53,831 nucleotides of DNA, taken from NCBI GenBank assembly GCA_016235425.1, contig JACRLC010000029.1:1-53831 (forward strand). The letters are read 5' to 3'. Source of the stretch: Chloroflexota bacterium. GTDB taxonomy: Bacteria; Chloroflexota; Anaerolineae; Anaerolineales; Villigracilaceae. The position numbers were made by a program, and so were the translations under genes. Shown piece after piece: positions 1-53,831 of the stretch (its first letter is position 1; each line of letters starts with the position of its first letter). Below the pieces are notes generated by a model that had not been told where the DNA came from, did not search any database, and saw only the letters and a list, made by a program, of their open reading frames with translations.

Positions 1-504
1 AATTCTCAAGCAGTTGTTGTTCCGCTTTTCTAAAGAATGCGGGCAGGTTAGGTATTGTCCCAGTCCTGCGAATCGAGAGCCTTTTCAAGTTAAAATGGAC
101 TGTCTGGTGTATTGGTTTTTAAGGTGCAAAAGTCGAGTTAATCACTCACCTTACGCAGAACAAGCATGTTCCGCACCATGTCCTTCGACTTCGCTCCTCG
201 ACTTGCACTCGTCGCTCCGCTCACACGTGCCTGCCTGTCCTGGCGGCCAGGCCAGGGCGCACGGTGCAGGCAGGACGAAGTTCGCGCTGAGCGGAGAGCG
301 GGTGTTGTTTCCCGCTCACAGCGATGCACTGAGCCTGTCGAAGTGTCGAAGCGTAGTGCGTAAGGTGAGTTAATCAGTCACCTTACGCAGTGTTATTCTG
401 CCTGCACCGCTGTTCGCTTATATGCCAAAGCTGCCCGATATTAGACTGGGGCAGAGATGGCAAATTGAATCAAGTCCCCGCATAAATCCAATCCCAGGTC
501 TCTT
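1..504. other. Non-coding, repeat-rich left edge
   Basis: I see no convincing gene here. Open frames on both strands are short, Arg/Ser-rich and unlike any family. The stretch is built of repeats: a 24-bp direct repeat at 135-158 and 367-390 (one mismatch), the second copy forming a hairpin, and between them a GC-rich block with a CCTGCCTG/CAGGCAGG inverted repeat and the common CACTGAGCCTGTCGAAGTG-type element near 327-345. It lies downstream of the large fusion gene that ends at 505, so the hairpin may also end that transcript. Confidence 0.6.
135..390. repeat. Pair of 24-bp direct repeats, second copy a 12-bp hairpin
   Basis: The sequence GAGTTAATCA(C/G)TCACC followed by TTACGCAG occurs at 135-158 and 367-390. 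At 357-389 the arms TGCGTAAGGTGA and TCACCTTACGCA form a perfect 12-bp stem with a 9-nt loop. A related element (TCACCTTATGCAATG) lies at 36641-36712, so this is a small dispersed repeat family. Confidence 0.7.
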
Positions 505-3500
505 TTATGGCGTGTACGATTTCCCAGCGTTATGCGATGTTCCATGGCAGGCGATAAAACAAGTTCCAGTAGTACCATTCCATACCCAGGCTGACTGGCT
601 GGTATAACCGGCGTTGATGGTGACTGTTGCGGTGTCGAAATTGATTAGGCGCTGTTGCTCGCTTCCATGCGAGTCGTGGCAGACGTAACACGGGGCGCTT
701 TCGCCGTTCGGTCCCCCGCTATGGAGTTCGTGCAGGTTCATCGTGCCGTTGTGAAAACGCGTATTTACAGATTCCATATTGCTTGTCGGCGCATACGTGG
801 TCTTTTTATGACAGCGGAAACAGATTTCACCGTCGCCCAGCAAGTTAACACGATTTGAGTCCACGGTCGAGTATTCGTTTGCGCCGAACAAAATGTGAAG
901 GCGCGGCGAACCGTGCGGGCCATAACCATTCGTGGGTTGGCTGGCGTTGGTATGACAGTCGGAACAATAAACCATGCTGTTCGCAGACCAGCTGGGCACG
1001 AAGCCTCCCGCGGGGATTACTGTATTGCGTCCCTGCGCGATGACCGGGTGGAAACTGGCATGGTTGGGATTGAATTCCTGGGCAAGGTCGCGGCTGTCGA
1101 GAATCTGGCTGGCGTTTACGCTGGTTAGTTTACGCAAACCATTGGCGGCAATGACCGCGCCGTTCCAGCCATCCGGCTGGTAAGTGGGTAATGTGGTAAA
1201 GGTTGAATGGCACTTGAAGCATACCTGAAACTCGCGCTGGGCCTGATCCATCCACACGAATGCACTGGGCGCGCCGGGCCCCGTCCAGGTGGGGTTGACA
1301 CCGCTCGTGTAGTACATCTCCGGCTGGATCATCGGCGGGATGGTTGTGCCCGCAACCGAGTCACGCGTAGACTCATGCGGCTCGTGGCAATCCTCGCACT
1401 CGATGTGGCGGTTTAGGCCGCTGAAAGACACGCCACTGTTCTGTCCCACGCGATGAACGCCATTGGTTCCAGCTGCATCGTGTTTAAAGATGCTCGTAGC
1501 GGTGTTGGTATATAGCGTAAAAGCTGGCTGGATGTTTGTGCCCGTTCCTCCCGCCGTGTGACAAGTGAAACAGACCTGTTCTTCGGGCCATGTCCAGCGC
1601 AGAACAATACCTGTGGCGGTATGCGAACGATGGCACCCGGCGCAGTCATCCGACGTGGCGGTATAGTCCACATGCGGGTCGGACACGCCTGGAATAGCGG
1701 TTGCGGCGCGGGCGGGCAGGGTCGGTGTGGGTTGAGGCGGGAATGCTGTGGGCGTGGGGATTACATCTGAAACGATGAGCCGCGCTTCGTCCAGATAGAT
1801 CGTGATGGTATCCGTCCCGCCGTTCACCTGCGTGCCGCGTAATCTAAATCTGGCATTGTTGGCTTGTGCAGGCGTTGTGTAGTTGGTCGTGACATTGTAG
1901 GAGAGCGTGGTTAATACGGTGGGCGGTGGGGAGCCTGTCTGAAAACGGGCGATGCGCGTCCAGTTGGCGCCGTTATTATTTGACACTTCCAGATCAATGC
2001 GATCATCCACCCAGCCGGTAATATAAAAGCGATACTCCAGCGTGGCGGAAACAACACTGGTCAGGGTTGTATCCTGCACCGCCGTATATGTCCAGTTGCC
2101 GGTGCCGAAGTTGCCGGCGCAGGTTGCCACGGCGTTGTTGAAGGCCAGGTCAATGCTATTGGCCGCATTGGCGAGGGTGCAGTTTGCCACCGATTGCGCC
2201 GTTCCCCACAGATTCTGTGTGGCCAACGCCCATACGCCGCTAGAATCGGAGTCGGGCGTCGGCGAAGGTCCCAGTGTCGGCCAGACGACCGGCGGCATGC
2301 CTGTCTCGGTGAACAACAAACCATCATAGGCGTGAACAAGACCGAAGCCGTAGTACGGATCCCAGCCGCTCGCACCTAGATCAAATGCGGTGTTGACCAG
2401 CGCGTTACGAATAAAAATCGAGTTGGAGAACTGCGATTGACCGGCCAGCAAGGCGGCCACGCCGGAAACCTCAGCCGAGGAGACAGACGTGCCGGACATC
2501 TGGCTGTAATTACCGCCTAGCCATGTTGAATAAATATCTATGCCTGGGGCAGTGACAGTTGTGGCACTGCCGAATGAGGAGAAAGTCGTCCATGTCAGGC
2601 CGTTGTCCACTGCGCTGGCGGAAATCACGCCCGGATACGCGGCTGGGTAAACAGGCGCATCCATGCCTGTATTACCGGCCGCGGCCACCACGATCACGCC
2701 GCGTCCAAGCGCGTAATTGATGGCATCCTGCAAGACCTGGCTGTGGCCTGCTCCGCCGAAGCTGAGGTTGATGATCCGCGCCCCCTGATCGGCGGCATAA
2801 ATGATCGCATCCGCGACCTGGGCGTATGTGCCAAAGCCGCTGGCATCCAGCGCCTTGACCGTCATGATGCGCGCGTTCGGCGCGATCCCGGCCACACCTG
2901 CGCCGTTGTCGCTCACCGCGGCAATAACCCCGGCCAGGTGCGTGCCGTGACCGTGATCGTCTTGCACATCATTATTGCCTGCCGCCATGTTCCAACCCCA
3001 CACATCGTCCACATAACCGTTGCTGTCGTCGTCCACACCGCTCAGGCCGGATGCCTCGGCAGCATTCTGCCAGAGGTTGGCGGAAAGATCGGGGTGCGAA
3101 ACATCCACACCCGTGTCAATGACGGCCACAGTCACTTCCTGCGCGCTGGTGATCAGATCCCAAGCCATCGGCACTTGAATGAAAGCAAGGCTGCTCTGTT
3201 GCGAAAAACTAGGGTCATTGGGAATGTAAGCAGCGCGCGCTATATAGTTTGGTTCAGCGGATGCAACGTCGGGGTGATCCTGCAATTCGGCCAGAGCCTG
3301 TTGCAGGTCCGCAGGAGCGACTTCGATGAGGACCGCGTTTAACTCAGGCAGAGACTCGTTGGGCTTGACCTGAACCGGTACCGAAAGTAAATCCACAATC
3401 GCTTCAATATCGGACCCTGAACCTGGTCCCACTTGGACGATGATCTCCCCCGCTGCATGTGGACTTTGCACGTCAACTGGAACGGAAGCGGGAGTGGGCG

Positions 3501-5298
3501 AGGAGGTTTGTGTGGCGAGGGGCAGTGTTGCCGTTGGCATGGCCGTTTCAGTCGCAATGAGTGTTGCGGTGGCAGTATCGTTTACAGGTAATGTGACCGT
3601 CGCGGTGGGAGTCCAGCTCTCGGTGGGCGTTTCGGTCATCAGGCTGGCCGCCGTAGGTGTGGCTTCGGCAGGAATGCCAGCCGTGGGAGAAACTTCCAAA
3701 GTGGGCGTGGCAGTTTCGATCGCGGCAGATGTCGCAGTAGCAGTGTGGCTAACAATCTGGGTGGCGGTAGCGGTATTGCTTACAGGCAGAGTGGTCGTCG
3801 CGGTGAGCGTCCAGATTTCAGCGGGTGTTTCGGCCGCTATGCTGGTCGCTGTGGGTGTGGTTTCGGCAGGAATGCCAACGGTGGGAGAAACTTCCAAAGC
3901 GGGCGTGGCCGTTTCGGTCGGGGTGAGCGTAGCTTCCGTCGCGGTGGCGGTGTCGCCTACAGGCAGAGTGGCAGTCGCGGTGGGAGTCCAGACCTCAGCG
4001 GGCGTTTCGGTTGGGAGACTTGTTGATGTAGGTGGCAGGCTGGTGGCTGTGGGAGCAGGCGGCGGAGCGACGGAGACGCTCACATCGCTGATGGATTCAA
4101 CATAGTCCACAGCGTCTTCACAGCCAGGTTCCAGCCGCTGTGAGACATTTTTCCAAGTCAGTTTTTCGCCTGCCAGCCGAGTCGCACCCAGCGCGGAGTA
4201 TAAGCACCCGGGCCCGGCGTGGTAGTTGACCAGTGTGAAGCGCCACATATCCTCGCTGCTAACGCCAAAAGTGGCGGTATACCAGCCAGTGGCATTACGG
4301 ATAACCTGATGCACCTGCGCGTTGTTTGCGCGCAGTATCTCGGCGAAGACCAGCACACTGGACTCGGCTTTTGGAATATCAATGCCGTACGCGCAGGTTG
4401 GACAATCCGCGCGTACGAGGTTGATGGCCGCGCCGCGCAGGAGGGCGCGCTGGTCGGCGGGCAGGCTGATGTATTCTTTTTTGCAATTCTTTTTTTCCAG
4501 CACGGTTGGGCAGAACTTGTTGTAGAAGGACGCGTTCCAGGCCAGGAGCGCATCCGCGCCGAGTTCGTTCAACTGGCCGAGTCCATACTCGCCGAAATCC
4601 CAGGAATTGTTTTGCGAGGCGGCGGGCCAGAATTGTGTTTCCTGTGTGAAAACACCTTTCAACAAGTAGGGCGGTACGCCTGTCTCCTGGGCGGCGTTAA
4701 AAATGTTCGTGTCGAACCGGTTCTGCCAGAGGTAAACCTGATAACGAGCCTTCTCCAATCCGCAGGTGGAGGCGGCTCCGTTGGTCAGCAGGCCAATGTC
4801 AGGGCATTCGTTGATATCAACGATGCGATTAGCAATCAGATGACCAGCCAGAAAAGCAAGCGGACGGTTGGAGGCTAGTTCCTCCACACTATCGGTGCGT
4901 GAAAGCCAGTGGACGCTTCGGTCGGGCGCGGGAGTGAGAATGGGGGATGAGATGGGAGTCTCAAAAATGGGGGGAAATGTCGAGGATGCGGCAGCAGTTA
5001 TCAGGTCCTGCGTGGAAGCGAGGTTGAGCGTAAGCCCTGTGCAAGACACACCGCTTTCATCCAGGCAGGGAGGCGTGTTCTCCCATTCAACGCGCAGGTC
5101 ATGCCCGCATTGTGCCTCGATCTCGTCAGCAGTCGGGGAGCCTTCGTGCGTCACGTCAATGGCGCATAGCAATGCTTTATCTTCCCGGCGCGCCAGCCAC
5201 CACGTAAAGACTGTTGCGGCGCCGGCCGGCGCGGTGTAGATGCCAGAGGCAATGATCGCGAAAACTGCAATCAACGAAAACAGGCGTGTTCGCTTCAT
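505..5298 (-). CDS. Secreted lytic-transglycosylase-like / subtilisin / octahaem cytochrome fusion protein
   Basis: A 1,597-residue exported protein of an unusual architecture. Residues 1-27 are a signal peptide. About 190-390 resemble a lytic transglycosylase (QETQFWP with the likely catalytic Glu, then GLGQL near 241). About 405-610 is a Thr/Pro linker with three imperfect repeats of roughly 60 residues starting ETP(A/T)E.WT. A propeptide-like segment precedes a peptidase S8 domain with D728 (VIDTGV), H784 (HGTHLAG), N876 (AAAGNT) and S938 (SGTSVSS), so the triad looks intact. After a beta-sandwich-like stretch, residues about 1219-1597 carry seven CxxCH motifs and a terminal CX3CH (CFIACH), opening with a CAGCHRSHTA-type motif shared with neighbouring cytochromes. 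The ATG overlaps the stop of the preceding gene (ATGA). Domain calls for the protease and haems are firm; the transglycosylase call is likely. Confidence 0.88.
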   Translation of the reverse strand: MKRTRLFSLIAVFAIIASGIYTAPAGAATVFTWWLARREDKALLCAIDVTHEGSPTADEIEAQCGHDLRVEWENTPPCLDESGVSCTGLTLNLASTQDLITAAASSTFPPIFETPISSPILTPAPDRSVHWLSRTDSVEELASNRPLAFLAGHLIANRIVDINECPDIGLLTNGAASTCGLEKARYQVYLWQNRFDTNIFNAAQETGVPPYLLKGVFTQETQFWPAASQNNSWDFGEYGLGQLNELGADALLAWNASFYNKFCPTVLEKKNCKKEYISLPADQRALLRGAAINLVRADCPTCAYGIDIPKAESSVLVFAEILRANNAQVHQVIRNATGWYTATFGVSSEDMWRFTLVNYHAGPGCLYSALGATRLAGEKLTWKNVSQRLEPGCEDAVDYVESISDVSVSVAPPPAPTATSLPPTSTSLPTETPAEVWTPTATATLPVGDTATATEATLTPTETATPALEVSPTVGIPAETTPTATSIAAETPAEIWTLTATTTLPVSNTATATQIVSHTATATSAAIETATPTLEVSPTAGIPAEATPTAASLMTETPTESWTPTATVTLPVNDTATATLIATETAMPTATLPLATQTSSPTPASVPVDVQSPHAAGEIIVQVGPGSGSDIEAIVDLLSVPVQVKPNESLPELNAVLIEVAPADLQQALAELQDHPDVASAEPNYIARAAYIPNDPSFSQQSSLAFIQVPMAWDLITSAQEVTVAVIDTGVDVSHPDLSANLWQNAAEASGLSGVDDDSNGYVDDVWGWNMAAGNNDVQDDHGHGTHLAGVIAAVSDNGAGVAGIAPNARIMTVKALDASGFGTYAQVADAIIYAADQGARIINLSFGGAGHSQVLQDAINYALGRGVIVVAAAGNTGMDAPVYPAAYPGVISASAVDNGLTWTTFSSFGSATTVTAPGIDIYSTWLGGNYSQMSGTSVSSAEVSGVAALLAGQSQFSNSIFIRNALVNTAFDLGASGWDPYYGFGLVHAYDGLLFTETGMPPVVWPTLGPSPTPDSDSSGVWALATQNLWGTAQSVANCTLANAANSIDLAFNNAVATCAGNFGTGNWTYTAVQDTTLTSVVSATLEYRFYITGWVDDRIDLEVSNNNGANWTRIARFQTGSPPPTVLTTLSYNVTTNYTTPAQANNARFRLRGTQVNGGTDTITIYLDEARLIVSDVIPTPTAFPPQPTPTLPARAATAIPGVSDPHVDYTATSDDCAGCHRSHTATGIVLRWTWPEEQVCFTCHTAGGTGTNIQPAFTLYTNTATSIFKHDAAGTNGVHRVGQNSGVSFSGLNRHIECEDCHEPHESTRDSVAGTTIPPMIQPEMYYTSGVNPTWTGPGAPSAFVWMDQAQREFQVCFKCHSTFTTLPTYQPDGWNGAVIAANGLRKLTSVNASQILDSRDLAQEFNPNHASFHPVIAQGRNTVIPAGGFVPSWSANSMVYCSDCHTNASQPTNGYGPHGSPRLHILFGANEYSTVDSNRVNLLGDGEICFRCHKKTTYAPTSNMESVNTRFHNGTMNLHELHSGGPNGESAPCYVCHDSHGSEQQRLINFDTATVTINAGYTSQSAWVWNGTTGTCFIACHGTSHNAGKSYTP

Positions 5299-5651
5299 TC
5301 GCCGCCTTCATGAATGGCTTGGTGACAGTCGGCGCACGGCGAGTTCGGAGCAACGGCCGGATGGTCGAACGGGAGGCCTTGCTGATCGGGCGCGATGCTT
5401 GGGACTGCGGGCGGCACCGGTGAGGGCATGATGTTTATCTCTCCGCTAGCGGAGGCGGTGGGGGATTCGCTTAGCCAAAAGGTGGCAATGGCCTGTTGCC
5501 CGCGGGTTGGCGTCGGCCACGTGACCTCGGTGGCGCGCAGGCTCGTTTCTTCCTCGAAAATGGCGAGGGCGAGACTGGCAGCAACGACTGCCAGCCCGAT
5601 GATGGCCGCGATGAGAAGACCCGCAACCAGTTTGAACGGAGGGCGTCTCAT
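5295..5651 (-). CDS. Small membrane-anchored monohaem cytochrome c
   Basis: A 118-residue protein with an N-terminal transmembrane helix (LVAGLLIAAIIGLAVVAASL), a Pro/Ser-rich spacer and one haem motif, CADCHQAIHEGG, at the extreme C-terminus. I chose the ATG at 5651 because it overlaps the stop of the upstream cytochrome gene as ATGA; the frame is open seven codons further. Its own stop overlaps the ATG of the giant fusion gene in the same way, so the three genes are translationally coupled. A single tethered haem between a multihaem protein and a surface protease-cytochrome could pass electrons; that role is inference. Confidence 0.75.
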   Translation of the reverse strand: MRRPPFKLVAGLLIAAIIGLAVVAASLALAIFEEETSLRATEVTWPTPTRGQQAIATFWLSESPTASASGEINIMPSPVPPAVPSIAPDQQGLPFDHPAVAPNSPCADCHQAIHEGGE

Positions 5652-6697
5652 TTCTTGTGGCAGTCCTCGCATACGCCGCGGTTGTCCACTCGCAGAAGGG
5701 AACTGTCATTGGCTGGTGCGACGTTTGCGGCCAGGCCGGTTGCGGCGACGTTCGTACCGTGGGCAAAATGGCAGCTCACGCAGAAGAGCTGATCGTCCGC
5801 GCTTGCGCCATTGCCGCTGGGATCCTCGAGCGGCAGGGCGGTCGTCAACGCGCCCAACTGGATGTTCATCCTGTGGCGATAGCGCGTGACGAGGCCCTGG
5901 CCGTCTTCTGCATTGAATGGATTGATGGATGGGGAATCGTGGTAAGTGGCATGACAGCCGGTGCACCAGTCACCCAGACCGAGCCGGTATTTCGGGTTGG
6001 TATAGTTTGGCACGTAACCGGCCTGGTTCGGGTTCTGGCCGCCAAGCTCATTGGATGTGACCAACACATAACCAGGCGGGTCGGTCTGCTGAGTGTAGGG
6101 TGGGTGCAGCCTCTGCTGGAGGACACGATAGTTACGTCCGCCGTGCGGATCATGGCAACTGGTGCAGGTGAGAGGCATCGTGACGTTCTGTCCGCGGCCC
6201 GGATAGGTGGGCCAGGCATTTGGGCTGATGCCCCAGGTTGGCGCGCCTGGCCAGACGAGGCCTGAATCGGCGTTGTGACAGCCGGCGCAGTCGTATGTAC
6301 TGACCCAGTTCACACCACTGCCCCACGCATTTTGGGATGTGCCATTGACACTATGTGTCGAAGTTACCGGCAGGCCCTGATAATTCACGAAGCCGCCAGC
6401 CAATAGATTTCCACCGCCAACGCCTTCATACATACCGTCGGTCACGTTCGTGGCTGCACCGGCGGCTGAACTGCCGTGACAGGTGAAACAGAGGTTAGGC
6501 ACAGCGTCCACCAACAATTTCGGTGCGGCGGCTGTATGGGCGCGATGACATCCCGCGCAAGCATCTGTGCTGGCCGTGTAACCGCCGTGAGGCCCGGCGT
6601 TAGCGCGGGCGTTTGTAACAGCCAGCGCCAGCAACAGCAACCCGAGGCAGGCGGGAAACGCAAGTTTTAGAACGGAGCGTATCTTCAAAGCCTTCAT
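5648..6697 (-). CDS. Heptahaem cytochrome c, doubled CXXCH motif family
   Basis: A 349-residue exported cytochrome with an N-terminal signal (LGLLLLALAVTNARA) followed by GPHGGYTASTDACAGCHRAHTA, the signature start shared with two paralogues at 8402 and 9554 and with the tail of the 505-5298 fusion. It has seven CxxCH motifs: CAGCH, CFTCH, CAGCH, CTSCH, CTGCH, CVSCH and CEDCH, the last three residues from the end. Several are followed by an extra His (CHRAH, CHDPH, CHATYH, CHFAH) that can serve as the second axial ligand. It lies in an ATGA-coupled run with the monohaem protein and the fusion. The electron partner is unknown. Confidence 0.88.
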   Translation of the reverse strand: MKALKIRSVLKLAFPACLGLLLLALAVTNARANAGPHGGYTASTDACAGCHRAHTAAAPKLLVDAVPNLCFTCHGSSAAGAATNVTDGMYEGVGGGNLLAGGFVNYQGLPVTSTHSVNGTSQNAWGSGVNWVSTYDCAGCHNADSGLVWPGAPTWGISPNAWPTYPGRGQNVTMPLTCTSCHDPHGGRNYRVLQQRLHPPYTQQTDPPGYVLVTSNELGGQNPNQAGYVPNYTNPKYRLGLGDWCTGCHATYHDSPSINPFNAEDGQGLVTRYRHRMNIQLGALTTALPLEDPSGNGASADDQLFCVSCHFAHGTNVAATGLAANVAPANDSSLLRVDNRGVCEDCHKK

Positions 6698-6721
6698 ATT
6701 TGCTTTCTCAAGAATGAGACG

Positions 6722-7294
6722 TTAGGAATTTGCGGACGGCAGGTGGAAGCCGGCCAACTGGTCGTCAAGTTCCCTGGCCTTTTCCCGCATCACGCGGACC
6801 GTGGACTGGTCCGCGTTTGCATACACAGCATTCATCTGACAAATCAATTCGGCAGACAACAACTGGAGAGTACGCGCCCGGCCCTGCAATCCCGCGATCA
6901 TTTCGGTAGCGGCTTCATCCAATTCCTTCAGCTCATCGCCTCTCCGAAAGCGGATGGTCTGCGCGAGGTTCCCCTGCCCAATCTCCTTGAGGATGCGGCA
7001 TAGACGATAGACCGGGCCTGCGATGCGGTGAGTGAAGAACACGGCCAGGATGACGCTGATGGACAACCCAAGCAGGTTGATGCCGATCAAGGTAGGGATC
7101 AATATGTCCAGCATATTGCGAATGGACAGGTGCGCTTTTAAGTAGGAGGCGGTCAAGTCGCGGTTGGCGATCATGGCGAAAACGGCGCCCGCAATCAGGA
7201 GCAGGATGGCGAAGATCAATTCGATCCCGGCCAGCAGGCGTGGTTGGGAGCTTTTCCAAAGAAAAAATTGCTTGCGATAATGGGATGCTTTCAT
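6722..7294 (-). CDS. Two-TM HAMP-domain membrane protein
   Basis: A 190-residue protein with two predicted transmembrane helices (about 22-44 and 62-86) followed by a HAMP-like linker (IAGPVYRLCRILKEIGQGNLAQTIRFRRGDELKELDEAA) and a helical C-terminus. It has no kinase, cyclase or methyl-accepting output domain, so it looks like a stand-alone HAMP signalling or scaffolding module. Its ATG overlaps the stop of the haem lipoprotein gene upstream (ATGA at 7291-7294), suggesting the two are made together and may pair as haem sensor and membrane transducer; this is inference. Confidence 0.75.
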   Translation of the reverse strand: MKASHYRKQFFLWKSSQPRLLAGIELIFAILLLIAGAVFAMIANRDLTASYLKAHLSIRNMLDILIPTLIGINLLGLSISVILAVFFTHRIAGPVYRLCRILKEIGQGNLAQTIRFRRGDELKELDEAATEMIAGLQGRARTLQLLSAELICQMNAVYANADQSTVRVMREKARELDDQLAGFHLPSANS

Positions 7295-7794
7295 GGGTTG
7301 AGGAACTCCTCATGGCACGACACACATAACTCGCCATCCGGGCGAAGGCTGAGCAGAAACGGATAGGGCGCGGTGTGGCTCAAGTGGCAGGTACTGGTGC
7401 AGGTCATCATCTGGCCGGTATTGGGGTCTATCACACCCTCGCCCACCGGATGAGTATTGCCGAGGCTGTCGAGAAGGTGACAGCCATAGCAGAGGTCAAT
7501 GTCGCTTTGCGCGTATAAACGCTGTGTCTCCGGCTGGTGGAATATGACATGGCAATCCAGGCACTTCTCCTGCTGGTATGGCTCGTGAATATAGCGCCCA
7601 TCGTTCGATCTCAGATTGGCGTGACAGCCGCTTTCAAAACAAGGGCTTGCTGAAATATTGGATGAGGCGGCCTGCGGCACGGCGGTTAAGGCCGGAGCCG
7701 GGTGGCCTTCCAAGTCAGCAGGCAAACAGCCCGCCAACAACAGGGAGAGGCCAAAGAGCATAACCAGGGCAGGGCTTCGGAAGCGGAGGCGCAT
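7291..7794 (-). CDS. Haem c lipoprotein with five haem motifs
   Basis: I place the start at the ATG at 7794, which gives a lipoprotein signal (LFGLSLLLAGC) ahead of a Pro-rich spacer; an upstream GTG at 7848 is open but has no better ribosome site. The mature protein carries five haem-type motifs: CFESGCH (CX4CH), CLDCH, CYGCH, CTSTCH (CX3CH) and CVSCH. The two wide motifs recall those of NapC/NrfH and tetrahaem c3-type proteins. About 167 residues. It sits between a SRPBCC gene and the HAMP protein, coupled to the latter. Confidence 0.78.
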   Translation of the reverse strand: MRLRFRSPALVMLFGLSLLLAGCLPADLEGHPAPALTAVPQAASSNISASPCFESGCHANLRSNDGRYIHEPYQQEKCLDCHVIFHQPETQRLYAQSDIDLCYGCHLLDSLGNTHPVGEGVIDPNTGQMMTCTSTCHLSHTAPYPFLLSLRPDGELCVSCHEEFLNP

Positions 7795-7890
7795 GGGGTG
7801 ATTCGACGATATGTGCAGGATGATGCCGCTGGTAAAGGGCCGCCGCACAGGAAGGGACCTGCCGCGGCGGCTCTCAACACCTCCAGCCGC

Positions 7891-8304
7891 TCAGTTCATT
7901 CCCAGGCGTTTCTTGAAGGCTTCCAGGATTGCGTTCGTGTTGGCTTCGATGGCCTTGGCCGCCAACTCATTGATGCCGGGGATAGACAGGGTCAATTCGA
8001 AATCGGTCATGTATTTGATCTTCGTCATCTTTCCATCCACCGCGAATTCCCACTTACCATCCAACTGCTTGAAAGGCCCTTCCACAAGGTTGAAGCTGAT
8101 GGATTTGTTCTGCTCATAGATCGCCTTCGAGGTCCACGAAACGGTCGCGGGCCCCATGTTCACAGTCATCTTGACCAAATCGCCATTCACTTCGACCTTC
8201 TTGATGCCGGGCAGGAATTCGGGGTACTTGGTTACGTCGGCAACCACTTCGTAGATCTTCTCCACGGGGTATTCGACTTCACCGGATTTTTCAACGTGAG
8301 GCAT
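7891..8304 (-). CDS. SRPBCC / START-fold (COQ10-like cyclase) protein
   Basis: A 137-residue cytosolic protein with the SRPBCC hot-dog cavity pattern: YPVEKIYEVVADVTKYPEFLPGIKKVEV at the N-terminus, a central beta sheet, and the long C-terminal helix ELAAKAIEANTNAILEAFKKRL. This resembles the COQ10/RatA polyketide-cyclase branch, which binds hydrophobic ligands such as quinones or lipids. A strong AAAGGAG site precedes the ATG. In a cytochrome locus a quinone-handling role would make sense, but nothing in the sequence fixes the ligand. Confidence 0.78.
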   Translation of the reverse strand: MPHVEKSGEVEYPVEKIYEVVADVTKYPEFLPGIKKVEVNGDLVKMTVNMGPATVSWTSKAIYEQNKSISFNLVEGPFKQLDGKWEFAVDGKMTKIKYMTDFELTLSIPGINELAAKAIEANTNAILEAFKKRLGMN

Positions 8305-8340
8305 ATCTCATCTCCTTTGACAAAAAATATTGGGGAGGGC

Positions 8341-8372
8341 CGCCACTGTAGATCAGATCACCTACAGCGGCG
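8341..8372 (-). terminator. Probable intrinsic terminator after the 8402-9427 cytochrome
   Basis: CGCC-A-CTGTAG pairs with CTACAG-C-GGCG around a ten-nt loop. Read on the minus strand the hairpin is followed, after a short GC stretch, by ATTTTTTG near 8324-8331. Confidence 0.45.
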
Positions 8373-8401
8373 ACCCATCCAGGTGCATCAGTTGTTACTT
8401 C

Positions 8402-9427
8402 TTACGGAAAAGCGATCCCCCTGTCGACGTGACACTGCCAGCAGACGCCGCGATTGTCAATTCTCAGAAGGGAACTGCGATTGTTGCCGCCAGGTGCGTT
8501 GTTGCCGTCCGGCCATGGGATGGAGCCTGAATTACTCCCCATCCGCACGCCCGTGCCATGAGCCATATGGCAGGAAACGCACCCCGGATAATAGCCAACG
8601 AAGCCGGGATGACAGCTCATGCAGTTGGTCGTGGAAGTGTCGTTCGTTACGTGGCGGAAGGCAAAAATCGCATCCCCGGAATCGGTGGAACCGGGCGCGC
8701 CGGGATAGGGGGCGTGATAGCGGGTGTGACACTGGGCGCACCAACTCGTCATTGCGGCGTTGATCATTGTGCCCCCGACGCTGGACCCATGGTCGCCAAA
8801 GTAATCTCCATTCGCGCCGGTATAGTAGGTTTTTGCGGCCTCATCGGGCAAGTCTACTGTAGAGTCTTGTGAGCCGAAGAGCGGTTCGTTGCCGGCATTG
8901 CTGCCTTTGAGGATGCGGTATGTAGCCGTATTTCCCGCGCCAGCCCGGCCGTGCGGGTTATGGCAGTTCGTGCAGGTCAGCGAGATGCCGGCCGCGCCGG
9001 CATCCGGGACGGCGTTGATCGCGCCGTAGCCCCAGACGGTGTTCGAACCGCCAGTGACCATGTGGCTGGAGGTGACCGGGAGCACCTGGACAGTACTGCC
9101 AGACTCCCCTTCCGCCGGGTTCATGGTCACATTGACGAAACCACCCGCGCGCAGGGACCGATTGACGCTTTTATCCAGCCCATCCTCAACATTGGTGTTG
9201 GCGCCAGTGGCCGAAGAGCCATGGCAGGAAATACACAAGGCATAAGAGGTGGACTGAACCAACAAGGCTGGCCCAACCGCAGTATGGGCGCGATGACAGC
9301 TGGCGCAGGCATCCGTAGCAGCGGTATACCCACCGTGGGGACCGTTGTCCGCAAGAACAGGCGAAGCGGTCATCAAGACCAGGGCAAAGGCAATTGCGCC
9401 GATGATAGGAAACAGCGTTCGTTTCAC
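8402..9427 (-). CDS. Heptahaem cytochrome c, doubled CXXCH motif family
   Basis: I start this at the GTG at 9427, which has a GGGAG site eight bases upstream; the open frame runs a further twelve codons to a TTG. About 341 residues: signal peptide (FPIIGAIAFALVLMTASPVLA), then DNGPHGGYTAATDACASCHRAHTA. Haem motifs are CASCH, CISCH, CTNCH, CAQCH, CMSCH, CVSCH and CWQCH (seven). Paralogue of the products at 5648 and 9554, with the same spacing of the first two haems and the same terminal RIDNRGVCWQCH block. Likely a secreted or wall-associated electron carrier. Confidence 0.87.
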   Translation of the reverse strand: MKRTLFPIIGAIAFALVLMTASPVLADNGPHGGYTAATDACASCHRAHTAVGPALLVQSTSYALCISCHGSSATGANTNVEDGLDKSVNRSLRAGGFVNVTMNPAEGESGSTVQVLPVTSSHMVTGGSNTVWGYGAINAVPDAGAAGISLTCTNCHNPHGRAGAGNTATYRILKGSNAGNEPLFGSQDSTVDLPDEAAKTYYTGANGDYFGDHGSSVGGTMINAAMTSWCAQCHTRYHAPYPGAPGSTDSGDAIFAFRHVTNDTSTTNCMSCHPGFVGYYPGCVSCHMAHGTGVRMGSNSGSIPWPDGNNAPGGNNRSSLLRIDNRGVCWQCHVDRGIAFP

Positions 9428-9553
9428 GGCTTTCTCCCGGTTGTACCAGAAGGGTAGGCCCAAAAGAGCGGCTCACCCCTCATGGTACAATCCGCCTGGG
9501 TAGTGGGAGTGAGGGGAGGCGGCCAACCAAAACACCCTCACCCCTCTACTCTC

Positions 9554-10507
9554 TTATTTCTGGTGGCAGACTTCGCAGACAGCCCGGTTATCCAGGCGCA
9601 GAAGAGCGCTATCCGCAACTGTTGTGTTGCCGGGTTGTGTGCCGGAACCGGTCGGACCGCCATTAGCAAATCCAGCCATCGTCGCTGAAGAGCCATGAGG
9701 GAGGTGGCAAGTCTGGCAGGCTACTGTGTTGTTTGTCCCGGTCTCAGCGAGCGGCAGGGTTAACCCACCCATTCCCACAGTCTCAGGATTCGCATTCGCA
9801 CCATAGGTATAGGCCATACCGATACGGTGAGTGTAGGTCGAGCCATCCAGCGTGCTTCCCTGTCCGGGGTTGGTCTTGTGATATGCGCCGTGGCAGGCCG
9901 CGCAGATATTGCTTTGGCCCGTGCTCCATTGTTCCGTGTCGTAATCCTTGGCCGCGCCTTCATCAACTTGTGCAACTGCAACAGCGGCTCCGTTGACAGT
10001 TGCCTTGAGAATTCGATAGTTGGGTGAGCCATGCGGGTCATGACAGGAGGCGCAAGAGAAGGTGGCATCAGTGATGGCAACCTGCACACCGCGGTTGGTC
10101 GCGCCGTTACCCCAAGCCAGGTTGGTGTTGCCCGCGCCGGTCATCTCGTGCTTGGACGTGGTGGCGACAGTCTTGTAGAAGTCAAAGCCACCGGCAAGCA
10201 GAGGCGCGTTATCGGTAGTGTTAGCAGTGCCGGTTGTGCTGGCGCTGCGGGTGGACAGGAAGTACCCATCCTGAACATCAGTGTCTGCGCCAGTGCCGGT
10301 AGTGCCGTGACAGGACATGCACAGGGCATAGGTGCTGGTCTCCACCAACAGTTTCGGGCCTGTGGCGGTGTGTGCCCGGTGGCATCCCGCGCAGGCATCT
10401 GTCGTGGCGGTGTAACCGCCGTGGGGACCGCCGTTCGCAGAAGCCGTCCCGGCAATTACCAGAACGAGAACAATTGCGACCAGCAGTACGAAAAAGTATT
10501 TTCTCAT
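9554..10507 (-). CDS. Hexahaem cytochrome c, doubled CXXCH motif family
   Basis: Start set at the ATG at 10507, about ten bases after an AAGGAGA site; upstream in-frame codons lack one. About 317 residues: signal (YFFVLLVAIVLVLVIAGTASA), then GGPHGGYTATTDACAGCHRAHTA. Six haem motifs: CAGCH, CMSCH, CASCH, CAACH, CQTCH and CEVCH, ending LRLDNRAVCEVCHQK. It lacks the extra mid-protein motif of its two paralogues. Gly/Thr/Asn-rich spacers suggest an extracellular, protease-resistant fold. The three paralogues probably arose by tandem duplication. Confidence 0.87.
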   Translation of the reverse strand: MRKYFFVLLVAIVLVLVIAGTASANGGPHGGYTATTDACAGCHRAHTATGPKLLVETSTYALCMSCHGTTGTGADTDVQDGYFLSTRSASTTGTANTTDNAPLLAGGFDFYKTVATTSKHEMTGAGNTNLAWGNGATNRGVQVAITDATFSCASCHDPHGSPNYRILKATVNGAAVAVAQVDEGAAKDYDTEQWSTGQSNICAACHGAYHKTNPGQGSTLDGSTYTHRIGMAYTYGANANPETVGMGGLTLPLAETGTNNTVACQTCHLPHGSSATMAGFANGGPTGSGTQPGNTTVADSALLRLDNRAVCEVCHQK

Positions 10508-10587
10508 ATTAAACATTCTCCTTGTTTCTTGATTGATCTGCTTGTATTGGAAGTTGTTTTTTTCGTTCGATTGGCGTTCCTTTCTGC

Positions 10588-11817
10588 TCAATACGACCAG
10601 ACCTGTATGCGGTTGTTTTCCCGGTCCGCGATATACAGCCTGCCCGTATCGTCGAGCACGATATCATTGGGATAATTAAAGAGGCCGTCACCCAGTCCCC
10701 AATCGCCGAAAGCGTAAAGGAAAGCTGGTTCCTGGCCTGCGACATCGTAGACCTTGACGTTCTGGCCTACGGCATCAACTATGTGAAGGCGGTCGCGTTC
10801 ATCCATAAACGCGCCGCGCGGCAAACTGAGAGCGCCATCGCCTGTGCCGCGGCCAAACTCGGAGAGGAAGCTGCCCTCGGGGCTCCAGACAGAGATACGC
10901 CCATTATTTCCATCGGAAACGTAGACGCGGTTCTGGCTGTCCACGACCGCCACATTGGGATAAAGGAACTCCCCGGAGTTCTGGCCGGTTTTGCCAAAAC
11001 TGGACTGGGCGGGATGAAAGAACAACGTGGGCCAGACAAATATATCGCCCGCCGGGAATTTCCTGACGAGATGGTTGTCCCCAGCGACGTCCGTCAGCCA
11101 CAGATTGCCGGCCCGGTCAAAGCGGACCCCGAGCGGATCCCAGATTGGAACATTCGGCGCGGGCAGGATCTTCTCGTCTTCAGCCGTCTTCTGGTAATTG
11201 ACGGAGCCGGTAAATACGCTGTAATTGAACGTGGTACCGGAAGGCATCCCGCCAATTTGCGAGGCCACGTACGCGTTCAACGTCAGGTTGGGAGAAAGGA
11301 TCGTATCGAGGTAATTGCCATCCTTGTCGTAGACAAAGATCGCGTTCTGCAGGCGGTCTGTGACAAAGACGCGCCCGGTCAAATCCACCGCGACATAGAC
11401 CGGTGAGCGCTCACCCGCCGAGGTCTTGGGAGGAGCAAATGAGAAGAGCGGGTTGCCGCTGCGGTCGAATACCTTGACTAGGCGGTCGCCGCCGGTTTCG
11501 GCCACGTAGACCCGCCCGCCATCCGGCGAGATAGCCACGCCGACGGGCTGGTCCAACCCATAGATCGAGAACAGGTAATGCGGCGGATAGTTGAGGTTGA
11601 CCACCGGGAGAATTTCAGGCAACGGCGCGGGGCGCTGAATGTATCGGTAGAACAGCCCGCAGACACAACATAACAAAAGGAGCAGGAGCAGTAATAGAAG
11701 CAGGAGCGATTTGCGCCGGCGTTCCTCCTGCTTCAGTTCCTTCTCCCCGTCCATGGGTGCGGATTCAGCTGGGACCTTTGGCCCTTCTACATCTTCTTCT
11801 TTGTTTTTGCGGGTCAT
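10588..11817 (-). CDS. Membrane-anchored NHL-repeat beta-propeller protein
   Basis: A 409-residue protein: charged cytosolic N-terminus, a transmembrane helix with an unbroken run of twelve leucines, CCVCG, then an extracytoplasmic beta-propeller. NHL-type blades are clear (QPVGVAISPDGGRVYVAETGGDRLVKVFD, and the final GLFNYPNDIVLDDTGRLYIADRENNRIQVW), about six in all. Such propellers scaffold protein complexes, and NHL proteins often sit among multihaem cytochrome genes. The ribosome site AGGTGA overlaps the stop of the TPR gene (TAGGTGACTCATG), so the pair is co-translated. Confidence 0.85.
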   Translation of the reverse strand: MTRKNKEEDVEGPKVPAESAPMDGEKELKQEERRRKSLLLLLLLLLLLLCCVCGLFYRYIQRPAPLPEILPVVNLNYPPHYLFSIYGLDQPVGVAISPDGGRVYVAETGGDRLVKVFDRSGNPLFSFAPPKTSAGERSPVYVAVDLTGRVFVTDRLQNAIFVYDKDGNYLDTILSPNLTLNAYVASQIGGMPSGTTFNYSVFTGSVNYQKTAEDEKILPAPNVPIWDPLGVRFDRAGNLWLTDVAGDNHLVRKFPAGDIFVWPTLFFHPAQSSFGKTGQNSGEFLYPNVAVVDSQNRVYVSDGNNGRISVWSPEGSFLSEFGRGTGDGALSLPRGAFMDERDRLHIVDAVGQNVKVYDVAGQEPAFLYAFGDWGLGDGLFNYPNDIVLDDTGRLYIADRENNRIQVWSY

Positions 11818-11824
11818 GAGTCAC

Positions 11825-12784
11825 CTAGTTTTGCATCTTTGCTTCGACGCGGCCAAGAGCCTGCGATGCAGTATAGTTATTCGGGTCTATTTGCAGGGCG
11901 TGTTCCAGGTTTGCCTTTGCGGATTGCAGGTCGCCGAGTTCCTCGTACGTGAGGCCGAGGCCGATGAAAGCCGGCGCAAAATCGGACAATCCCTTTACAG
12001 CTTTCTCGAGTTCGACACGCGCGGTCTCGTAATCCTTCGTCGAGAACGCCACCATGCCGAGCGCATAATTCGCATGGTCGGCCTTGCCGAGCGCGGTGTA
12101 ACTGGTTACCATGCCTTGATACGCTTCGGTGTAATTCGGCACGAAACGCACAGCCTCCTCATAATTCTGGACGGCCTTCTCGTGCTGGTCTGTTTCTGCG
12201 TACGCGCTCCCGAGCAGATAAAAAGCATCAGCGTCGGTTGCATTGATCTGCACAGCCTGTAAAAGCGGCTCGATGGCGTCATCGAAACGCTCCATTGCAA
12301 TGTAACTCTTGCCCAGGAAATAAAGCGCGGTCTCCAGGCTGCTATCCATTCCGGCAGTGGGCAGTTTCGAGCGAATGGAGACGAACAGTTCCAGCGGACT
12401 GATGGCCTGATCCCAGTTCTCCAATGTGGCCTGCGAGACGCCGATCACAAACATGGCGCGCTCGTTATCTGGATAAGCATTCAGCACCTTCACGGCCTGT
12501 TCGATGGCATTCTCGTAGCGGTTATCCACCATGTAACTTTCCGCCAGAGCCAGCCGAAGCTCGATCTCATCCGGGTGCTGGCGGACAGCATCCTCCAGCT
12601 CCTGAATGGACTTTTCCACGGGCGACTGATCGCCGATATGGACATAACGATCCCAGTAGTAGTAGCTTCCGAAACTCACCGCCGATAGCAACAAGGCGAT
12701 CCCCATATACAATACAATTCGTTTCAGTTGATTGGCCTCGGAAAAGAAACCTTTAAAAACTTCCATCAGATTTGCGAACTTCAT
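11825..12784 (-). CDS. Membrane-anchored TPR protein
   Basis: A 319-residue protein with one N-terminal transmembrane helix (IVLYMGIALLLSAVSFGSYYYW) and then about six tetratricopeptide repeats from residue 60 to the end (for example AFYLLGSAYAETDQHEKAVQNYEEAVRFVP and AFIGLGLTYEELGDLQSAKANLEHALQIDP). TPR proteins of this type help assemble periplasmic complexes and are frequent in cytochrome c maturation loci (compare NrfG/CcmI). It lies directly between the decahaem gene at 12794 and the NHL protein; an assembly role for the multihaem proteins is a reasonable inference. GAGGTGA precedes the ATG. Confidence 0.83.
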   Translation of the reverse strand: MKFANLMEVFKGFFSEANQLKRIVLYMGIALLLSAVSFGSYYYWDRYVHIGDQSPVEKSIQELEDAVRQHPDEIELRLALAESYMVDNRYENAIEQAVKVLNAYPDNERAMFVIGVSQATLENWDQAISPLELFVSIRSKLPTAGMDSSLETALYFLGKSYIAMERFDDAIEPLLQAVQINATDADAFYLLGSAYAETDQHEKAVQNYEEAVRFVPNYTEAYQGMVTSYTALGKADHANYALGMVAFSTKDYETARVELEKAVKGLSDFAPAFIGLGLTYEELGDLQSAKANLEHALQIDPNNYTASQALGRVEAKMQN

Positions 12785-12793
12785 TTTTCACCT

Positions 12794-14353
12794 CTATGGA
12801 TTCTTGAAAATGCCGGCAGGGTGGCAGCGCGTGCAAAGGATATTCTGGTGGCAGGTATAGCAAACCTGATTACCCTGCTTCTTGTATTCTTCAGGATGCG
12901 TGAAAAGCATATCCTCCGGATGCGACAGATTGTGGCACGCGCCGTTGTTGCAAAAACCCTGGCCGTGACAATTCAAGCAGGTTTGTTTATCGGCCTCGCT
13001 GACATTGCGATGTTCAATCGTCCAGCGGAAATCGGAATGCGTGGATGGAATGCTGCCAACGATGACCGGCGCTTCCACCAAGAGGTCATTGCCGCGTCCA
13101 ACGATTGGCACGCTGTGACACAAATTACATTTAGAGCTGATGGCCTGTTCGCTCCCATCCTCGTCAATCGAAACGTGCTTCCCATCATGGCATCGGAAAC
13201 AGCCCATCGAAGGGGTGTGCCTTTCGTTATTCGGGTTGGTCTCCCAATTCAGTTTCATATCCGGAAAATTCGTTTCGGTATAGATGCGTTTGATTTGGGC
13301 AATCGCTTCAATCACCTTGGCGTCCAGGCCGGAGGAAATTGACGAGGATCCGCCGCCTGAAACAAGGCGGACGCCGTAGAGTTCAGCCAGCCCTTCGATA
13401 GCCGCGAACGCCTCCTCCTCCGACGGGTAGGCCTGCTTCAGTAATTCGACAGCTTTCAAGCGGATGGAGGGGATATCCCGCGAAATCAAACCGTCTTCAA
13501 TGGCCTGGTCAACCGCCTGTTCGGGGTAGGGGATGTAATGGGCCGTGCGGTTATGGCAATCAATACAGTCCATTCGCCGAACGCGCCCATCCTCCCAGGC
13601 CTTTTCGACAAAGGATGTACCGGACATGGTTGCCACGTCGCGCGAGAAAAAATCCTTGATCGTGCCGTCAGGTTGTTTAATGCCCACCCACAGCATCACC
13701 TGGCGCTGATCATCTGCGGCAATGTAATAGACTTCGCTGTTGATATGCCAGTGAATACCCTGACTAATGCCACTGCTTTCCTGCCACCCGCCCATCTTGA
13801 GGATCAACGTGCTTTGAACCGGGGTATTCGCCTTATCGTTATCGAAATGCAAAACCGTCTTTACGATATTGTCCTTGAACGTGGTCGGCGAATGACAGGT
13901 TTCGCAAGTCTCGCGCGCAGGGCGCAGGTTCATCACCGGGCTTTTGATTGGGCGGTGATAGGTATCCAGGGCCTCCGCAACCACCTGGCGCAACCCATCA
14001 ATTTTCGACTTTACGAAGAAATTAGCCCCAGGCCCGATATGACACTCGGCACAGCGCACATTGCCGTGCGCCGATGCCTGATAGCGCACCCATTGCGGGT
14101 CCATGGAATGACAGGTTGTTCCGCAGAACTCGGCGCTTTCGGTATATTCGTAAGTGTGTACACCGCCGATCAGGAAAGCCACTCCTGCGACAGCCAATGC
14201 GGCCAGTGCAAAAAAAGCTTTCAGACGCTGGCGAGGATCGCTCAAATCGAGGGAAATCTTTGGCCAGCGGAACCAGCCGCGGATCCCGCGTGAAGCGACG
14301 GGTGTTTCGGTCTGGCTTGCGTTAGTCCGTCGTCCCAAGTTCAACCATTTCAT
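12794..14353 (-). CDS. NapC/NrfH-like membrane-anchored decahaem cytochrome c
   Basis: A 519-residue protein. After a charged N-terminus there is one transmembrane helix (ALAALAVAGVAFLIGGVHTY), then FCGTTCHSM, the wide first haem motif followed by Met that typifies the NapC/NrfH/NirT quinol-oxidising family, and CAECHIGPGANFFVKSKIDG. Ten haem motifs: CGTTCH, CAECH, CETCH, CIDCH, CFRCH, CNLCH, CLNCH, CNNGACH (CX4CH), CYTCH and CTRCH. The C-terminal half goes well beyond a tetrahaem NapC. It overlaps the 3' end of the cytochrome b gene by 32 bases, which argues for a stoichiometric complex. GAGG precedes the ATG. Confidence 0.87.
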   Translation of the reverse strand: MKWLNLGRRTNASQTETPVASRGIRGWFRWPKISLDLSDPRQRLKAFFALAALAVAGVAFLIGGVHTYEYTESAEFCGTTCHSMDPQWVRYQASAHGNVRCAECHIGPGANFFVKSKIDGLRQVVAEALDTYHRPIKSPVMNLRPARETCETCHSPTTFKDNIVKTVLHFDNDKANTPVQSTLILKMGGWQESSGISQGIHWHINSEVYYIAADDQRQVMLWVGIKQPDGTIKDFFSRDVATMSGTSFVEKAWEDGRVRRMDCIDCHNRTAHYIPYPEQAVDQAIEDGLISRDIPSIRLKAVELLKQAYPSEEEAFAAIEGLAELYGVRLVSGGGSSSISSGLDAKVIEAIAQIKRIYTETNFPDMKLNWETNPNNERHTPSMGCFRCHDGKHVSIDEDGSEQAISSKCNLCHSVPIVGRGNDLLVEAPVIVGSIPSTHSDFRWTIEHRNVSEADKQTCLNCHGQGFCNNGACHNLSHPEDMLFTHPEEYKKQGNQVCYTCHQNILCTRCHPAGIFKNP

Positions 14354-15233
14354 GAGATACCTCTACTGTTTCCTTGGTTTCGTTTTGATGTTTGAGGCTG
14401 GCCTTATGGATAAATTCGACCGCCGCCAAAATTCGGCGATATTCCAAAGCATGGGTTTCCTGCATTTCCTCTTCTGTCATTACGCCGGTGAAAATGCTCT
14501 GGTTGTTCTCTTTGATGACGGTGTGATACATGTGCCAGGTGAGGATCGCAAGAACTGCGAGGATGGCTTCCCAGGCATGAATGGTGCGGGCGATGGGGAT
14601 GGCAATGCCGGGCAGAAGGGAGGTGATCAGCAGGGGAAACCATTGAAAAATGCCGGTGATGCCCATGATGACGGTCCCCCAAAGCAAAGCCCAGTATTCA
14701 ACTTTTTCCTCAATCGAAAATCGGTCGAAGGCCGGGCGTTCCTTTGCCATGTTCAGGTTGAATTTGAACATGCCCAGCAAGCCTTTCAAGTCGTCCCACT
14801 TGGGCCACATACTGCCAAGTTCGCGTTTGACGAACCACAGATAAATGATTCCCGAAAAATGATAGATCGCCTGGATTCCAAAAACGATTGCGGCAAGATG
14901 ATGGATGGTGCGAAGCGTTTCAATTCCGCCGAGCAGTATGTTGATGACCCAGCTCACAATGCCGATCCTGCTGAACGACTGCATCAGTCCGGTAAGTCCA
15001 AGCGTAGTGAAGGAACCGATCAGGATTTGATGTTCAAAACGCTCGCGCGCGTTGAAGCGAATGAAAACGCGTGTTCCGTCCGGTAAGATTTGCATTCGGC
15101 CGGCCAGTTCACGCGCCGTTTGCAGGCGACGCGCGCGCACCCTTGCCCGGATCTTCTCGACCTCGGCGTTTTCTTCGGCCTGGTGGCCGGCTTGTGATTT
15201 ATTGCTGGTCATTTTTTTCGAAATCGTACTCAT
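14322..15233 (-). CDS. Di-haem cytochrome b membrane subunit (b561 / FdnI-like)
   Basis: I place the start at the ATG at 15233, preceded by GGAGGAGG seven bases upstream, although the frame is open for 27 more codons inside the previous gene. About 303 residues. After a charged helical N-terminus there are four predicted membrane helices with well-placed histidines: FEHQILIGSF, IHHLAAIVFGIQAIYHFSG and ARTIHAWEAILAVLAILTWHMYHTVI. This pattern fits the formate-dehydrogenase-gamma / b561 superfamily that carries two b haems and reacts with quinone. It is flanked by and overlaps two decahaem cytochromes, recalling the CbcL-type cytochrome b plus multihaem c systems of Geobacter. Confidence 0.85.
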   Translation of the reverse strand: MSTISKKMTSNKSQAGHQAEENAEVEKIRARVRARRLQTARELAGRMQILPDGTRVFIRFNARERFEHQILIGSFTTLGLTGLMQSFSRIGIVSWVINILLGGIETLRTIHHLAAIVFGIQAIYHFSGIIYLWFVKRELGSMWPKWDDLKGLLGMFKFNLNMAKERPAFDRFSIEEKVEYWALLWGTVIMGITGIFQWFPLLITSLLPGIAIPIARTIHAWEAILAVLAILTWHMYHTVIKENNQSIFTGVMTEEEMQETHALEYRRILAAVEFIHKASLKHQNETKETVEVSHEMVELGTTD

Positions 15234-16554
15234 CCAGTTCCTCCTCCGCGATCGCCTTAAGGCGGGCGCGTTGATGTTGTTTTTCAGACCACCGTTTGCG
15301 GGCATCCAGCCCAATGTAGAGCGCGAAGCCGCCCAATGTTCCGGGAATAAGCAACTTGTAGGCTACGTTGACGCCATACAGAGCCGGTGTTTTTTCCCAG
15401 GTTGGCGTGTAGTGGCTGAGCCATGCCTGAGGGAAGCGGATGGATGCTTCTTCGTGGCACTGCTGGCAGGTCTTTTGCAGGTTATCCGGATAGACTGATG
15501 AAAGCGGATCGTCTGCAGGCCGGATGTTATGAACGCCATGGCAATCGAAGCAGACTGCCTTATTGCTGGAGAGTCCGCCTTTCTCACGGAAGAGATTGAC
15601 CGTCCGTCCATGGAAATCATTCAGGTAGCTGTTGAAGACATCCGTTGAAATTTCGTATTTTTCCATCAGCGCTTTATCGCCGTGACACTTTCCACAGATT
15701 ACAATGCTGTCTCCGCGGAAGGAAGGATCGCGCGGCCCGCGTACGCTATGGACTCCGTGACAGTCAATGCAACTAGGCACATCCGGGTTCGAATCGTGTT
15801 CCAAAGCGGCGCCATGGACACTGCTTTGGTAGGATGAATAAACGGCTTCATGGCAGGTCGAACAAGTCTGCGATATTTTGGAACGCGGTTTATTCGGCGG
15901 GGTGATCTCGTGACTGCCGTGGCAGTCAATACAAACAGGAGCCTGCGTATTCCCGCTGTTCAAAACTTTGACGTGGGCGCTGTCAATGGTGGAATCGAAT
16001 TCCTTTTCATGGCACGGACGGCAATACTCATTAATTGGCAGACTCATGGCGCGCTGGTCGGCATAGGGGAGGCTGACGCTCATGGCGACGAATTTTGTCT
16101 GCATATTCCCGCCCTGTTCATCATGGCACTCCATGCAATTTACCTGTTCGGTTTCATTATGTGGGTAACCCGTGATGTCGGGATGGCAGGCCACGCATTG
16201 CAATCCCTTTTGTCCATGCACGGATCTGGCGTAATGATCCTCAGAAACAAACAATGAGATTTCCTGGCGATTTTCAAAAACCCCAATGAATTCCGGGTTG
16301 GAATGACACATCAAACAATTGCTATGAGGATCCACATCCACTGGAACGGGCGGTGTTACTGCAACCGGAGTGCCTGCCTGTTCCACAGGAGTTGGCTCGA
16401 CCTGAAGCGGTGAAGGAGTGACCGTGGGTGTTGACAGCAAATCCGTTGAATACGAGCTGGCCTGGACTTTGGAGACGGTCCATCCTGACCAGGCTAGAAT
16501 ACCTAACAACCCAGCGCCAACTACTATCTTTCGAAGATTAAGGTGTACGATCAA
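15199..16554 (-). CDS. Decahaem cytochrome c with N- and C-terminal membrane anchors
   Basis: TTG start at 16554 with AAGGAGA seven bases upstream. 451 residues: signal-anchor, Pro/Thr spacer, then ten CxxCH motifs (CLMCH, CVACH, CMECH, CRPCH, CIDCH, CSTCH, CIDCH, CGKCH, CFDCH, CQQCH) spread over about residues 80-375, several followed by HGSH or HGVH second ligands. A C-terminal helix (LLIPGTLGGFALYIGL) and an acidic tail follow. The last codons contain the ribosome site of the cytochrome b gene, a 35-base overlap. First structural gene after the two-component system, so probably first in the operon. Confidence 0.87.
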   Translation of the reverse strand: MIVHLNLRKIVVGAGLLGILAWSGWTVSKVQASSYSTDLLSTPTVTPSPLQVEPTPVEQAGTPVAVTPPVPVDVDPHSNCLMCHSNPEFIGVFENRQEISLFVSEDHYARSVHGQKGLQCVACHPDITGYPHNETEQVNCMECHDEQGGNMQTKFVAMSVSLPYADQRAMSLPINEYCRPCHEKEFDSTIDSAHVKVLNSGNTQAPVCIDCHGSHEITPPNKPRSKISQTCSTCHEAVYSSYQSSVHGAALEHDSNPDVPSCIDCHGVHSVRGPRDPSFRGDSIVICGKCHGDKALMEKYEISTDVFNSYLNDFHGRTVNLFREKGGLSSNKAVCFDCHGVHNIRPADDPLSSVYPDNLQKTCQQCHEEASIRFPQAWLSHYTPTWEKTPALYGVNVAYKLLIPGTLGGFALYIGLDARKRWSEKQHQRARLKAIAEEELDEYDFEKNDQQ

Positions 16555-16570
16555 CGTTTATCTCCTTGTT

Positions 16571-16981
16571 TTACCCAACAACATGGTCCACTGAAAGCCC
16601 CCTTGCAGTGTCCGTCAAGATGTATGAGAAATGATCCTTCGATTGTTGAATGATGTCCACCAGTTCCCGGACTCCATTTGCCGGGTATTGTTCACTTTGG
16701 ATGATCTGGATCCTGGATTGACCAAGCCGCAGATAGATAATGATCAGGCTGGGCAATATGTTCAAAAGTTGTTTCAGGGAATGTTGCTCGATTTGTTGTG
16801 ATTCGCTTTCTTCCAGGATAACGGCCAGGGGATGAAATGTCTCAATATCAGCTATCACGTTCGGTTCATTGTTATCAAATACCCGCAATTCAAGCGACTC
16901 CGGATATTCCCGTAAGCGCGAGATGATCCCATCGGCCAGCAGGGAGTGGCCTGTCAATATGGCGATCCTTGAATTCGTCAT
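16571..16981 (-). CDS. Stand-alone receiver-like (pseudo-receiver) protein
   Basis: About 136 residues from the ATG at 16981. It begins SRIAILTGHSLLADGIISRLREYPESLELRVFDN, which resembles the first strand and helix of a NarL-type receiver, and has PLAVILEESES where a phospho-accepting Asp would normally stand (VLLDL). The acidic DD pair of true receivers is replaced by TGHS. There is no DNA-binding domain. It may be a degenerate receiver that modulates the adjacent two-component system. It lies 16 bp before the decahaem gene and probably heads that operon. Family assignment is tentative. Confidence 0.55.
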   Translation of the reverse strand: MTNSRIAILTGHSLLADGIISRLREYPESLELRVFDNNEPNVIADIETFHPLAVILEESESQQIEQHSLKQLLNILPSLIIIYLRLGQSRIQIIQSEQYPANGVRELVDIIQQSKDHFSYILTDTARGLSVDHVVG

Positions 16982-17146
16982 CTTGGCTGAACCTCGACAA
17001 TATTTGTGAACATTTGCACAATAGTATAGTGGATGCAACTTTTTAATCCAACACTAATCAAGGTAAATATCGAATTATTACGGGTAGTTTTCTTTGGGAG
17101 ATAAAACATCCAAAAAGGTGGGGCGCAACCTACCTTGCCGGGTAGC

Positions 17147-17177
17147 AAAAAAAACGACTGTTCCATTGGAACAGTCG
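17147..17177 (-). terminator. Intrinsic terminator after the NarL-like regulator
   Basis: On the minus strand CGACTGTTCC-AAT-GGAACAGTCG forms a perfect ten-bp stem followed directly by a run of T residues. It separates the two-component pair from the decahaem operon. Confidence 0.85.
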
Positions 17178-17206
17178 CAGGATACTTCGGGTGTGAATAA
17201 CAGAGC

Positions 17207-17863
17207 CTATTTCGGAGGAATGTCTGCTTCCAGCCAGCCTTTCCGCCTGGCGATGGTTGCAGCTTCAATCCGGTTATGAGCGTTAAGTTTTTGCAGGATG
17301 TTCTTGATATGGTATTTGACCGTATTCTCACTTAATGAGACCTTTTTTGAGATATCCTGATTGGAAAGACCTTCGGCAACCAGCCGCAGGATTTCAATTT
17401 CACGCTCCGACAAAGTGATGGCCGATTTCTGCGGTGATTTTTGAGCGGAAAGCTCAGCCAGGCTTCTCATAACTTTAGTCGTAGCTGAACGCGTGATGGC
17501 GGCTTCGCCGCGTTGCAATCCTTCAAGGGCCTTAATAAAAGCCTGGGAATTCAGGTGTTTGAGCAGGTAGCCGTTTGCCCCGGATTTTATGGCTTCCAAC
17601 AGATTGTTTTCGTCATCCGAAACAGTAAGCATCACGATCTGAATATCTGGTAACTTTTGTCTGATCTGGCGCAGCGCTTCCAATCCATTCATAACAGGCA
17701 TGTGCAAATCCAATAAAACCAACTCCGGACGAAGATTCACCGCCTGCTCTACAGCGGCTTGTCCATCCCCAGCCTGGCCAACCACTTTGAACCCTGCCGC
17801 ACCCAGGAGGCTGACCAGGCCATCGCGAAATAGGGAATGATCATCGGCAACCAGCACACGCAT
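17207..17863 (-). CDS. NarL/FixJ-family response regulator
   Basis: A 218-residue regulator with an N-terminal receiver (VADDHSLFRDGL, phospho-acceptor D52 in LLDLHMP, LTVS and K in HLNSQ region) and a C-terminal LuxR-type helix-turn-helix (LSEREIEILRLVAEGLSNQDISKKVSLSENTVKYHIKNILQKLNAHNRIEA). It follows the haem-bearing histidine kinase by three bases, with AAAGGAG before its ATG, so the two are a cognate pair. Its most likely targets are the downstream multihaem operons. Ends at a strong terminator. Confidence 0.92.
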   Translation of the reverse strand: MRVLVADDHSLFRDGLVSLLGAAGFKVVGQAGDGQAAVEQAVNLRPELVLLDLHMPVMNGLEALRQIRQKLPDIQIVMLTVSDDENNLLEAIKSGANGYLLKHLNSQAFIKALEGLQRGEAAITRSATTKVMRSLAELSAQKSPQKSAITLSEREIEILRLVAEGLSNQDISKKVSLSENTVKYHIKNILQKLNAHNRIEAATIARRKGWLEADIPPK

Positions 17864-17866
17864 AGC

Positions 17867-19339
17867 TCAATTCTCCTTTAATTTCAGCCGCACTGAAACC
17901 TGCACACCCTTCCCGTGCGCGGATTCTACTTTAAACGAAGCGCCAATTTTTTCAGCGCGCTCACCCATGGTATGCAGACCAAAATGCGGGGAACGCCACA
18001 ACTTGATCTGCCAGGGATCAAAGCCAATGCCATTATCTTCAATTCCCAAGAATAATTCGCCGTCTTCCACTGAAATTTTTATCCTTATCTCCGTCGCCGA
18101 TGAGTGCTTCCGGGCATTGCTGACAGATTCTTGCACAATGCGCAAGAGGTGAAGTTCTGTCTCAGGATCAATATGCAAACTATCCACACCGGGGCCAATT
18201 TCCAACAAAACGTTTAGTTCGCCGAGGCGGTTGCACATTGCCACGTAATCTTTCAGGCTCTTTACCAGTCCCGTGCCGGCTTGCCCAAGTAATCTGAGTC
18301 CAACGATAATTGCGCGAACGTCCAAAGCTTGTTTTTGAACTACATCCTCCATTTCGGACAATTGATTATCGGCCACCTTGGAACGCTGTTGACGCAACAA
18401 CAAGCGGGCGGCGGAAATCTTGGTGGTCAGATAAGCCAGCAGTTGCGCGACGCCATCGTGCAACTCGTGAGCGATCCTTTCGCGCTCCTCGGCAATCGCT
18501 TCCTGGCGAACAATTGCAATTTCACGCTGTTCTTTTTGGTGACGTTCCAGGGCATTTGCAATGGCGTTGAAATGTTCTGCCAGCCGGGTAATTTCATCCT
18601 CCGTTCGCCAAACCTTGGGAATGCGGACTGAAAAATCGCCCGTTGCAAATGCATTCAAATATTCATAGAGGATCCCCACCCGTTTCACAACAAGCCACTG
18701 GATCATCATATATGCAAGGACAATCACCAACAAAATGGAGAGAAGCGATATGGCAACGTTGTAAGCCTGATCCTCCTGCCGATGCTCGGCAATTACACTG
18801 AGAGGAGCATCTATGATCAATACACCCAAATGGTTTTTGTCTGCAGAATGGCACGTTTGGCATTGCGGTTCATTGGATACGGGGGTGACGACTCGCAACA
18901 CTTCTTCATTTAGTTTCAACGGGGTAACACGTGGACGTTTTGATGGAGAGTAACGATGGCATTCCATACATCCTGCCCGGTCGGTCGAAAAGATTTTGCC
19001 CACTTCCTCGGTATTGGCGCTCACTACAACCTGATATTCCAGGTCGACAATTCGTATTTCGTTGATGGATGGATTGGTGCCATAGTTTTGAACGATGCGC
19101 GTTACGACTTCCTGGTCATTCCTAAGCATGGCAAGTTTCATGCCTGAAAGGGCCATATCGCCAAGCTGGATCGTGGTCATCTGAATTTGTTCTTCCAATT
19201 CTTTCTGCACACGAGCATTGTTCATATATGACAATACAGACAGGACCAGGATCATCGGCAAAACAAACGCAACAACGACCTTGAACCGCAGGCTGGTTTT
19301 GAAAAGCTTGGAGCGCAATAATTTATCTAAAAGTTTCAT
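17867..19339 (-). CDS. NarX-like sensor histidine kinase with two c-type haem motifs
   Basis: A 490-residue kinase. A first transmembrane helix (about 20-42) leads into an extracytoplasmic sensor domain containing CMECH (residues 124-128) and CQTCH (160-164), followed by LGVLIIDAPLSVI. A second membrane helix (about 196-218), HAMP region, then the HisKA_3 dimerisation box ERERIAHELHDGVAQ with the phospho-accepting H294, and a HATPase (NARKHS, DNGIGFD, GLHTMGERA). Two covalent haems make it a candidate redox or gas sensor controlling the cytochrome locus. The sensor is similar in plan to the haem-c sensors of Geobacter, though those I recall carry one motif. Confidence 0.88.
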   Translation of the reverse strand: MKLLDKLLRSKLFKTSLRFKVVVAFVLPMILVLSVLSYMNNARVQKELEEQIQMTTIQLGDMALSGMKLAMLRNDQEVVTRIVQNYGTNPSINEIRIVDLEYQVVVSANTEEVGKIFSTDRAGCMECHRYSPSKRPRVTPLKLNEEVLRVVTPVSNEPQCQTCHSADKNHLGVLIIDAPLSVIAEHRQEDQAYNVAISLLSILLVIVLAYMMIQWLVVKRVGILYEYLNAFATGDFSVRIPKVWRTEDEITRLAEHFNAIANALERHQKEQREIAIVRQEAIAEERERIAHELHDGVAQLLAYLTTKISAARLLLRQQRSKVADNQLSEMEDVVQKQALDVRAIIVGLRLLGQAGTGLVKSLKDYVAMCNRLGELNVLLEIGPGVDSLHIDPETELHLLRIVQESVSNARKHSSATEIRIKISVEDGELFLGIEDNGIGFDPWQIKLWRSPHFGLHTMGERAEKIGASFKVESAHGKGVQVSVRLKLKEN

Positions 19340-19545
19340 GTTCCCGTTTTTTACAAGATTGCATTATAAATCAAATCCAAAAGTTCATTCCTGAAGCCGG
19401 AGGTTAAACAAAAAACATCCCAAGTGGATATCAACTCTACCGAGCAAGGGACCAGGGATGCGCTTTTGATATTTGGTAACGACAGCAGAAGCGCACGGGC
19501 CCCCTCCCGAAGATTACTCTGCAAGATTCAACTTATTTGCCAGGT

Positions 19546-20646
19546 TCATAAGGTTTTATCTTCGACGATAACTATTGTCCCGCCTGGCCATTCAACCGTG
19601 ACATCTCCCGGATCATACGGGACCTGAGGCTGGCTCCAGCGAAAGACCCATTTCGCGTCTTCGGGGCTGGCATTGACGCATCCGCGCGAGGACGGCTCGC
19701 CGTAGTTGTTGTGCCAGAACGTCGAATGGACCGCGACTCCCGTTCCAACGAACAGACTCACCCATCCCACCGCAGGCAGACTCCAGCCTGCCGAAGCGCT
19801 CCCTCCGCTCAAGGGCAGGGAGACCGCCTTGCGCCAGATGGGAGATTCGCCAACCGGGGTTGCCCACGCGTCCACACGGTTACCCAGGGCATCATACAAT
19901 GCGCCGCTGGAAATGCGCGCAAAGCGGACTTCTGTTTTTCCTTCAAAGCAGGATAGAGTCTGCTCCCATATTTTTACAACGATTCTTTTATCGGCCGCGT
20001 TGGGGTTGATTGGGGAAATCTCCTCTGCGGTCAATGGGCGAAATGCTTCTGCCTGTCCCCAGAAAATATCACCAGAGCCATATTTTTCATTCAACCGATA
20101 CCAGACTTGACCATTTTCATCGGTCCGGATTTGATCCACCCAGACGATTTGGCTTTGGAAAAATCGAGCAGGCAGACCGATGGACGCACGATACTGCAAC
20201 CACGGTGCGCGCGCAGGCGGGTTATCCAGCGCCAAATCCACATAAGGAACTGTGACCTCGACCCACATGCCTGGCCCCAGGCTGGTTTGCGGCAGACTCG
20301 CCACTGGGGTATTGGGCTGATTCAGCACTGGCTGAACATACCCTCCCCAGACGAAGCCATAAGGTGTTTCCACAAAGCGCTGATTGATGCGGTCAGGCAT
20401 CGAACCTACGACTTCACGTATCCACGGGAAAACGTTGTCCTCATACAACGCGCCGACGATCTGGCTGTTGGCATCGGGCCGCGCAAAAACGTCCATCTTG
20501 CCAACGGTGATGCGGCCCAGTTGATCCGCCTGTGGAAAGTCGGGCAGGGCCAATCTCACAAATGGACGAAGTGCCAGCGTGCCCGTGCCAAGTGCCGCCA
20601 TTTTGAGAAAATCGCGGCGCGAGAACGAACGATTACTGTCTGTCAT
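19546..20646 (-). CDS. TAT-exported L,D-transpeptidase (YkuD domain)
   Basis: About 366 residues from the ATG at 20646; the frame upstream has no credible start. The N-terminus has a twin-arginine signal (SFSRRDFLKMAALG). A central SH3-like region is followed by a YkuD domain with the catalytic block VHSTFWHNNYGEPSSRGCVN, where His and Cys are the active residues. Such enzymes cross-link or anchor peptidoglycan through meso-diaminopimelate. A paralogue lies at 37028 and a truncated relative at 42408. Placed before a TAT-exported Rieske protein. Confidence 0.9.
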   Translation of the reverse strand: MTDSNRSFSRRDFLKMAALGTGTLALRPFVRLALPDFPQADQLGRITVGKMDVFARPDANSQIVGALYEDNVFPWIREVVGSMPDRINQRFVETPYGFVWGGYVQPVLNQPNTPVASLPQTSLGPGMWVEVTVPYVDLALDNPPARAPWLQYRASIGLPARFFQSQIVWVDQIRTDENGQVWYRLNEKYGSGDIFWGQAEAFRPLTAEEISPINPNAADKRIVVKIWEQTLSCFEGKTEVRFARISSGALYDALGNRVDAWATPVGESPIWRKAVSLPLSGGSASAGWSLPAVGWVSLFVGTGVAVHSTFWHNNYGEPSSRGCVNASPEDAKWVFRWSQPQVPYDPGDVTVEWPGGTIVIVEDKTL

Positions 20647-20762
20647 TCGATGATTGGACCTTGCCTGCCAACTATAGTATTGCTCTTTAGAAACTATGCC
20701 AATCGCGAAGATTCTGTAGCGCGACATTCATGTCGTCTTTGGGTTGCGACTTGAAAGTCGCA

Positions 20763-21260
20763 TTACGAGGTTCGTTTGAAGGCCGGCAACTGAATGTATA
20801 AATTACCATCTTCGATTTTTGTAACAAATTCATCCAGTGGGCGCGGCGGCGGGCCGCTGACGTTGTTGCCCATGATATCGAAGTGTCCGTCATGACAGGG
20901 ACTGATGTAATGCTGTTGATCAGAATGCCAGGTGACGCGGCAGGCGAGATGGGTGCAGATATCCGAGAATACGCGAACATCTTTCCCGGATTGACGCAGA
21001 ACAAATACGCCGTAACTTATGCCTGTTCTTTCCCAGCCGTTTACTTTGGTGCGCGTGAATTCAAACAGCGTGGGAATCCCGATCGGATATTTTTCGAGCG
21101 GGCCGAGATTGACGACCGATTCATCTTCCGTTTTGCGGAGTGAGGGCGAGAGCAGATAGGCAATCGCGGGGATGCCGATTGTCATGCTGATCAACCCGCC
21201 GACAAAAGCTGTTGCGGCTTTGATGAAGTCGCGGCGGTTAAGGTCATGTTTATCTGTCAT
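20763..21260 (-). CDS. TAT-exported Rieske [2Fe-2S] protein
   Basis: A 165-residue protein with a twin-arginine signal and anchor (NRRDFIKAATAFVGGLISMTIGIPAIAYLL) and a Rieske fold carrying both cluster boxes, CTHLAC and CHDGHFD, followed by PPPRPLDEF. This is the pattern of the cytochrome bc / alternative-complex iron-sulphur subunit (QcrA-like). No cytochrome b of the bc type lies beside it; the b subunit at 14322 is of another class. It could feed electrons to periplasmic haem or copper proteins. Confidence 0.9.
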   Translation of the reverse strand: MTDKHDLNRRDFIKAATAFVGGLISMTIGIPAIAYLLSPSLRKTEDESVVNLGPLEKYPIGIPTLFEFTRTKVNGWERTGISYGVFVLRQSGKDVRVFSDICTHLACRVTWHSDQQHYISPCHDGHFDIMGNNVSGPPPRPLDEFVTKIEDGNLYIQLPAFKRTS

Positions 21261-21280
21261 AGCGGCTTTCTTATTATTGC

Positions 21281-21336
21281 CCTCACCACTTCGACAAGCT
21301 CAGTGCGACGCCTAACCCTCTCCCATTGGGAGAGGG
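21281..21336. repeat. Composite interspersed repeat
   Basis: CACTTCGACAAGCTCAGTGCGACG followed by CCCTCTCCCATTGGGAGAGGG. Both halves recur in variant form inside coding sequence at 28048-28098 and 45196-45275. The second half is a hairpin. Confidence 0.7.
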
Positions 21337-21338
21337 GA

Positions 21339-21836
21339 TTAATTCAACTCCCATTCAAGGACGCGTGAGGGGACATCCACATCGACAATTGTGAGAGTCA
21401 GCTTTGTCGCGCCGTCGAGAATTGACTTGCCATCATTCGTCGCGGGGAAGATCAGTTTACCCGCTACGTGATGTCCGCCGCGCGGCGCGTCCCATAAAGC
21501 GGCTTGAACGGTGATGCCTGTGTCTGTGCTGAGGGTTGCGAGTGCGGCGAGGTCCATGCTCAAGTCAACAGAGTGAGTGTCCAAGGCCACGTCGAATTCA
21601 AGTTGATCAGAGGGATTATCCAGATTCAGCGGAGTGACTTCCAGGGTCACCGCGCCTTGCTGGTCGGTGCGGGTCAAGTCAGCGGACGCGCTCGCCTCGT
21701 TTCCAGACGGGGAGGCGGATTCCGTCGAAACGGAATCAGGCTGAGGGGCGGTCTGATCCGGGATGGGAGCCGCGGCGGAACAGGCGGCCAAGGCGAGGGT
21801 CAGGGTCAAAAGAAGGGGCAGGATAAAACGTCTCAT
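21339..21836 (-). CDS. Lipoprotein with THSVDLSMDL / WDAPRGGHH domain
   Basis: A 165-residue lipoprotein (LTLTLALAACSAAA lipobox) with a Ser/Pro-rich spacer and a conserved domain: VTLEVTPLNLD, ALDTHSVDLSMDLAALATLSTD, WDAPRGGHHVAGKLIFPA and VPSRVLEWELN. I do not recognise a named family. The paired His residues and presence near copper genes hint at metal or ligand binding. A second copy of the last 80 residues is preserved, without signal peptide, at 48327-48614. ATGA overlap with the upstream membrane-protein gene means the two are coupled. Confidence 0.8.
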   Translation of the reverse strand: MRRFILPLLLTLTLALAACSAAAPIPDQTAPQPDSVSTESASPSGNEASASADLTRTDQQGAVTLEVTPLNLDNPSDQLEFDVALDTHSVDLSMDLAALATLSTDTGITVQAALWDAPRGGHHVAGKLIFPATNDGKSILDGATKLTLTIVDVDVPSRVLEWELN

Positions 21837-22321
21837 TTTGTCTCCAAAAGAGGCTGCAATTTTTGAATAGGCTGCAGTTTTTGCCGCTCGCGATAGAGAA
21901 CGACGAGCATGGCGATGATGCCAATGATGTTCAGGCCAAGTCCAACGAGCATGAATGGACGCTGGTAGCGCGTGAGGAAAGTGGCCGCGGCGCTCAGGCC
22001 AAGGATGGGCAAAACGTCGGTGACGTGATGGAGGCAGCAGGCAGCCATGGCGGTGACGGAAGTGCCGCCGCTCGTTCCCATCATGGCACCCGTGTGGCCC
22101 GTGGCCGCGGCCGGTACGAACAAGCGGAAACGCAGAATGGAATAGAGCGCGGCCTGGATGCCGAAACTGACATAGATGGGCACGACGTACCAGAGGTTGA
22201 GCAGGAACTGCCTGAAGGCATAATCCCAGCCTTGTGCCCAGGTGAGGATGCCGAAATAGACTCCCGCCATAAGCGAGGAGCCAAGCAGGAACGCGGCGAG
22301 GGGAATGAGATAGCGTTTCAC
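21833..22321 (-). CDS. Four-TM membrane protein with CCLHH motif
   Basis: About 162 residues from a GTG at 22321, nine bases after AAGGA. Four predicted membrane helices. Between the second and third lies GHTGAMMGTSGGTSVTAMAACCLHHVTD, rich in Met, Cys and His, which could bind copper within the membrane. The family is not known to me by name. It heads the minus-strand unit with the lipoprotein and is transcribed away from a perfect copy of the 20-bp palindrome at 22394-22413, so it is a likely member of the proposed metal regulon. Confidence 0.75.
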   Translation of the reverse strand: MKRYLIPLAAFLLGSSLMAGVYFGILTWAQGWDYAFRQFLLNLWYVVPIYVSFGIQAALYSILRFRLFVPAAATGHTGAMMGTSGGTSVTAMAACCLHHVTDVLPILGLSAAATFLTRYQRPFMLVGLGLNIIGIIAMLVVLYRERQKLQPIQKLQPLLETK

Positions 22322-22393
22322 AATAATATTTCCTTTTAGCTCATGATAGCCTTTATGTTTTTGCGCGTCTTGCGCCAGATTGCTGATATATCC

Positions 22394-22413
22394 CATAAGC
22401 AATTCTGCTTATG
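22394..22413. promoter_or_regulatory. Palindromic operator, site 1
   Basis: CATAAGCA-ATTC-TGCTTATG, a perfect 8-4-8 palindrome between divergent genes at 22321 (minus) and 22493 (plus). Confidence 0.7.
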
Positions 22414-22492
22414 CAGGTATGGGTTAAGTTGCTCTTTTAGGCGCGAAGAAGGACTTGTAGAATGGATGGGAAGCCTTTCATGGAGGTCCGCT

Positions 22493-22852
22493 GTGAATTC
22501 ACTTCCCCCATTCTTCTCTGCCGATCGTCCTTACGATGAGGTGCTCCCCTGGCTCAAACAACAACTGGGTCGCGCGGGCCTGCGCGTGATGCAGACTTTT
22601 GACTTGCGCCTCACATCGCCTTTGAAGCTGGGTTATTGTCCCTGTCCTCACCATGGGACGGATCAGTGCGATTGCCAGTTGATAGTCCTGCTTGTATATG
22701 GAAAGGAAGGGCGGCCGGTCAGCTTGATATTGCATGGCAACTACAGGCAAACCTGGCTTTCATTAATAGACCACCCGGGTCAGCGGGCAGAGGCAGGGAC
22801 AGTAACCGCCATCCAACAGGCGATTGAAATTCAGGCATCTGCTGGCATATAA
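22493..22852 (+). CDS. Small CPCPHHGTD-motif protein (copy 1)
   Basis: 119 residues from a GTG with GGAGGT seven bases upstream; codons before it are open but lack a site. The core is YCPCPHHGTDQCDCQLIVLLVYGKEG, with three Cys and two His packed in 13 residues, which looks like a metal site, followed by a strand region (VSLILHGNYRQTWLSL). A clear paralogue with the same core is at 33250. I know no named family for it. Both copies follow a copy of the palindromic operator and neighbour copper genes, so a copper role is likely but inferred. Confidence 0.75.
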   Translation: MNSLPPFFSADRPYDEVLPWLKQQLGRAGLRVMQTFDLRLTSPLKLGYCPCPHHGTDQCDCQLIVLLVYGKEGRPVSLILHGNYRQTWLSLIDHPGQRAEAGTVTAIQQAIEIQASAGI

Positions 22853-22867
22853 GCCGAATGGCCTATT
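22848..22867. promoter_or_regulatory. Palindromic operator, site 2
   Basis: TATAAGCC-GAAT-GGCCTATT, overlapping the stop codon of the preceding gene and 85 bp before the multicopper oxidase ATG. Confidence 0.55.
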
Positions 22868-22951
22868 TGATTACCCGTAAAATTGCGCTGTCAAGGATCG
22901 GGAAACTTAATTATATTCGGACGATAATTATCCAATTCTTGAGAGGAAAAC

Positions 22952-24076
22952 ATGAAAAAGTTTTCGATATTTGTACTTATCAGCCTTGCTTTGATTCTCA
23001 CGGCCTGCGCGCCATCCACTGGCGCGAATCCAGACGTTGGAATGCCAGGTGCAAATGACAATGGGAACATGCCGATGAGCGACAACCCGATGACACTTGT
23101 ACCTGGCGCAAGTGCAGGTGTGACAGCCACGCCAGGCAGTATGATGGCAGATAATCCCGAAGCCGCGCACATGATGGAGCCGATCACCGCTCCGAACGTC
23201 CAGCCTGCCACCGAAACAACGGGCGGCCAACCGCTGGCTTATCGTGACGAGAACGGTGTCAAAGTTTTTGAGTTGACAGCCAAAGCCGTGCAATGGCCGA
23301 TTTTGGATGGCGTGACTGTCACCGCATTCACGTATAACGGGACTGTGCCTGGGCCGATGATCCGTGTCACAGAGGGTGACCAGGTTCGGATCGTGGTCAA
23401 GAACGAGTTGCCTGATCCCACGACAGTTCATTGGCACGGGGTCGAAGTCCCGAACGAGATGGACGGAGTCCCTGGAGTCACGCAAGACCCCATTCAACCA
23501 GGTGAAACTTTTACTTATGAATTCATAGCCAGGCCTGCGGGGACGTTCATGTATCACTCGCACTTTGAAGGCGACGTGCAGGTGGGTGCGGGGCTGTATG
23601 CGCCAATCATCATTGATCCAAGAGAACCCGAAGCAAATCCGCCCGCGGTGGATAAAACTTTGATGATTTCAGAGTGGTTGATGACCGACGGGCAGACCTT
23701 TGCGGCCATGCCGATGAGCGGCATGGAGCCGAACTACTTCACCATCAATGGCAAGTCTTTCCCGGCGACAGAGACGATTACCGTCAGGAAGGGAGACCTA
23801 GTACGTCTGCGCCTGATTGGGATCGGTCAGTTCATTCACCCAATGCACTTGCATGGAATGCCATTTGAGATCGTTGCCACCGATGGACATCCTGTTCCTG
23901 AAGGCGCGCGGTTGACGAAGGACACGGTCAGTGTCGCGCCAGGCGAACGGTATGACATTGAGTTTGTGGCAGCAGAAACAGGCCAGTGGGTGTTGCACTG
24001 CCACATCCTGCATCACACCACTAATAACAACGTTGAGCCGGGCGGCTTGATGTTGATGATCAATGTTGTTGAATGA
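22952..24076 (+). CDS. Two-domain multicopper oxidase lipoprotein
   Basis: A 374-residue lipoprotein (LISLALILTACAPS). After a Met/Pro/Ala-rich spacer come two cupredoxin domains with the four copper-binding blocks in order: HWHGVEVP, MYHSHFEGD, HPMHLHGMPFE and WVLHCHILHHTTNN. These supply the type 1 and trinuclear copper sites, so it should oxidise Cu(I) or a small substrate with oxygen. The spacer contains the palindromic repeat encoding TLVPGASAGV (23092-23124). AGAGGAAAAC precedes the ATG and operator site 2 lies upstream. Likely a periplasmic cuprous oxidase. Confidence 0.92.
   Translation: MKKFSIFVLISLALILTACAPSTGANPDVGMPGANDNGNMPMSDNPMTLVPGASAGVTATPGSMMADNPEAAHMMEPITAPNVQPATETTGGQPLAYRDENGVKVFELTAKAVQWPILDGVTVTAFTYNGTVPGPMIRVTEGDQVRIVVKNELPDPTTVHWHGVEVPNEMDGVPGVTQDPIQPGETFTYEFIARPAGTFMYHSHFEGDVQVGAGLYAPIIIDPREPEANPPAVDKTLMISEWLMTDGQTFAAMPMSGMEPNYFTINGKSFPATETITVRKGDLVRLRLIGIGQFIHPMHLHGMPFEIVATDGHPVPEGARLTKDTVSVAPGERYDIEFVAAETGQWVLHCHILHHTTNNNVEPGGLMLMINVVE
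23092..23124 (+). repeat. Interspersed palindrome inside the multicopper oxidase gene
   Basis: A CACTTG-(N)-CAAGTG palindrome, read as TLVPGASAGV. Related copies: 24088-24119 (non-coding), 42871-42903 and 43279-43312 (read as TLAPGASAGV). Confidence 0.75.
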
Positions 24077-24087
24077 TTTTCAAATGT

Positions 24088-24145
24088 CACACCTGCACTT
24101 GCGTGCGGTGCAAGTGTTGCGAGGGCGGCGTTCTTCCGCCCTCGC
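24088..24145 (+). repeat. Interspersed palindrome plus terminator-like hairpin
   Basis: CACACCTGCACTTGCG-TGC-GGTGCAAGTG is a non-coding copy of the palindrome found in three coding sites. It runs into GCGAGGGCGG-CGTTCTT-CCGCCCTCGC (24119-24145), a ten-bp GC-rich stem between the oxidase and the next lipoprotein, which could attenuate read-through. Confidence 0.65.
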
Positions 24146-24176
24146 AATGACAAATAACCAAAGGAGAGAGTACAAA

Positions 24177-24569
24177 ATGCGAAGGGTGATCTTTATCAGT
24201 ATGCTCGTTTTGATGTCCGTCTTGCTGGCGGCTTGCGGGAGCGCGGCCACATCTGCCGATACGATCTCAGCCAAGCCTGTGAACATCAAAATCGAAACCA
24301 ACCCCAATCCTGCCATGATGGGTGACATTGAATTGGCGCTGACAATTACTGATGCGAACGGCAATCCCATAGAGGGCGCGACGGTGGATGTTTCTGCCGA
24401 CCACACCGACATGAGCGGGATGGGCATGAATGGAGTTGCCACCGAGCAAGGCGGCGGGAAGTATTCGATCAAAGCCAACTTCGTTATGAGCGGCAATTGG
24501 AAACTCAAGGTCTATGTCCGTAAGGAAGGGTTGGACTATTCGGAAGAGATTGATCTGCCAATACAATAG
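24177..24569 (+). CDS. YtkA-like lipoprotein
   Basis: 130 residues from the ATG at 24177 (AAGGAGAG upstream). Lipoprotein signal (MLVLMSVLLAACGS), then an immunoglobulin-like YtkA/FixH-type domain: NPAMMGDIELALTITDANGNPIEGATVDVSADHTDMSGMGMNG and GNWKLKVYV. Met and His residues in DHTDMSGMGMNG are suited to copper. Such domains accompany copper resistance and cytochrome oxidase assembly genes. It probably shares the oxidase transcript unless the hairpin between them terminates it. Confidence 0.82.
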   Translation: MRRVIFISMLVLMSVLLAACGSAATSADTISAKPVNIKIETNPNPAMMGDIELALTITDANGNPIEGATVDVSADHTDMSGMGMNGVATEQGGGKYSIKANFVMSGNWKLKVYVRKEGLDYSEEIDLPIQ

Positions 24570-24576
24570 ATGGCGC

Positions 24577-24604
24577 GGGCGGGAAGGAATATTCCTTCCC
24601 GCCC
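24577..24604 (+). terminator. 28-bp perfect palindrome, probable terminator
   Basis: GGGCGGGAAGGAAT pairs with ATTCCTTCCCGCCC, eight bases after the lipoprotein stop. There is no T-run, so termination is plausible, not certain. Confidence 0.5.
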
Positions 24605-24924
24605 GGCTCGTTCAACTCGTGGATGCGCCTCATCTCTGGACCTTTGGCTGGTCCCGGTATCGTCTGGCTTGCTTCCCCCTATATTTTTCAGACGCAGGCC
24701 CTCAACCAGGAATTGGATAAATTGAATTATGGGAAAGTCATCGAGCAAATCAAAAGCAAAAATCCGCATTATCCCGGCTGATGACCACCGCATCGTCCGC
24801 GCGGGGACGCGAACGGGCCGGTAATCGGAGGCAGGCCTGAGGTCCAGGGTGAAGCGGGAAAAGGGACGCGGTTATTCGTTCGGATCAAGAAGTCCCAACG
24901 TGAAAGCCAAAACCCGATTCCAGT

Positions 24925-24944
24925 CATAAGCCATTTTGCCTATT
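24925..24944. promoter_or_regulatory. Palindromic operator, site 3
   Basis: CATAAGCC-ATTT-TGCCTATT, 79 bp before the CcdA-like gene. Confidence 0.65.
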
Positions 24945-25022
24945 CAAAGTCCCGCCATTCTGCGCTCAATTGGGAGGGGAGTATTGCGTATCATGTTCAT
25001 ATCCTGAATTGATAGGTGATTT

Positions 25023-25784
25023 ATGGCAACAGATACAGCCGCTCCGATGGTTTCCTCTCAAAACGACCGATTGAAAATATTCCTTCATGCGCTTCTGTTT
25101 GTGGCGGGATTCTCTCTGGTGTTTATTGTTGGCTGGGGCGGCTCGGTGACTTTGGCGGGACAGTTGTTCGGCACATACAAAAGCGCCATCGCTCGTATCG
25201 GCGGGGTGATTGTCGTCATGTTTGGTCTGGCGACCTTGGAAGTGATCCGCATTCCGTGGTTCTATGCGGACACACGATCCTACTATCAGGGCAAAGCAGG
25301 GACGTTCGCCAACTCTGGTTTAATGGGAATCCTTTTTGCCGCAGGCTGGAGTCCTTGCATCGGTGCAACGCTTGGTGCAATTTTGACGATGGGTTTGAGT
25401 CAGCAGACAGTTGGTCAGGCCATGTGGCTGGCTTCGGGCTATTCGCTTGGATTGGGCATTCCGTTCCTCGTCATGGCGCTGGGATTGGAGCGCGCCATGG
25501 GCTGGATCAAGCGCGTGAGCCGTTATCGCCGCGCCATTCAAATCGTCAGCGGCACGTTCATTATCATGATCGGCGTTTTGCTTCTGACGAATACGATGAG
25601 CCTGATCGCCATTTGGGCTTTCAAGAACGGACTTTATATCGAGAAGTTCGCGCTCTTCGCCGCCGCGCCGACGTATTTCACCGCTATCCTGGCGGGACTG
25701 CTATCCTTCCTTTCGCCATGTGTGCTTCCGCTCGTGCCGGCGTATTTGGGCTATCTGAGCGGACATTCATTGAAAAAAGCATGA
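25023..25784 (+). CDS. CcdA/DsbD-type thiol-disulphide membrane transporter, circularly permuted
   Basis: 253 residues with six predicted helices. CcdA moves reducing equivalents across the membrane to keep haem-binding cysteines and periplasmic thioredoxins reduced. All family blocks are here but in rotated order: LLFVAGFSLVFIVG, ARIGGVIVVMFGL, GWSPCIGATLGAIL (C112), YSLGLGIPFLVMALG and SGTFIIMIGVLLLTN come first, and FLSPCVLPLVPAYLGYLSG (C233), normally the first helix of the family, is at the C-terminus. Both active cysteines are kept. AGGTGATTT precedes the ATG. It is coupled by ATGA to the rhodanese lipoprotein. Gene symbol withheld because of the permutation. Confidence 0.88.
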   Translation: MATDTAAPMVSSQNDRLKIFLHALLFVAGFSLVFIVGWGGSVTLAGQLFGTYKSAIARIGGVIVVMFGLATLEVIRIPWFYADTRSYYQGKAGTFANSGLMGILFAAGWSPCIGATLGAILTMGLSQQTVGQAMWLASGYSLGLGIPFLVMALGLERAMGWIKRVSRYRRAIQIVSGTFIIMIGVLLLTNTMSLIAIWAFKNGLYIEKFALFAAAPTYFTAILAGLLSFLSPCVLPLVPAYLGYLSGHSLKKA

Positions 25785-26206
25785 GAGCAAGTATGAAAAA
25801 GCCATTCCTGTTTTTCCTGCTATCCGCTGTTTTCCTGCTGGCGGCCTGCCAAACCAAACCGGCTGCAGGAGCAGATGTCCCTGCGGCTGGCGGTTCCTAC
25901 AAAGACATATCTGCAGGCGAACTCGCGGCCACGTTGAAGGACAAGGATTTTGTGTTCATCAACGTCCATATTCCTTTTGCGGGAAATATAGCGGGCACAG
26001 ACCTATCCATCCCCTATGACCAGATCGAAAAGAACCTGTCCCAATTACCATCGGACAAGAATGCAAAAATCGTGCTGTATTGCCGCAGCGGACGTATGAG
26101 CCAGATGGCCGCCGAGGCACTTGTCTCACTCGGCTACGCAAACGTTTGGAATCTCAAAGGCGGCATGGTGGAATGGGAACAGGCTGGATATGAAATACAA
26201 CAATAA
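25781..26206 (+). CDS. Rhodanese-domain lipoprotein
   Basis: 141 residues; the ATG at 25781 overlaps the CcdA stop (ATGA), with another ATG four codons on. Lipoprotein signal (FFLLSAVFLLAACQT), then one rhodanese domain: DFVFINVHIPFAGNIAGTDLSIPYDQI and the active loop VLYCRSGRMSQMAAEAL with its catalytic Cys, ending WNLKGGMVEWEQAGY. Extracytoplasmic rhodaneses move sulphane sulphur or act in thiol redox chemistry; coupling to CcdA suggests CcdA keeps its Cys reduced. Confidence 0.88.
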   Translation: MRASMKKPFLFFLLSAVFLLAACQTKPAAGADVPAAGGSYKDISAGELAATLKDKDFVFINVHIPFAGNIAGTDLSIPYDQIEKNLSQLPSDKNAKIVLYCRSGRMSQMAAEALVSLGYANVWNLKGGMVEWEQAGYEIQQ

Positions 26207-26291
26207 GGAGCATCGAAGAAGTATGTGAAGAGCGAAGAAACAAAATCTGAATGAGGCAGGCCGCTGCTCTTGCAAGGCGGAGGAAAAAACC

Positions 26292-27254
26292 ATGACAGAA
26301 CAGGATGTTGAAACAACCGGGGAATCCACCGATGAAAACACTTCGACAAACAGACGCATCACGCAGATTGCGTGGATCGTCATTGGCGTTGTCGTTACTT
26401 TCTTTCTCGGTTTCGGAAGCGGTTATCTAAAGTGGGGACAGGATGAAACGGCCGGGTTGAAACAGCAAAAAGAATTGGCCGAACTTTATGAGCAGGTCAA
26501 TCCCGCGGATGGCTACACTCTGCCTGTTTCCTATGGAGACCTTGGGCCGCAATTGATGGAGGCGGGTGTCATTGATTACGATTCCTTCCTGAAGGTGATG
26601 TCGGCGGGCGGTGACGCAATCAGCAATCGTCAGATTGATATCCTAAGGAAAGGCAGTGATGAACAAATCGTTATTACGGCGGAGAATGCTCACTTTCTTC
26701 TCAACTTCTTTTGGGCGGTTGGATTAGCCAATGAAAATTCGATCCTCACCGAAGGGCCGATGGTTCAATACAGCGAAGGGCAGATTGACCGCTTCGCCTC
26801 TACGGGTGGTTGGACACTTGCAACCAAGCCCATCACCGACCTGTATGCCAGTGTGAATTTGATCCCTCTTACGCCTGAACAACAGGCGCGCGTAGAGGAG
26901 GCGGCCGCGGTCATCTATCGTCCGTGTTGCAACAACCACACACTTTTCCCCGACTGTAATCACGGCATGGCGATGCTGGGCCTGTTGGAGTTGATGGCAT
27001 CACAAGACGCCAGCGCCGGCGAGATGTTCGAGGCCGCCAAGTATGTCAACGCCTATTGGTTCCCGCAACAAACCCTGGAGACCGCGATCTATCTCAAGTC
27101 AAATGAGGGCACCGACTTCGCTGAAACCGACGCAAGGCTCGTGGTAGGCAATAAATTCTCCTCGGCTTCGGGAACTGGCATGGTGCATGACTCACTACAG
27201 GCTAATGGCTTGTTGAAACAGACGCCCGACCAGGGTAATGGTTGTGCCAATTGA
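26292..27254 (+). CDS. Membrane-anchored protein with CCNN-TLFPDCNHG motif
   Basis: 320 residues with one N-terminal transmembrane helix (IAWIVIGVVVTFFLGFGSGYL) and an extracytoplasmic domain. The most distinctive part is YRPCCNNHTLFPDCNHGMAMLGLLELM, with three Cys and two His in about 15 residues, very probably a metal site, followed by a helical C-terminus. The start has GGAGG upstream. I cannot name the family. Position between the rhodanese lipoprotein and YHS protein suggests a part in copper or thiol handling. Confidence 0.75.
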   Translation: MTEQDVETTGESTDENTSTNRRITQIAWIVIGVVVTFFLGFGSGYLKWGQDETAGLKQQKELAELYEQVNPADGYTLPVSYGDLGPQLMEAGVIDYDSFLKVMSAGGDAISNRQIDILRKGSDEQIVITAENAHFLLNFFWAVGLANENSILTEGPMVQYSEGQIDRFASTGGWTLATKPITDLYASVNLIPLTPEQQARVEEAAAVIYRPCCNNHTLFPDCNHGMAMLGLLELMASQDASAGEMFEAAKYVNAYWFPQQTLETAIYLKSNEGTDFAETDARLVVGNKFSSASGTGMVHDSLQANGLLKQTPDQGNGCAN

Positions 27255-27266
27255 TTTGGAGGATCC

Positions 27267-27502
27267 ATGATGATGGGATTTGGTTTCCTGGTTATGCTGG
27301 CAGTGCTGGCGCTCCCGATCCTGTTGATCGCAGGGCTGGCCTTCTGCTGGTAAAGCCAAACAATCAGCAAAAAATGACCCAGCCTCCAGTCGTTGCTCCG
27401 GGTGCGCCATCGCCGGGCGCAGGGCGCACCTGCGCTCATTGTGGTGCCGGGCTGCAAGTTGAGTGGACGCATTGTCCGCAGTGTGGTGCGCCGGCAGGAT
27501 GA
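27267..27502 (+). pseudogene. Frame-disrupted small membrane/zinc-ribbon protein
   Basis: GGAGG precedes ATG at 27267, giving MMMGFGFLVMLAVLALPILLIAG then FCW and a stop at 27351-27353. A one-base frame change there would join it to KPNNQQK...RTCAHCGAGLQVEW-THCPQCGAPAG, a zinc ribbon ending at 27502. An intact protein of exactly this plan (MMMGVG..., one helix, linker, zinc ribbon) is encoded at 45795, so this is most simply a frameshifted copy. Programmed frameshifting or a sequencing error are alternatives. Confidence 0.65.
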
Positions 27503-27516
27503 ATGAAAGCTATTCG

Positions 27517-27536
27517 AGCAGGCTATTTTGCCCATG
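27517..27536. promoter_or_regulatory. Palindromic operator, site 4 (weak)
   Basis: AGCAGGCT-ATTT-TGCCCATG. The right half is close to consensus, the left is not. It lies 70 bp before the YHS gene. Confidence 0.35.
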
Positions 27537-27605
27537 TGTTCATGCGCCGCCTGGCGCTTATATCAAACGTCTAAAGGACGTATAATCCAATCGAAAGGAG
27601 TCTTT

Positions 27606-27791
27606 ATGGCAGCTACAGTTAAAGATCTCGTTTGTGGCATGGACATCGACCCTGCGGCCGCGGCGGGCAAGTCCGAGTACAAAGGCCAGACCTACTACTT
27701 CTGCTCGCTCGGGTGCAAGAAATCCTTCGACAAGGAACCTGAGAAGTATCTTGGCATTGGCAAAGCTGACGAGCACGCGCACCCCCACTAA
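27606..27791 (+). CDS. YHS-domain protein
   Basis: 61 residues from the ATG at 27606 with AAAGGAG upstream. A single YHS domain: KDLVCGMDIDPAAAAGKSEYKGQTYYFCSLGCKKSFDKEPEKYL, ending in a His-rich tail (ADEHAHPH). YHS domains bind metal through the conserved Cys residues and are often attached to copper ATPases, as in the next gene, whose N-terminus has the same domain. Probably a soluble copper carrier. Ends just before the hairpin at 27814-27839. Confidence 0.88.
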   Translation: MAATVKDLVCGMDIDPAAAAGKSEYKGQTYYFCSLGCKKSFDKEPEKYLGIGKADEHAHPH

Positions 27792-27813
27792 TTCGCTTCT
27801 CTTCTCCTCTGCG

Positions 27814-27848
27814 AATGGCCTATTGTAAAATAGGCCATTTTGCTTATA
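27814..27848 (+). promoter_or_regulatory. Terminator hairpin overlapping palindromic operator site 5
   Basis: AATGGCCTAT (27814-27823) pairs with ATAGGCCATT (27830-27839), followed by TTTTGCTT, a terminator for the YHS gene. The right arm is also half of operator AATAGGCC-ATTT-TGCTTATA (27829-27848), placed 79 bp before the Cu-ATPase ATG. Confidence 0.65.
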
Positions 27849-27926
27849 TCGAAGCGGGCTGAAAACCGCTCGCACACCTCGTCAAATGGATATACACTAT
27901 TGGTATCTCTTACAAGGCAGGTGTTT

Positions 27927-30626
27927 ATGACTCAACGTGATCCTGTTTGTGGAATGGAAATCGAACCCCAAAGCGCTTTCGCAAAACGCGAGCACATGGG
28001 GCAGACGTTTTATTTTTGCTCTCAATCCTGTGTGGATCAATTCGACGCCCTCACCCCCTTCCCCTCTCCCAGCGGGAGAGGGGAAGGGGGTGAGGGGATG
28101 ACCTCTGCGACGACAGGATTCAACCCCCAAATGACACTCACCCGCATCGAACTACCCGTAAGCGGGCCGCCGTTAAAAGAGCATTCGACTCACCTTGAGG
28201 AAACTCTGCGCGCCGTAGACGGCGTGGACGAGGTGAAAGTCAATTTAACGGCGGGCAGGCTTGAGGTCCAGTATGACGCGGGGAAGGTGGATGTGGCGCG
28301 GCTCGTGGGCGCGGTCAAATCCATCGGCTTTCAAGTCGGCGGGGCAAACGTCAAAATCGGGATCGAGAATCTCCGTTGCGCCTCGTGCGTGAAGTTTATC
28401 GAAGACGAATTGAAATCCACGCAGGGCGTCTTGAATGCGACCGTCAACATCGCCACGCAGGAAGCGACGGTGGATTATCTTCCGCAGAAGACGACGCTCT
28501 CGCAGTTGAACGCGGCGATTGAAACGTGGGGCTACAAACCGCGCCCCGCGACAAGTGACGCGCCCGTGGACAAACAGGAAGAGGCGCACGCGCGCGAATA
28601 CCGCCGCTTGATGAACAAGTTCTGGTTTGCAACCGCAGTCTCCCTGCCTGTGCTGGCGACGGCGTATTACCAGTTTGTGCCGTTCCTGCGCGGCCTGAGC
28701 ATGGATACGTTGCGCGTACTGTGGGGCCTGACCGCGCTTTTGACTTTGCCCGTCATGTTCTGGTCAGGCAGTGACTTCTTCACGGGCACATGGGCGGCGT
28801 TCAAACATCGCTCGGCAAACATGAACACGTTGATCGCGCTTGGCACAGGCGCGGCATGGCTGTATTCAACCTTTGCGATCCTGTTCCCATCGTTTTTTCC
28901 TGAAGGGACTTCCGAACCGTTTTATGATGTTGTCGCAGTGGTGATTGCATTGGTCGTTTTGGGACAAGCGCTTGAACTACGCGCCAAAGGACAATCCAGT
29001 TCAGCCATCAAAAAATTACTGGGTCTGCAGGCAAAGACCGCGCGCGTCATTCGCGACGGCGAAGAGATGGATCTGCCCGTCGAAGAAGTCCTGGTGGGCG
29101 ATGTGATTCAAGTCCGCCCTGGCGAAAAGATTCCTGTGGACGGTGTCATCGTCGAAGGCAGTTCCGCTGTGGACGAGTCCATGCTGACGGGTGAGTCATT
29201 GCCGGCTTCCAAAAAGCAGGGCGATGAAGTCATCGGTGCAACGATCAACAAGACGGGCGCATTCAAGTTCCGCGCCACCAAAGTTGGCAAAGATACCGCA
29301 CTGGCGCAGATCGTCAAGATGGTGCAGGACGCGCAGAATTCCAAAGCGCCAATTGCAAGATTGGCTGATACGATTTCTGGCTATTTCGTCCCCATCGTGA
29401 TGATCCTGGCTGTGTGGACTTTTGTCATCTGGTTCGTGGTGGGACCTCAGCCGCAACTGGTCTACGCGCTCGTTACCAGCGTGACGGTGCTCATCATCGC
29501 CTGTCCCTGTGCGCTGGGACTCGCCACACCGATGAGTCTGATGGTTGGCATCGGCAAAGGCGCGGAGCATGGGATTCTCATTCGATCTGGCGAGGCCCTG
29601 CAAACCGCGCGTGCCATTCGGACGGTGGTTTTGGATAAAACGGGAACAATTACAAAAGGCAAGCCTGAGTTGACGGATGTAGTGGTCAGTGATCAGTCAT
29701 CAGTAATCAGTGAGGAGTTGTTGAGATTAGCCGCGTCGGTTGAAAAAGTCAGTGAGCATCCGTTGGCGCAGGCGATTCTGGAAGGCGCGCAGGCGCGTAA
29801 ATTGGAACTGGCGGAAGTAAAAGACTTTGAAGCCATTCCTGGTCACGGCGTTTCGGCAATGGTCGAAGGACGAAGCGTATTGATTGGCAATCTCAAGTTG
29901 ATGAACCGCGAGAGGATCACGCTTGGCCCACTCGAAGAAAGATCAAAATTACTCGCGGACGATGGCAAGACGCCGATGTTTATTGCACTGGATGGCAAAG
30001 CCGCGGGCATCGTCGCGGTGGCGGATACTGTCAAGGAAGATTCTGCCGAAGCCATTAAAACCTTGCATAGTCTGGGCATCGAAGTGGTGATGATCACAGG
30101 CGACAACCGTCGCACCGCCGAAGCGATTGCCAAAAAAGTCGGCATTAGCAAAGTTCTCGCTGAAGTTTTACCGGAAGATAAATCCAACGAAGTCAAGAAA
30201 CTCCAAACGGAACACGCAGCACGCAACATTGCGAAGCATCCCCGTGGGACGCAACACGTCGTCGCCATGGTCGGCGACGGCATCAACGACGCACCCGCGC
30301 TCGCGCAGGCGGATGTCGGTCTCGCCATCGGCACAGGCACGGACGTTGCCATCGAAGCCTCTGATATCACGCTCATCAAAGGCAGTCTCAAAGGCGTGGT
30401 CACCGCGATTGAAGTCAGCCGCGCTACGATGACCAATATTTACCAGAACCTTGTCGGTGCGTTTTTCTATAATGTGTTGGGTATTCCTATTGCCATGGGC
30501 ATGCTCTTCCCCTTCCTTGGCTTGTTGCTCAGTCCGCTCATCGCGGGCGCGGCAATGGCGTTTTCGTCCGTCACGGTTGTGGGCAACGCCAACCGCCTGC
30601 GCGGGTTCAAGCCCACTATTCAATAA
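27927..30626 (+). CDS. copA: P1B-1 copper-transporting ATPase with N-terminal YHS domain
   Basis: 899 residues from the ATG at 27927. Order: YHS domain ([18 protein letters not shown], residues 1-40); a repeat-derived insert ([15 protein letters not shown], about 42-57); an HMA-like domain without CxxC; an HMA domain with [15 protein letters not shown]; then the P-type core: TGES, CPC at 526-528 in helix M6, phosphorylation site D570 in [33 protein letters not shown] and final helices [13 protein letters not shown] and [16 protein letters not shown]. These fit Cu(I) export. Another repeat-like insert reads SDQSSVISE (about 29686-29715). Operator site 5 lies upstream. Confidence 0.94.
28048..28098 (+). 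repeat. In-frame palindromic repeat inside the first Cu-ATPase
   Basis: CCCCCTTCCCCTCTCCC-AGC-GGGAGAGGGGAAGGGGG with flanking bases, read in frame as [16 protein letters not shown] between the YHS and first HMA domain. Confidence 0.8.
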
Positions 30627-30632
30627 ATTCAT

Positions 30633-30719
30633 GTCATTGCGAGGAGCACTCTTGTTCTTCGCGGCGAAGCAATCCCTTGTCGCGTGGGAGATTGCTTCGC
30701 ACAGCACACTCGCAATGAC
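30633..30719. repeat. Interspersed inverted repeat (TCATTGCGAGGAG / CTCGCAATGAC type)
   Basis: GTCATTGCGAG and CTCGCAATGAC bound an element whose interior has a second pair, CGAAGCAATC and GATTGCTTCG. This nested structure occupies the gap between the Cu-ATPase and cupredoxin genes and may form a stable RNA hairpin. Confidence 0.75.
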
Positions 30720-30738
30720 AAATGATAAGGAGCATAAC

Positions 30739-31116
30739 ATGCCCAATTTACAAATCTTTGCGATTCTTTCCGGGATCGTCCTAACGATCCTCATAGCCTG
30801 GTACTTCTGGTTTGCACCCAAAGCGCAGACACGCGTCGCCGTATCCGAGTCTGGCGCGCAGGAAGTGGCGATCACTGTGAAAGGCGGATATACGCCCGAT
30901 GTGATCGTCGTGCAAAAAGGACGCCCCGTGCGATTGACGTTTACGCGGCAGGAAAGTTCAGCGTGTTCCGAAAAAGTCCTGTTCCCCGATTTCAATCAGA
31001 ATGCGTTATTGCCGGAAGGCGAACAGGTGACGCTTGAATTCACGCCCGATAAAGCAGGTGAGTACGGCTTTCAATGCCAGATGGGAATGTTGCGCGGCAA
31101 GTTGATCGTTGAGTAA
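30739..31116 (+). CDS. Membrane-anchored cupredoxin-domain protein
   Basis: 125 residues from the ATG at 30739 (AAGGAGCATAAC upstream). N-terminal helix (FAILSGIVLTILIAWYFWF), then a cupredoxin_1-type domain: QEVAITVKGGYTPDVIVVQKGRPVRLTFTRQESSACSEKVLFPDF and GEYGFQCQMGMLRGKLIVE. Possible copper ligands are the Cys in SACSE, and the Cys and Met residues of FQCQMGM. Domains of this kind are often fused to or encoded beside copper ATPases and probably receive or deliver Cu at the outer face. Confidence 0.88.
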   Translation: MPNLQIFAILSGIVLTILIAWYFWFAPKAQTRVAVSESGAQEVAITVKGGYTPDVIVVQKGRPVRLTFTRQESSACSEKVLFPDFNQNALLPEGEQVTLEFTPDKAGEYGFQCQMGMLRGKLIVE

Positions 31117-31129
31117 AGAAAGGAAAAAA

Positions 31130-31336
31130 ATGAAAAATCATAAGGCGAACTGGCCCGCTTTTTCATATGCTTCTGCGTTTCTGATCGGCGTCATCCTGTT
31201 CTGGTCGTTTGGAAGGAACTGGCTCAACTTTGAATCAGCGTTGGTTTTTCTCGCAGGACTGATTGGCGCGGCAGTATCTGTGTTTGTGTTTGGAGTCTGG
31301 AATATTACTCACAATTCACATCATAAGGAAAAATGA
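31130..31336 (+). CDS. Small two-TM membrane protein
   Basis: 68 residues from the ATG at 31130 after AAAGGAAAA. Two predicted helices (WPAFSYASAFLIGVILFWSF and ALVFLAGLIGAAVSVFVFGVW) and a His-rich C-terminus (NITHNSHHKEK). No family recognised. Sandwiched between cupredoxin and YHS-like genes with gaps of 13 and 3 bases, so part of the same copper operon. The start lies just after the cupredoxin stop. Confidence 0.7.
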   Translation: MKNHKANWPAFSYASAFLIGVILFWSFGRNWLNFESALVFLAGLIGAAVSVFVFGVWNITHNSHHKEK

Positions 31337-31339
31337 ACT

Positions 31340-31540
31340 TTGACTGAAGCTGCCGCCACCCCATTGCCCGAATACAAAACTGCCTGCGGAGGCAAACTCA
31401 CAGCCCCCACAAATTATCCCAGCGCCATGTACCGCGGCGAGCGAGTCTATTTCTGCACCCGCGCCTGTCTGCGCGTCTTCGAGCAGGATCCTGATCTATT
31501 TATGACCGGCGAGATCGAGCATCCTGAAGATGGCGGCTAA
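31340..31540 (+). CDS. YHS-like small protein, TTG start
   Basis: 66 residues from a TTG at 31340 with AAGGA about ten bases upstream; no ATG is available in frame before the domain. The sequence EYKTACGGKLTAPTNYPSAMYRGERVYFCTRACLRVFEQDPDLFM follows the YHS plan (Cys-Gly near the start, FCTRACLRVF) but lacks the VCGM form, having ACGG instead. Last gene of the unit that begins with the Cu-ATPase; a strong terminator follows. Confidence 0.72.
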   Translation: MTEAAATPLPEYKTACGGKLTAPTNYPSAMYRGERVYFCTRACLRVFEQDPDLFMTGEIEHPEDGG

Positions 31541-31576
31541 TTACTTTCGTTGGAAGTTCTGCGCTCTCCATTTTGT

Positions 31577-31602
31577 CAGGCTCCGGGTGTACCCGGAGCC
31601 TG
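31577..31602 (+). terminator. Strong hairpin terminator
   Basis: CAGGCTCCGGGT-GT-ACCCGGAGCCTG, a perfect 12-bp stem followed by ATGATTTT. It ends the copA to YHS-like unit. Confidence 0.8.
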
Positions 31603-31612
31603 ATGATTTTCA

Positions 31613-31632
31613 TATAAGCAAAAAAGCCTATT
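31613..31632. promoter_or_regulatory. Palindromic operator, site 6
   Basis: TATAAGCA-AAAA-AGCCTATT, just after the terminator and 81 bp before the next start. Confidence 0.65.
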
Positions 31633-31712
31633 CTGGAATGCGATAAACGGCGCTTAGGTATCCCCGATCAAGGTCATACAATGGGGTTGAGTTTGAATTT
31701 CAGGAACAAGTC

Positions 31713-31910
31713 ATGTTGAGAAGATTTGCAAGCCACTTCGATGATATGGCACTTCCCATCGTGGTTTGGATGTGTACGCTCCCGCTGGTGAGTTGGCTGG
31801 TTTTTCCGTTCTTTGGAATGAAGGTCAGCCTGCTTGCCGCGGCAGGACTATTGATTGGAATTCTGGTCATCTGCTGGGGCATCTGCAGTTGGAAAATATT
31901 TCGTTCATGA
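31713..31910 (+). CDS. Small two-TM membrane protein
   Basis: 65 residues, almost all membrane helix: LPIVVWMCTLPLVSWLVFPFFG and VSLLAAAGLLIGILVICWGICSW. No family recognised. It opens the transcription unit behind operator site 6 and is followed after 12 bases by the lgt gene. Base use matches its neighbours and the frame is the longest here, so it is probably real, but only its hydrophobicity and context support it. Confidence 0.6.
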   Translation: MLRRFASHFDDMALPIVVWMCTLPLVSWLVFPFFGMKVSLLAAAGLLIGILVICWGICSWKIFRS

Positions 31911-31922
31911 GGTTTCAGATAA

Positions 31923-32708
31923 ATGTTCACAATCTCCATCGACCCAATCATCTTCACCATCGGTCCCTTTGCCTTGCGTTGGTATGCCCTGATCCTGCTG
32001 ATTGCCATTGCGGTTGGTGTGTGGCTGACCGCGTGCGAAGCAGAACGCAGAGGCTTTAAGAAAGACGACATTTATGAAGCAGCCGTCTGGATCATTCTTG
32101 GGGGAATCCTTGGGGCGCGCCTGGTCCATGTGCTTGATCAATGGTCGAATGAATACGCGGCGAATCCCATCCGCGCACTATACATCTGGGAGGGCGGTCT
32201 TGCGATCTGGGGCGCGCTCATCGGCGGACTGATAGCGGGTGCTCTGATTGCCTGGCGACGCGGCTGGCGCTTTCCCAGATTACTTGATGCCGCCGCTCCA
32301 GGTCTGGTCCTCGCGCAAGCCATTGGCCGTATCGCATGTGTGATTACCGGCGATGCAATGGGCAAGCCCACCAGGGGTCCTTTTGGATTTGCTTATAGCA
32401 GTCCGAACGCCCTGGTGTCTCAACTTGGAGTGTATTACACGCCGATGCCAATATATGAACTCGTAGTCAACCTGATAATTTTCAGCCTGCTTTGGAATTT
32501 ACGACAAAATCGCTGGTCGGACGGCAAGCTGTTCCTGACCTATTTGATTCTGTACAGCCTCGAGCGTTTCTTCCTGGCCTTCACCAGTTCATATCGCATT
32601 ATTGCCTTCGGACTGACCCAATCGCAGATCATTGCCCTATTTGGCCTGGCGGTGGGATTGACTTTGCTGGTATGGATGCCTCGCAAGCCGGGCAGACGAA
32701 CAATCTAA
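31923..32708 (+). CDS. lgt: Prolipoprotein diacylglyceryl transferase
   Basis: 261 residues with about seven membrane helices. It carries the family pattern: FTIGPFALRWYALILLIAI at the start, GGILGARLVHVLDQW, GGLAIWGALIGGLIAG, IGRIACVITGDAMGKPT in the signature region (IGRxxNxxxxE-like, here with the Asn replaced) and a conserved C-terminal helix. Lgt adds the lipid to the Cys of lipoproteins, of which several are encoded in this window. A copy inside a metal-responsive unit may be a second, specialised one. Confidence 0.9.
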   Translation: MFTISIDPIIFTIGPFALRWYALILLIAIAVGVWLTACEAERRGFKKDDIYEAAVWIILGGILGARLVHVLDQWSNEYAANPIRALYIWEGGLAIWGALIGGLIAGALIAWRRGWRFPRLLDAAAPGLVLAQAIGRIACVITGDAMGKPTRGPFGFAYSSPNALVSQLGVYYTPMPIYELVVNLIIFSLLWNLRQNRWSDGKLFLTYLILYSLERFFLAFTSSYRIIAFGLTQSQIIALFGLAVGLTLLVWMPRKPGRRTI

Positions 32709-32718
32709 GGAGAAAAAG

Positions 32719-33024
32719 ATGGACGAAAAATGCTGCGTTGAACCAATCTACAAAAACACCGCTTCGGCGGACCAGATTCAAAAAGCTGACAAGGCAACGC
32801 TGGCTGTCCGAGGTATGGGCTGTGAAAACTGCGCCACGCGCGTCCGCAACAGCCTGCTTTCACTGGACGGCGTGCATGGTGTGGATGTGTACTTGAACAT
32901 GGCGCTGGCTGAGGTCAGCTACGACAGCAAAAAGGTCTCAGCCAGCGAGTTGGTCAGTGCAGTCTCCCGCGCTGGGAACGATGGCCGCCATGAATATCGC
33001 GCAGAGCTCGTTGCGGCAGTATAA
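32719..33024 (+). CDS. HMA-domain copper chaperone (CopZ-like)
   Basis: 101 residues from the ATG at 32719 (AAGGAGAAAAAG upstream). A 28-residue N-terminal extension with CC leads to one heavy-metal-associated domain: KATLAVRGMGCENCATRVRNSLLSLDGVHGVDVYLNMALAEVSYD. The GMGCENC loop supplies two Cys for Cu(I). It is longer than a classic CopZ (about 70 residues). It likely hands copper to the two ATPases. A hairpin (near 33091-33113) followed by TATTTCTTTTT ends the unit. Confidence 0.88.
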   Translation: MDEKCCVEPIYKNTASADQIQKADKATLAVRGMGCENCATRVRNSLLSLDGVHGVDVYLNMALAEVSYDSKKVSASELVSAVSRAGNDGRHEYRAELVAAV

Positions 33025-33090
33025 ACTGATCGAAGCGGAAAAAGACCTAACAAACAGAAAACGAACTATCAACCTTACCTTCCTCTCACG

Positions 33091-33120
33091 GGCCGTCTCA
33101 CAAGGGACGGTCCTATTTCT
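33091..33120 (+). terminator. Probable terminator after the CopZ-like gene
   Basis: GGGCCGTC-TCACAAG-GGACGGTCC pairs imperfectly and is followed by a T-rich run (TATTTCTTTTT). Confidence 0.6.
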
Positions 33121-33159
33121 TTTTGAGCGAAATGCCTGCCTTCAATCTCGGCTCCGCGT

Positions 33160-33179
33160 GGTAAGCGAAAATGCCTATT
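33160..33179. promoter_or_regulatory. Palindromic operator, site 7
   Basis: GGTAAGCG-AAAA-TGCCTATT, 71 bp before the start of the second CPCPHHGTD gene. Confidence 0.5.
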
Positions 33180-33249
33180 TCAGAACGGGGGATTTAGCGC
33201 TATGGCTTCAAAGCCCATCAGCCTATACTGAGAGCAACAGGATTGCAGG

Positions 33250-33645
33250 ATGAGCGCTTTAATACCATTTTTGGCTCTCGATCAAAACTGCGAGCAGGTC
33301 CAGACATGGATCAGCGAACAGTTGACCAGCGCCGGCTTCCGCGTCGCGCAAACGTTCGATTTGCAGGGTGCCCGCCTGGCTCACCCCGACTGCCCCTGCC
33401 CGCACCACGGAACCGATGATTGCAATTGCCAGATGATCGTCTTGCTGGTTTATGGAAAGCAAGGTGACCCTGCCACACTGGTCGTCCATGGACAGGATGG
33501 CAAAGCCTGGCTTTCATTGACGGGCCCGGCGGGTAGCCACAGCAACCAGCACCTTGAGGCGGCCATTCGACGTGCCCTGATACCACACCGCGCCAATACA
33601 CCCGCTTCTGCTGAGGTGGCCTATGAAGCCCGATTCACAGTTTGA
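33250..33645 (+). CDS. Small CPCPHHGTD-motif protein (copy 2)
   Basis: 131 residues. Core DCPCPHHGTDDCNCQMIVLLVYGKQG, with the same arrangement as the product at 22493, then ATLVVHGQDGKAWLSL. Upstream half (VQTWISEQLTSAGFRVAQTFDL) also matches copy 1 (VLPWLKQQLGRAGLRVMQTFDL). The 3' end overlaps the CsoR-like gene by 23 bases, and the three genes 33250-36630 form one coupled unit: motif protein, regulator, Cu-ATPase. Unknown family; a metal-binding accessory to copper sensing or export is the simplest reading. Confidence 0.8.
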   Translation: MSALIPFLALDQNCEQVQTWISEQLTSAGFRVAQTFDLQGARLAHPDCPCPHHGTDDCNCQMIVLLVYGKQGDPATLVVHGQDGKAWLSLTGPAGSHSNQHLEAAIRRALIPHRANTPASAEVAYEARFTV

Positions 33646-33928
33646 AATCATCAGCCGCTTACGTTGTGCGGCAGGACATCTGAACGCAGTGGTCGAAATG
33701 GCAGAAGCAGGCCAGCCTTGCGAGCAGGTACTTCACCAGCTCAGTGCAGTCCAGTCTGCGTTGCATGCGGCCGGGATCAAGCTCATCATTTGTCAGGCTC
33801 AAATCAGCCAGTCCGTCATCCTGGATAGCCCGTCACCGCAAGAACGGCTCGCCGAACTGAAGCGGCTCCAATCCTTGTATGCAATTTTCGTTCAACACTT
33901 CAATCACACCCATGAGGTCCACCCATGA
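33623..33928 (+). CDS. CsoR/RcnR/FrmR-family regulator with altered metal ligands
   Basis: 101 residues, all-helical. The family pattern is clear: [44 protein letters not shown], then [14 protein letters not shown]. CsoR binds Cu(I) with a Cys in helix 2 and an HxxxC pair in helix 3. Here the first Cys (GQPCEQ) is kept, but the helix-3 pair aligns with Gln and Ser, with a Cys shifted by one position. It may sense something other than Cu(I) or use a different ligand set. GAGGTGG precedes the ATG. Its stop overlaps the Cu-ATPase ATG (ATGA). It is the only dedicated metal-sensor repressor in the island. Confidence 0.82.
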
Positions 33929-36630
33929 CTGAAACTCTTTCCGATTTGACCCTGCCCATCAGCGGCATGACTTGCGCCTCGTGCGTCTCGCACGTGGAAG
34001 GCGCGCTCAAGGAACTGCCCGGTGTTTCCAATGTCGTCGTCAACCTTGCGGTGAATAAAGCGAATCTCTCTTACGACCCTCAACGCGTCAAACTGGACGA
34101 TATGCTGGCCGCCGTTAAAGATATCGGATACGCTGTCCTGACTGCTGAACTGACTCTTGACGTGCGCGGCATGACCCTTCGACAAACTCCCCCATCGGGG
34201 ACTTCGCAGGGCGACGCCTGTGCCTCCTGCGTGGACCACGTGGAAGGCGCGCTCAACGAACTTGACGGAGTAATCGCTTCTGTCGTGGACCTGGGGCTGG
34301 GCACCGCTAAAGTGACTTATATCCCCGGCCTGGCCACAGTGAGTGCCATGAAACGAGCCGTTCGAGAAGTCGGCTACGAAGCGCAGGAGCGCCCCGCACC
34401 TTTCATTCTTAGTCCAACGAAGGTGCGGGGGCGCAGTGAGGGCACGGATGCCCTCGACCGCGAACGCCAGGCGCGCGAAGAGGAAATCAAGCGTCAGGGC
34501 CGTAACCTCGTCATTGCCGGGGCAATTGGTTTGATCGTCATGACCGGCACGTTCTACGACATGCTTGGCACATTTAAAGCCTTCGTTCCCGTTTGGCTTT
34601 CTTACAAGTGGGTGATTGGCTTATTGACCACACCGATTGTGCTTGGTCCAGGACGACAATTCTTCTCCAACTCGTGGCGCGGACTCAAGCATGGCGTTAC
34701 GGATATGAACCTGCTCTATGCAACTGGCATCGGCGCGGCGTATGGCATCGCAGTGATTAACACTTTATTCCCTAAAGCTGGCTTCGGCGGTGAAGGCGCA
34801 ACGTTCTTCGAGAGCGCGGCGTTGTTGACCGGCTTCATTATCCTGGGCCGCTGGCTTGAGGCATTGACGCGGGGACGTACGTCAGAGGCGATCCGCAAAT
34901 TGATGAAGCTCCAGCCCAAGGTCGCGCGCGTGATGCGGAATGATCGGGAGGAGGAAATTCCCACAGACGAGGTCGAACTGGATGATGTCGTCCTTGTCCG
35001 TCCCGGCGAATCCATCGCGGTGGATGGCGAAGTGTTCGAAGGCTACTCCGCAGTAGATGAGTCCATGCTGACCGGCGAAAGTCTTCCTGTCGAAAAGAAG
35101 GCAGGTGATGCAGTCATTGGCGGGACGATCAACAAGACTGGTGCGTTCAAGTTCAAGGCCACGCGCGTGGGCAAAGAGACCGCGCTGGCGCAGATCATCA
35201 AACTGGTGGAGGATGCTCAAGCCAGCAAAGCCCCAATCCAAAAATTGGCCGATTGGGTGGCTGGGCATTTTATCCTCGGCGTGCATTTGCTGGCGGTGGT
35301 TGTGTTCCTCTTCTGGTTCTTCTTTGGATATCAGATGTTCTTCGATCCAAATTCGAGTTTCATTATGTCGCCATACAAACTGGGTGAGATTGGCGTGTTT
35401 GGCTTCTCATTGCTGTTGAGCGTCACAGTGCTGGTTATTTCCTGCCCATGCGCGGTAGGACTTGCCACGCCCAGCGCGATGATGGCGGGGACTGGCAAAG
35501 GCGCGGAATTTGGTGTGCTGTTCAAGGGCGCAGAAGCTATCGAGAACACCAGCAAATTGCAGACCATTGTGTTTGACAAGACCGGAACACTGACCAAAGG
35601 TGAGCCGTCGGTGACGGATGTCATCGCGGGCTGCGAATGGAAGATGGAAGGCTCCCGGCTTTCAAGCTCCGACTTGCAAACTGGAAATGTCCTCCGCCTG
35701 GCCGCCATCGCTGAGAAAAATTCAGAGCATCCGCTGGGTGATGCGATTGTACGAGGCGCGGAGGCTCGCGGCCTACAAATAGTTGGACCCGATTCGTTCA
35801 ACTCCATTCCGGGCCACGGCGTGGAAGCAAAAGTCGAAGGAGCAGAAATCCTGCTTGGCAACCGCAAGCTGATGAAGGAACGCGGCGTGGACTTCTCATC
35901 CATGATGTCGAATGCGGAGGCGTTGGAAGCTAATGGCAAGACAGTCATGTTTGTGGCAATCGACGCCAAACCAGCTGGATTGATTGCAGTTGCCGATACG
36001 CTCAAGGAATACTCGGTCGAGGCCATTAAGCATTTGCACAAACTCGGACTGGAAGTCGCCATGATCACCGGTGACAATCAACGCACAGCGGAGGCCATTG
36101 CGCGGCAGGTTGGCATTGACCGTGTGTTGGCCGAAGTCTTGCCGCAGGATAAGGCTGAAGAGGTCAAGAAACTTCAAGCGCAGGGTAAAAAGGTTGCGAT
36201 GGTTGGCGATGGCGTGAATGACGCTCCCGCGCTGGCGCAGGCTGAAGTCGGCATGGCAATTGGCTCTGGCACAGACGTTGCTAAAGAGACTGGCGACATC
36301 ATCCTGATCAAGGATGACATCCGCGATGTGGTTGTGGCAATGGAAGTTGCCAAGGCCACCATGCGCAAGGTCAAGCAGAATCTATTCTGGGCTTTCGTTT
36401 ACAACACATTAGGGATTCCGCTCGGCGCAGGGTTGTTCTATCCATTCGCATCACTCATCCTCAGCCCTGAGTTGGCTGGTTTGATGATGGCAGTCAGTTC
36501 CATCTCTGTGACACTCAATACATTACTCCTGAAAGGCTTCAAGCCGTCAGTTGGACGTGAACATAAACCCAGGCAGGATAGCGGCAATCCTCAGTTGCAC
36601 CATGCAACCGCTTCGGCTGGAGATGATTAA
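33925..36630 (+). CDS. copA: P1B-1 copper-transporting ATPase (second copy)
   Basis: 901 residues. Two HMA domains at the N-terminus: [16 protein letters not shown], and a second whose loop is split by an insert ([30 protein letters not shown]). A second insert reads [15 protein letters not shown] (about residues 157-172). The core has TGES, CPC at 507-509, D551 in [33 protein letters not shown] and [13 protein letters not shown]. Its closer relation to neighbours is with the CsoR-like gene, to which it is ATGA-coupled. Cu(I) efflux is expected. The tail ([10 protein letters not shown]) is slightly extended. Confidence 0.93.
34170..34220 (+). repeat. In-frame insertion in the second HMA domain
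   Basis: The HMA signature GMTCASC is interrupted between T and C by about 14 codons ([14 protein letters not shown]) containing the CTTCGACAAACTC and ACTTCGCAGGGCGACGCC pieces seen in interspersed repeats elsewhere in the window. Confidence 0.7.
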
Positions 36631-36640
36631 TTGGGACAAC

Positions 36641-36703
36641 AGGTGACGGTCACTTTGGATGATTTTTATCGTTGGAAACTGGCAATATAAGTGACCGTCA
36701 CCT
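36641..36703. repeat. 14-bp perfect inverted repeat flanking 35 bp
   Basis: AGGTGACGGTCACT (36641-36654) and AGTGACCGTCACCT (36690-36703). Each arm is itself nearly palindromic. The right end continues as TATGCAATG, matching the hairpin at 357-392, so it belongs to the same small repeat family. It lies between the Cu-ATPase and the next gene. Confidence 0.7.
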
Positions 36704-36726
36704 TATGCAATGAAAGGACATCAACT

Positions 36727-36954
36727 ATGGAACATGAACAAGTCGAAAAGGAAGTCGCGCAGAGGAGCGTCCTCATTTATTTGCCGATCTCAATTGGTTC
36801 GGGATTGATTTTCCTTCTGGTAACCACATTTACCGGCAATTACCCGCTGGTGGCACGCATCGGCGGTATGGTCTGGGTTGGATTGCTAAGCCTGATCGTC
36901 TCGATGCCGATTGTTATCTCGCGCGTCAAGAAGCAGCTTCACGGAAAGTCGTAA
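36727..36954 (+). CDS. Small two-TM membrane protein
   Basis: 75 residues from the ATG at 36727 (AAAGGA upstream; codons before it lie in the inverted repeat). A short acidic N-terminus, two helices (VLIYLPISIGSGLIFLLVTTF and IGGMVWVGLLSLIVSMPIVI) and a basic tail. No family recognised. Lies 73 bp before the second L,D-transpeptidase. Confidence 0.65.
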   Translation: MEHEQVEKEVAQRSVLIYLPISIGSGLIFLLVTTFTGNYPLVARIGGMVWVGLLSLIVSMPIVISRVKKQLHGKS

Positions 36955-37027
36955 TCATTCAAGCCAGATCGAGCCTGAATCGTGATGGGCAACGGCTAAA
37001 ACATTGGCTCACCTTCGATCTCAAATC

Positions 37028-38065
37028 ATGGAACTACGGTTTTCCCGCCGCGACTTTCTGAAGGTGTCAAGCGCCGGTCTGCTGGGATTGTTTCTCGCAG
37101 AACTTCGGCTTGACCGTGCCTTTGCCGCCGAAACTCCCAAACAGGGACGCATGACGCTGAGTGGCGGCGAACTCTTCAACGAACCATTCTTCAATGCCAA
37201 AAAGATACACACCTTTGGCCGAGACGAGATTGTGGAAATTACTGGTGAATCTGAGGGTGACCAAGGCTATGGCAATCCATTCAATGCAATATGGTATGTC
37301 ATCAATAACGAAGGTTACATCTACTCTGGTGCGGTTCAGCCGGTTGATACGTTACATCAAAAACCTGTATTTGACATCCCCGAAGCCGGCGTGCTGGGCG
37401 AGATCACGGTCCCGTTTTGCGATACGCGGCTTGATATGAGCATCCTGGCGGGACGCGGCTACCGCGTTTATTATTCATCCACTCACTGGATCACCGATGT
37501 GGCCGTGAATCGGAATGAAAAGAGTATCTGGTACAAAATCTATGACCGTCAAATACAGGAATCGTTCTTCGTTCCAGCACACGAAATGCGCTTGATCTCG
37601 CCAAGCGAACTTAGTCTTCTCTCGCCGGAGGTGCCGGAAGAAAACAAATATATTTATGTGGACCTGGCAACCCAAACCGTGACAGCGTTCGAAGATGAAA
37701 AGCCGGTACTGGTAACGCGCTGTTCAAGCGGTGCTAAAGGAACAAGGACACCTTTAGGTGAGTTCCGCACTTTTCACAAGGGATCGAGCATCCATATGAC
37801 GAATCAAGGCGATGCCGTGGGTCACATCTATGATTTGCCGGGTGTGCCCTGGGTGTCGTTCTTTACAGGGAATGGCGTTGCCTTGCATGGCACGTATTGG
37901 CACAATGACTATGGGCGGCCGCGCAGCCGCGGCTGTGTGAACTTAACCCCGGGCGACGCAAAATTCATCTATCGCTGGACCAGGCCCGAGGTCCCGCCTG
38001 AAACGCAGTACTTATATAAGCCAGGCGAGGGGACTCTCGTCAAAGTAGTCTTAACTACTTCATAA
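37028..38065 (+). CDS. TAT-exported L,D-transpeptidase (second copy)
   Basis: About 345 residues from the ATG at 37028, which sets a twin-arginine signal (RFSRRDFLKVSSAGLLGLFLA) at the right place. SH3-like middle region, then YkuD: IYVDLATQTVTAFEDEKPVLVTRCSSG and the active block LHGTYWHNDYGRPRSRGCVN. Clear paralogue of the enzyme at 19546. L,D-transpeptidases have been reported to be inhibited by copper, so two copies in or next to a copper regulon may be a compensating response; this is inference. Confidence 0.9.
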   Translation: MELRFSRRDFLKVSSAGLLGLFLAELRLDRAFAAETPKQGRMTLSGGELFNEPFFNAKKIHTFGRDEIVEITGESEGDQGYGNPFNAIWYVINNEGYIYSGAVQPVDTLHQKPVFDIPEAGVLGEITVPFCDTRLDMSILAGRGYRVYYSSTHWITDVAVNRNEKSIWYKIYDRQIQESFFVPAHEMRLISPSELSLLSPEVPEENKYIYVDLATQTVTAFEDEKPVLVTRCSSGAKGTRTPLGEFRTFHKGSSIHMTNQGDAVGHIYDLPGVPWVSFFTGNGVALHGTYWHNDYGRPRSRGCVNLTPGDAKFIYRWTRPEVPPETQYLYKPGEGTLVKVVLTTS

Positions 38066-38098
38066 AAGTTTTACATCCATCCTCTTCAGGAGAAAAAC

Positions 38099-38335
38099 AT
38101 GAGCAGAATCAAAGTCTCGAAAACCGCCTCGACAAGTGAAACACAAAAAAGAAAGGAATGGCCGGCTGTAGTTTATTTTTGGATAGTTGGCTTAGCTTTT
38201 TTGAGCTACATCATTGCCAGGATTGTTCTTGATGCCTACCCCCATCCCTATCATTGGGGCACTGGCGTAGCAGGTGGCCTGCTTGGGGTTGGCGTTGGCT
38301 GGATTTGGTATCGCTGGCGCGGTGATGTTTTCTAA
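38099..38335 (+). CDS. Small membrane protein
   Basis: 78 residues; CAGGAG precedes the ATG. A basic N-terminus, then two likely helices (AVVYFWIVGLAFLSYIIARIVL and GVAGGLLGVGVGWIWYRW) separated by DAYPHPYHWG. Not assigned to a family. It follows the L,D-transpeptidase by 33 bases and precedes the hairpin at 38456-38495. Confidence 0.65.
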   Translation: MSRIKVSKTASTSETQKRKEWPAVVYFWIVGLAFLSYIIARIVLDAYPHPYHWGTGVAGGLLGVGVGWIWYRWRGDVF

Positions 38336-38455
38336 CGCGCCGAGATCAAGCCAGCTTCTTTATCAAAACTTTACGATAGCTTGACTGAGACTCCCTCACT
38401 CTGATAACATGCGGTATAAATTCCATAACCCTGTCAGAGTTGAAGCCTATCACAC

Positions 38456-38495
38456 GAAAATCAACGGCTGGCACTTACGCCAGCCGCTGATTTTC
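38456..38495. terminator. Bidirectional terminator
   Basis: GAAAATCA-A-CGGCTGGC, loop ACTTAC, GCCAGCCG-C-TGATTTTC. The A- and T-rich ends make it work in both directions between convergent genes at 38335 (plus) and 38578 (minus). Confidence 0.8.
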
Positions 38496-38577
38496 GTCAA
38501 ACTTTTGCCGACTACTTTTCGTTTTCATCCCATGCGAGCAATGCCCTGGCTTTCTCCCTCAATTGCTCATATCTGGC

Positions 38578-38826
38578 TCATGATTGCTTCTCTTGTGCGG
38601 GAGCAGTTACGGAAGCTGAATGATGCTGGTGTTGGGATCGATGTTCCATGGAAGAATGATCGTGCCCCATGTATTTCATCATCAGCAGATGTGAAAGCGG
38701 ACAAAGAAGGATCAGGCCATACAGCAGTACACTGCTCAAAGGAATTTTGAAAAGAAATACCGCGGCCAGCGCGGCTATTGGGATCAAACAGCATAAGATC
38801 ATGATCCACATGTGCGATTTTTTCAT
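38578..38826 (-). CDS. DUF2933-like small membrane protein with His-rich tail
   Basis: 82 residues; GGAGG precedes the ATG by eight bases. Two helices ([21 protein letters not shown] and [18 protein letters not shown]) and then [22 protein letters not shown], rich in His and Met. The [13 protein letters not shown] block is the pattern of the DUF2933 proteins often found with copper and heavy-metal genes. Transcribed divergently from the ABC exporter genes, with operator sites 8 and 9 between them. Confidence 0.78.
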
Positions 38827-38943
38827 GGGTATGCCTCCGGGATTTGTTCGAGTGCATCATCCGCGATCGAAGTGACGCATTTCATTATCATGATTATCAA
38901 TTTTTGATTCCATTTTCACAAGCGCTAAAAGGCGTATCGTCAA

Positions 38944-38963
38944 GATAGGCAAATTTGCTTATA
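38944..38963. promoter_or_regulatory. Palindromic operator, site 8
   Basis: GATAGGCA-AATT-TGCTTATA, in the divergent region; its centre is 51 bp from that of site 9, close to five helical turns. Confidence 0.7.
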
Positions 38964-38994
38964 ACAAATCATAGAATTTGTTTCTGCTGCTCGA

Positions 38995-39014
38995 AATAGG
39001 CAGTTTTGCCTATT
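38995..39014. promoter_or_regulatory. Palindromic operator, site 9
   Basis: AATAGGCA-GTTT-TGCCTATT, a perfect 8-4-8 palindrome, 92 bp before the exporter start. Confidence 0.7.
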
Positions 39015-39106
39015 CCCGCTTGCGCTTATCTGCGCTCGTATCTGTATCTCTTACGTGCTATTGTTGTAAGCAGCGATACATTCGTTACCCTGAAAGGAAA
39101 TTGACT

Positions 39107-40207
39107 GTGTCTCTCGCGCGTCGGAACCTCTTTCAAGACAAGACCCGCCTGGTCCTGAGCATTGGCGGGGTGGCCCTGGCGGTCATGCTGATCCTTGTGC
39201 TCAAGGGCTTTCTGGCTGGAATGAATCGCCAGATCACTTCGTATCTCGACCATTCACCCGGCTCAATCGTTGTAGCCCAGGAGGACGTGGTCAACCTGCT
39301 TGGGTCAACCTCCCTCTTGCCGGACGGCATCCTCCAAAAATCAGAAACAATCCGAGGAGTGGATGAAGTGATCCCGACCCTCTCGCAGTTCGTCATTCTC
39401 GATCTGCATGGGAAAAAGCAACCCGCGTACATGATCGGATACGACCTGGACCAGGGCGGCGGGCCATGGGAGTTAACCGCAGGACGCGAGCCGCGCTCGA
39501 AACGGGAAATCGTCTTTGATCATGTGCTTGCGGACCGCCATGATCTAAAACTTGGGGATGAAGTCGAGGTGATGGGAAAGGATTTTACGATTGTTGGCCT
39601 GTCGAATGGCACCACTTCCTGGATGACAAGTTTCTTCTTTATTCGTAAAGAAGCGGCAGAGGATCTACTGCTGGCTCCAGGGGCGACCAGCTTCCTTCTG
39701 CTCACGACCTCGGATGGCGCGAATTTGGATGACATCCTTCGACGATTAAACAAGCTATCCGGTGTTAATGCCCTTACCAAGAGGCAAATGGCCGCCAATG
39801 ACCTCAAGCTGTTCGCTAGGATCTTCTCCGCCCCGCTCAAGCTGATGGTTGGCATCGCCTTTCTGGTCGGGACGATGATCGTTGGGCTCATCATTTACAC
39901 CGCGACAGTCGAACGTCAACGCGAGTACGGCGTCATCAAAGCCATCGGCGCGAAGAATCGCTTCCTCTATCAGGTCGTGCTGACGCAGGCGCTGTTCGCA
40001 TCGGTTGCCGGGGCATCGCTGGGTGTCTTGCTGGCGAACGGCGCGGCTCAATGGATCATGTCCGCGCGGCCTCAATTCCTGATCGTCTTTGATCCGGTGG
40101 ATAGCGCGCAGGCGTTGCTTGCCGGGTTGGGTATGGCGCTGATCGCATCCATCTTCCCGACCCGTGTGGTGGCTGGCCTTGCGCCGGCGGAGGTCTTCCG
40201 CAAATGA
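39107..40207 (+). CDS. FtsX/MacB-type ABC transporter permease 1
   Basis: I set the start at the GTG at 39107, about nine bases after AAAGGAAA; it aligns with the start of the paralogous next gene (VSLARRNLFQDKTRLVLSIGG against MIRLAFRNLFQNKARLVISVGG). About 366 residues with the MacB/FtsX plan: one N-terminal helix, a large extracytoplasmic domain (about 45-230), and three C-terminal helices (LMVGIAFLVGTMIVGLIIYT, FASVAGASLGVLLANG, ALLAGLGMALIASIFP). ATGA overlap with permease 2. Confidence 0.87.
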   Translation: MSLARRNLFQDKTRLVLSIGGVALAVMLILVLKGFLAGMNRQITSYLDHSPGSIVVAQEDVVNLLGSTSLLPDGILQKSETIRGVDEVIPTLSQFVILDLHGKKQPAYMIGYDLDQGGGPWELTAGREPRSKREIVFDHVLADRHDLKLGDEVEVMGKDFTIVGLSNGTTSWMTSFFFIRKEAAEDLLLAPGATSFLLLTTSDGANLDDILRRLNKLSGVNALTKRQMAANDLKLFARIFSAPLKLMVGIAFLVGTMIVGLIIYTATVERQREYGVIKAIGAKNRFLYQVVLTQALFASVAGASLGVLLANGAAQWIMSARPQFLIVFDPVDSAQALLAGLGMALIASIFPTRVVAGLAPAEVFRK

Positions 40208-41316
40208 TCCGGCTGGCTTTCCGCAACCTTTTTCAGAACAAGGCCCGCCTGGTCATCTCAGTCGGTGGTGTAGCCCTGGCCTTGTTGCTCATCCTTTCGC
40301 TGGATGCCGTCTTTACCGGCGTCGAACGGCAGATCACGGCTTACATCGAGCACAGTGGCGCGGACATCTGGGTTTCGCAGGCTGATGTGCGCAACATGCA
40401 CATGGCCTCTTCGTCGCTGCCGGATTCTGTCGCAAGGAAAGTGAAGCACGTGCCCGGGGTCGCATCAGCCACGCCCATCCTCTACCTGACGAACAATGTA
40501 GTAGTAGGCGATGAGCGAAATCTGGCATACATTATCGGCTTGCCTGAAAATGCTGAATTCGGCATCCCTTGGAACATCTCATCCGGGCGCAGTCTGCCCG
40601 GTGAGGGTGAAGCGATCATTGACCGCAACGTTGCAGAGAAATCCGGCGTCGCATTGGGTGATGAAGTTGAGATCCTCGGTGAGGACTTTGAAGTGGCCGG
40701 TCTTTCTGAAGGGACTTCAAGCCTGGTCAACTCGGTGGCTTTCATCTCAGCGGACGATTTTGAAGAGTTGCGCGGCAGTTACGATACCATCAGCTTTTTG
40801 CTGGTGAAGGTGAGTGAGGGAGAGTCTCCAGACGTGGTGGCCGCTCGCATCCAGGCCCAAGTCAGGGATGTCACTGCCCAGACAAGAACTGATTTTGCCA
40901 CACAGGAGCGCCAGGTAGTTAAAGATATGAGCACTGACGTCATCACCATCATGAACCTGATCGGCTTTATGATCGGGTTGGCGGTGATGGCGTTGACCGT
41001 ATACACATCCACGCTCTCGCGCCGCCGGGAATATGGGATGCTCAAAGCGCTCGGTGCGCGCAACGCCGACCTTTACCGCACGGTGCTGGCGCAGGCGATA
41101 TTAAGCGTCATCCTGGGCTTTCTCTTCGGGTTGGTGCTCACCCTACTGCTAATGGTAATGGCTCCCTTCTTTGGATCAAACCTGGCACTGGAAGTCAGCC
41201 GCATCTCACTGCTCAAAGTAGGCAGTGTTTCCCTGGTGATTGCCGCGATTTCAGCGATGCTCCCCATCCGTCAGATCGCCGGGCTGGACCCGGCCATGGT
41301 ATTTCGAGGCAGGTAA
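40204..41316 (+). CDS. FtsX/MacB-type ABC transporter permease 2
   Basis: 370 residues, same plan as permease 1: N-terminal helix, extracytoplasmic domain with GDERNLAYIIGLPENAEFGIPWNISSGRSLPG, then helices starting at IMNLIGFMIGLAVMALTVYTSTLSRRREYGMLKALGARN, the coupling segment typical of the family. With permease 1 and the ATPase it forms a complete mechanotransmission-type transporter (MacAB/LolCDE class) rather than a simple importer. The substrate is unknown; context suggests export or lipoprotein handling tied to copper. Confidence 0.87.
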   Translation: MIRLAFRNLFQNKARLVISVGGVALALLLILSLDAVFTGVERQITAYIEHSGADIWVSQADVRNMHMASSSLPDSVARKVKHVPGVASATPILYLTNNVVVGDERNLAYIIGLPENAEFGIPWNISSGRSLPGEGEAIIDRNVAEKSGVALGDEVEILGEDFEVAGLSEGTSSLVNSVAFISADDFEELRGSYDTISFLLVKVSEGESPDVVAARIQAQVRDVTAQTRTDFATQERQVVKDMSTDVITIMNLIGFMIGLAVMALTVYTSTLSRRREYGMLKALGARNADLYRTVLAQAILSVILGFLFGLVLTLLLMVMAPFFGSNLALEVSRISLLKVGSVSLVIAAISAMLPIRQIAGLDPAMVFRGR

Positions 41317-41318
41317 CA

Positions 41319-42164
41319 ATGACAAGCTCATCTTCCCAAGTTCAAGGCGAGGCTTTGCAGATCACTCACGTGAGCAAACGCTATGGCTCTGGCGCAACCG
41401 AAGTGACCGCCGTTCGCGATGTGTCCCTATCCGTGAACCCAGGCGAAATTGTGCTGATTATGGGACCCTCTGGTTCAGGCAAGACCACACTGCTCTCCAT
41501 GCTCGGCGCGTTGCTCAAGCCGACCGAAGGCGCGATCCAGTTGAACGGCACGACCATCAGCGCGTTGGCAGAAAACCGCCTGCCGGATATTCGCCTCAAG
41601 CAGTTCGGATTCATTTTTCAGGATTTCAACCTGCTCTCCGCGCTGACCGCATTGGAGAACGTTGCCATCGTAGCGGAACTCGCGGGGGCCAAATCTGGTG
41701 CGGCGCGGCGAAAAGCCGCCTCAATCCTGACCGAATTGGGACTCGGCGAGCGGCTGAATTTTCTACCCGAGAAATTATCCGGCGGCGAAAAACAACGTGT
41801 CGCCATCGCCCGCGCCCTAGTCAATGACCCGACCCTGATTTTGGCCGACGAACCGACGGCCAACCTGGACTCGAAGATTGGCCACGAGATCATGCGCCTG
41901 CTGAGACGCATCGCCAAAGAACAAGGACGCAGTGTCGTCATTGTCTCGCACGACCAGCGCATCAAGGATATTGCCGACCGCGTATTGTGGCTCGAGGATG
42001 GCGAGTTCAAGGAAACGGTCACCATGGCGATTGACCCGGTCTGCGGCATGTCGGTCGAGCGAGAGAAGGCGATCAGCGCTGAATGGGAAGGGCAATTTTT
42101 TTACTTTTGCGCGCGTGGCTGCCGGGATGAATTTTTGAACAACAAGTTGAAACCATCTTTATGA
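41319..42164 (+). CDS. ABC transporter ATPase fused to a C-terminal YHS domain
   Basis: 281 residues. Residues 1-230 are a LolD/MacB-type ATPase: Walker A GPSGSGKTT, Q-loop FIFQDFN, signature LSGGEKQRVAIARAL, Walker B LILADEPTANLD and the switch His in VIVSHDQRI. From about 236 on there is a YHS domain: AIDPVCGMSVEREKAISAEWEGQFFYFCARGCRDEFL, ending the protein. The junction MAIDPVCGM even has its own Met, so the domain may be a fused former neighbour gene. It could let copper level control transport. Confidence 0.9.
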   Translation: MTSSSSQVQGEALQITHVSKRYGSGATEVTAVRDVSLSVNPGEIVLIMGPSGSGKTTLLSMLGALLKPTEGAIQLNGTTISALAENRLPDIRLKQFGFIFQDFNLLSALTALENVAIVAELAGAKSGAARRKAASILTELGLGERLNFLPEKLSGGEKQRVAIARALVNDPTLILADEPTANLDSKIGHEIMRLLRRIAKEQGRSVVIVSHDQRIKDIADRVLWLEDGEFKETVTMAIDPVCGMSVEREKAISAEWEGQFFYFCARGCRDEFLNNKLKPSL

Positions 42165-42256
42165 TAAGAAAACCGCCTCTCTCTTGACCTCGAGCCTGGC
42201 AACCGTTACCTGGACTTGGCCTGACACCCAGGCTGAGTCTCCCCACCTGCGCGGCC

Positions 42257-42297
42257 TATGCGCCATTTTGCTTATTCGTCCGACTAACAAAATGGCG
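42257..42297. promoter_or_regulatory. Palindromic operator site 10 overlapping a hairpin
   Basis: TATGCGCC-ATTT-TGCTTATT (42257-42276). Its CGCCATTTTG also pairs with CAAAATGGCG at 42288-42297, a ten-bp stem that could terminate the exporter operon. Confidence 0.5.
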
Positions 42298-42407
42298 CTG
42301 GTGGTTTGTATTCTGAGGCAATATCATCGACTTCTGCATCCTTCTAAGCGGCACTTTCCTAAACCCGTTGCAATATCTGCCGTAACTGATTTCGCTGATA
42401 GTGATAG

Positions 42408-42599
42408 ATGACTCGCCTTTCTCGCCGTGATTTTCTCAAACTAAGCACTTCGACTTTTGCAGGTCTGGCTTTTTCTCCATTCATCCCGGCTTTGGGATCG
42501 TTTGACGACGCAGGGCAGGTACGCGTAGCGGCCAGTTCTGTAAACAGAATGCGCCGAATTGCTTATCGTCGGCGCGTTCACTATATCAGAGTGCTGTAA
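42408..42599 (+). pseudogene. Truncated TAT-signal protein, remnant of an L,D-transpeptidase-like gene
   Basis: 63 codons. The start reads LSRRDFLKLSTSTFAGLAFSPFIP, a good twin-arginine signal, followed by DDAGQVRVAASSVN, which recalls the start of the mature part of the enzyme at 19546 (DQLGRITVGKMDVF). It then loses similarity (RRIAYRRRVHYIRVL) and stops one base before the convergent gene at 42601. Probably a decayed third transpeptidase copy. Operator site 10 upstream suggests it was once regulated with the island. Confidence 0.55.
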
Positions 42600-42600
42600 A

Positions 42601-43473
42601 TTACTCGGTTTCTTCGATGAAAGCTCCGTGCCATGTATGCAGGAAGGTCTGTCCGTTGTAGCCGTTGACACTCAACATGCCGATGATCTGACCATCCTTT
42701 TCGAAGTCCAGGGTGTAGTAGCCATAAAACTGCATTGGGTCGGTTGCGGCGGTTGCACCCTTGTAACTGATATCGAGATACTGCTGGGCATATTCCACAG
42801 CCTGTTCGGGGGTAACCGTCATTTCAGTGGTGACATTCGTTGAAGGTGTAGTTTGATAGTTCCAGCCACCCACACCTGCACTTGCGCCAGGTGCAAGTGT
42901 CATGCCGCCATATCCACCCATCATCGAACCATGTCCAAGGCCGCCATACTTGAGATTCCACATCATGTTGGGGCCGTATTCGGGATAAGCGATCTGCGAA
43001 ACGGGATCCACCAGCAATTCGAACGCGCCCAAACCTGTCTCAGTCTCCTTGACGATGACATAGGCATTGTTGTCGAAGATCATAACTTCACCTGTCTCCA
43101 ATCCTTGTAGATTGAGCGACTGAATGTATTTCTCAGCGGCCTGACTTGCCTGGTCAACGTTCAATGGCGTGACGTTGGAGTTGGTCCCGTTATACCAGCC
43201 GTAACCGCCCATCATGCCATAACCACCGCGTCCGGCACCCATCATTCCGCCCATCATGCCATAACCGCCGCGCCCATTCACACCTGCACTTGCGCCAGGT
43301 GCAAGTGTCATGCCCGGGCCGAAAGTGTAGTTGTCATTGCTCCAGCCGTAGCCGAACATCATGGAAGGACCGTACGCGTTTGTGCGTGCGTACATGCTTC
43401 CAGCGAAAAAGATGCCGCCTGCCAGAATTAGGACAGCGATAACGATCAGGGTTGTGCTCAAAGTTTTGTTCAT
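42601..43473 (-). CDS. Met/Gly-rich membrane-anchored protein with PepSY-like repeats
   Basis: 290 residues with an N-terminal helix (LIVIAVLILAGGIFFAGSMY). Met/Gly/Tyr-rich segments (GGYGMMGGMMGAGRGGYGMMGG, cut here) are typical copper-binding sequence. Two PepSY-like halves follow: VDQASQAAEKYIQSLNL...GLGAFELLVDP and TPEQAVEYAQQYLD...YYTLDFEKDGQIIGMLSVNGYNG. Two in-frame copies of the palindromic repeat read TLAPGASAGV (43279-43312 and 42871-42903), each at the same place relative to a Met/Gly block. Likely a periplasmic copper buffer. Confidence 0.78.
   Translation of the reverse strand: MNKTLSTTLIVIAVLILAGGIFFAGSMYARTNAYGPSMMFGYGWSNDNYTFGPGMTLAPGASAGVNGRGGYGMMGGMMGAGRGGYGMMGGYGWYNGTNSNVTPLNVDQASQAAEKYIQSLNLQGLETGEVMIFDNNAYVIVKETETGLGAFELLVDPVSQIAYPEYGPNMMWNLKYGGLGHGSMMGGYGGMTLAPGASAGVGGWNYQTTPSTNVTTEMTVTPEQAVEYAQQYLDISYKGATAATDPMQFYGYYTLDFEKDGQIIGMLSVNGYNGQTFLHTWHGAFIEETE
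42871..42903. repeat. Interspersed palindrome, second copy in the Met-rich protein
   Basis: Same sequence as at 43279-43312 over about 33 bases, again read as TLAPGASAGV. Confidence 0.75.
43279..43312. repeat. Interspersed palindrome, copy in the Met-rich protein
   Basis: CACACCTGCACTTGCGCCAG then GTGCAAGTGTCATG; read on the minus strand as TLAPGASAGV. Confidence 0.75.
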
Positions 43474-43603
43474 GGAACATCTCCTATTGATTGCGATTCA
43501 CATGTTTGTGTGTTGTTTTATGATGTCAATATAAGTTTATGTCTTGAAGTGGGAGTGAAGCGATTATGAAGATACGGTAAAGGTTGTAACTCAAGGAAAC
43601 AGC

Positions 43604-43634
43604 AAAGGGCGCTCTGATACGGAGCGCTCTTTTT
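43604..43634 (+). terminator. Hairpin with T-run in the leader of the PspA operon
   Basis: AAAGGGCGCTC-TGATACG-GAGCGCTCTTT followed by TT and G. It points toward the plus-strand operon but no plus-strand gene lies just before it, so it could be an attenuator or a relic. Confidence 0.55.
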
Positions 43635-43760
43635 GTTTGGGGAGGCAAATACTTCATACAACGCCTATGGGCGCTTCACATTGTCTTCACACAATTCCGG
43701 TTAAATCATGAAGGATTGAGCCGAAACAGGCTCAGCATACGAAAAGGAGTTTGATTTGAT

Positions 43761-44114
43761 ATGAACAAGATTAATTGGTCATCCGTAACAATAATTGGTA
43801 TCGTCGTCCTGATCGCCGTCTTCATCGGCATCAGCCTGTTCGGCGGCGGGCGGGGCTATGGCGGTTGGGGCATGATGGGACCGGGCATGATGGGTGGATG
43901 GGGCTTTGCTCCCTTTGGCTGGATCGGCATGCTCTTCATGTGGCTGGTTCCCGTTGGCTTCCTCGTGCTGACCGTGCTAGGTATTGTCTGGCTGGTGCGG
44001 ACGCTTGGCAGCGGGAACAATCCTCCGGCCTCCACGAAAACCTGCCCATCCTGCGGGCGCGGCGTGCAGGCTGACTGGCGCAATTGCCCGCATTGCGGCG
44101 CGGCGCTTGGTTAA
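43761..44114 (+). CDS. Membrane protein with C-terminal zinc ribbon
   Basis: 117 residues; AAAGGAG lies ten bases upstream. Two helices (SVTIIGIVVLIAVFIGISLF and GWIGMLFMWLVPVGFLVLTVLGIVWLV) with a Gly/Met-rich loop (GYGGWGMMGPGMMGGWG) that could bind copper, then a zinc ribbon TCPSCGRGVQADWRNCPHCGAALG. The same ribbon pattern (CxxCG, DW, CxxCGA) recurs in the next genes. First gene of the PspA-like operon. Confidence 0.78.
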   Translation: MNKINWSSVTIIGIVVLIAVFIGISLFGGGRGYGGWGMMGPGMMGGWGFAPFGWIGMLFMWLVPVGFLVLTVLGIVWLVRTLGSGNNPPASTKTCPSCGRGVQADWRNCPHCGAALG

Positions 44115-44124
44115 GGAGTAGATC

Positions 44125-44421
44125 ATGTGTGGCCCTCATTTATTGCATACCGCCCATGACCATGACAATGGTCATCGACACGCCCAGGCTCCGGCCAGGG
44201 GAGTGGTTCCGACGATCACGCGGCCCTGTCCACAATGCGGACAACCGCTTCAGGAGGACTTCGTCTTCTGCCCGCATTGCGGCGCGGAAGCGCTGACCGC
44301 CTGCCCATCCTGCCACCGCGCCGTGCAAGCCGATTGGACGCGCTGCGCCTACTGCGGCGCCGACCTGCTGGCCGGGAAAACGGACAGTTCCATCCATTCA
44401 CAACACCAACACAAGGAGTAA
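44125..44421 (+). CDS. Double zinc-ribbon protein with His-rich ends
   Basis: 98 residues; AAGGAG precedes the ATG. The N-terminus is His-rich (HLLHTAHDHDNGHRHAQ) and two zinc ribbons follow: PCPQCGQPLQEDFVFCPHCGAE and ACPSCHRAVQADWTRCAYCGADL. The tail (HSQHQHKE) is His-rich again. Soluble, probably cytosolic. The second ribbon keeps the DW pair shared across the operon. It may bind zinc or copper and interact with other members; function unknown. Confidence 0.78.
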   Translation: MCGPHLLHTAHDHDNGHRHAQAPARGVVPTITRPCPQCGQPLQEDFVFCPHCGAEALTACPSCHRAVQADWTRCAYCGADLLAGKTDSSIHSQHQHKE

Positions 44422-44425
44422 TATC

Positions 44426-45139
44426 ATGAGTTTCTTTGACAGACTCAAAGCCATCTTCGGGGCAAAAGTCAACCAGGCGCTGGATGAAATCGAAGACCCG
44501 CGCGCCAGCCTGGATTACAGCCTGACGCGCCTGCAGGCCAGCCTGCGTCAGATCAGCGACAGCCTGGTGGAGGTCTCCACCGCCCGCCGTACGCTGGAGT
44601 CCCAGCGAGGCCAGGCCCAGAAAGCCATTGACCAGGCCGAGGAGCAGGCCCGCCAGGCCATCCGCCTCGGACGCGAAGACCTGGCGACGCGCGCCCTGGA
44701 ACGCAAGGCCGCCGCCCAGGAACGGTTGAATACGCTCAACGGCAACATCGAGGCGCTCGACTCCCAGGTGGAGAACCTCAAGACCAGCCAAGCCAACATG
44801 CGTCAGAAGATCGAACTCTTCCAGGCCAAGAAGGAAGAATTAAAGGCGCTGTATGATTCGTCCCGCGCGCAACTGCAGGTCAAGGAAGCCGCCACCGGCA
44901 TCTCCAAAGACCTGTCCGATGCCGGGCACGCCATCGAACGCGCCGAAACGCGCATCCATGCCATGCAAGCGCGCGTCGAAGCGATTGACCATCTGATCGC
45001 CACCGGCGCGCTGGATGACGCCCTGACCCCCGGCGACGATATTGACCGCGAACTGTCCCGCCTGACCCGCGCCGCGGCCGTCGAAAGCGAACTGGCGCGC
45101 CTCAAGGCGGAGGCCGCGCCCGCAGAGGTCAGGCCATGA
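44426..45139 (+). CDS. PspA/IM30 family protein
   Basis: 237 residues, almost entirely coiled coil. Begins MSFFDRLKAIFGAKVNQALDEIEDPRASLDYSL, the amphipathic N-terminus that binds stressed membranes, followed by long heptad-repeat helices rich in Ala, Arg, Glu and Gln. PspA proteins assemble into ESCRT-III-like rods that stabilise damaged membrane. AAGGAG precedes the ATG and the stop overlaps the next ATG. With the adjacent two-component system this forms an envelope-stress module. Confidence 0.93.
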   Translation: MSFFDRLKAIFGAKVNQALDEIEDPRASLDYSLTRLQASLRQISDSLVEVSTARRTLESQRGQAQKAIDQAEEQARQAIRLGREDLATRALERKAAAQERLNTLNGNIEALDSQVENLKTSQANMRQKIELFQAKKEELKALYDSSRAQLQVKEAATGISKDLSDAGHAIERAETRIHAMQARVEAIDHLIATGALDDALTPGDDIDRELSRLTRAAAVESELARLKAEAAPAEVRP

Positions 45140-45798
45140 GTTGCGGATTACCGCTGGGCGACCTCTTCTACCTGGCTGATGCGTTGCTTTCCCGCCCTTC
45201 CGACGCCCCTCTCCCGTTTGTTGGGAGAGGCGTCGCCCTGAGCCTGTCGAAGGGGGCCGGGGGTGAGGGGAGTGAGGGCCTGCGCGCCCAGTTATACCAA
45301 TTGTACGGCGAGGGCCAGATCAGCGAGGAGGTTTTCACAGCCCTGCGGACGCTGGCCGACCGCGGCCAGTTGCGTCCTGCCGATCTGGCTGTGCACCGCG
45401 CCCGTTCCCGCGGGACCTTGTCCGGCCCCGGCGACCCGGTCATGACCAACGCCTTGAGAGGCATCCGCTCGCGTCTGACGCAACTGGGGCAAACCCGCGC
45501 CTCGTCCGAGAGAGTGTTGAACGATCTGGAGTCGCGCCTGGCCGCGCTGGATGATCGCATCATCGCCAAAGAGCAGGCTGCGCGCCAGGCTGCTGGTCAT
45601 GACGATGAAGCGGCTCGTCATCGGCTGGCCGAGAAGATGGAACTCGTCGAAAGCCGTGAACGGCTGGCAACGCAGGCCGTCGCGTTGAAGGCTGATCTTT
45701 CCCGCCTGGACGATTTGTGCGCGCAACTGGAAACCAAAGCCGCCGAACTGGAGGCGGTACAGGCGCGCAGCCGCCTGAGTGAAGAGGTGCTAAAATGA
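45136..45798 (+). CDS. Coiled-coil protein with in-frame repeat insert
   Basis: 220 residues. Residues 1-20 (LGDLFYLADALLSRPSD) lead into a repeat-derived insert (APLPFVGRGVALSLSKGAGGEGSEG, about 24-48, nt 45196-45275), then a helical region (LYQLYGEGQISEEVFTALRTLADRGQL) and a long C-terminal coiled coil (about 105-215). ATGA overlaps at both ends link it to PspA and to the next zinc-ribbon gene. No family name is known to me; it likely partners PspA. Confidence 0.75.
   Translation: MSCGLPLGDLFYLADALLSRPSDAPLPFVGRGVALSLSKGAGGEGSEGLRAQLYQLYGEGQISEEVFTALRTLADRGQLRPADLAVHRARSRGTLSGPGDPVMTNALRGIRSRLTQLGQTRASSERVLNDLESRLAALDDRIIAKEQAARQAAGHDDEAARHRLAEKMELVESRERLATQAVALKADLSRLDDLCAQLETKAAELEAVQARSRLSEEVLK
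45196..45275 (+). repeat. In-frame interspersed repeat in the coiled-coil gene
   Basis: CGACGCCCCTCTCCC / GGGAGAGGCGTCG hairpin followed by CCTGAGCCTGTCGAAGGGGG and a G-rich tail, the same pieces as at 21281-21336 in opposite orientation, read as ALSLSKGAGGEG. Confidence 0.78.
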
Positions 45799-46046
45799 TG
45801 ATGGGTGTTGGTTTGTTGTTCATGGCGCTGATCGGCCTGATCGTGATTGGCGTTCCATTATTGATTGTTGCCCTGATTGCAGGAGGCAGACTCACGGCGC
45901 TGTTCAAGTCCGGGCCGCGGCAGGCGGAGACCAATTTCCCTGCATCCGCCCCGAAACCTTCTGCCGAGCGTAAGTGTGCTACCTGCGGCCGGGTCGTGAG
46001 TCCAGACTGGAATGTTTGTCCCTCCTGCGGCGCGGCATTGACGTAA
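45795..46046 (+). CDS. Single-TM protein with C-terminal zinc ribbon
   Basis: 83 residues: MMMGVGLLF, one or two helices (ALIGLIVIGVPLLIVALIAGG), a linker and the ribbon KCATCGRVVSPDWNVCPSCGAAL. It is the intact counterpart of the frameshifted gene at 27267. Overlaps the coiled-coil gene by ATGA and is followed four bases later by the response regulator. The ribbon faces the cytoplasm or outside depending on topology, which the sequence does not settle. Confidence 0.78.
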   Translation: MMMGVGLLFMALIGLIVIGVPLLIVALIAGGRLTALFKSGPRQAETNFPASAPKPSAERKCATCGRVVSPDWNVCPSCGAALT

Positions 46047-46050
46047 AAGG

Positions 46051-46740
46051 ATGACCCAGAAAATACTGGTTGTTGACGATGAATTGGAAATCGTGAAGTT
46101 GGTGCGCGCCTACCTGGAACGCGCCGGCTTTGCGGTTGTGACCGCCAACGAAGGAAGCCAGGCGCTGGCGGTCTTCCGCCACGAACGGCCTAACCTGGTG
46201 GTCCTGGACCTGAACCTGCCGGGGATGGATGGGCTGGACGTGTGCCGCGCATTGCGGCGCGACTCGGACGTCCCCATTATCATGCTCACCGCCCGTATTG
46301 AAGAGACAGACCGCCTGATTGGCCTGGAGTTGGGCGCTGATGATTACATCCTCAAGCCTTTCAGCCCGCGCGAGGTCGTTGCCCGCGTGCGGACAGTCCT
46401 GCGCCGCGCCGAGGGAACCCCGGTGCGTCCGGAGGTGATCTCCGCAGGCGGGGTGCGGCTCGACCTCTCCCAACGCGCGGCCTCGCTGAACGATCAGCCG
46501 CTCGAACTGACTGCAATGGAATTCGACCTGCTGGCGCTGCTGATCGAACATCCGGGCCAGGTCTTCACCCGTCTGCAACTACTAGAACGGGCGCAAGGCA
46601 CTGCTTACGAGGGCTACGAGCGGACGATTGATGTTCACATCAAAAACCTTCGCAAGAAATTGGGTGACGACTCGCAGGATTCACACATTATTGAGACGGT
46701 ACGCGGTGTGGGTTACCGTTTGCGGCGGGAGAACGCCTGA
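46051..46740 (+). CDS. OmpR/PhoB-family response regulator
   Basis: 229 residues: receiver with VVDDE, phospho-acceptor D53 (VVLDLNLPGMDG), T in MLTAR and K in ILKPFSP; then a winged-helix domain (FDLLALLIEHPGQVFTRLQLLERAQG...RTIDVHIKNLRKKLGDD, cut) ending IETVRGVGYRLRREN. Followed by the histidine kinase with one base between. AAAAGG directly abuts the ATG, so translation may depend on the previous gene. Probable regulator of the PspA-like operon itself. Confidence 0.93.
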   Translation: MTQKILVVDDELEIVKLVRAYLERAGFAVVTANEGSQALAVFRHERPNLVVLDLNLPGMDGLDVCRALRRDSDVPIIMLTARIEETDRLIGLELGADDYILKPFSPREVVARVRTVLRRAEGTPVRPEVISAGGVRLDLSQRAASLNDQPLELTAMEFDLLALLIEHPGQVFTRLQLLERAQGTAYEGYERTIDVHIKNLRKKLGDDSQDSHIIETVRGVGYRLRRENA

Positions 46741-46741
46741 G

Positions 46742-48322
46742 ATGCGTAATAGTATTTGGACGCGCTTGATGGGCGTTTTCCTCGGTGTGATCATCGTGGG
46801 CGTGATCATCATGGTCGTATCCGTCCAACTCACCACTGCCGCTCAACTGAAACGTCGTGTGCTTTCGGATGATGTCGCCCAGGCGAATGCCCTGGCGTCC
46901 CTGCTCGCCGGGTTTTACTCGCAAAACGGGAACTGGAATGAGGTCGAATCGTTTCTCGCGGCCGCGCCCTCACAGTCCCCGCCGGCGACTCCTCAACCGG
47001 ACGGCATGATGGGCCCAATGATGGGACCACAGATGATGTGGAGCTGGCGGCAGTGGGTACAAGTCACACGCACAAGCGGTTCAATCACGGACCGGGTGGT
47101 GGTGCTGGACAGCCAGGGCGAAGTCATTGCCGATACGGGCGGGGCCAGCCTGGGCGAACAGCATCCGGCGCAGCATGCCAAAAACGGCATCCCTGTCACT
47201 GTTGGAGGCGAAACGGTTGGCACTGTGCTGGTTGGCTCGATGATCGAACCCGTCCTCAATCCGGCAGATGAGGATTTCCTTCGTTCGGTAAACATCTCCA
47301 TCCTGATTACTTCAATGTCTGTTGGCATTCTTGCGTTGGTGCTCGGTTCTCTGCTTTTCCGGCAAATCACTGCTCCGCTGAGGGCGCTCTCGGAGTCAGC
47401 CCAGGCTATTGCAGATGGCGACCTGGGACGGCGTGTCGACATCAAGTCAAACGACGAAGTTGGGCAGGCGGCCCATTCTTTCAATCGCATGGCTGAAAGC
47501 CTGGCCCGGGCCGATGCCCAGCGGCGCAACCTGATCGCTGATATCGCTCACGAACTTCGCACGCCGCTGACTGTTGTGCAGGGAAATCTTGAGGCCCTGA
47601 TGGACGGTGTCTATGACCTGACGCCGGAGAACGTGGCCGCTGTTCACAAGCAAACTGTGGTTCTCACCCGCCTGGTCGCCGATCTGCGCGATCTGGCATT
47701 GGCAGAAGCCGGTCAATTACAACTGGAGTTGAAAGCAGCCGCTCTCTCGGAGGTGGTTACCCAGGTGAGCGAGGGACTGGAAATCCAGGCAGACGAGAAA
47801 GGGGTCACGCTCAAACTGGAGATCGAGGAAGCCCTACCGAGAATCCAGGCAGATGAACAGCGTCTCGCCCAGGTGTTGTATAACCTGATGGCGAATGCGC
47901 TGCGTCACACGCCGACCGGCGGGACAGTCACGACCAGCGTCGAATTGCGAGCGGAACGTCCCCTTCAGGGGAAAGGGCGCCTGGTGGTCCGCGTGCAGGA
48001 TACGGGGTCGGGCATTGCCCCGGAAGATTTGCCGCATGTCTTTGAGCGCTTCTATCGTGCTGACCGTTCGCGTGCCCGCGCCACCGGTGGTTCCGGGCTG
48101 GGACTGACGATTGCCAAACAAATCGTCGAGGCGCATGGGGGCCAGATCTGGGCGCAGAGCTGGCTGGGTGCCGGCTCGACTTTCGCGTTCAGCCTGCCTC
48201 TTTCCGCCCGGAGTTCTCCATCCCCCTCATCCAGTCCTCATCACATTTGCCCCAAGTGTGGTCAGACAACAGAAAGCGATTGGCTGTTGTGTGCATATTG
48301 TGGGGCTGAACTAAAAGGCTAA
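46742..48322 (+). CDS. Sensor histidine kinase with Met-rich sensor and C-terminal zinc ribbon
   Basis: 526 residues from the ATG at 46742. First helix (LMGVFLGVIIVGVIIMVVSV), an extracytoplasmic sensor with DGMMGPMMGPQMMWSW (about 87-102), which looks like a Cu(I) or Ag(I) site, second helix, HAMP (APLRALSESAQAIADGDLGRRV), HisKA with H270 in IADIAHELRTPLT, and HATPase (NLMANALRHTP, DTGSGIAPEDLP, GGSGLGLTIAKQIV). The protein does not stop there: after a Ser/Pro linker it ends ICPKCGQTTESDWLLCAYCGAELKG, the zinc ribbon of its operon mates. This tail is unusual for a kinase. Confidence 0.93.
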   Translation: MRNSIWTRLMGVFLGVIIVGVIIMVVSVQLTTAAQLKRRVLSDDVAQANALASLLAGFYSQNGNWNEVESFLAAAPSQSPPATPQPDGMMGPMMGPQMMWSWRQWVQVTRTSGSITDRVVVLDSQGEVIADTGGASLGEQHPAQHAKNGIPVTVGGETVGTVLVGSMIEPVLNPADEDFLRSVNISILITSMSVGILALVLGSLLFRQITAPLRALSESAQAIADGDLGRRVDIKSNDEVGQAAHSFNRMAESLARADAQRRNLIADIAHELRTPLTVVQGNLEALMDGVYDLTPENVAAVHKQTVVLTRLVADLRDLALAEAGQLQLELKAAALSEVVTQVSEGLEIQADEKGVTLKLEIEEALPRIQADEQRLAQVLYNLMANALRHTPTGGTVTTSVELRAERPLQGKGRLVVRVQDTGSGIAPEDLPHVFERFYRADRSRARATGGSGLGLTIAKQIVEAHGGQIWAQSWLGAGSTFAFSLPLSARSSPSPSSSPHHICPKCGQTTESDWLLCAYCGAELKG

Positions 48323-48326
48323 TCGG

Positions 48327-48614
48327 TTATTTCAACTCCCATTCAAAGACTCGCGAGGGGACATCAACGTTGATGGTCGTGAGAGTGATCTTTCCCGCCT
48401 CCGCAAGAATGGGCTTGCCATCTTTCGTTGCAGGAAATACCAATTTACCTTCAACGTGATGCCCACCGCGCGGCGCATCCCATGTAGTGGCCTGGACCGT
48501 AATGCCTGAATCCGTGGTCAGTGTCGCGAGCGTGGTCAAGTCCATGCTCAGATCAACCGAGTGCGTATTCAGGGCACCATCGAATTCTGCCGGAACTATA
48601 CTGAACACGGTCAC
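48327..48614 (-). pseudogene. Truncated copy of the THSVDLSMDL lipoprotein
   Basis: The frame matches the C-terminal half of the lipoprotein at 21339 (ALNTHSVDLSMDLTTLATLTTDSGITVQ and WDAPRGGHHVEGKLVFPATKDGKPIL, with VPSRVFEWELK at the end) but lacks the signal peptide and spacer. Upstream, the open frame runs into a repeat (48640-48706). So the 5' part appears replaced by a repeat. It lies convergent to the kinase, four bases after it. Confidence 0.7.
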
Positions 48615-49190
48615 TTTCTGCGCTTTTAATTTACCGCTAAGATCGCAAAGAGCGCGAAGGAAATGTGTGTTCTTAGCGTTCTTTGCGGGCTTCGCGGTTC
48701 AATTTCGCCGATTCTCAAAACCGCAATTTGTGACCGTGCCAAGTATATATACCTGGCTGTATCAGCAACAGTTGCGGCATCCTTCCACATTAGAGTGATT
48801 GGGAGTATCACGTGTACTCTGCTCTCAAATTTGATTTGGGTGTGTTTCAAACAAGTTGGGACAACGTCCCGAAGGTTGAACTTGAGCCGATTTTGGTCTC
48901 TAGCCGCCAACCTTCGGGACGGTTTCAACTCAAATGAAACACACCCATTTGATTTAGACCATTTAGACGAAATCGTCGAAAGCGCCGTTGGAGTTGCAAA
49001 CCACCATCTGCAAACATTGGAGAAGACACGCACAAGGCTTTATCGTTATTCACCGAACGCTGCTTTGAAGGATTGCTCGCCAGCAGTGGGCCCAGGTCTT
49101 TTGGCTGCGTTGTCGGCGGCGCAACCCCTGCCGCCATCATTGGAGACTGACTGACGAGCGCATTTGATCAAGATAACGGGGAGGGCATTA
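48615..49190. other. Decayed, repeat-rich intergenic stretch
   Basis: No gene I can support. 48640-48706 is an interspersed repeat of the TTTGCGGGCTTCGCGGTT type. 48838-48946 is a long imperfect inverted repeat. Downstream, a plus frame reads DLDHLDEIVESAVGVANHHLQTLEKTRT, which has helical protein character but no recognised relatives, and could be the end of a lost gene. Confidence 0.5.
48838..48946. repeat. 109-bp imperfect inverted repeat
   Basis: Outer arms GGGTGTGTTTC and GAAACACACCC; inner arms GTCCCGAAGGTT (48866-48877) and AACCTTCGGGAC (48909-48920). It resembles a miniature inverted-repeat element. I see no flanking target duplication that is certain. Confidence 0.65.
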
Positions 49191-50465
49191 CTATTCATCT
49201 TGAAGATGAGGCAGTTCACCTGATGCCAATCGTTCCAATAATTGCGCCGCCTCGGTGGGACTATCGCGCCGGGCAAAATCGGCCTGAATTGTCTCTGCCT
49301 TTTGACGATATGACGGGTTATGCAAAACCTCCCGAATAGCTTGTTTGAGTTGCGCTGGCGTTGGGGAACCCGTTTTGAGATTAATGCCAGTGCCAGACCA
49401 CGCGATCCGGGAACAAACTTCCGGTTTGTCTTCGGTCGCTCCCGCGGCAACGAGAGGCACGCCATAAGCCAATGCGGTTTTGACGCCGTTGTAGCCTCCA
49501 TTGGTTACCATCACGTTCACATGCGGAAGCAAAAGCGAATGTGGGATCATTCGCTCGACGCGAACATTCGATGATAATCTTCCAAGCTTGCCGGGTTCCG
49601 GTGTGGTGACAACAACTAGCACATCTTCATCGGCCAGGGCCTGGATGGTTGGGTAAACCAATTCTGCTGTGTCCGTTGCCACCGTGCCTTGCGTGACATG
49701 CACGACAGGTTGCCCCGACTTTAGTTCGGCCCACCAGGAAGGCTGGACAAACTCTGTGGGCATTGGCGGCAACATTGATCCCACATAATGAATTTGCGGG
49801 GGCAGGTCGCGGTAGGGAAATTCAAACGCTGGCGTTGTGCCTTGCAAGTGCAGGAATGGCGACATCAGATAATCAAAAGCCGTCTTATCACTTGGAATGG
49901 ATGGCAGACCGATGTGATTCCGACGTTGATTGAAGGTTGAGGTCACTTGCTTCAACAACACGTGCTCGGAGAACCAATTCAAATTGCGATTGCCCCATCT
50001 TTCGAGAGACGATTTCGCCGGTAACTGTCCAGAGCCATAAAACGGGCTTTCGGCTGTTCTCAGCGGGCTGATGCCTACGGACGCCCACACGGGTCCGCCT
50101 TCCTCGTGCAATAACACCGCGCCTAAACTGCATTTATCAACGATGACTACGTCTGCAGAAAAATCTGCCAGAATCGTTTGATAGTCTTGCAACTGTCCCA
50201 GCATCGGCGCGACGTACAAACTGATGATGGCGGCATTCGCCGCGGCGAGGCCGTCCTTGCGCTGTGCCTCCACCGTTGTTTGCAAAACGTTATGCGTATG
50301 TTCCATCGCCACAAACCTGGCGCCCGTTGCTTTAACTTTTTCAGCGACTTCGTTTCCCGTGTGCCACCAGACTTCGTGTCCGCGCTCAATAAGTTTCGCG
50401 GCTGTGAGCAAAAAAGGATTTACATGCCCAATGGCAGGCATTGTGCTGATTAGAAATTTAGCCAT
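49191..50465 (-). CDS. GT1-family (MGT/YjiC-like) glycosyltransferase
   Basis: 424 residues from the ATG at 50465 (GGAG nine bases upstream); upstream codons lie in the MFS gene. N-terminal domain starts KFLISTMPAIGHVNPFLLTAAKLIERGHEVWW, the acceptor-side fold of UDP-glycosyltransferase-like enzymes. C-terminal domain has VVHVTQGTVATD, RMIPHSLLLPHVNVMVTNGGYNGVKTALAYGVPLV and ATEDKPEVCSRI, the nucleotide-sugar site. Members glycosylate macrolides, flavonoids and other small hydrophobic molecules, often to detoxify them. It follows an MFS exporter in one unit, which fits drug modification plus export. Confidence 0.9.
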   Translation of the reverse strand: MAKFLISTMPAIGHVNPFLLTAAKLIERGHEVWWHTGNEVAEKVKATGARFVAMEHTHNVLQTTVEAQRKDGLAAANAAIISLYVAPMLGQLQDYQTILADFSADVVIVDKCSLGAVLLHEEGGPVWASVGISPLRTAESPFYGSGQLPAKSSLERWGNRNLNWFSEHVLLKQVTSTFNQRRNHIGLPSIPSDKTAFDYLMSPFLHLQGTTPAFEFPYRDLPPQIHYVGSMLPPMPTEFVQPSWWAELKSGQPVVHVTQGTVATDTAELVYPTIQALADEDVLVVVTTPEPGKLGRLSSNVRVERMIPHSLLLPHVNVMVTNGGYNGVKTALAYGVPLVAAGATEDKPEVCSRIAWSGTGINLKTGSPTPAQLKQAIREVLHNPSYRQKAETIQADFARRDSPTEAAQLLERLASGELPHLQDE

Positions 50466-50491
50466 ATCTTTTCTCCAATGAATGATTGAAA

Positions 50492-51718
50492 TCAGTCCGC
50501 CACTGAATAGGCGTCCGCTATTTTGCGCTCGGCGGTTCCAACCTTGAGACGCAGGGTCAAGAGACACGCAAAGCCCAGGATGATTGCACCCATCCAGTAG
50601 GGCGCGCTCGGCATGATGCCGTCGTACACAGCTCCTGCCCAGAGCGGTCCCAGCATGGACATCAACCCGCCCAGCGCCACATTGACGCCCGCCAGTTGTC
50701 CCTGCTCGTGTTCGGGAACGCGGCTTGCCGCCAGCGCGCCGGTCGTCGCCCAGATGAATCCCGAGATGCCGCTTTGCACTGCCGCGATGGGGAACAGCAT
50801 CCACATCTTCGGCGCGAGGATGACGAGAGGCCAGCCGATCACGTTGCCAAGCAGTCCAACCAGCGCCATGCGTTTCTCGCCGAAGCGCGGCACGAGTCGT
50901 CCGATCAGCGAGGACTGCACAAAGGCGGTGGAAAGCCCAACGAATAACAGGATCAGGCCCAAGGTCAGTGGTGACGCGGTGAATTTATCCTTGATAAAGA
51001 CTCCTGCCACGCTGTTGACTCCGTCGAAGGTGAAGTTGAACAGGATGACGATCATCAGGATCGGAGCCAGCCCAGGCTCGGCCATCATCTGTATGACGGA
51101 CGCAAACGGATTGAAATCGTTCAGACTCAACCGGGAGCTGGCGCGGCGTTCTATGGGCAGTGACTCCGGCAGGAGGAAGTAGATCAACGCGGTGCTGACG
51201 AGGGAAACGATTCCAGCGAGGTAGATGGGCGCGTTCAGGTTCCATTGACCCAGCACACCGCCCAGCGTGGGACCGACGATGAAGCCGAGACCATACGCCA
51301 TGCCGAGCAGTGTGAAATTTTTGGCGCGCTCCTCGGGTTTTGAAATATCCACGATGCAAGCAGAGGCGGTGGAGAGGTTGCCGCCGGTGATGCCGTCAAT
51401 CAGGCGGGAGAGGAACAGCACCCACAGCGCGCCGCCGATATCGAACATGAAGTAGCCGATAGCTGAACCGAAGACGCAAGCGAGCAGAACAGGACGGCGT
51501 CCGACGCGGTCGCTGATCTTGCCGAGGGCGGGCGCGGCAAAGAATTGTGCGCCTGCATAAATGACCGTGAGCATGGTGACCATGAGCGCGTCGCCGCTGT
51601 AGCGTTGCACGATGTATGGCGCAACAGGGAAGAGAATGCTCATGCCGACGATGTCCATCAACATGATGAAGAAGACCAGGTTGAGCATACGCTTTGTTGT
51701 TTGTTGATCGAATTTCAT
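50492..51718 (-). CDS. MFS drug-efflux-type transporter
   Basis: 408 residues from the ATG at 51718 with AAGGAGT upstream. Twelve predicted helices; family motifs GKISDRVGRRPVLL after helix 2 and LSRLIDGITGGNLSTASACIVDIS in helices 4-5, typical of the DHA1 (TetA-like) group. Likely proton-driven export of drug-like compounds. A 45-bp element 46 bp upstream is nearly identical to one before the hydrolase gene at 52678, so both are probably controlled together. Confidence 0.92.
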   Translation of the reverse strand: MKFDQQTTKRMLNLVFFIMLMDIVGMSILFPVAPYIVQRYSGDALMVTMLTVIYAGAQFFAAPALGKISDRVGRRPVLLACVFGSAIGYFMFDIGGALWVLFLSRLIDGITGGNLSTASACIVDISKPEERAKNFTLLGMAYGLGFIVGPTLGGVLGQWNLNAPIYLAGIVSLVSTALIYFLLPESLPIERRASSRLSLNDFNPFASVIQMMAEPGLAPILMIVILFNFTFDGVNSVAGVFIKDKFTASPLTLGLILLFVGLSTAFVQSSLIGRLVPRFGEKRMALVGLLGNVIGWPLVILAPKMWMLFPIAAVQSGISGFIWATTGALAASRVPEHEQGQLAGVNVALGGLMSMLGPLWAGAVYDGIMPSAPYWMGAIILGFACLLTLRLKVGTAERKIADAYSVAD

Positions 51719-51763
51719 TTGAATACTCCTTCGCATTGAATTGCGCTGATGGTATCTTTTGAA

Positions 51764-51808
51764 AGAGTGAAAGCACATCACCCGCGTTGGGTGAACCGCG
51801 GGGTGATT
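51764..51808 (-). promoter_or_regulatory. Shared 45-bp upstream element, copy 1
   Basis: On the plus strand AGAGTGAAAGCACATCACCC, GCGTT, GGGTGA, then CGGGGTGATT. The core is an ATCACCC/GGGTGA inverted repeat plus a third GGGTGATT. It ends 46 bp from the MFS start. Copy 2 is at 53627-53671. Confidence 0.7.
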
Positions 51809-51816
51809 TCGGATTT

Positions 51817-52524
51817 TCAGTTATTCTCCAGTTGTTCAAGCAGGGCCGGTAACAACCCTAAATGTTCCAACTTGTGATAACCAGCGTGCCCATCTGAGGG
51901 AGGGTCGGCAGTCTCGTGCAGCCAGGTGATTTCATACGGAATGTACACCGCATTTCCTCCCAGTTCCAGGATCGGCCATATATCTGAGCGCAGTGAATTT
52001 CCAACCATCAGGAAGCGTTCAGGTTGGAATGAATGTCTCTTTAGCACACGCTCATAACTCTGGCGTGTTTTGTGACTGACAACTTCGATATGTTGGAAAT
52101 ATTCCCCCAACCCCGAGCGCAGGGTTTTCGTCTCCTGATCCAGCAAATCGCCCTTGGTAATGACCATCAAACGATAATTGGCGGCCAATTGTGGCAGGGT
52201 CTCCTGTACATGGTCAAGCAATTGAACCTCGGCGCTCAACATTTCCTTTGCCAGGTCAATAATGCCTTGAATGTCCTGGCCCGAAATGCGGCCCTCCGTA
52301 AGCTCCACGGCAGTTTCAATCATGGAAAGCGCAAATGCCTTCACACCATAACCGAAATGTTTGACATTTCGAGTCTCTGCCTGGAGAAGACGTTCGCTGA
52401 TCCACTCAGGTTTGTGATAATGACTGAGAAGATTGGCAAATTGCCTCTCGGCATTAACGTACAGCCGTTCGTTATGCCAGAGGGTATCGTCAGCGTCGAA
52501 AGCGATAACGTCAAAATTAGACAT
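51817..52524 (-). CDS. HAD-superfamily hydrolase
   Basis: 235 residues. Motif I FDADDTLWHNE with the nucleophilic Asp, motif II Thr/Ser in LMVITKGD, motif III region with Lys (SHKTRQSYERVLKRH), and motif IV in FLMVGNSLRSDIWPILELGG. The helical cap lies between motifs I and II. Phosphatase or dehalogenase activity is expected; substrate unknown. Its ATG overlaps the stop of a 37-codon upstream ORF (TAATG), suggesting translational coupling. The gap to the MFS unit includes the shared element. Confidence 0.88.
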   Translation of the reverse strand: MSNFDVIAFDADDTLWHNERLYVNAERQFANLLSHYHKPEWISERLLQAETRNVKHFGYGVKAFALSMIETAVELTEGRISGQDIQGIIDLAKEMLSAEVQLLDHVQETLPQLAANYRLMVITKGDLLDQETKTLRSGLGEYFQHIEVVSHKTRQSYERVLKRHSFQPERFLMVGNSLRSDIWPILELGGNAVYIPYEITWLHETADPPSDGHAGYHKLEHLGLLPALLEQLENN

Positions 52525-52637
52525 TATATAATCTCCTTGTTATTGGATGTACATTGAGCCGGAATCCAAACCCCAGCCGCGAGGAATAGAATTTTATGGT
52601 TGATCGGGTTAAGCCGCATTGCAATGATATTTTCCAT
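52524..52637 (-). CDS. Small 37-residue ORF coupled to the HAD gene
   Basis: Starts at 52637 with AAAGGAG six bases upstream, reads MENIIAMRLNPINHKILFL and then AAGVWIPAQCTSNNKEII, and stops at TAA overlapping the HAD ATG (TAATG). The ribosome site for the HAD gene (AAGGAG) lies inside it. Sequence resembles nothing I know. It could be a real small protein or a leader controlling HAD translation. Confidence 0.5.
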   Translation of the reverse strand: MENIIAMRLNPINHKILFLAAGVWIPAQCTSNNKEII

Positions 52638-52677
52638 TTCGAATCTCCTTTTTGAATTTCGTCTATCAATTTTGGGA

Positions 52678-53580
52678 TTAGGCGAAGAATAGCTGTAATT
52701 CTTGCGCTATCCGTTCCGGCTGGCCGCCTCTATCGGTATTACCTGAAGCCCCATGATTAAGTCCGGCGAACGCAATACGTTTGGCTTTGGGGAGTATCTT
52801 CACTAGTTCGTCAAGAGCAACCTTCATGTAGGCCGGGCTGTTGCTGGTGCCGAGCAAAAGCACTTCGGCCCGTATGGCCTTGAAACTCTCCTGCTTCCCA
52901 TCCATCTCGACAGCTAACTGAAGATCATAGTGCAGCGTTGGAGCGAGCATTCGCATCGTTACATCCCCGCTCTTGGCCTTCTTATCCTCGCTTGTCACCA
53001 TCATCTTCGTGAGCAACGCGAGCAGCCAGCGGGGCATGATATTGAATATCGGCGGCCCCATTTGCGAACCTTGCATGGATGTCACAAGCGCTGAAACCAC
53101 ATCGCCTTGGGCTATTTCTTCGTCATAGCGAGCCACAAAGTCGGTTGACACTGAGCCGTTAATGATCAGCGGCGGATCGAAGATGGCGGCTTTGTGAATG
53201 GCAGGCAGGGTAAGTGCCGCCCGGAGACAAATTACAGCGCCCATGCTGACTCCGAAGACAAAGTGGGCGCCCGTTTTCGTAAGGAGCGCGGCTATATCTT
53301 CAACTTCCTTCTCTATGCTGTAGCCTTCACTGTGCGGGCCACTCATGCCCCGGCCACGGCGGTCGGGCAAGTAGACGGTAAAGGTATCGGCCAGCGCCTC
53401 AGCCAGTTGCATGTGATTTTGGGCCGACTCCATAATGCCGTGCAATAGCACCAACCCCGGGCCCTGGCCGAGCTGGCGGTAGCCGATGATGGTGCCATCT
53501 TTAGAGATTACAGATCTGGATATATAGTGCTCTCGCGCGGCTTCCTTTGATCGGTCTTTGACACCGGTTTTTGCTTTCAT
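52678..53580 (-). CDS. Alpha/beta hydrolase
   Basis: About 300 residues from the ATG at 53580 (AAAGGAG upstream). Oxyanion-hole block LVLLHGIMESAQNH, DRRGRGMS after strand 4, nucleophile elbow FGVSMGA with the catalytic Ser, and the C-terminal catalytic His in FAGLNHGASGN; an Asp candidate lies between. Esterase, lipase or haloperoxidase-like activity is possible. The 45-bp element 47 bp upstream ties it to the MFS exporter and glycosyltransferase. Confidence 0.9.
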   Translation of the reverse strand: MKAKTGVKDRSKEAAREHYISRSVISKDGTIIGYRQLGQGPGLVLLHGIMESAQNHMQLAEALADTFTVYLPDRRGRGMSGPHSEGYSIEKEVEDIAALLTKTGAHFVFGVSMGAVICLRAALTLPAIHKAAIFDPPLIINGSVSTDFVARYDEEIAQGDVVSALVTSMQGSQMGPPIFNIMPRWLLALLTKMMVTSEDKKAKSGDVTMRMLAPTLHYDLQLAVEMDGKQESFKAIRAEVLLLGTSNSPAYMKVALDELVKILPKAKRIAFAGLNHGASGNTDRGGQPERIAQELQLFFA

Positions 53581-53626
53581 GGGTGTTTCTCCTTTGGTGT
53601 TGAATAAGCGCAATAATATTTCTGAC

Positions 53627-53671
53627 AGAGTGAAGTGACATCACCCACGTCGGGTGATTGACAGGGTGATT
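53627..53671 (-). promoter_or_regulatory. Shared 45-bp upstream element, copy 2
   Basis: AGAGTGAAGTGACATCACCC, ACGTC, GGGTGATTGACAGGGTGATT. Here ATCACCC-N5-GGGTGAT is a perfect seven-bp inverted repeat. It lies 47 bp before the hydrolase start, against 46 bp for copy 1. Confidence 0.7.
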
Positions 53672-53758
53672 AAGGCGGGAAAGAAAAAAACGGCTCTACC
53701 GTTTTTGGTGTAAAAAGTCGGCAAGAGTGCTAACATTGGGGTGGAAGGGAATACTCCA

Positions 53759-53831
53759 ATGATACAGAATGACTTTGTGGATGAACTTTTGGGCATCAAG
53801 AAATTACACGTGATGCACACAGAGATCAATG
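53759..53831 (+). CDS. Partial gene running off the right edge
   Basis: An ATG preceded by GGAAGGGA opens a frame reading MIQNDFVDELLGIKKLHVMH to the end of the window. It has the look of the N-terminus of an ISL3-type transposase (short helix, then LLGI and a beta strand), but 24 residues cannot prove this. Confidence 0.35.
   Translation, partial: MIQNDFVDELLGIKKLHVMHTEIN

Follow-up and report, generated by a model that had tools for sequence, protein, structure and literature searches.

Little is understood of how large haem proteins pass through the wall in bacteria that have no outer membrane. A gene of a Chloroflexota bacterium (class Anaerolineae, family Villigracilaceae; contig JACRLC010000029.1 of assembly GCA_016235425.1, whose 53,831 nucleotides are called the window hereafter) raises the question of whether a single secreted protein can bring together a multihaem cytochrome and enzymes acting on the wall and on the protein itself. 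A first-pass annotation of the sequence had described the product as a secreted chain of 1,597 residues that joins a peptidoglycan-cutting-type domain, a subtilisin and an octahaem region. Here, we ask whether this architecture is genuine, where else it occurs, and which role it would suit.

Architecture of the fusion protein

The gene, at 505-5298 on the minus strand like the domains and the upstream cluster genes listed below, is a single open reading frame that starts with ATG and encodes 1,597 residues, and its frame and architecture are shared with proteins from other genomes of the family. From the N- to the C-terminus, the product comprises a signal peptide, an MltF-like lytic transglycosylase (SLT) domain, a Thr/Pro/Ala linker, a subtilase preceded by its prodomain and, behind a conserved domain, an octahaem tail. 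A domain search of the full protein, proposed by the first-pass annotation, recovered the S8 peptidase, its prodomain and multihaem models with Pfam; the SLT domain fell below the Pfam cut-off and is backed by its predicted fold. Since the hydropathy profile shows no strongly hydrophobic stretch other than the signal peptide (about residues 1-28, 5215-5298, with the cleavage site placed by eye), the protein has no obvious membrane anchor after signal cleavage. The following segment (residues 29-100, 4999-5214) contains a Cys and is common to the standalone SLT paralogues. The linker (residues 406-605, 3484-4083), delimited by its richness in Thr, Ala and Pro, consists of T, P, S and A to 70%. 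Its earlier description as a repeated Thr/Pro linker holds for the composition and for imperfect repeats that can be seen by eye in the protein, but not for the DNA, where TRF detects no repeats.

The SLT domain (residues 126-405, 4084-4923) was assigned from profiles, predicted fold and a conserved Glu. Its Pfam match is weak, with an E-value of 0.095 for the whole protein and of 0.0021 for the isolated domain (18.1 bits, for a cut-off of 21.3). Of 23 aligned members of this domain, 22 hit the SLT family with E-values of 0.1 or lower, the best one at 1.7e-7. The assignment, thin for a single sequence, becomes convincing when the 22 relatives are considered. A profile search of the PDB sequences gave weak results, the top row being an unrelated nuclease (E 0.48) and the MltF chains following at E 1.7-1.8. 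The AlphaFold model of the domain has a pLDDT of 88.7. Its first Foldseek matches are MltF, although the best E-value is merely 0.025, and VIA-align places it on Pseudomonas MltF with a Z-score of 11.6 (rmsd 3.2, 153 aligned), followed mostly by other lytic transglycosylases and goose-type lysozymes. The model supports a lysozyme-like fold. The candidate catalytic residue identified by alignment, Glu220 (4639-4641), is kept in all 31 SLT sequences, 11 fused and 20 standalone. Canonical SLT motifs are GLMQ-like and YNAG-like; those of the window are GLGQ and YHAGPG. The domain resembles the MltF-type lytic transglycosylases of the PDB in predicted fold, Glu, and GLGQ and YxAGPG motifs, and differs from them by its low identity in structural alignments (about 11-16%) and its fusion to a cytochrome.

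The subtilase module starts with a prodomain of the Fervidolysin_NPro-like family PF22148 (residues 607-684, 3247-3480; Pfam E 2e-9), followed by a Peptidase S8 domain (residues 720-986, 2341-3141; E 8.4e-53) that scores 180 bits for a cut-off of 21.8. The triad D728 (3115-3117), H784 (2947-2949) and S938 (2485-2487) lies in DTG, HGTH and GTS motifs and is intact in 16 of 16 fused homologues, in line with the apparently active subtilisin reported before. The oxyanion Asn (N876 in the window) is kept in 14 of these 16; it is replaced by Asp in L056 and by Gly in L061, whose triads are otherwise intact.

The domain that separates the protease from the haem motifs (residues 1018-1180, 1759-2247) was recognised by its conservation among homologues; it matches no Pfam family and is probably a beta-sandwich. 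The octahaem domain (residues 1205-1597, 508-1686) contains seven CXXCH motifs (residues 1219, 1243, 1301, 1360, 1445, 1493 and 1537) and a terminal CXXXCH (residue 1580), i.e., the eight haem motifs counted previously, and several multihaem Pfam models match from residue 1215 on. The CXXXCH is kept in 33 of 36 tabulated octahaem proteins; L115 and L116 are without it, and L061 is cut there. Among 17 aligned tails, six non-motif His are invariant and one is nearly so, a conservation that would fit bis-His haems. The structure prediction that the first-pass annotation had suggested for this region, run with AlphaFold2 on the 17 sequences, produced no usable model (pLDDT 32). The octahaem sequence matched no PDB chain with phmmer, and none of the 34 PDB matches of the octahaem profile up to E 10 bears the OmcZ name. 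Some homologues (L062, L112, L113, L115-L119) are long forms with 15 CXXCH, of 1,734-2,266 residues when complete, which apparently carry an extra haem block ahead of the octahaem domain.

Taken together, the reading frame, the Pfam matches, the predicted SLT fold and full-length copies in independent genomes show that a domain of the wall-cutting type, a protease and an eight-haem domain are indeed united in one secreted protein.

Distribution and evolution of the parts

We searched 152 genomes of the window's family and found the octahaem tail in 15 of them, for a total of 16 proteins. Five of these are cut by contig ends and were excluded from the architecture counts (L110, L114, L115, L116, L122); three have an S8 domain and two have neither enzyme visible. 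Among the 11 with a visible N-terminus, window included, 10 carry the triple fusion of SLT, S8 and cytochrome; the remaining one, L109, is an SLT-cytochrome protein that has no S8. The fusion sought in relatives is the usual form among these 11 proteins, and an assembly or frame error, the circumstance named beforehand as fatal to the claim, is contradicted by its recurrence in independent genomes. The long forms described above make up six of the 10 complete triple fusions, plus two of the cut proteins. One such counterpart is L009, from a groundwater Chloroflexi MAG, which is full-length, 63% identical, and embedded in the same gene order over the part compared. The window's genus is represented by one further genome, G001, in which the octahaem tail has no match.

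In broader samples, the tail was found in 18 of 396 genomes of the class, 10 of 301 of the order, and 16 of 400 of the phylum. These figures hold for the sampled genomes, the three samples overlap, and the searches used E-value limits of 1e-15 for the class, 1e-25 for the family and the order, and, for the phylum, 1e-30 in a profile search. The class sample includes 18 proteins from outside the window's family; three have an S8 domain (L056, L057, L061) and none shows an SLT domain. When contig-end truncations (L053, L055, L059, L067) and a fragment with stops (L063) are set aside, 13 homologues with a complete N-terminus remain, and 10 of them have neither enzyme. A further family of the same order contributes two more proteins, the fragment L120 and L121, which has neither enzyme. 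The phylum loci from outside the class, which are short, showed no S8 or SLT. A comparison of two proteins with the PHROGs phage families returned 0 families. The constant part of the family is the octahaem tail. Nature provides this octahaem tail with both SLT and S8, with either enzyme alone, or with neither, so that a comparison of the variants can probe what wall cutting and proteolysis contribute to the placing of a cytochrome.

In the trees, the enzymatic parts of the fusions are set off from the sampled free copies. One branch (support 98/96) separates the fused SLT domains from 20 standalone SLTs, and another (100/98) splits the 16 fused S8 domains from 17 free ones, which are a sample rather than an exhaustive set; an earlier tree had likewise placed the fused S8 domains apart from nine free ones. 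The octahaem tree does not track architecture. More precisely, the window tail is sister to that of the enzyme-free L052 (99/99), with 68% identity, for 64% with L009, and the 1018-1180 domain is just 50% identical between the window and L052. The remaining parts are nearest L009, with 64% identity for SLT, 69% for S8 and 77% for the 1018-1180 domain. That the tail and the rest of the window protein have different closest relatives would be explained by an exchange of tails between proteins, or if L052 had lost its enzymes.

Could a separate protease replace the missing one in the protease-free versions? An S8 profile search found no S8 open reading frame in 12 loci with such versions, and five of the eight genomes concerned have no match to the window S8 at E 1e-30. 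The remaining three (G051, G097, G695) have S8 genes, all seven of which lie outside the fused group in the tree. Because of this, proteolysis is a feature of some lineages and not a general need of the octahaem cytochrome. Candidate prodomains were also considered in the enzyme-free L052, L068 and L069, where matches appeared with the low-complexity filter off; they were rejected, as they lie in Thr/Pro stretches, the S8/prodomain profile is empty there, and Pfam gives no prodomain in L052.

Gene cluster, cell envelope and the ccm operon

The fusion gene is the last of a cytochrome cluster whose members listed next lie upstream on the same strand. It overlaps by 4 bases a gene for a 125-residue protein with an N-terminal hydrophobic helix and one CXXCH (5295-5672). 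Further upstream are a heptahaem cytochrome of 349 residues (5648-6697), a multihaem protein of 185 residues with a lipoprotein-like start by eye (7291-7848), a second heptahaem cytochrome of 353 residues (8402-9463), a hexahaem cytochrome of 345 residues (9554-10591), an NHL-repeat protein of 409 residues with an N-terminal hydrophobic stretch by eye (10588-11817), and a TPR protein of 319 residues (11825-12784). The cluster continues with a NapC/NirT-type multihaem cytochrome of 519 residues and 8 CXXCH that is a candidate quinol oxidase (12794-14353), a cytochrome b561-like membrane protein of 330 residues (14322-15314), and a decahaem cytochrome of 451 residues with a C-terminal hydrophobic segment by eye (15199-16554). 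We compared 22 other loci with the window by BLAST (E 1e-8), leaving out short contigs, L061 and L064. The cluster, with its TPR, NHL and multihaem genes, is conserved among Chloroflexota. TPR and NHL genes both lie near the octahaem gene in 19 of the 22 loci; L109 has only NHL, and L056 and L117 have neither, their fetched stretches ending nearby. All 22 have a match to a hexa- or heptahaem cytochrome of the window, a type of match that the haem motifs alone facilitate. One hexahaem and one heptahaem neighbour had no clear relative in the PDB.

Some other genes of the window are worth mentioning. A CoxG/polyketide-cyclase-like gene lies inside the cytochrome cluster (7891-8304) and is 86% identical in L009. 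A histidine kinase with two CXXCH (17867-19339), possibly a haem-binding sensor, adjoins a response regulator. Near the cluster is another wall enzyme, an L,D-transpeptidase of the YkuD type (19546-20727). Beyond it, the stretch 22952-36630 encodes a multicopper oxidase and two heavy-metal P-type ATPases.

The envelope that such a cluster would have to cross can be approached from the gene content of the genome. We found five Mur-ligase-family matches, in a search that also matches two control archaea and is thus not by itself proof of peptidoglycan, and no Omp85 match, in a search that was positive in seven of 14 control genomes. Since Mur-ligase-family genes are present and Omp85 was not matched, the host is probably monoderm and peptidoglycan-making, its outer membrane being judged by Omp85 alone. 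This is in line with the description of Anaerolineales as devoid of a Gram-negative envelope (PMC7399161). With a NapC-type and further multihaem cytochromes in one cluster and no Omp85 match, the locus has the features of a monoderm extracellular electron transfer (EET) chain, and the cluster's probable role is to carry electrons across the cell wall to the outside.

The genome also encodes two cytochrome c assembly proteins, and the SLT family reappears among genes of this kind. A standalone paralogue of the N-terminal half of the fusion (L071 9401-11017, on contig C44 of the window genome) lies directly beside ccmC in a cytochrome c maturation operon with the genes ccmF, ccmH, redoxin, zinc ribbon, cytochrome c, ABC ATPase, ccmB, ccmC, SLT. 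The ccmC-SLT neighbourhood was seen in 17 of 20 genomes (L071-L084, L086-L088), hand-picked from those with SLT matches, with gene families assigned in the window genome; the exceptions are L085 and L089, which differ, and L090, a contig of 4.5 kb. Through this paralogue, the SLT family is connected with c-type cytochromes independently of the fusion. We found no account of a lytic transglycosylase linked with ccmC in the open-access literature. The SLT in the ccm operon hints that wall remodelling may be a general step for the secreted cytochromes of these bacteria.

Candidate roles and known systems

What would a cytochrome do with these domains? The first-pass annotation proposed that the protein opens the wall and releases its own cytochrome tail at the surface. 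The reading that we favour, and hold to be as likely as not, is that the protein is the terminal, secreted octahaem cytochrome of an EET chain, equipped with its own wall-acting and self-processing modules for a monoderm wall. It would be exported by Sec as an unfolded precursor, and the Ccm system, whose genes are present, would attach the haems outside the membrane. The SLT arm, with its conserved candidate catalytic residue and predicted fold, may then bind and nick peptidoglycan. Secreted subtilases with such prodomains usually cut themselves free; the subtilase would fold on its prodomain and cut itself off between about residues 685 and 710, which would split the SLT arm and the Thr/Pro spacer from the protease-cytochrome half. 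As the gene order suggests, the octahaem part would sit at the surface and be supplied with electrons by the NapC-type, hexa- and heptahaem cytochromes of the cluster. A second cut freeing the cytochrome tail may be imagined as a further, speculative step. What fits of the original proposal is its domain reading and the idea of a wall-acting, self-processing cytochrome at the surface, given the Glu invariant in the fused SLTs, the intact triads, the Mur-ligase-family genes without an Omp85 match, and the position at the end of the cluster; its weak part is the parallel with OmcZ and OzpA. Against this reading, both enzymes are optional, as L109 has no S8, and most of the complete homologues outside the window's family in the class sample, L052 among them, have neither. 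The oxyanion replacements in L056 and L061 and the sub-threshold Pfam score of the window SLT also count against it.

A more specific version, which we advance tentatively and hold to be less probable than its opposite, is that an SLT lineage of these monoderm bacteria is dedicated to c-type cytochromes, with one copy in the ccm operon and another in the terminal cytochrome, where it accompanies a subtilase lineage so far seen only in cytochrome fusions. If true, the cytochrome itself would bring the tools for wall opening and self-maturation, as a cis-acting answer to the problem of haem proteins crossing peptidoglycan.

The protein may instead be a static wall stalk, in which the SLT domain binds peptidoglycan, the linker and the S8 domain are spacers, and the chain stays intact with its octahaem part exposed. 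The homologues of other families, mostly made of linker, domain and octahaem tail, give this stalk the look of a general plan; yet a spacer need not keep a triad, a prodomain and an SLT Glu, and with the triad invariant in 16 of 16 fused copies and the Glu in 11 of 11 we regard a purely structural role as unlikely.

More doubtful still is an OmcZ/OzpA-like process in cis, in which the protease frees the octahaem tail and the tail polymerises into a conductive filament. The parallel with Geobacter had been drawn in the first-pass annotation and is real in some respects: an octahaem extracellular cytochrome is coupled there to a subtilisin-like protease, OzpA processes OmcZ, and omcZ-ozpA operons are reported to occur widely among Bacteria and Archaea (PMC9473688); OzpA has been described as required for assembly (PMC10874420). 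The Ig/beta domain of the OmcZ precursor may also be set beside the probable beta domain of the window protein. However, OmcZ has its haem part first and its Ig domains last, and OzpA, encoded by a separate gene, removes the C-terminal part (PMC9473688), whereas the window protein is one chain in the order protease, conserved domain, haem part, a layout that differs from that of OmcZ. The passages of PMC9473688 on OmcZ mention no SLT. We found no sequence link, the PDB searches giving no OmcZ-named match, and S8 is missing from 10 of the 13 proteins of other families in the class sample that have a complete N-terminus and from the 12 protease-free loci. The parallel is partial, and it is weakened by the fact that the protease is not a general need of the octahaem cytochrome here.

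The nearest functional picture is the Thermincola chain, where it has been proposed that electrons cross peptidoglycan by way of an inner-membrane, a periplasmic and a wall-embedded cytochrome (PMC7911101). ImdcA, PdcA and CwcA, together with OcwA, likewise form a multihaem chain from membrane to wall in the absence of an outer membrane; unlike for the window protein, the passages on this chain describe neither a wall-cutting nor a protease module. The large multihaem cytochromes of bioanode Anaerolineales come from the same phylum, lack porin-cytochrome complexes, and vary in haem number among homologues, like the 8- and 16-motif forms found here (PMC7399161). The words "protease", "peptidase" and "fused" occur 0 times in the main text of that paper. 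We found no description of a subtilase/multihaem cytochrome fusion in the open-access literature, from which its absence from print does not follow. The new element relative to the known chains is that the distal cytochrome bears wall-acting and proteolytic domains.

These domains might also belong to a feeding or attack enzyme, whose SLT domain and protease digest neighbours or necromass while the cytochrome disposes of the electrons. A secreted lysozyme-fold domain with a protease would suit lysis, but the multihaem cytochrome genes alongside in 22 of 22 loci and the SLT paralogue in the ccm operon make such a role improbable to a high degree. Finally, even though the gene ends 505 bases from the contig start, an artefact joining separate genes has next to no chance of being the explanation because 10 of the 11 N-terminally visible proteins of the family carry the triple fusion, and the independent L009 has the same 4-base overlap with its preceding monohaem gene, provided that it starts at the ATG at L009:9391.
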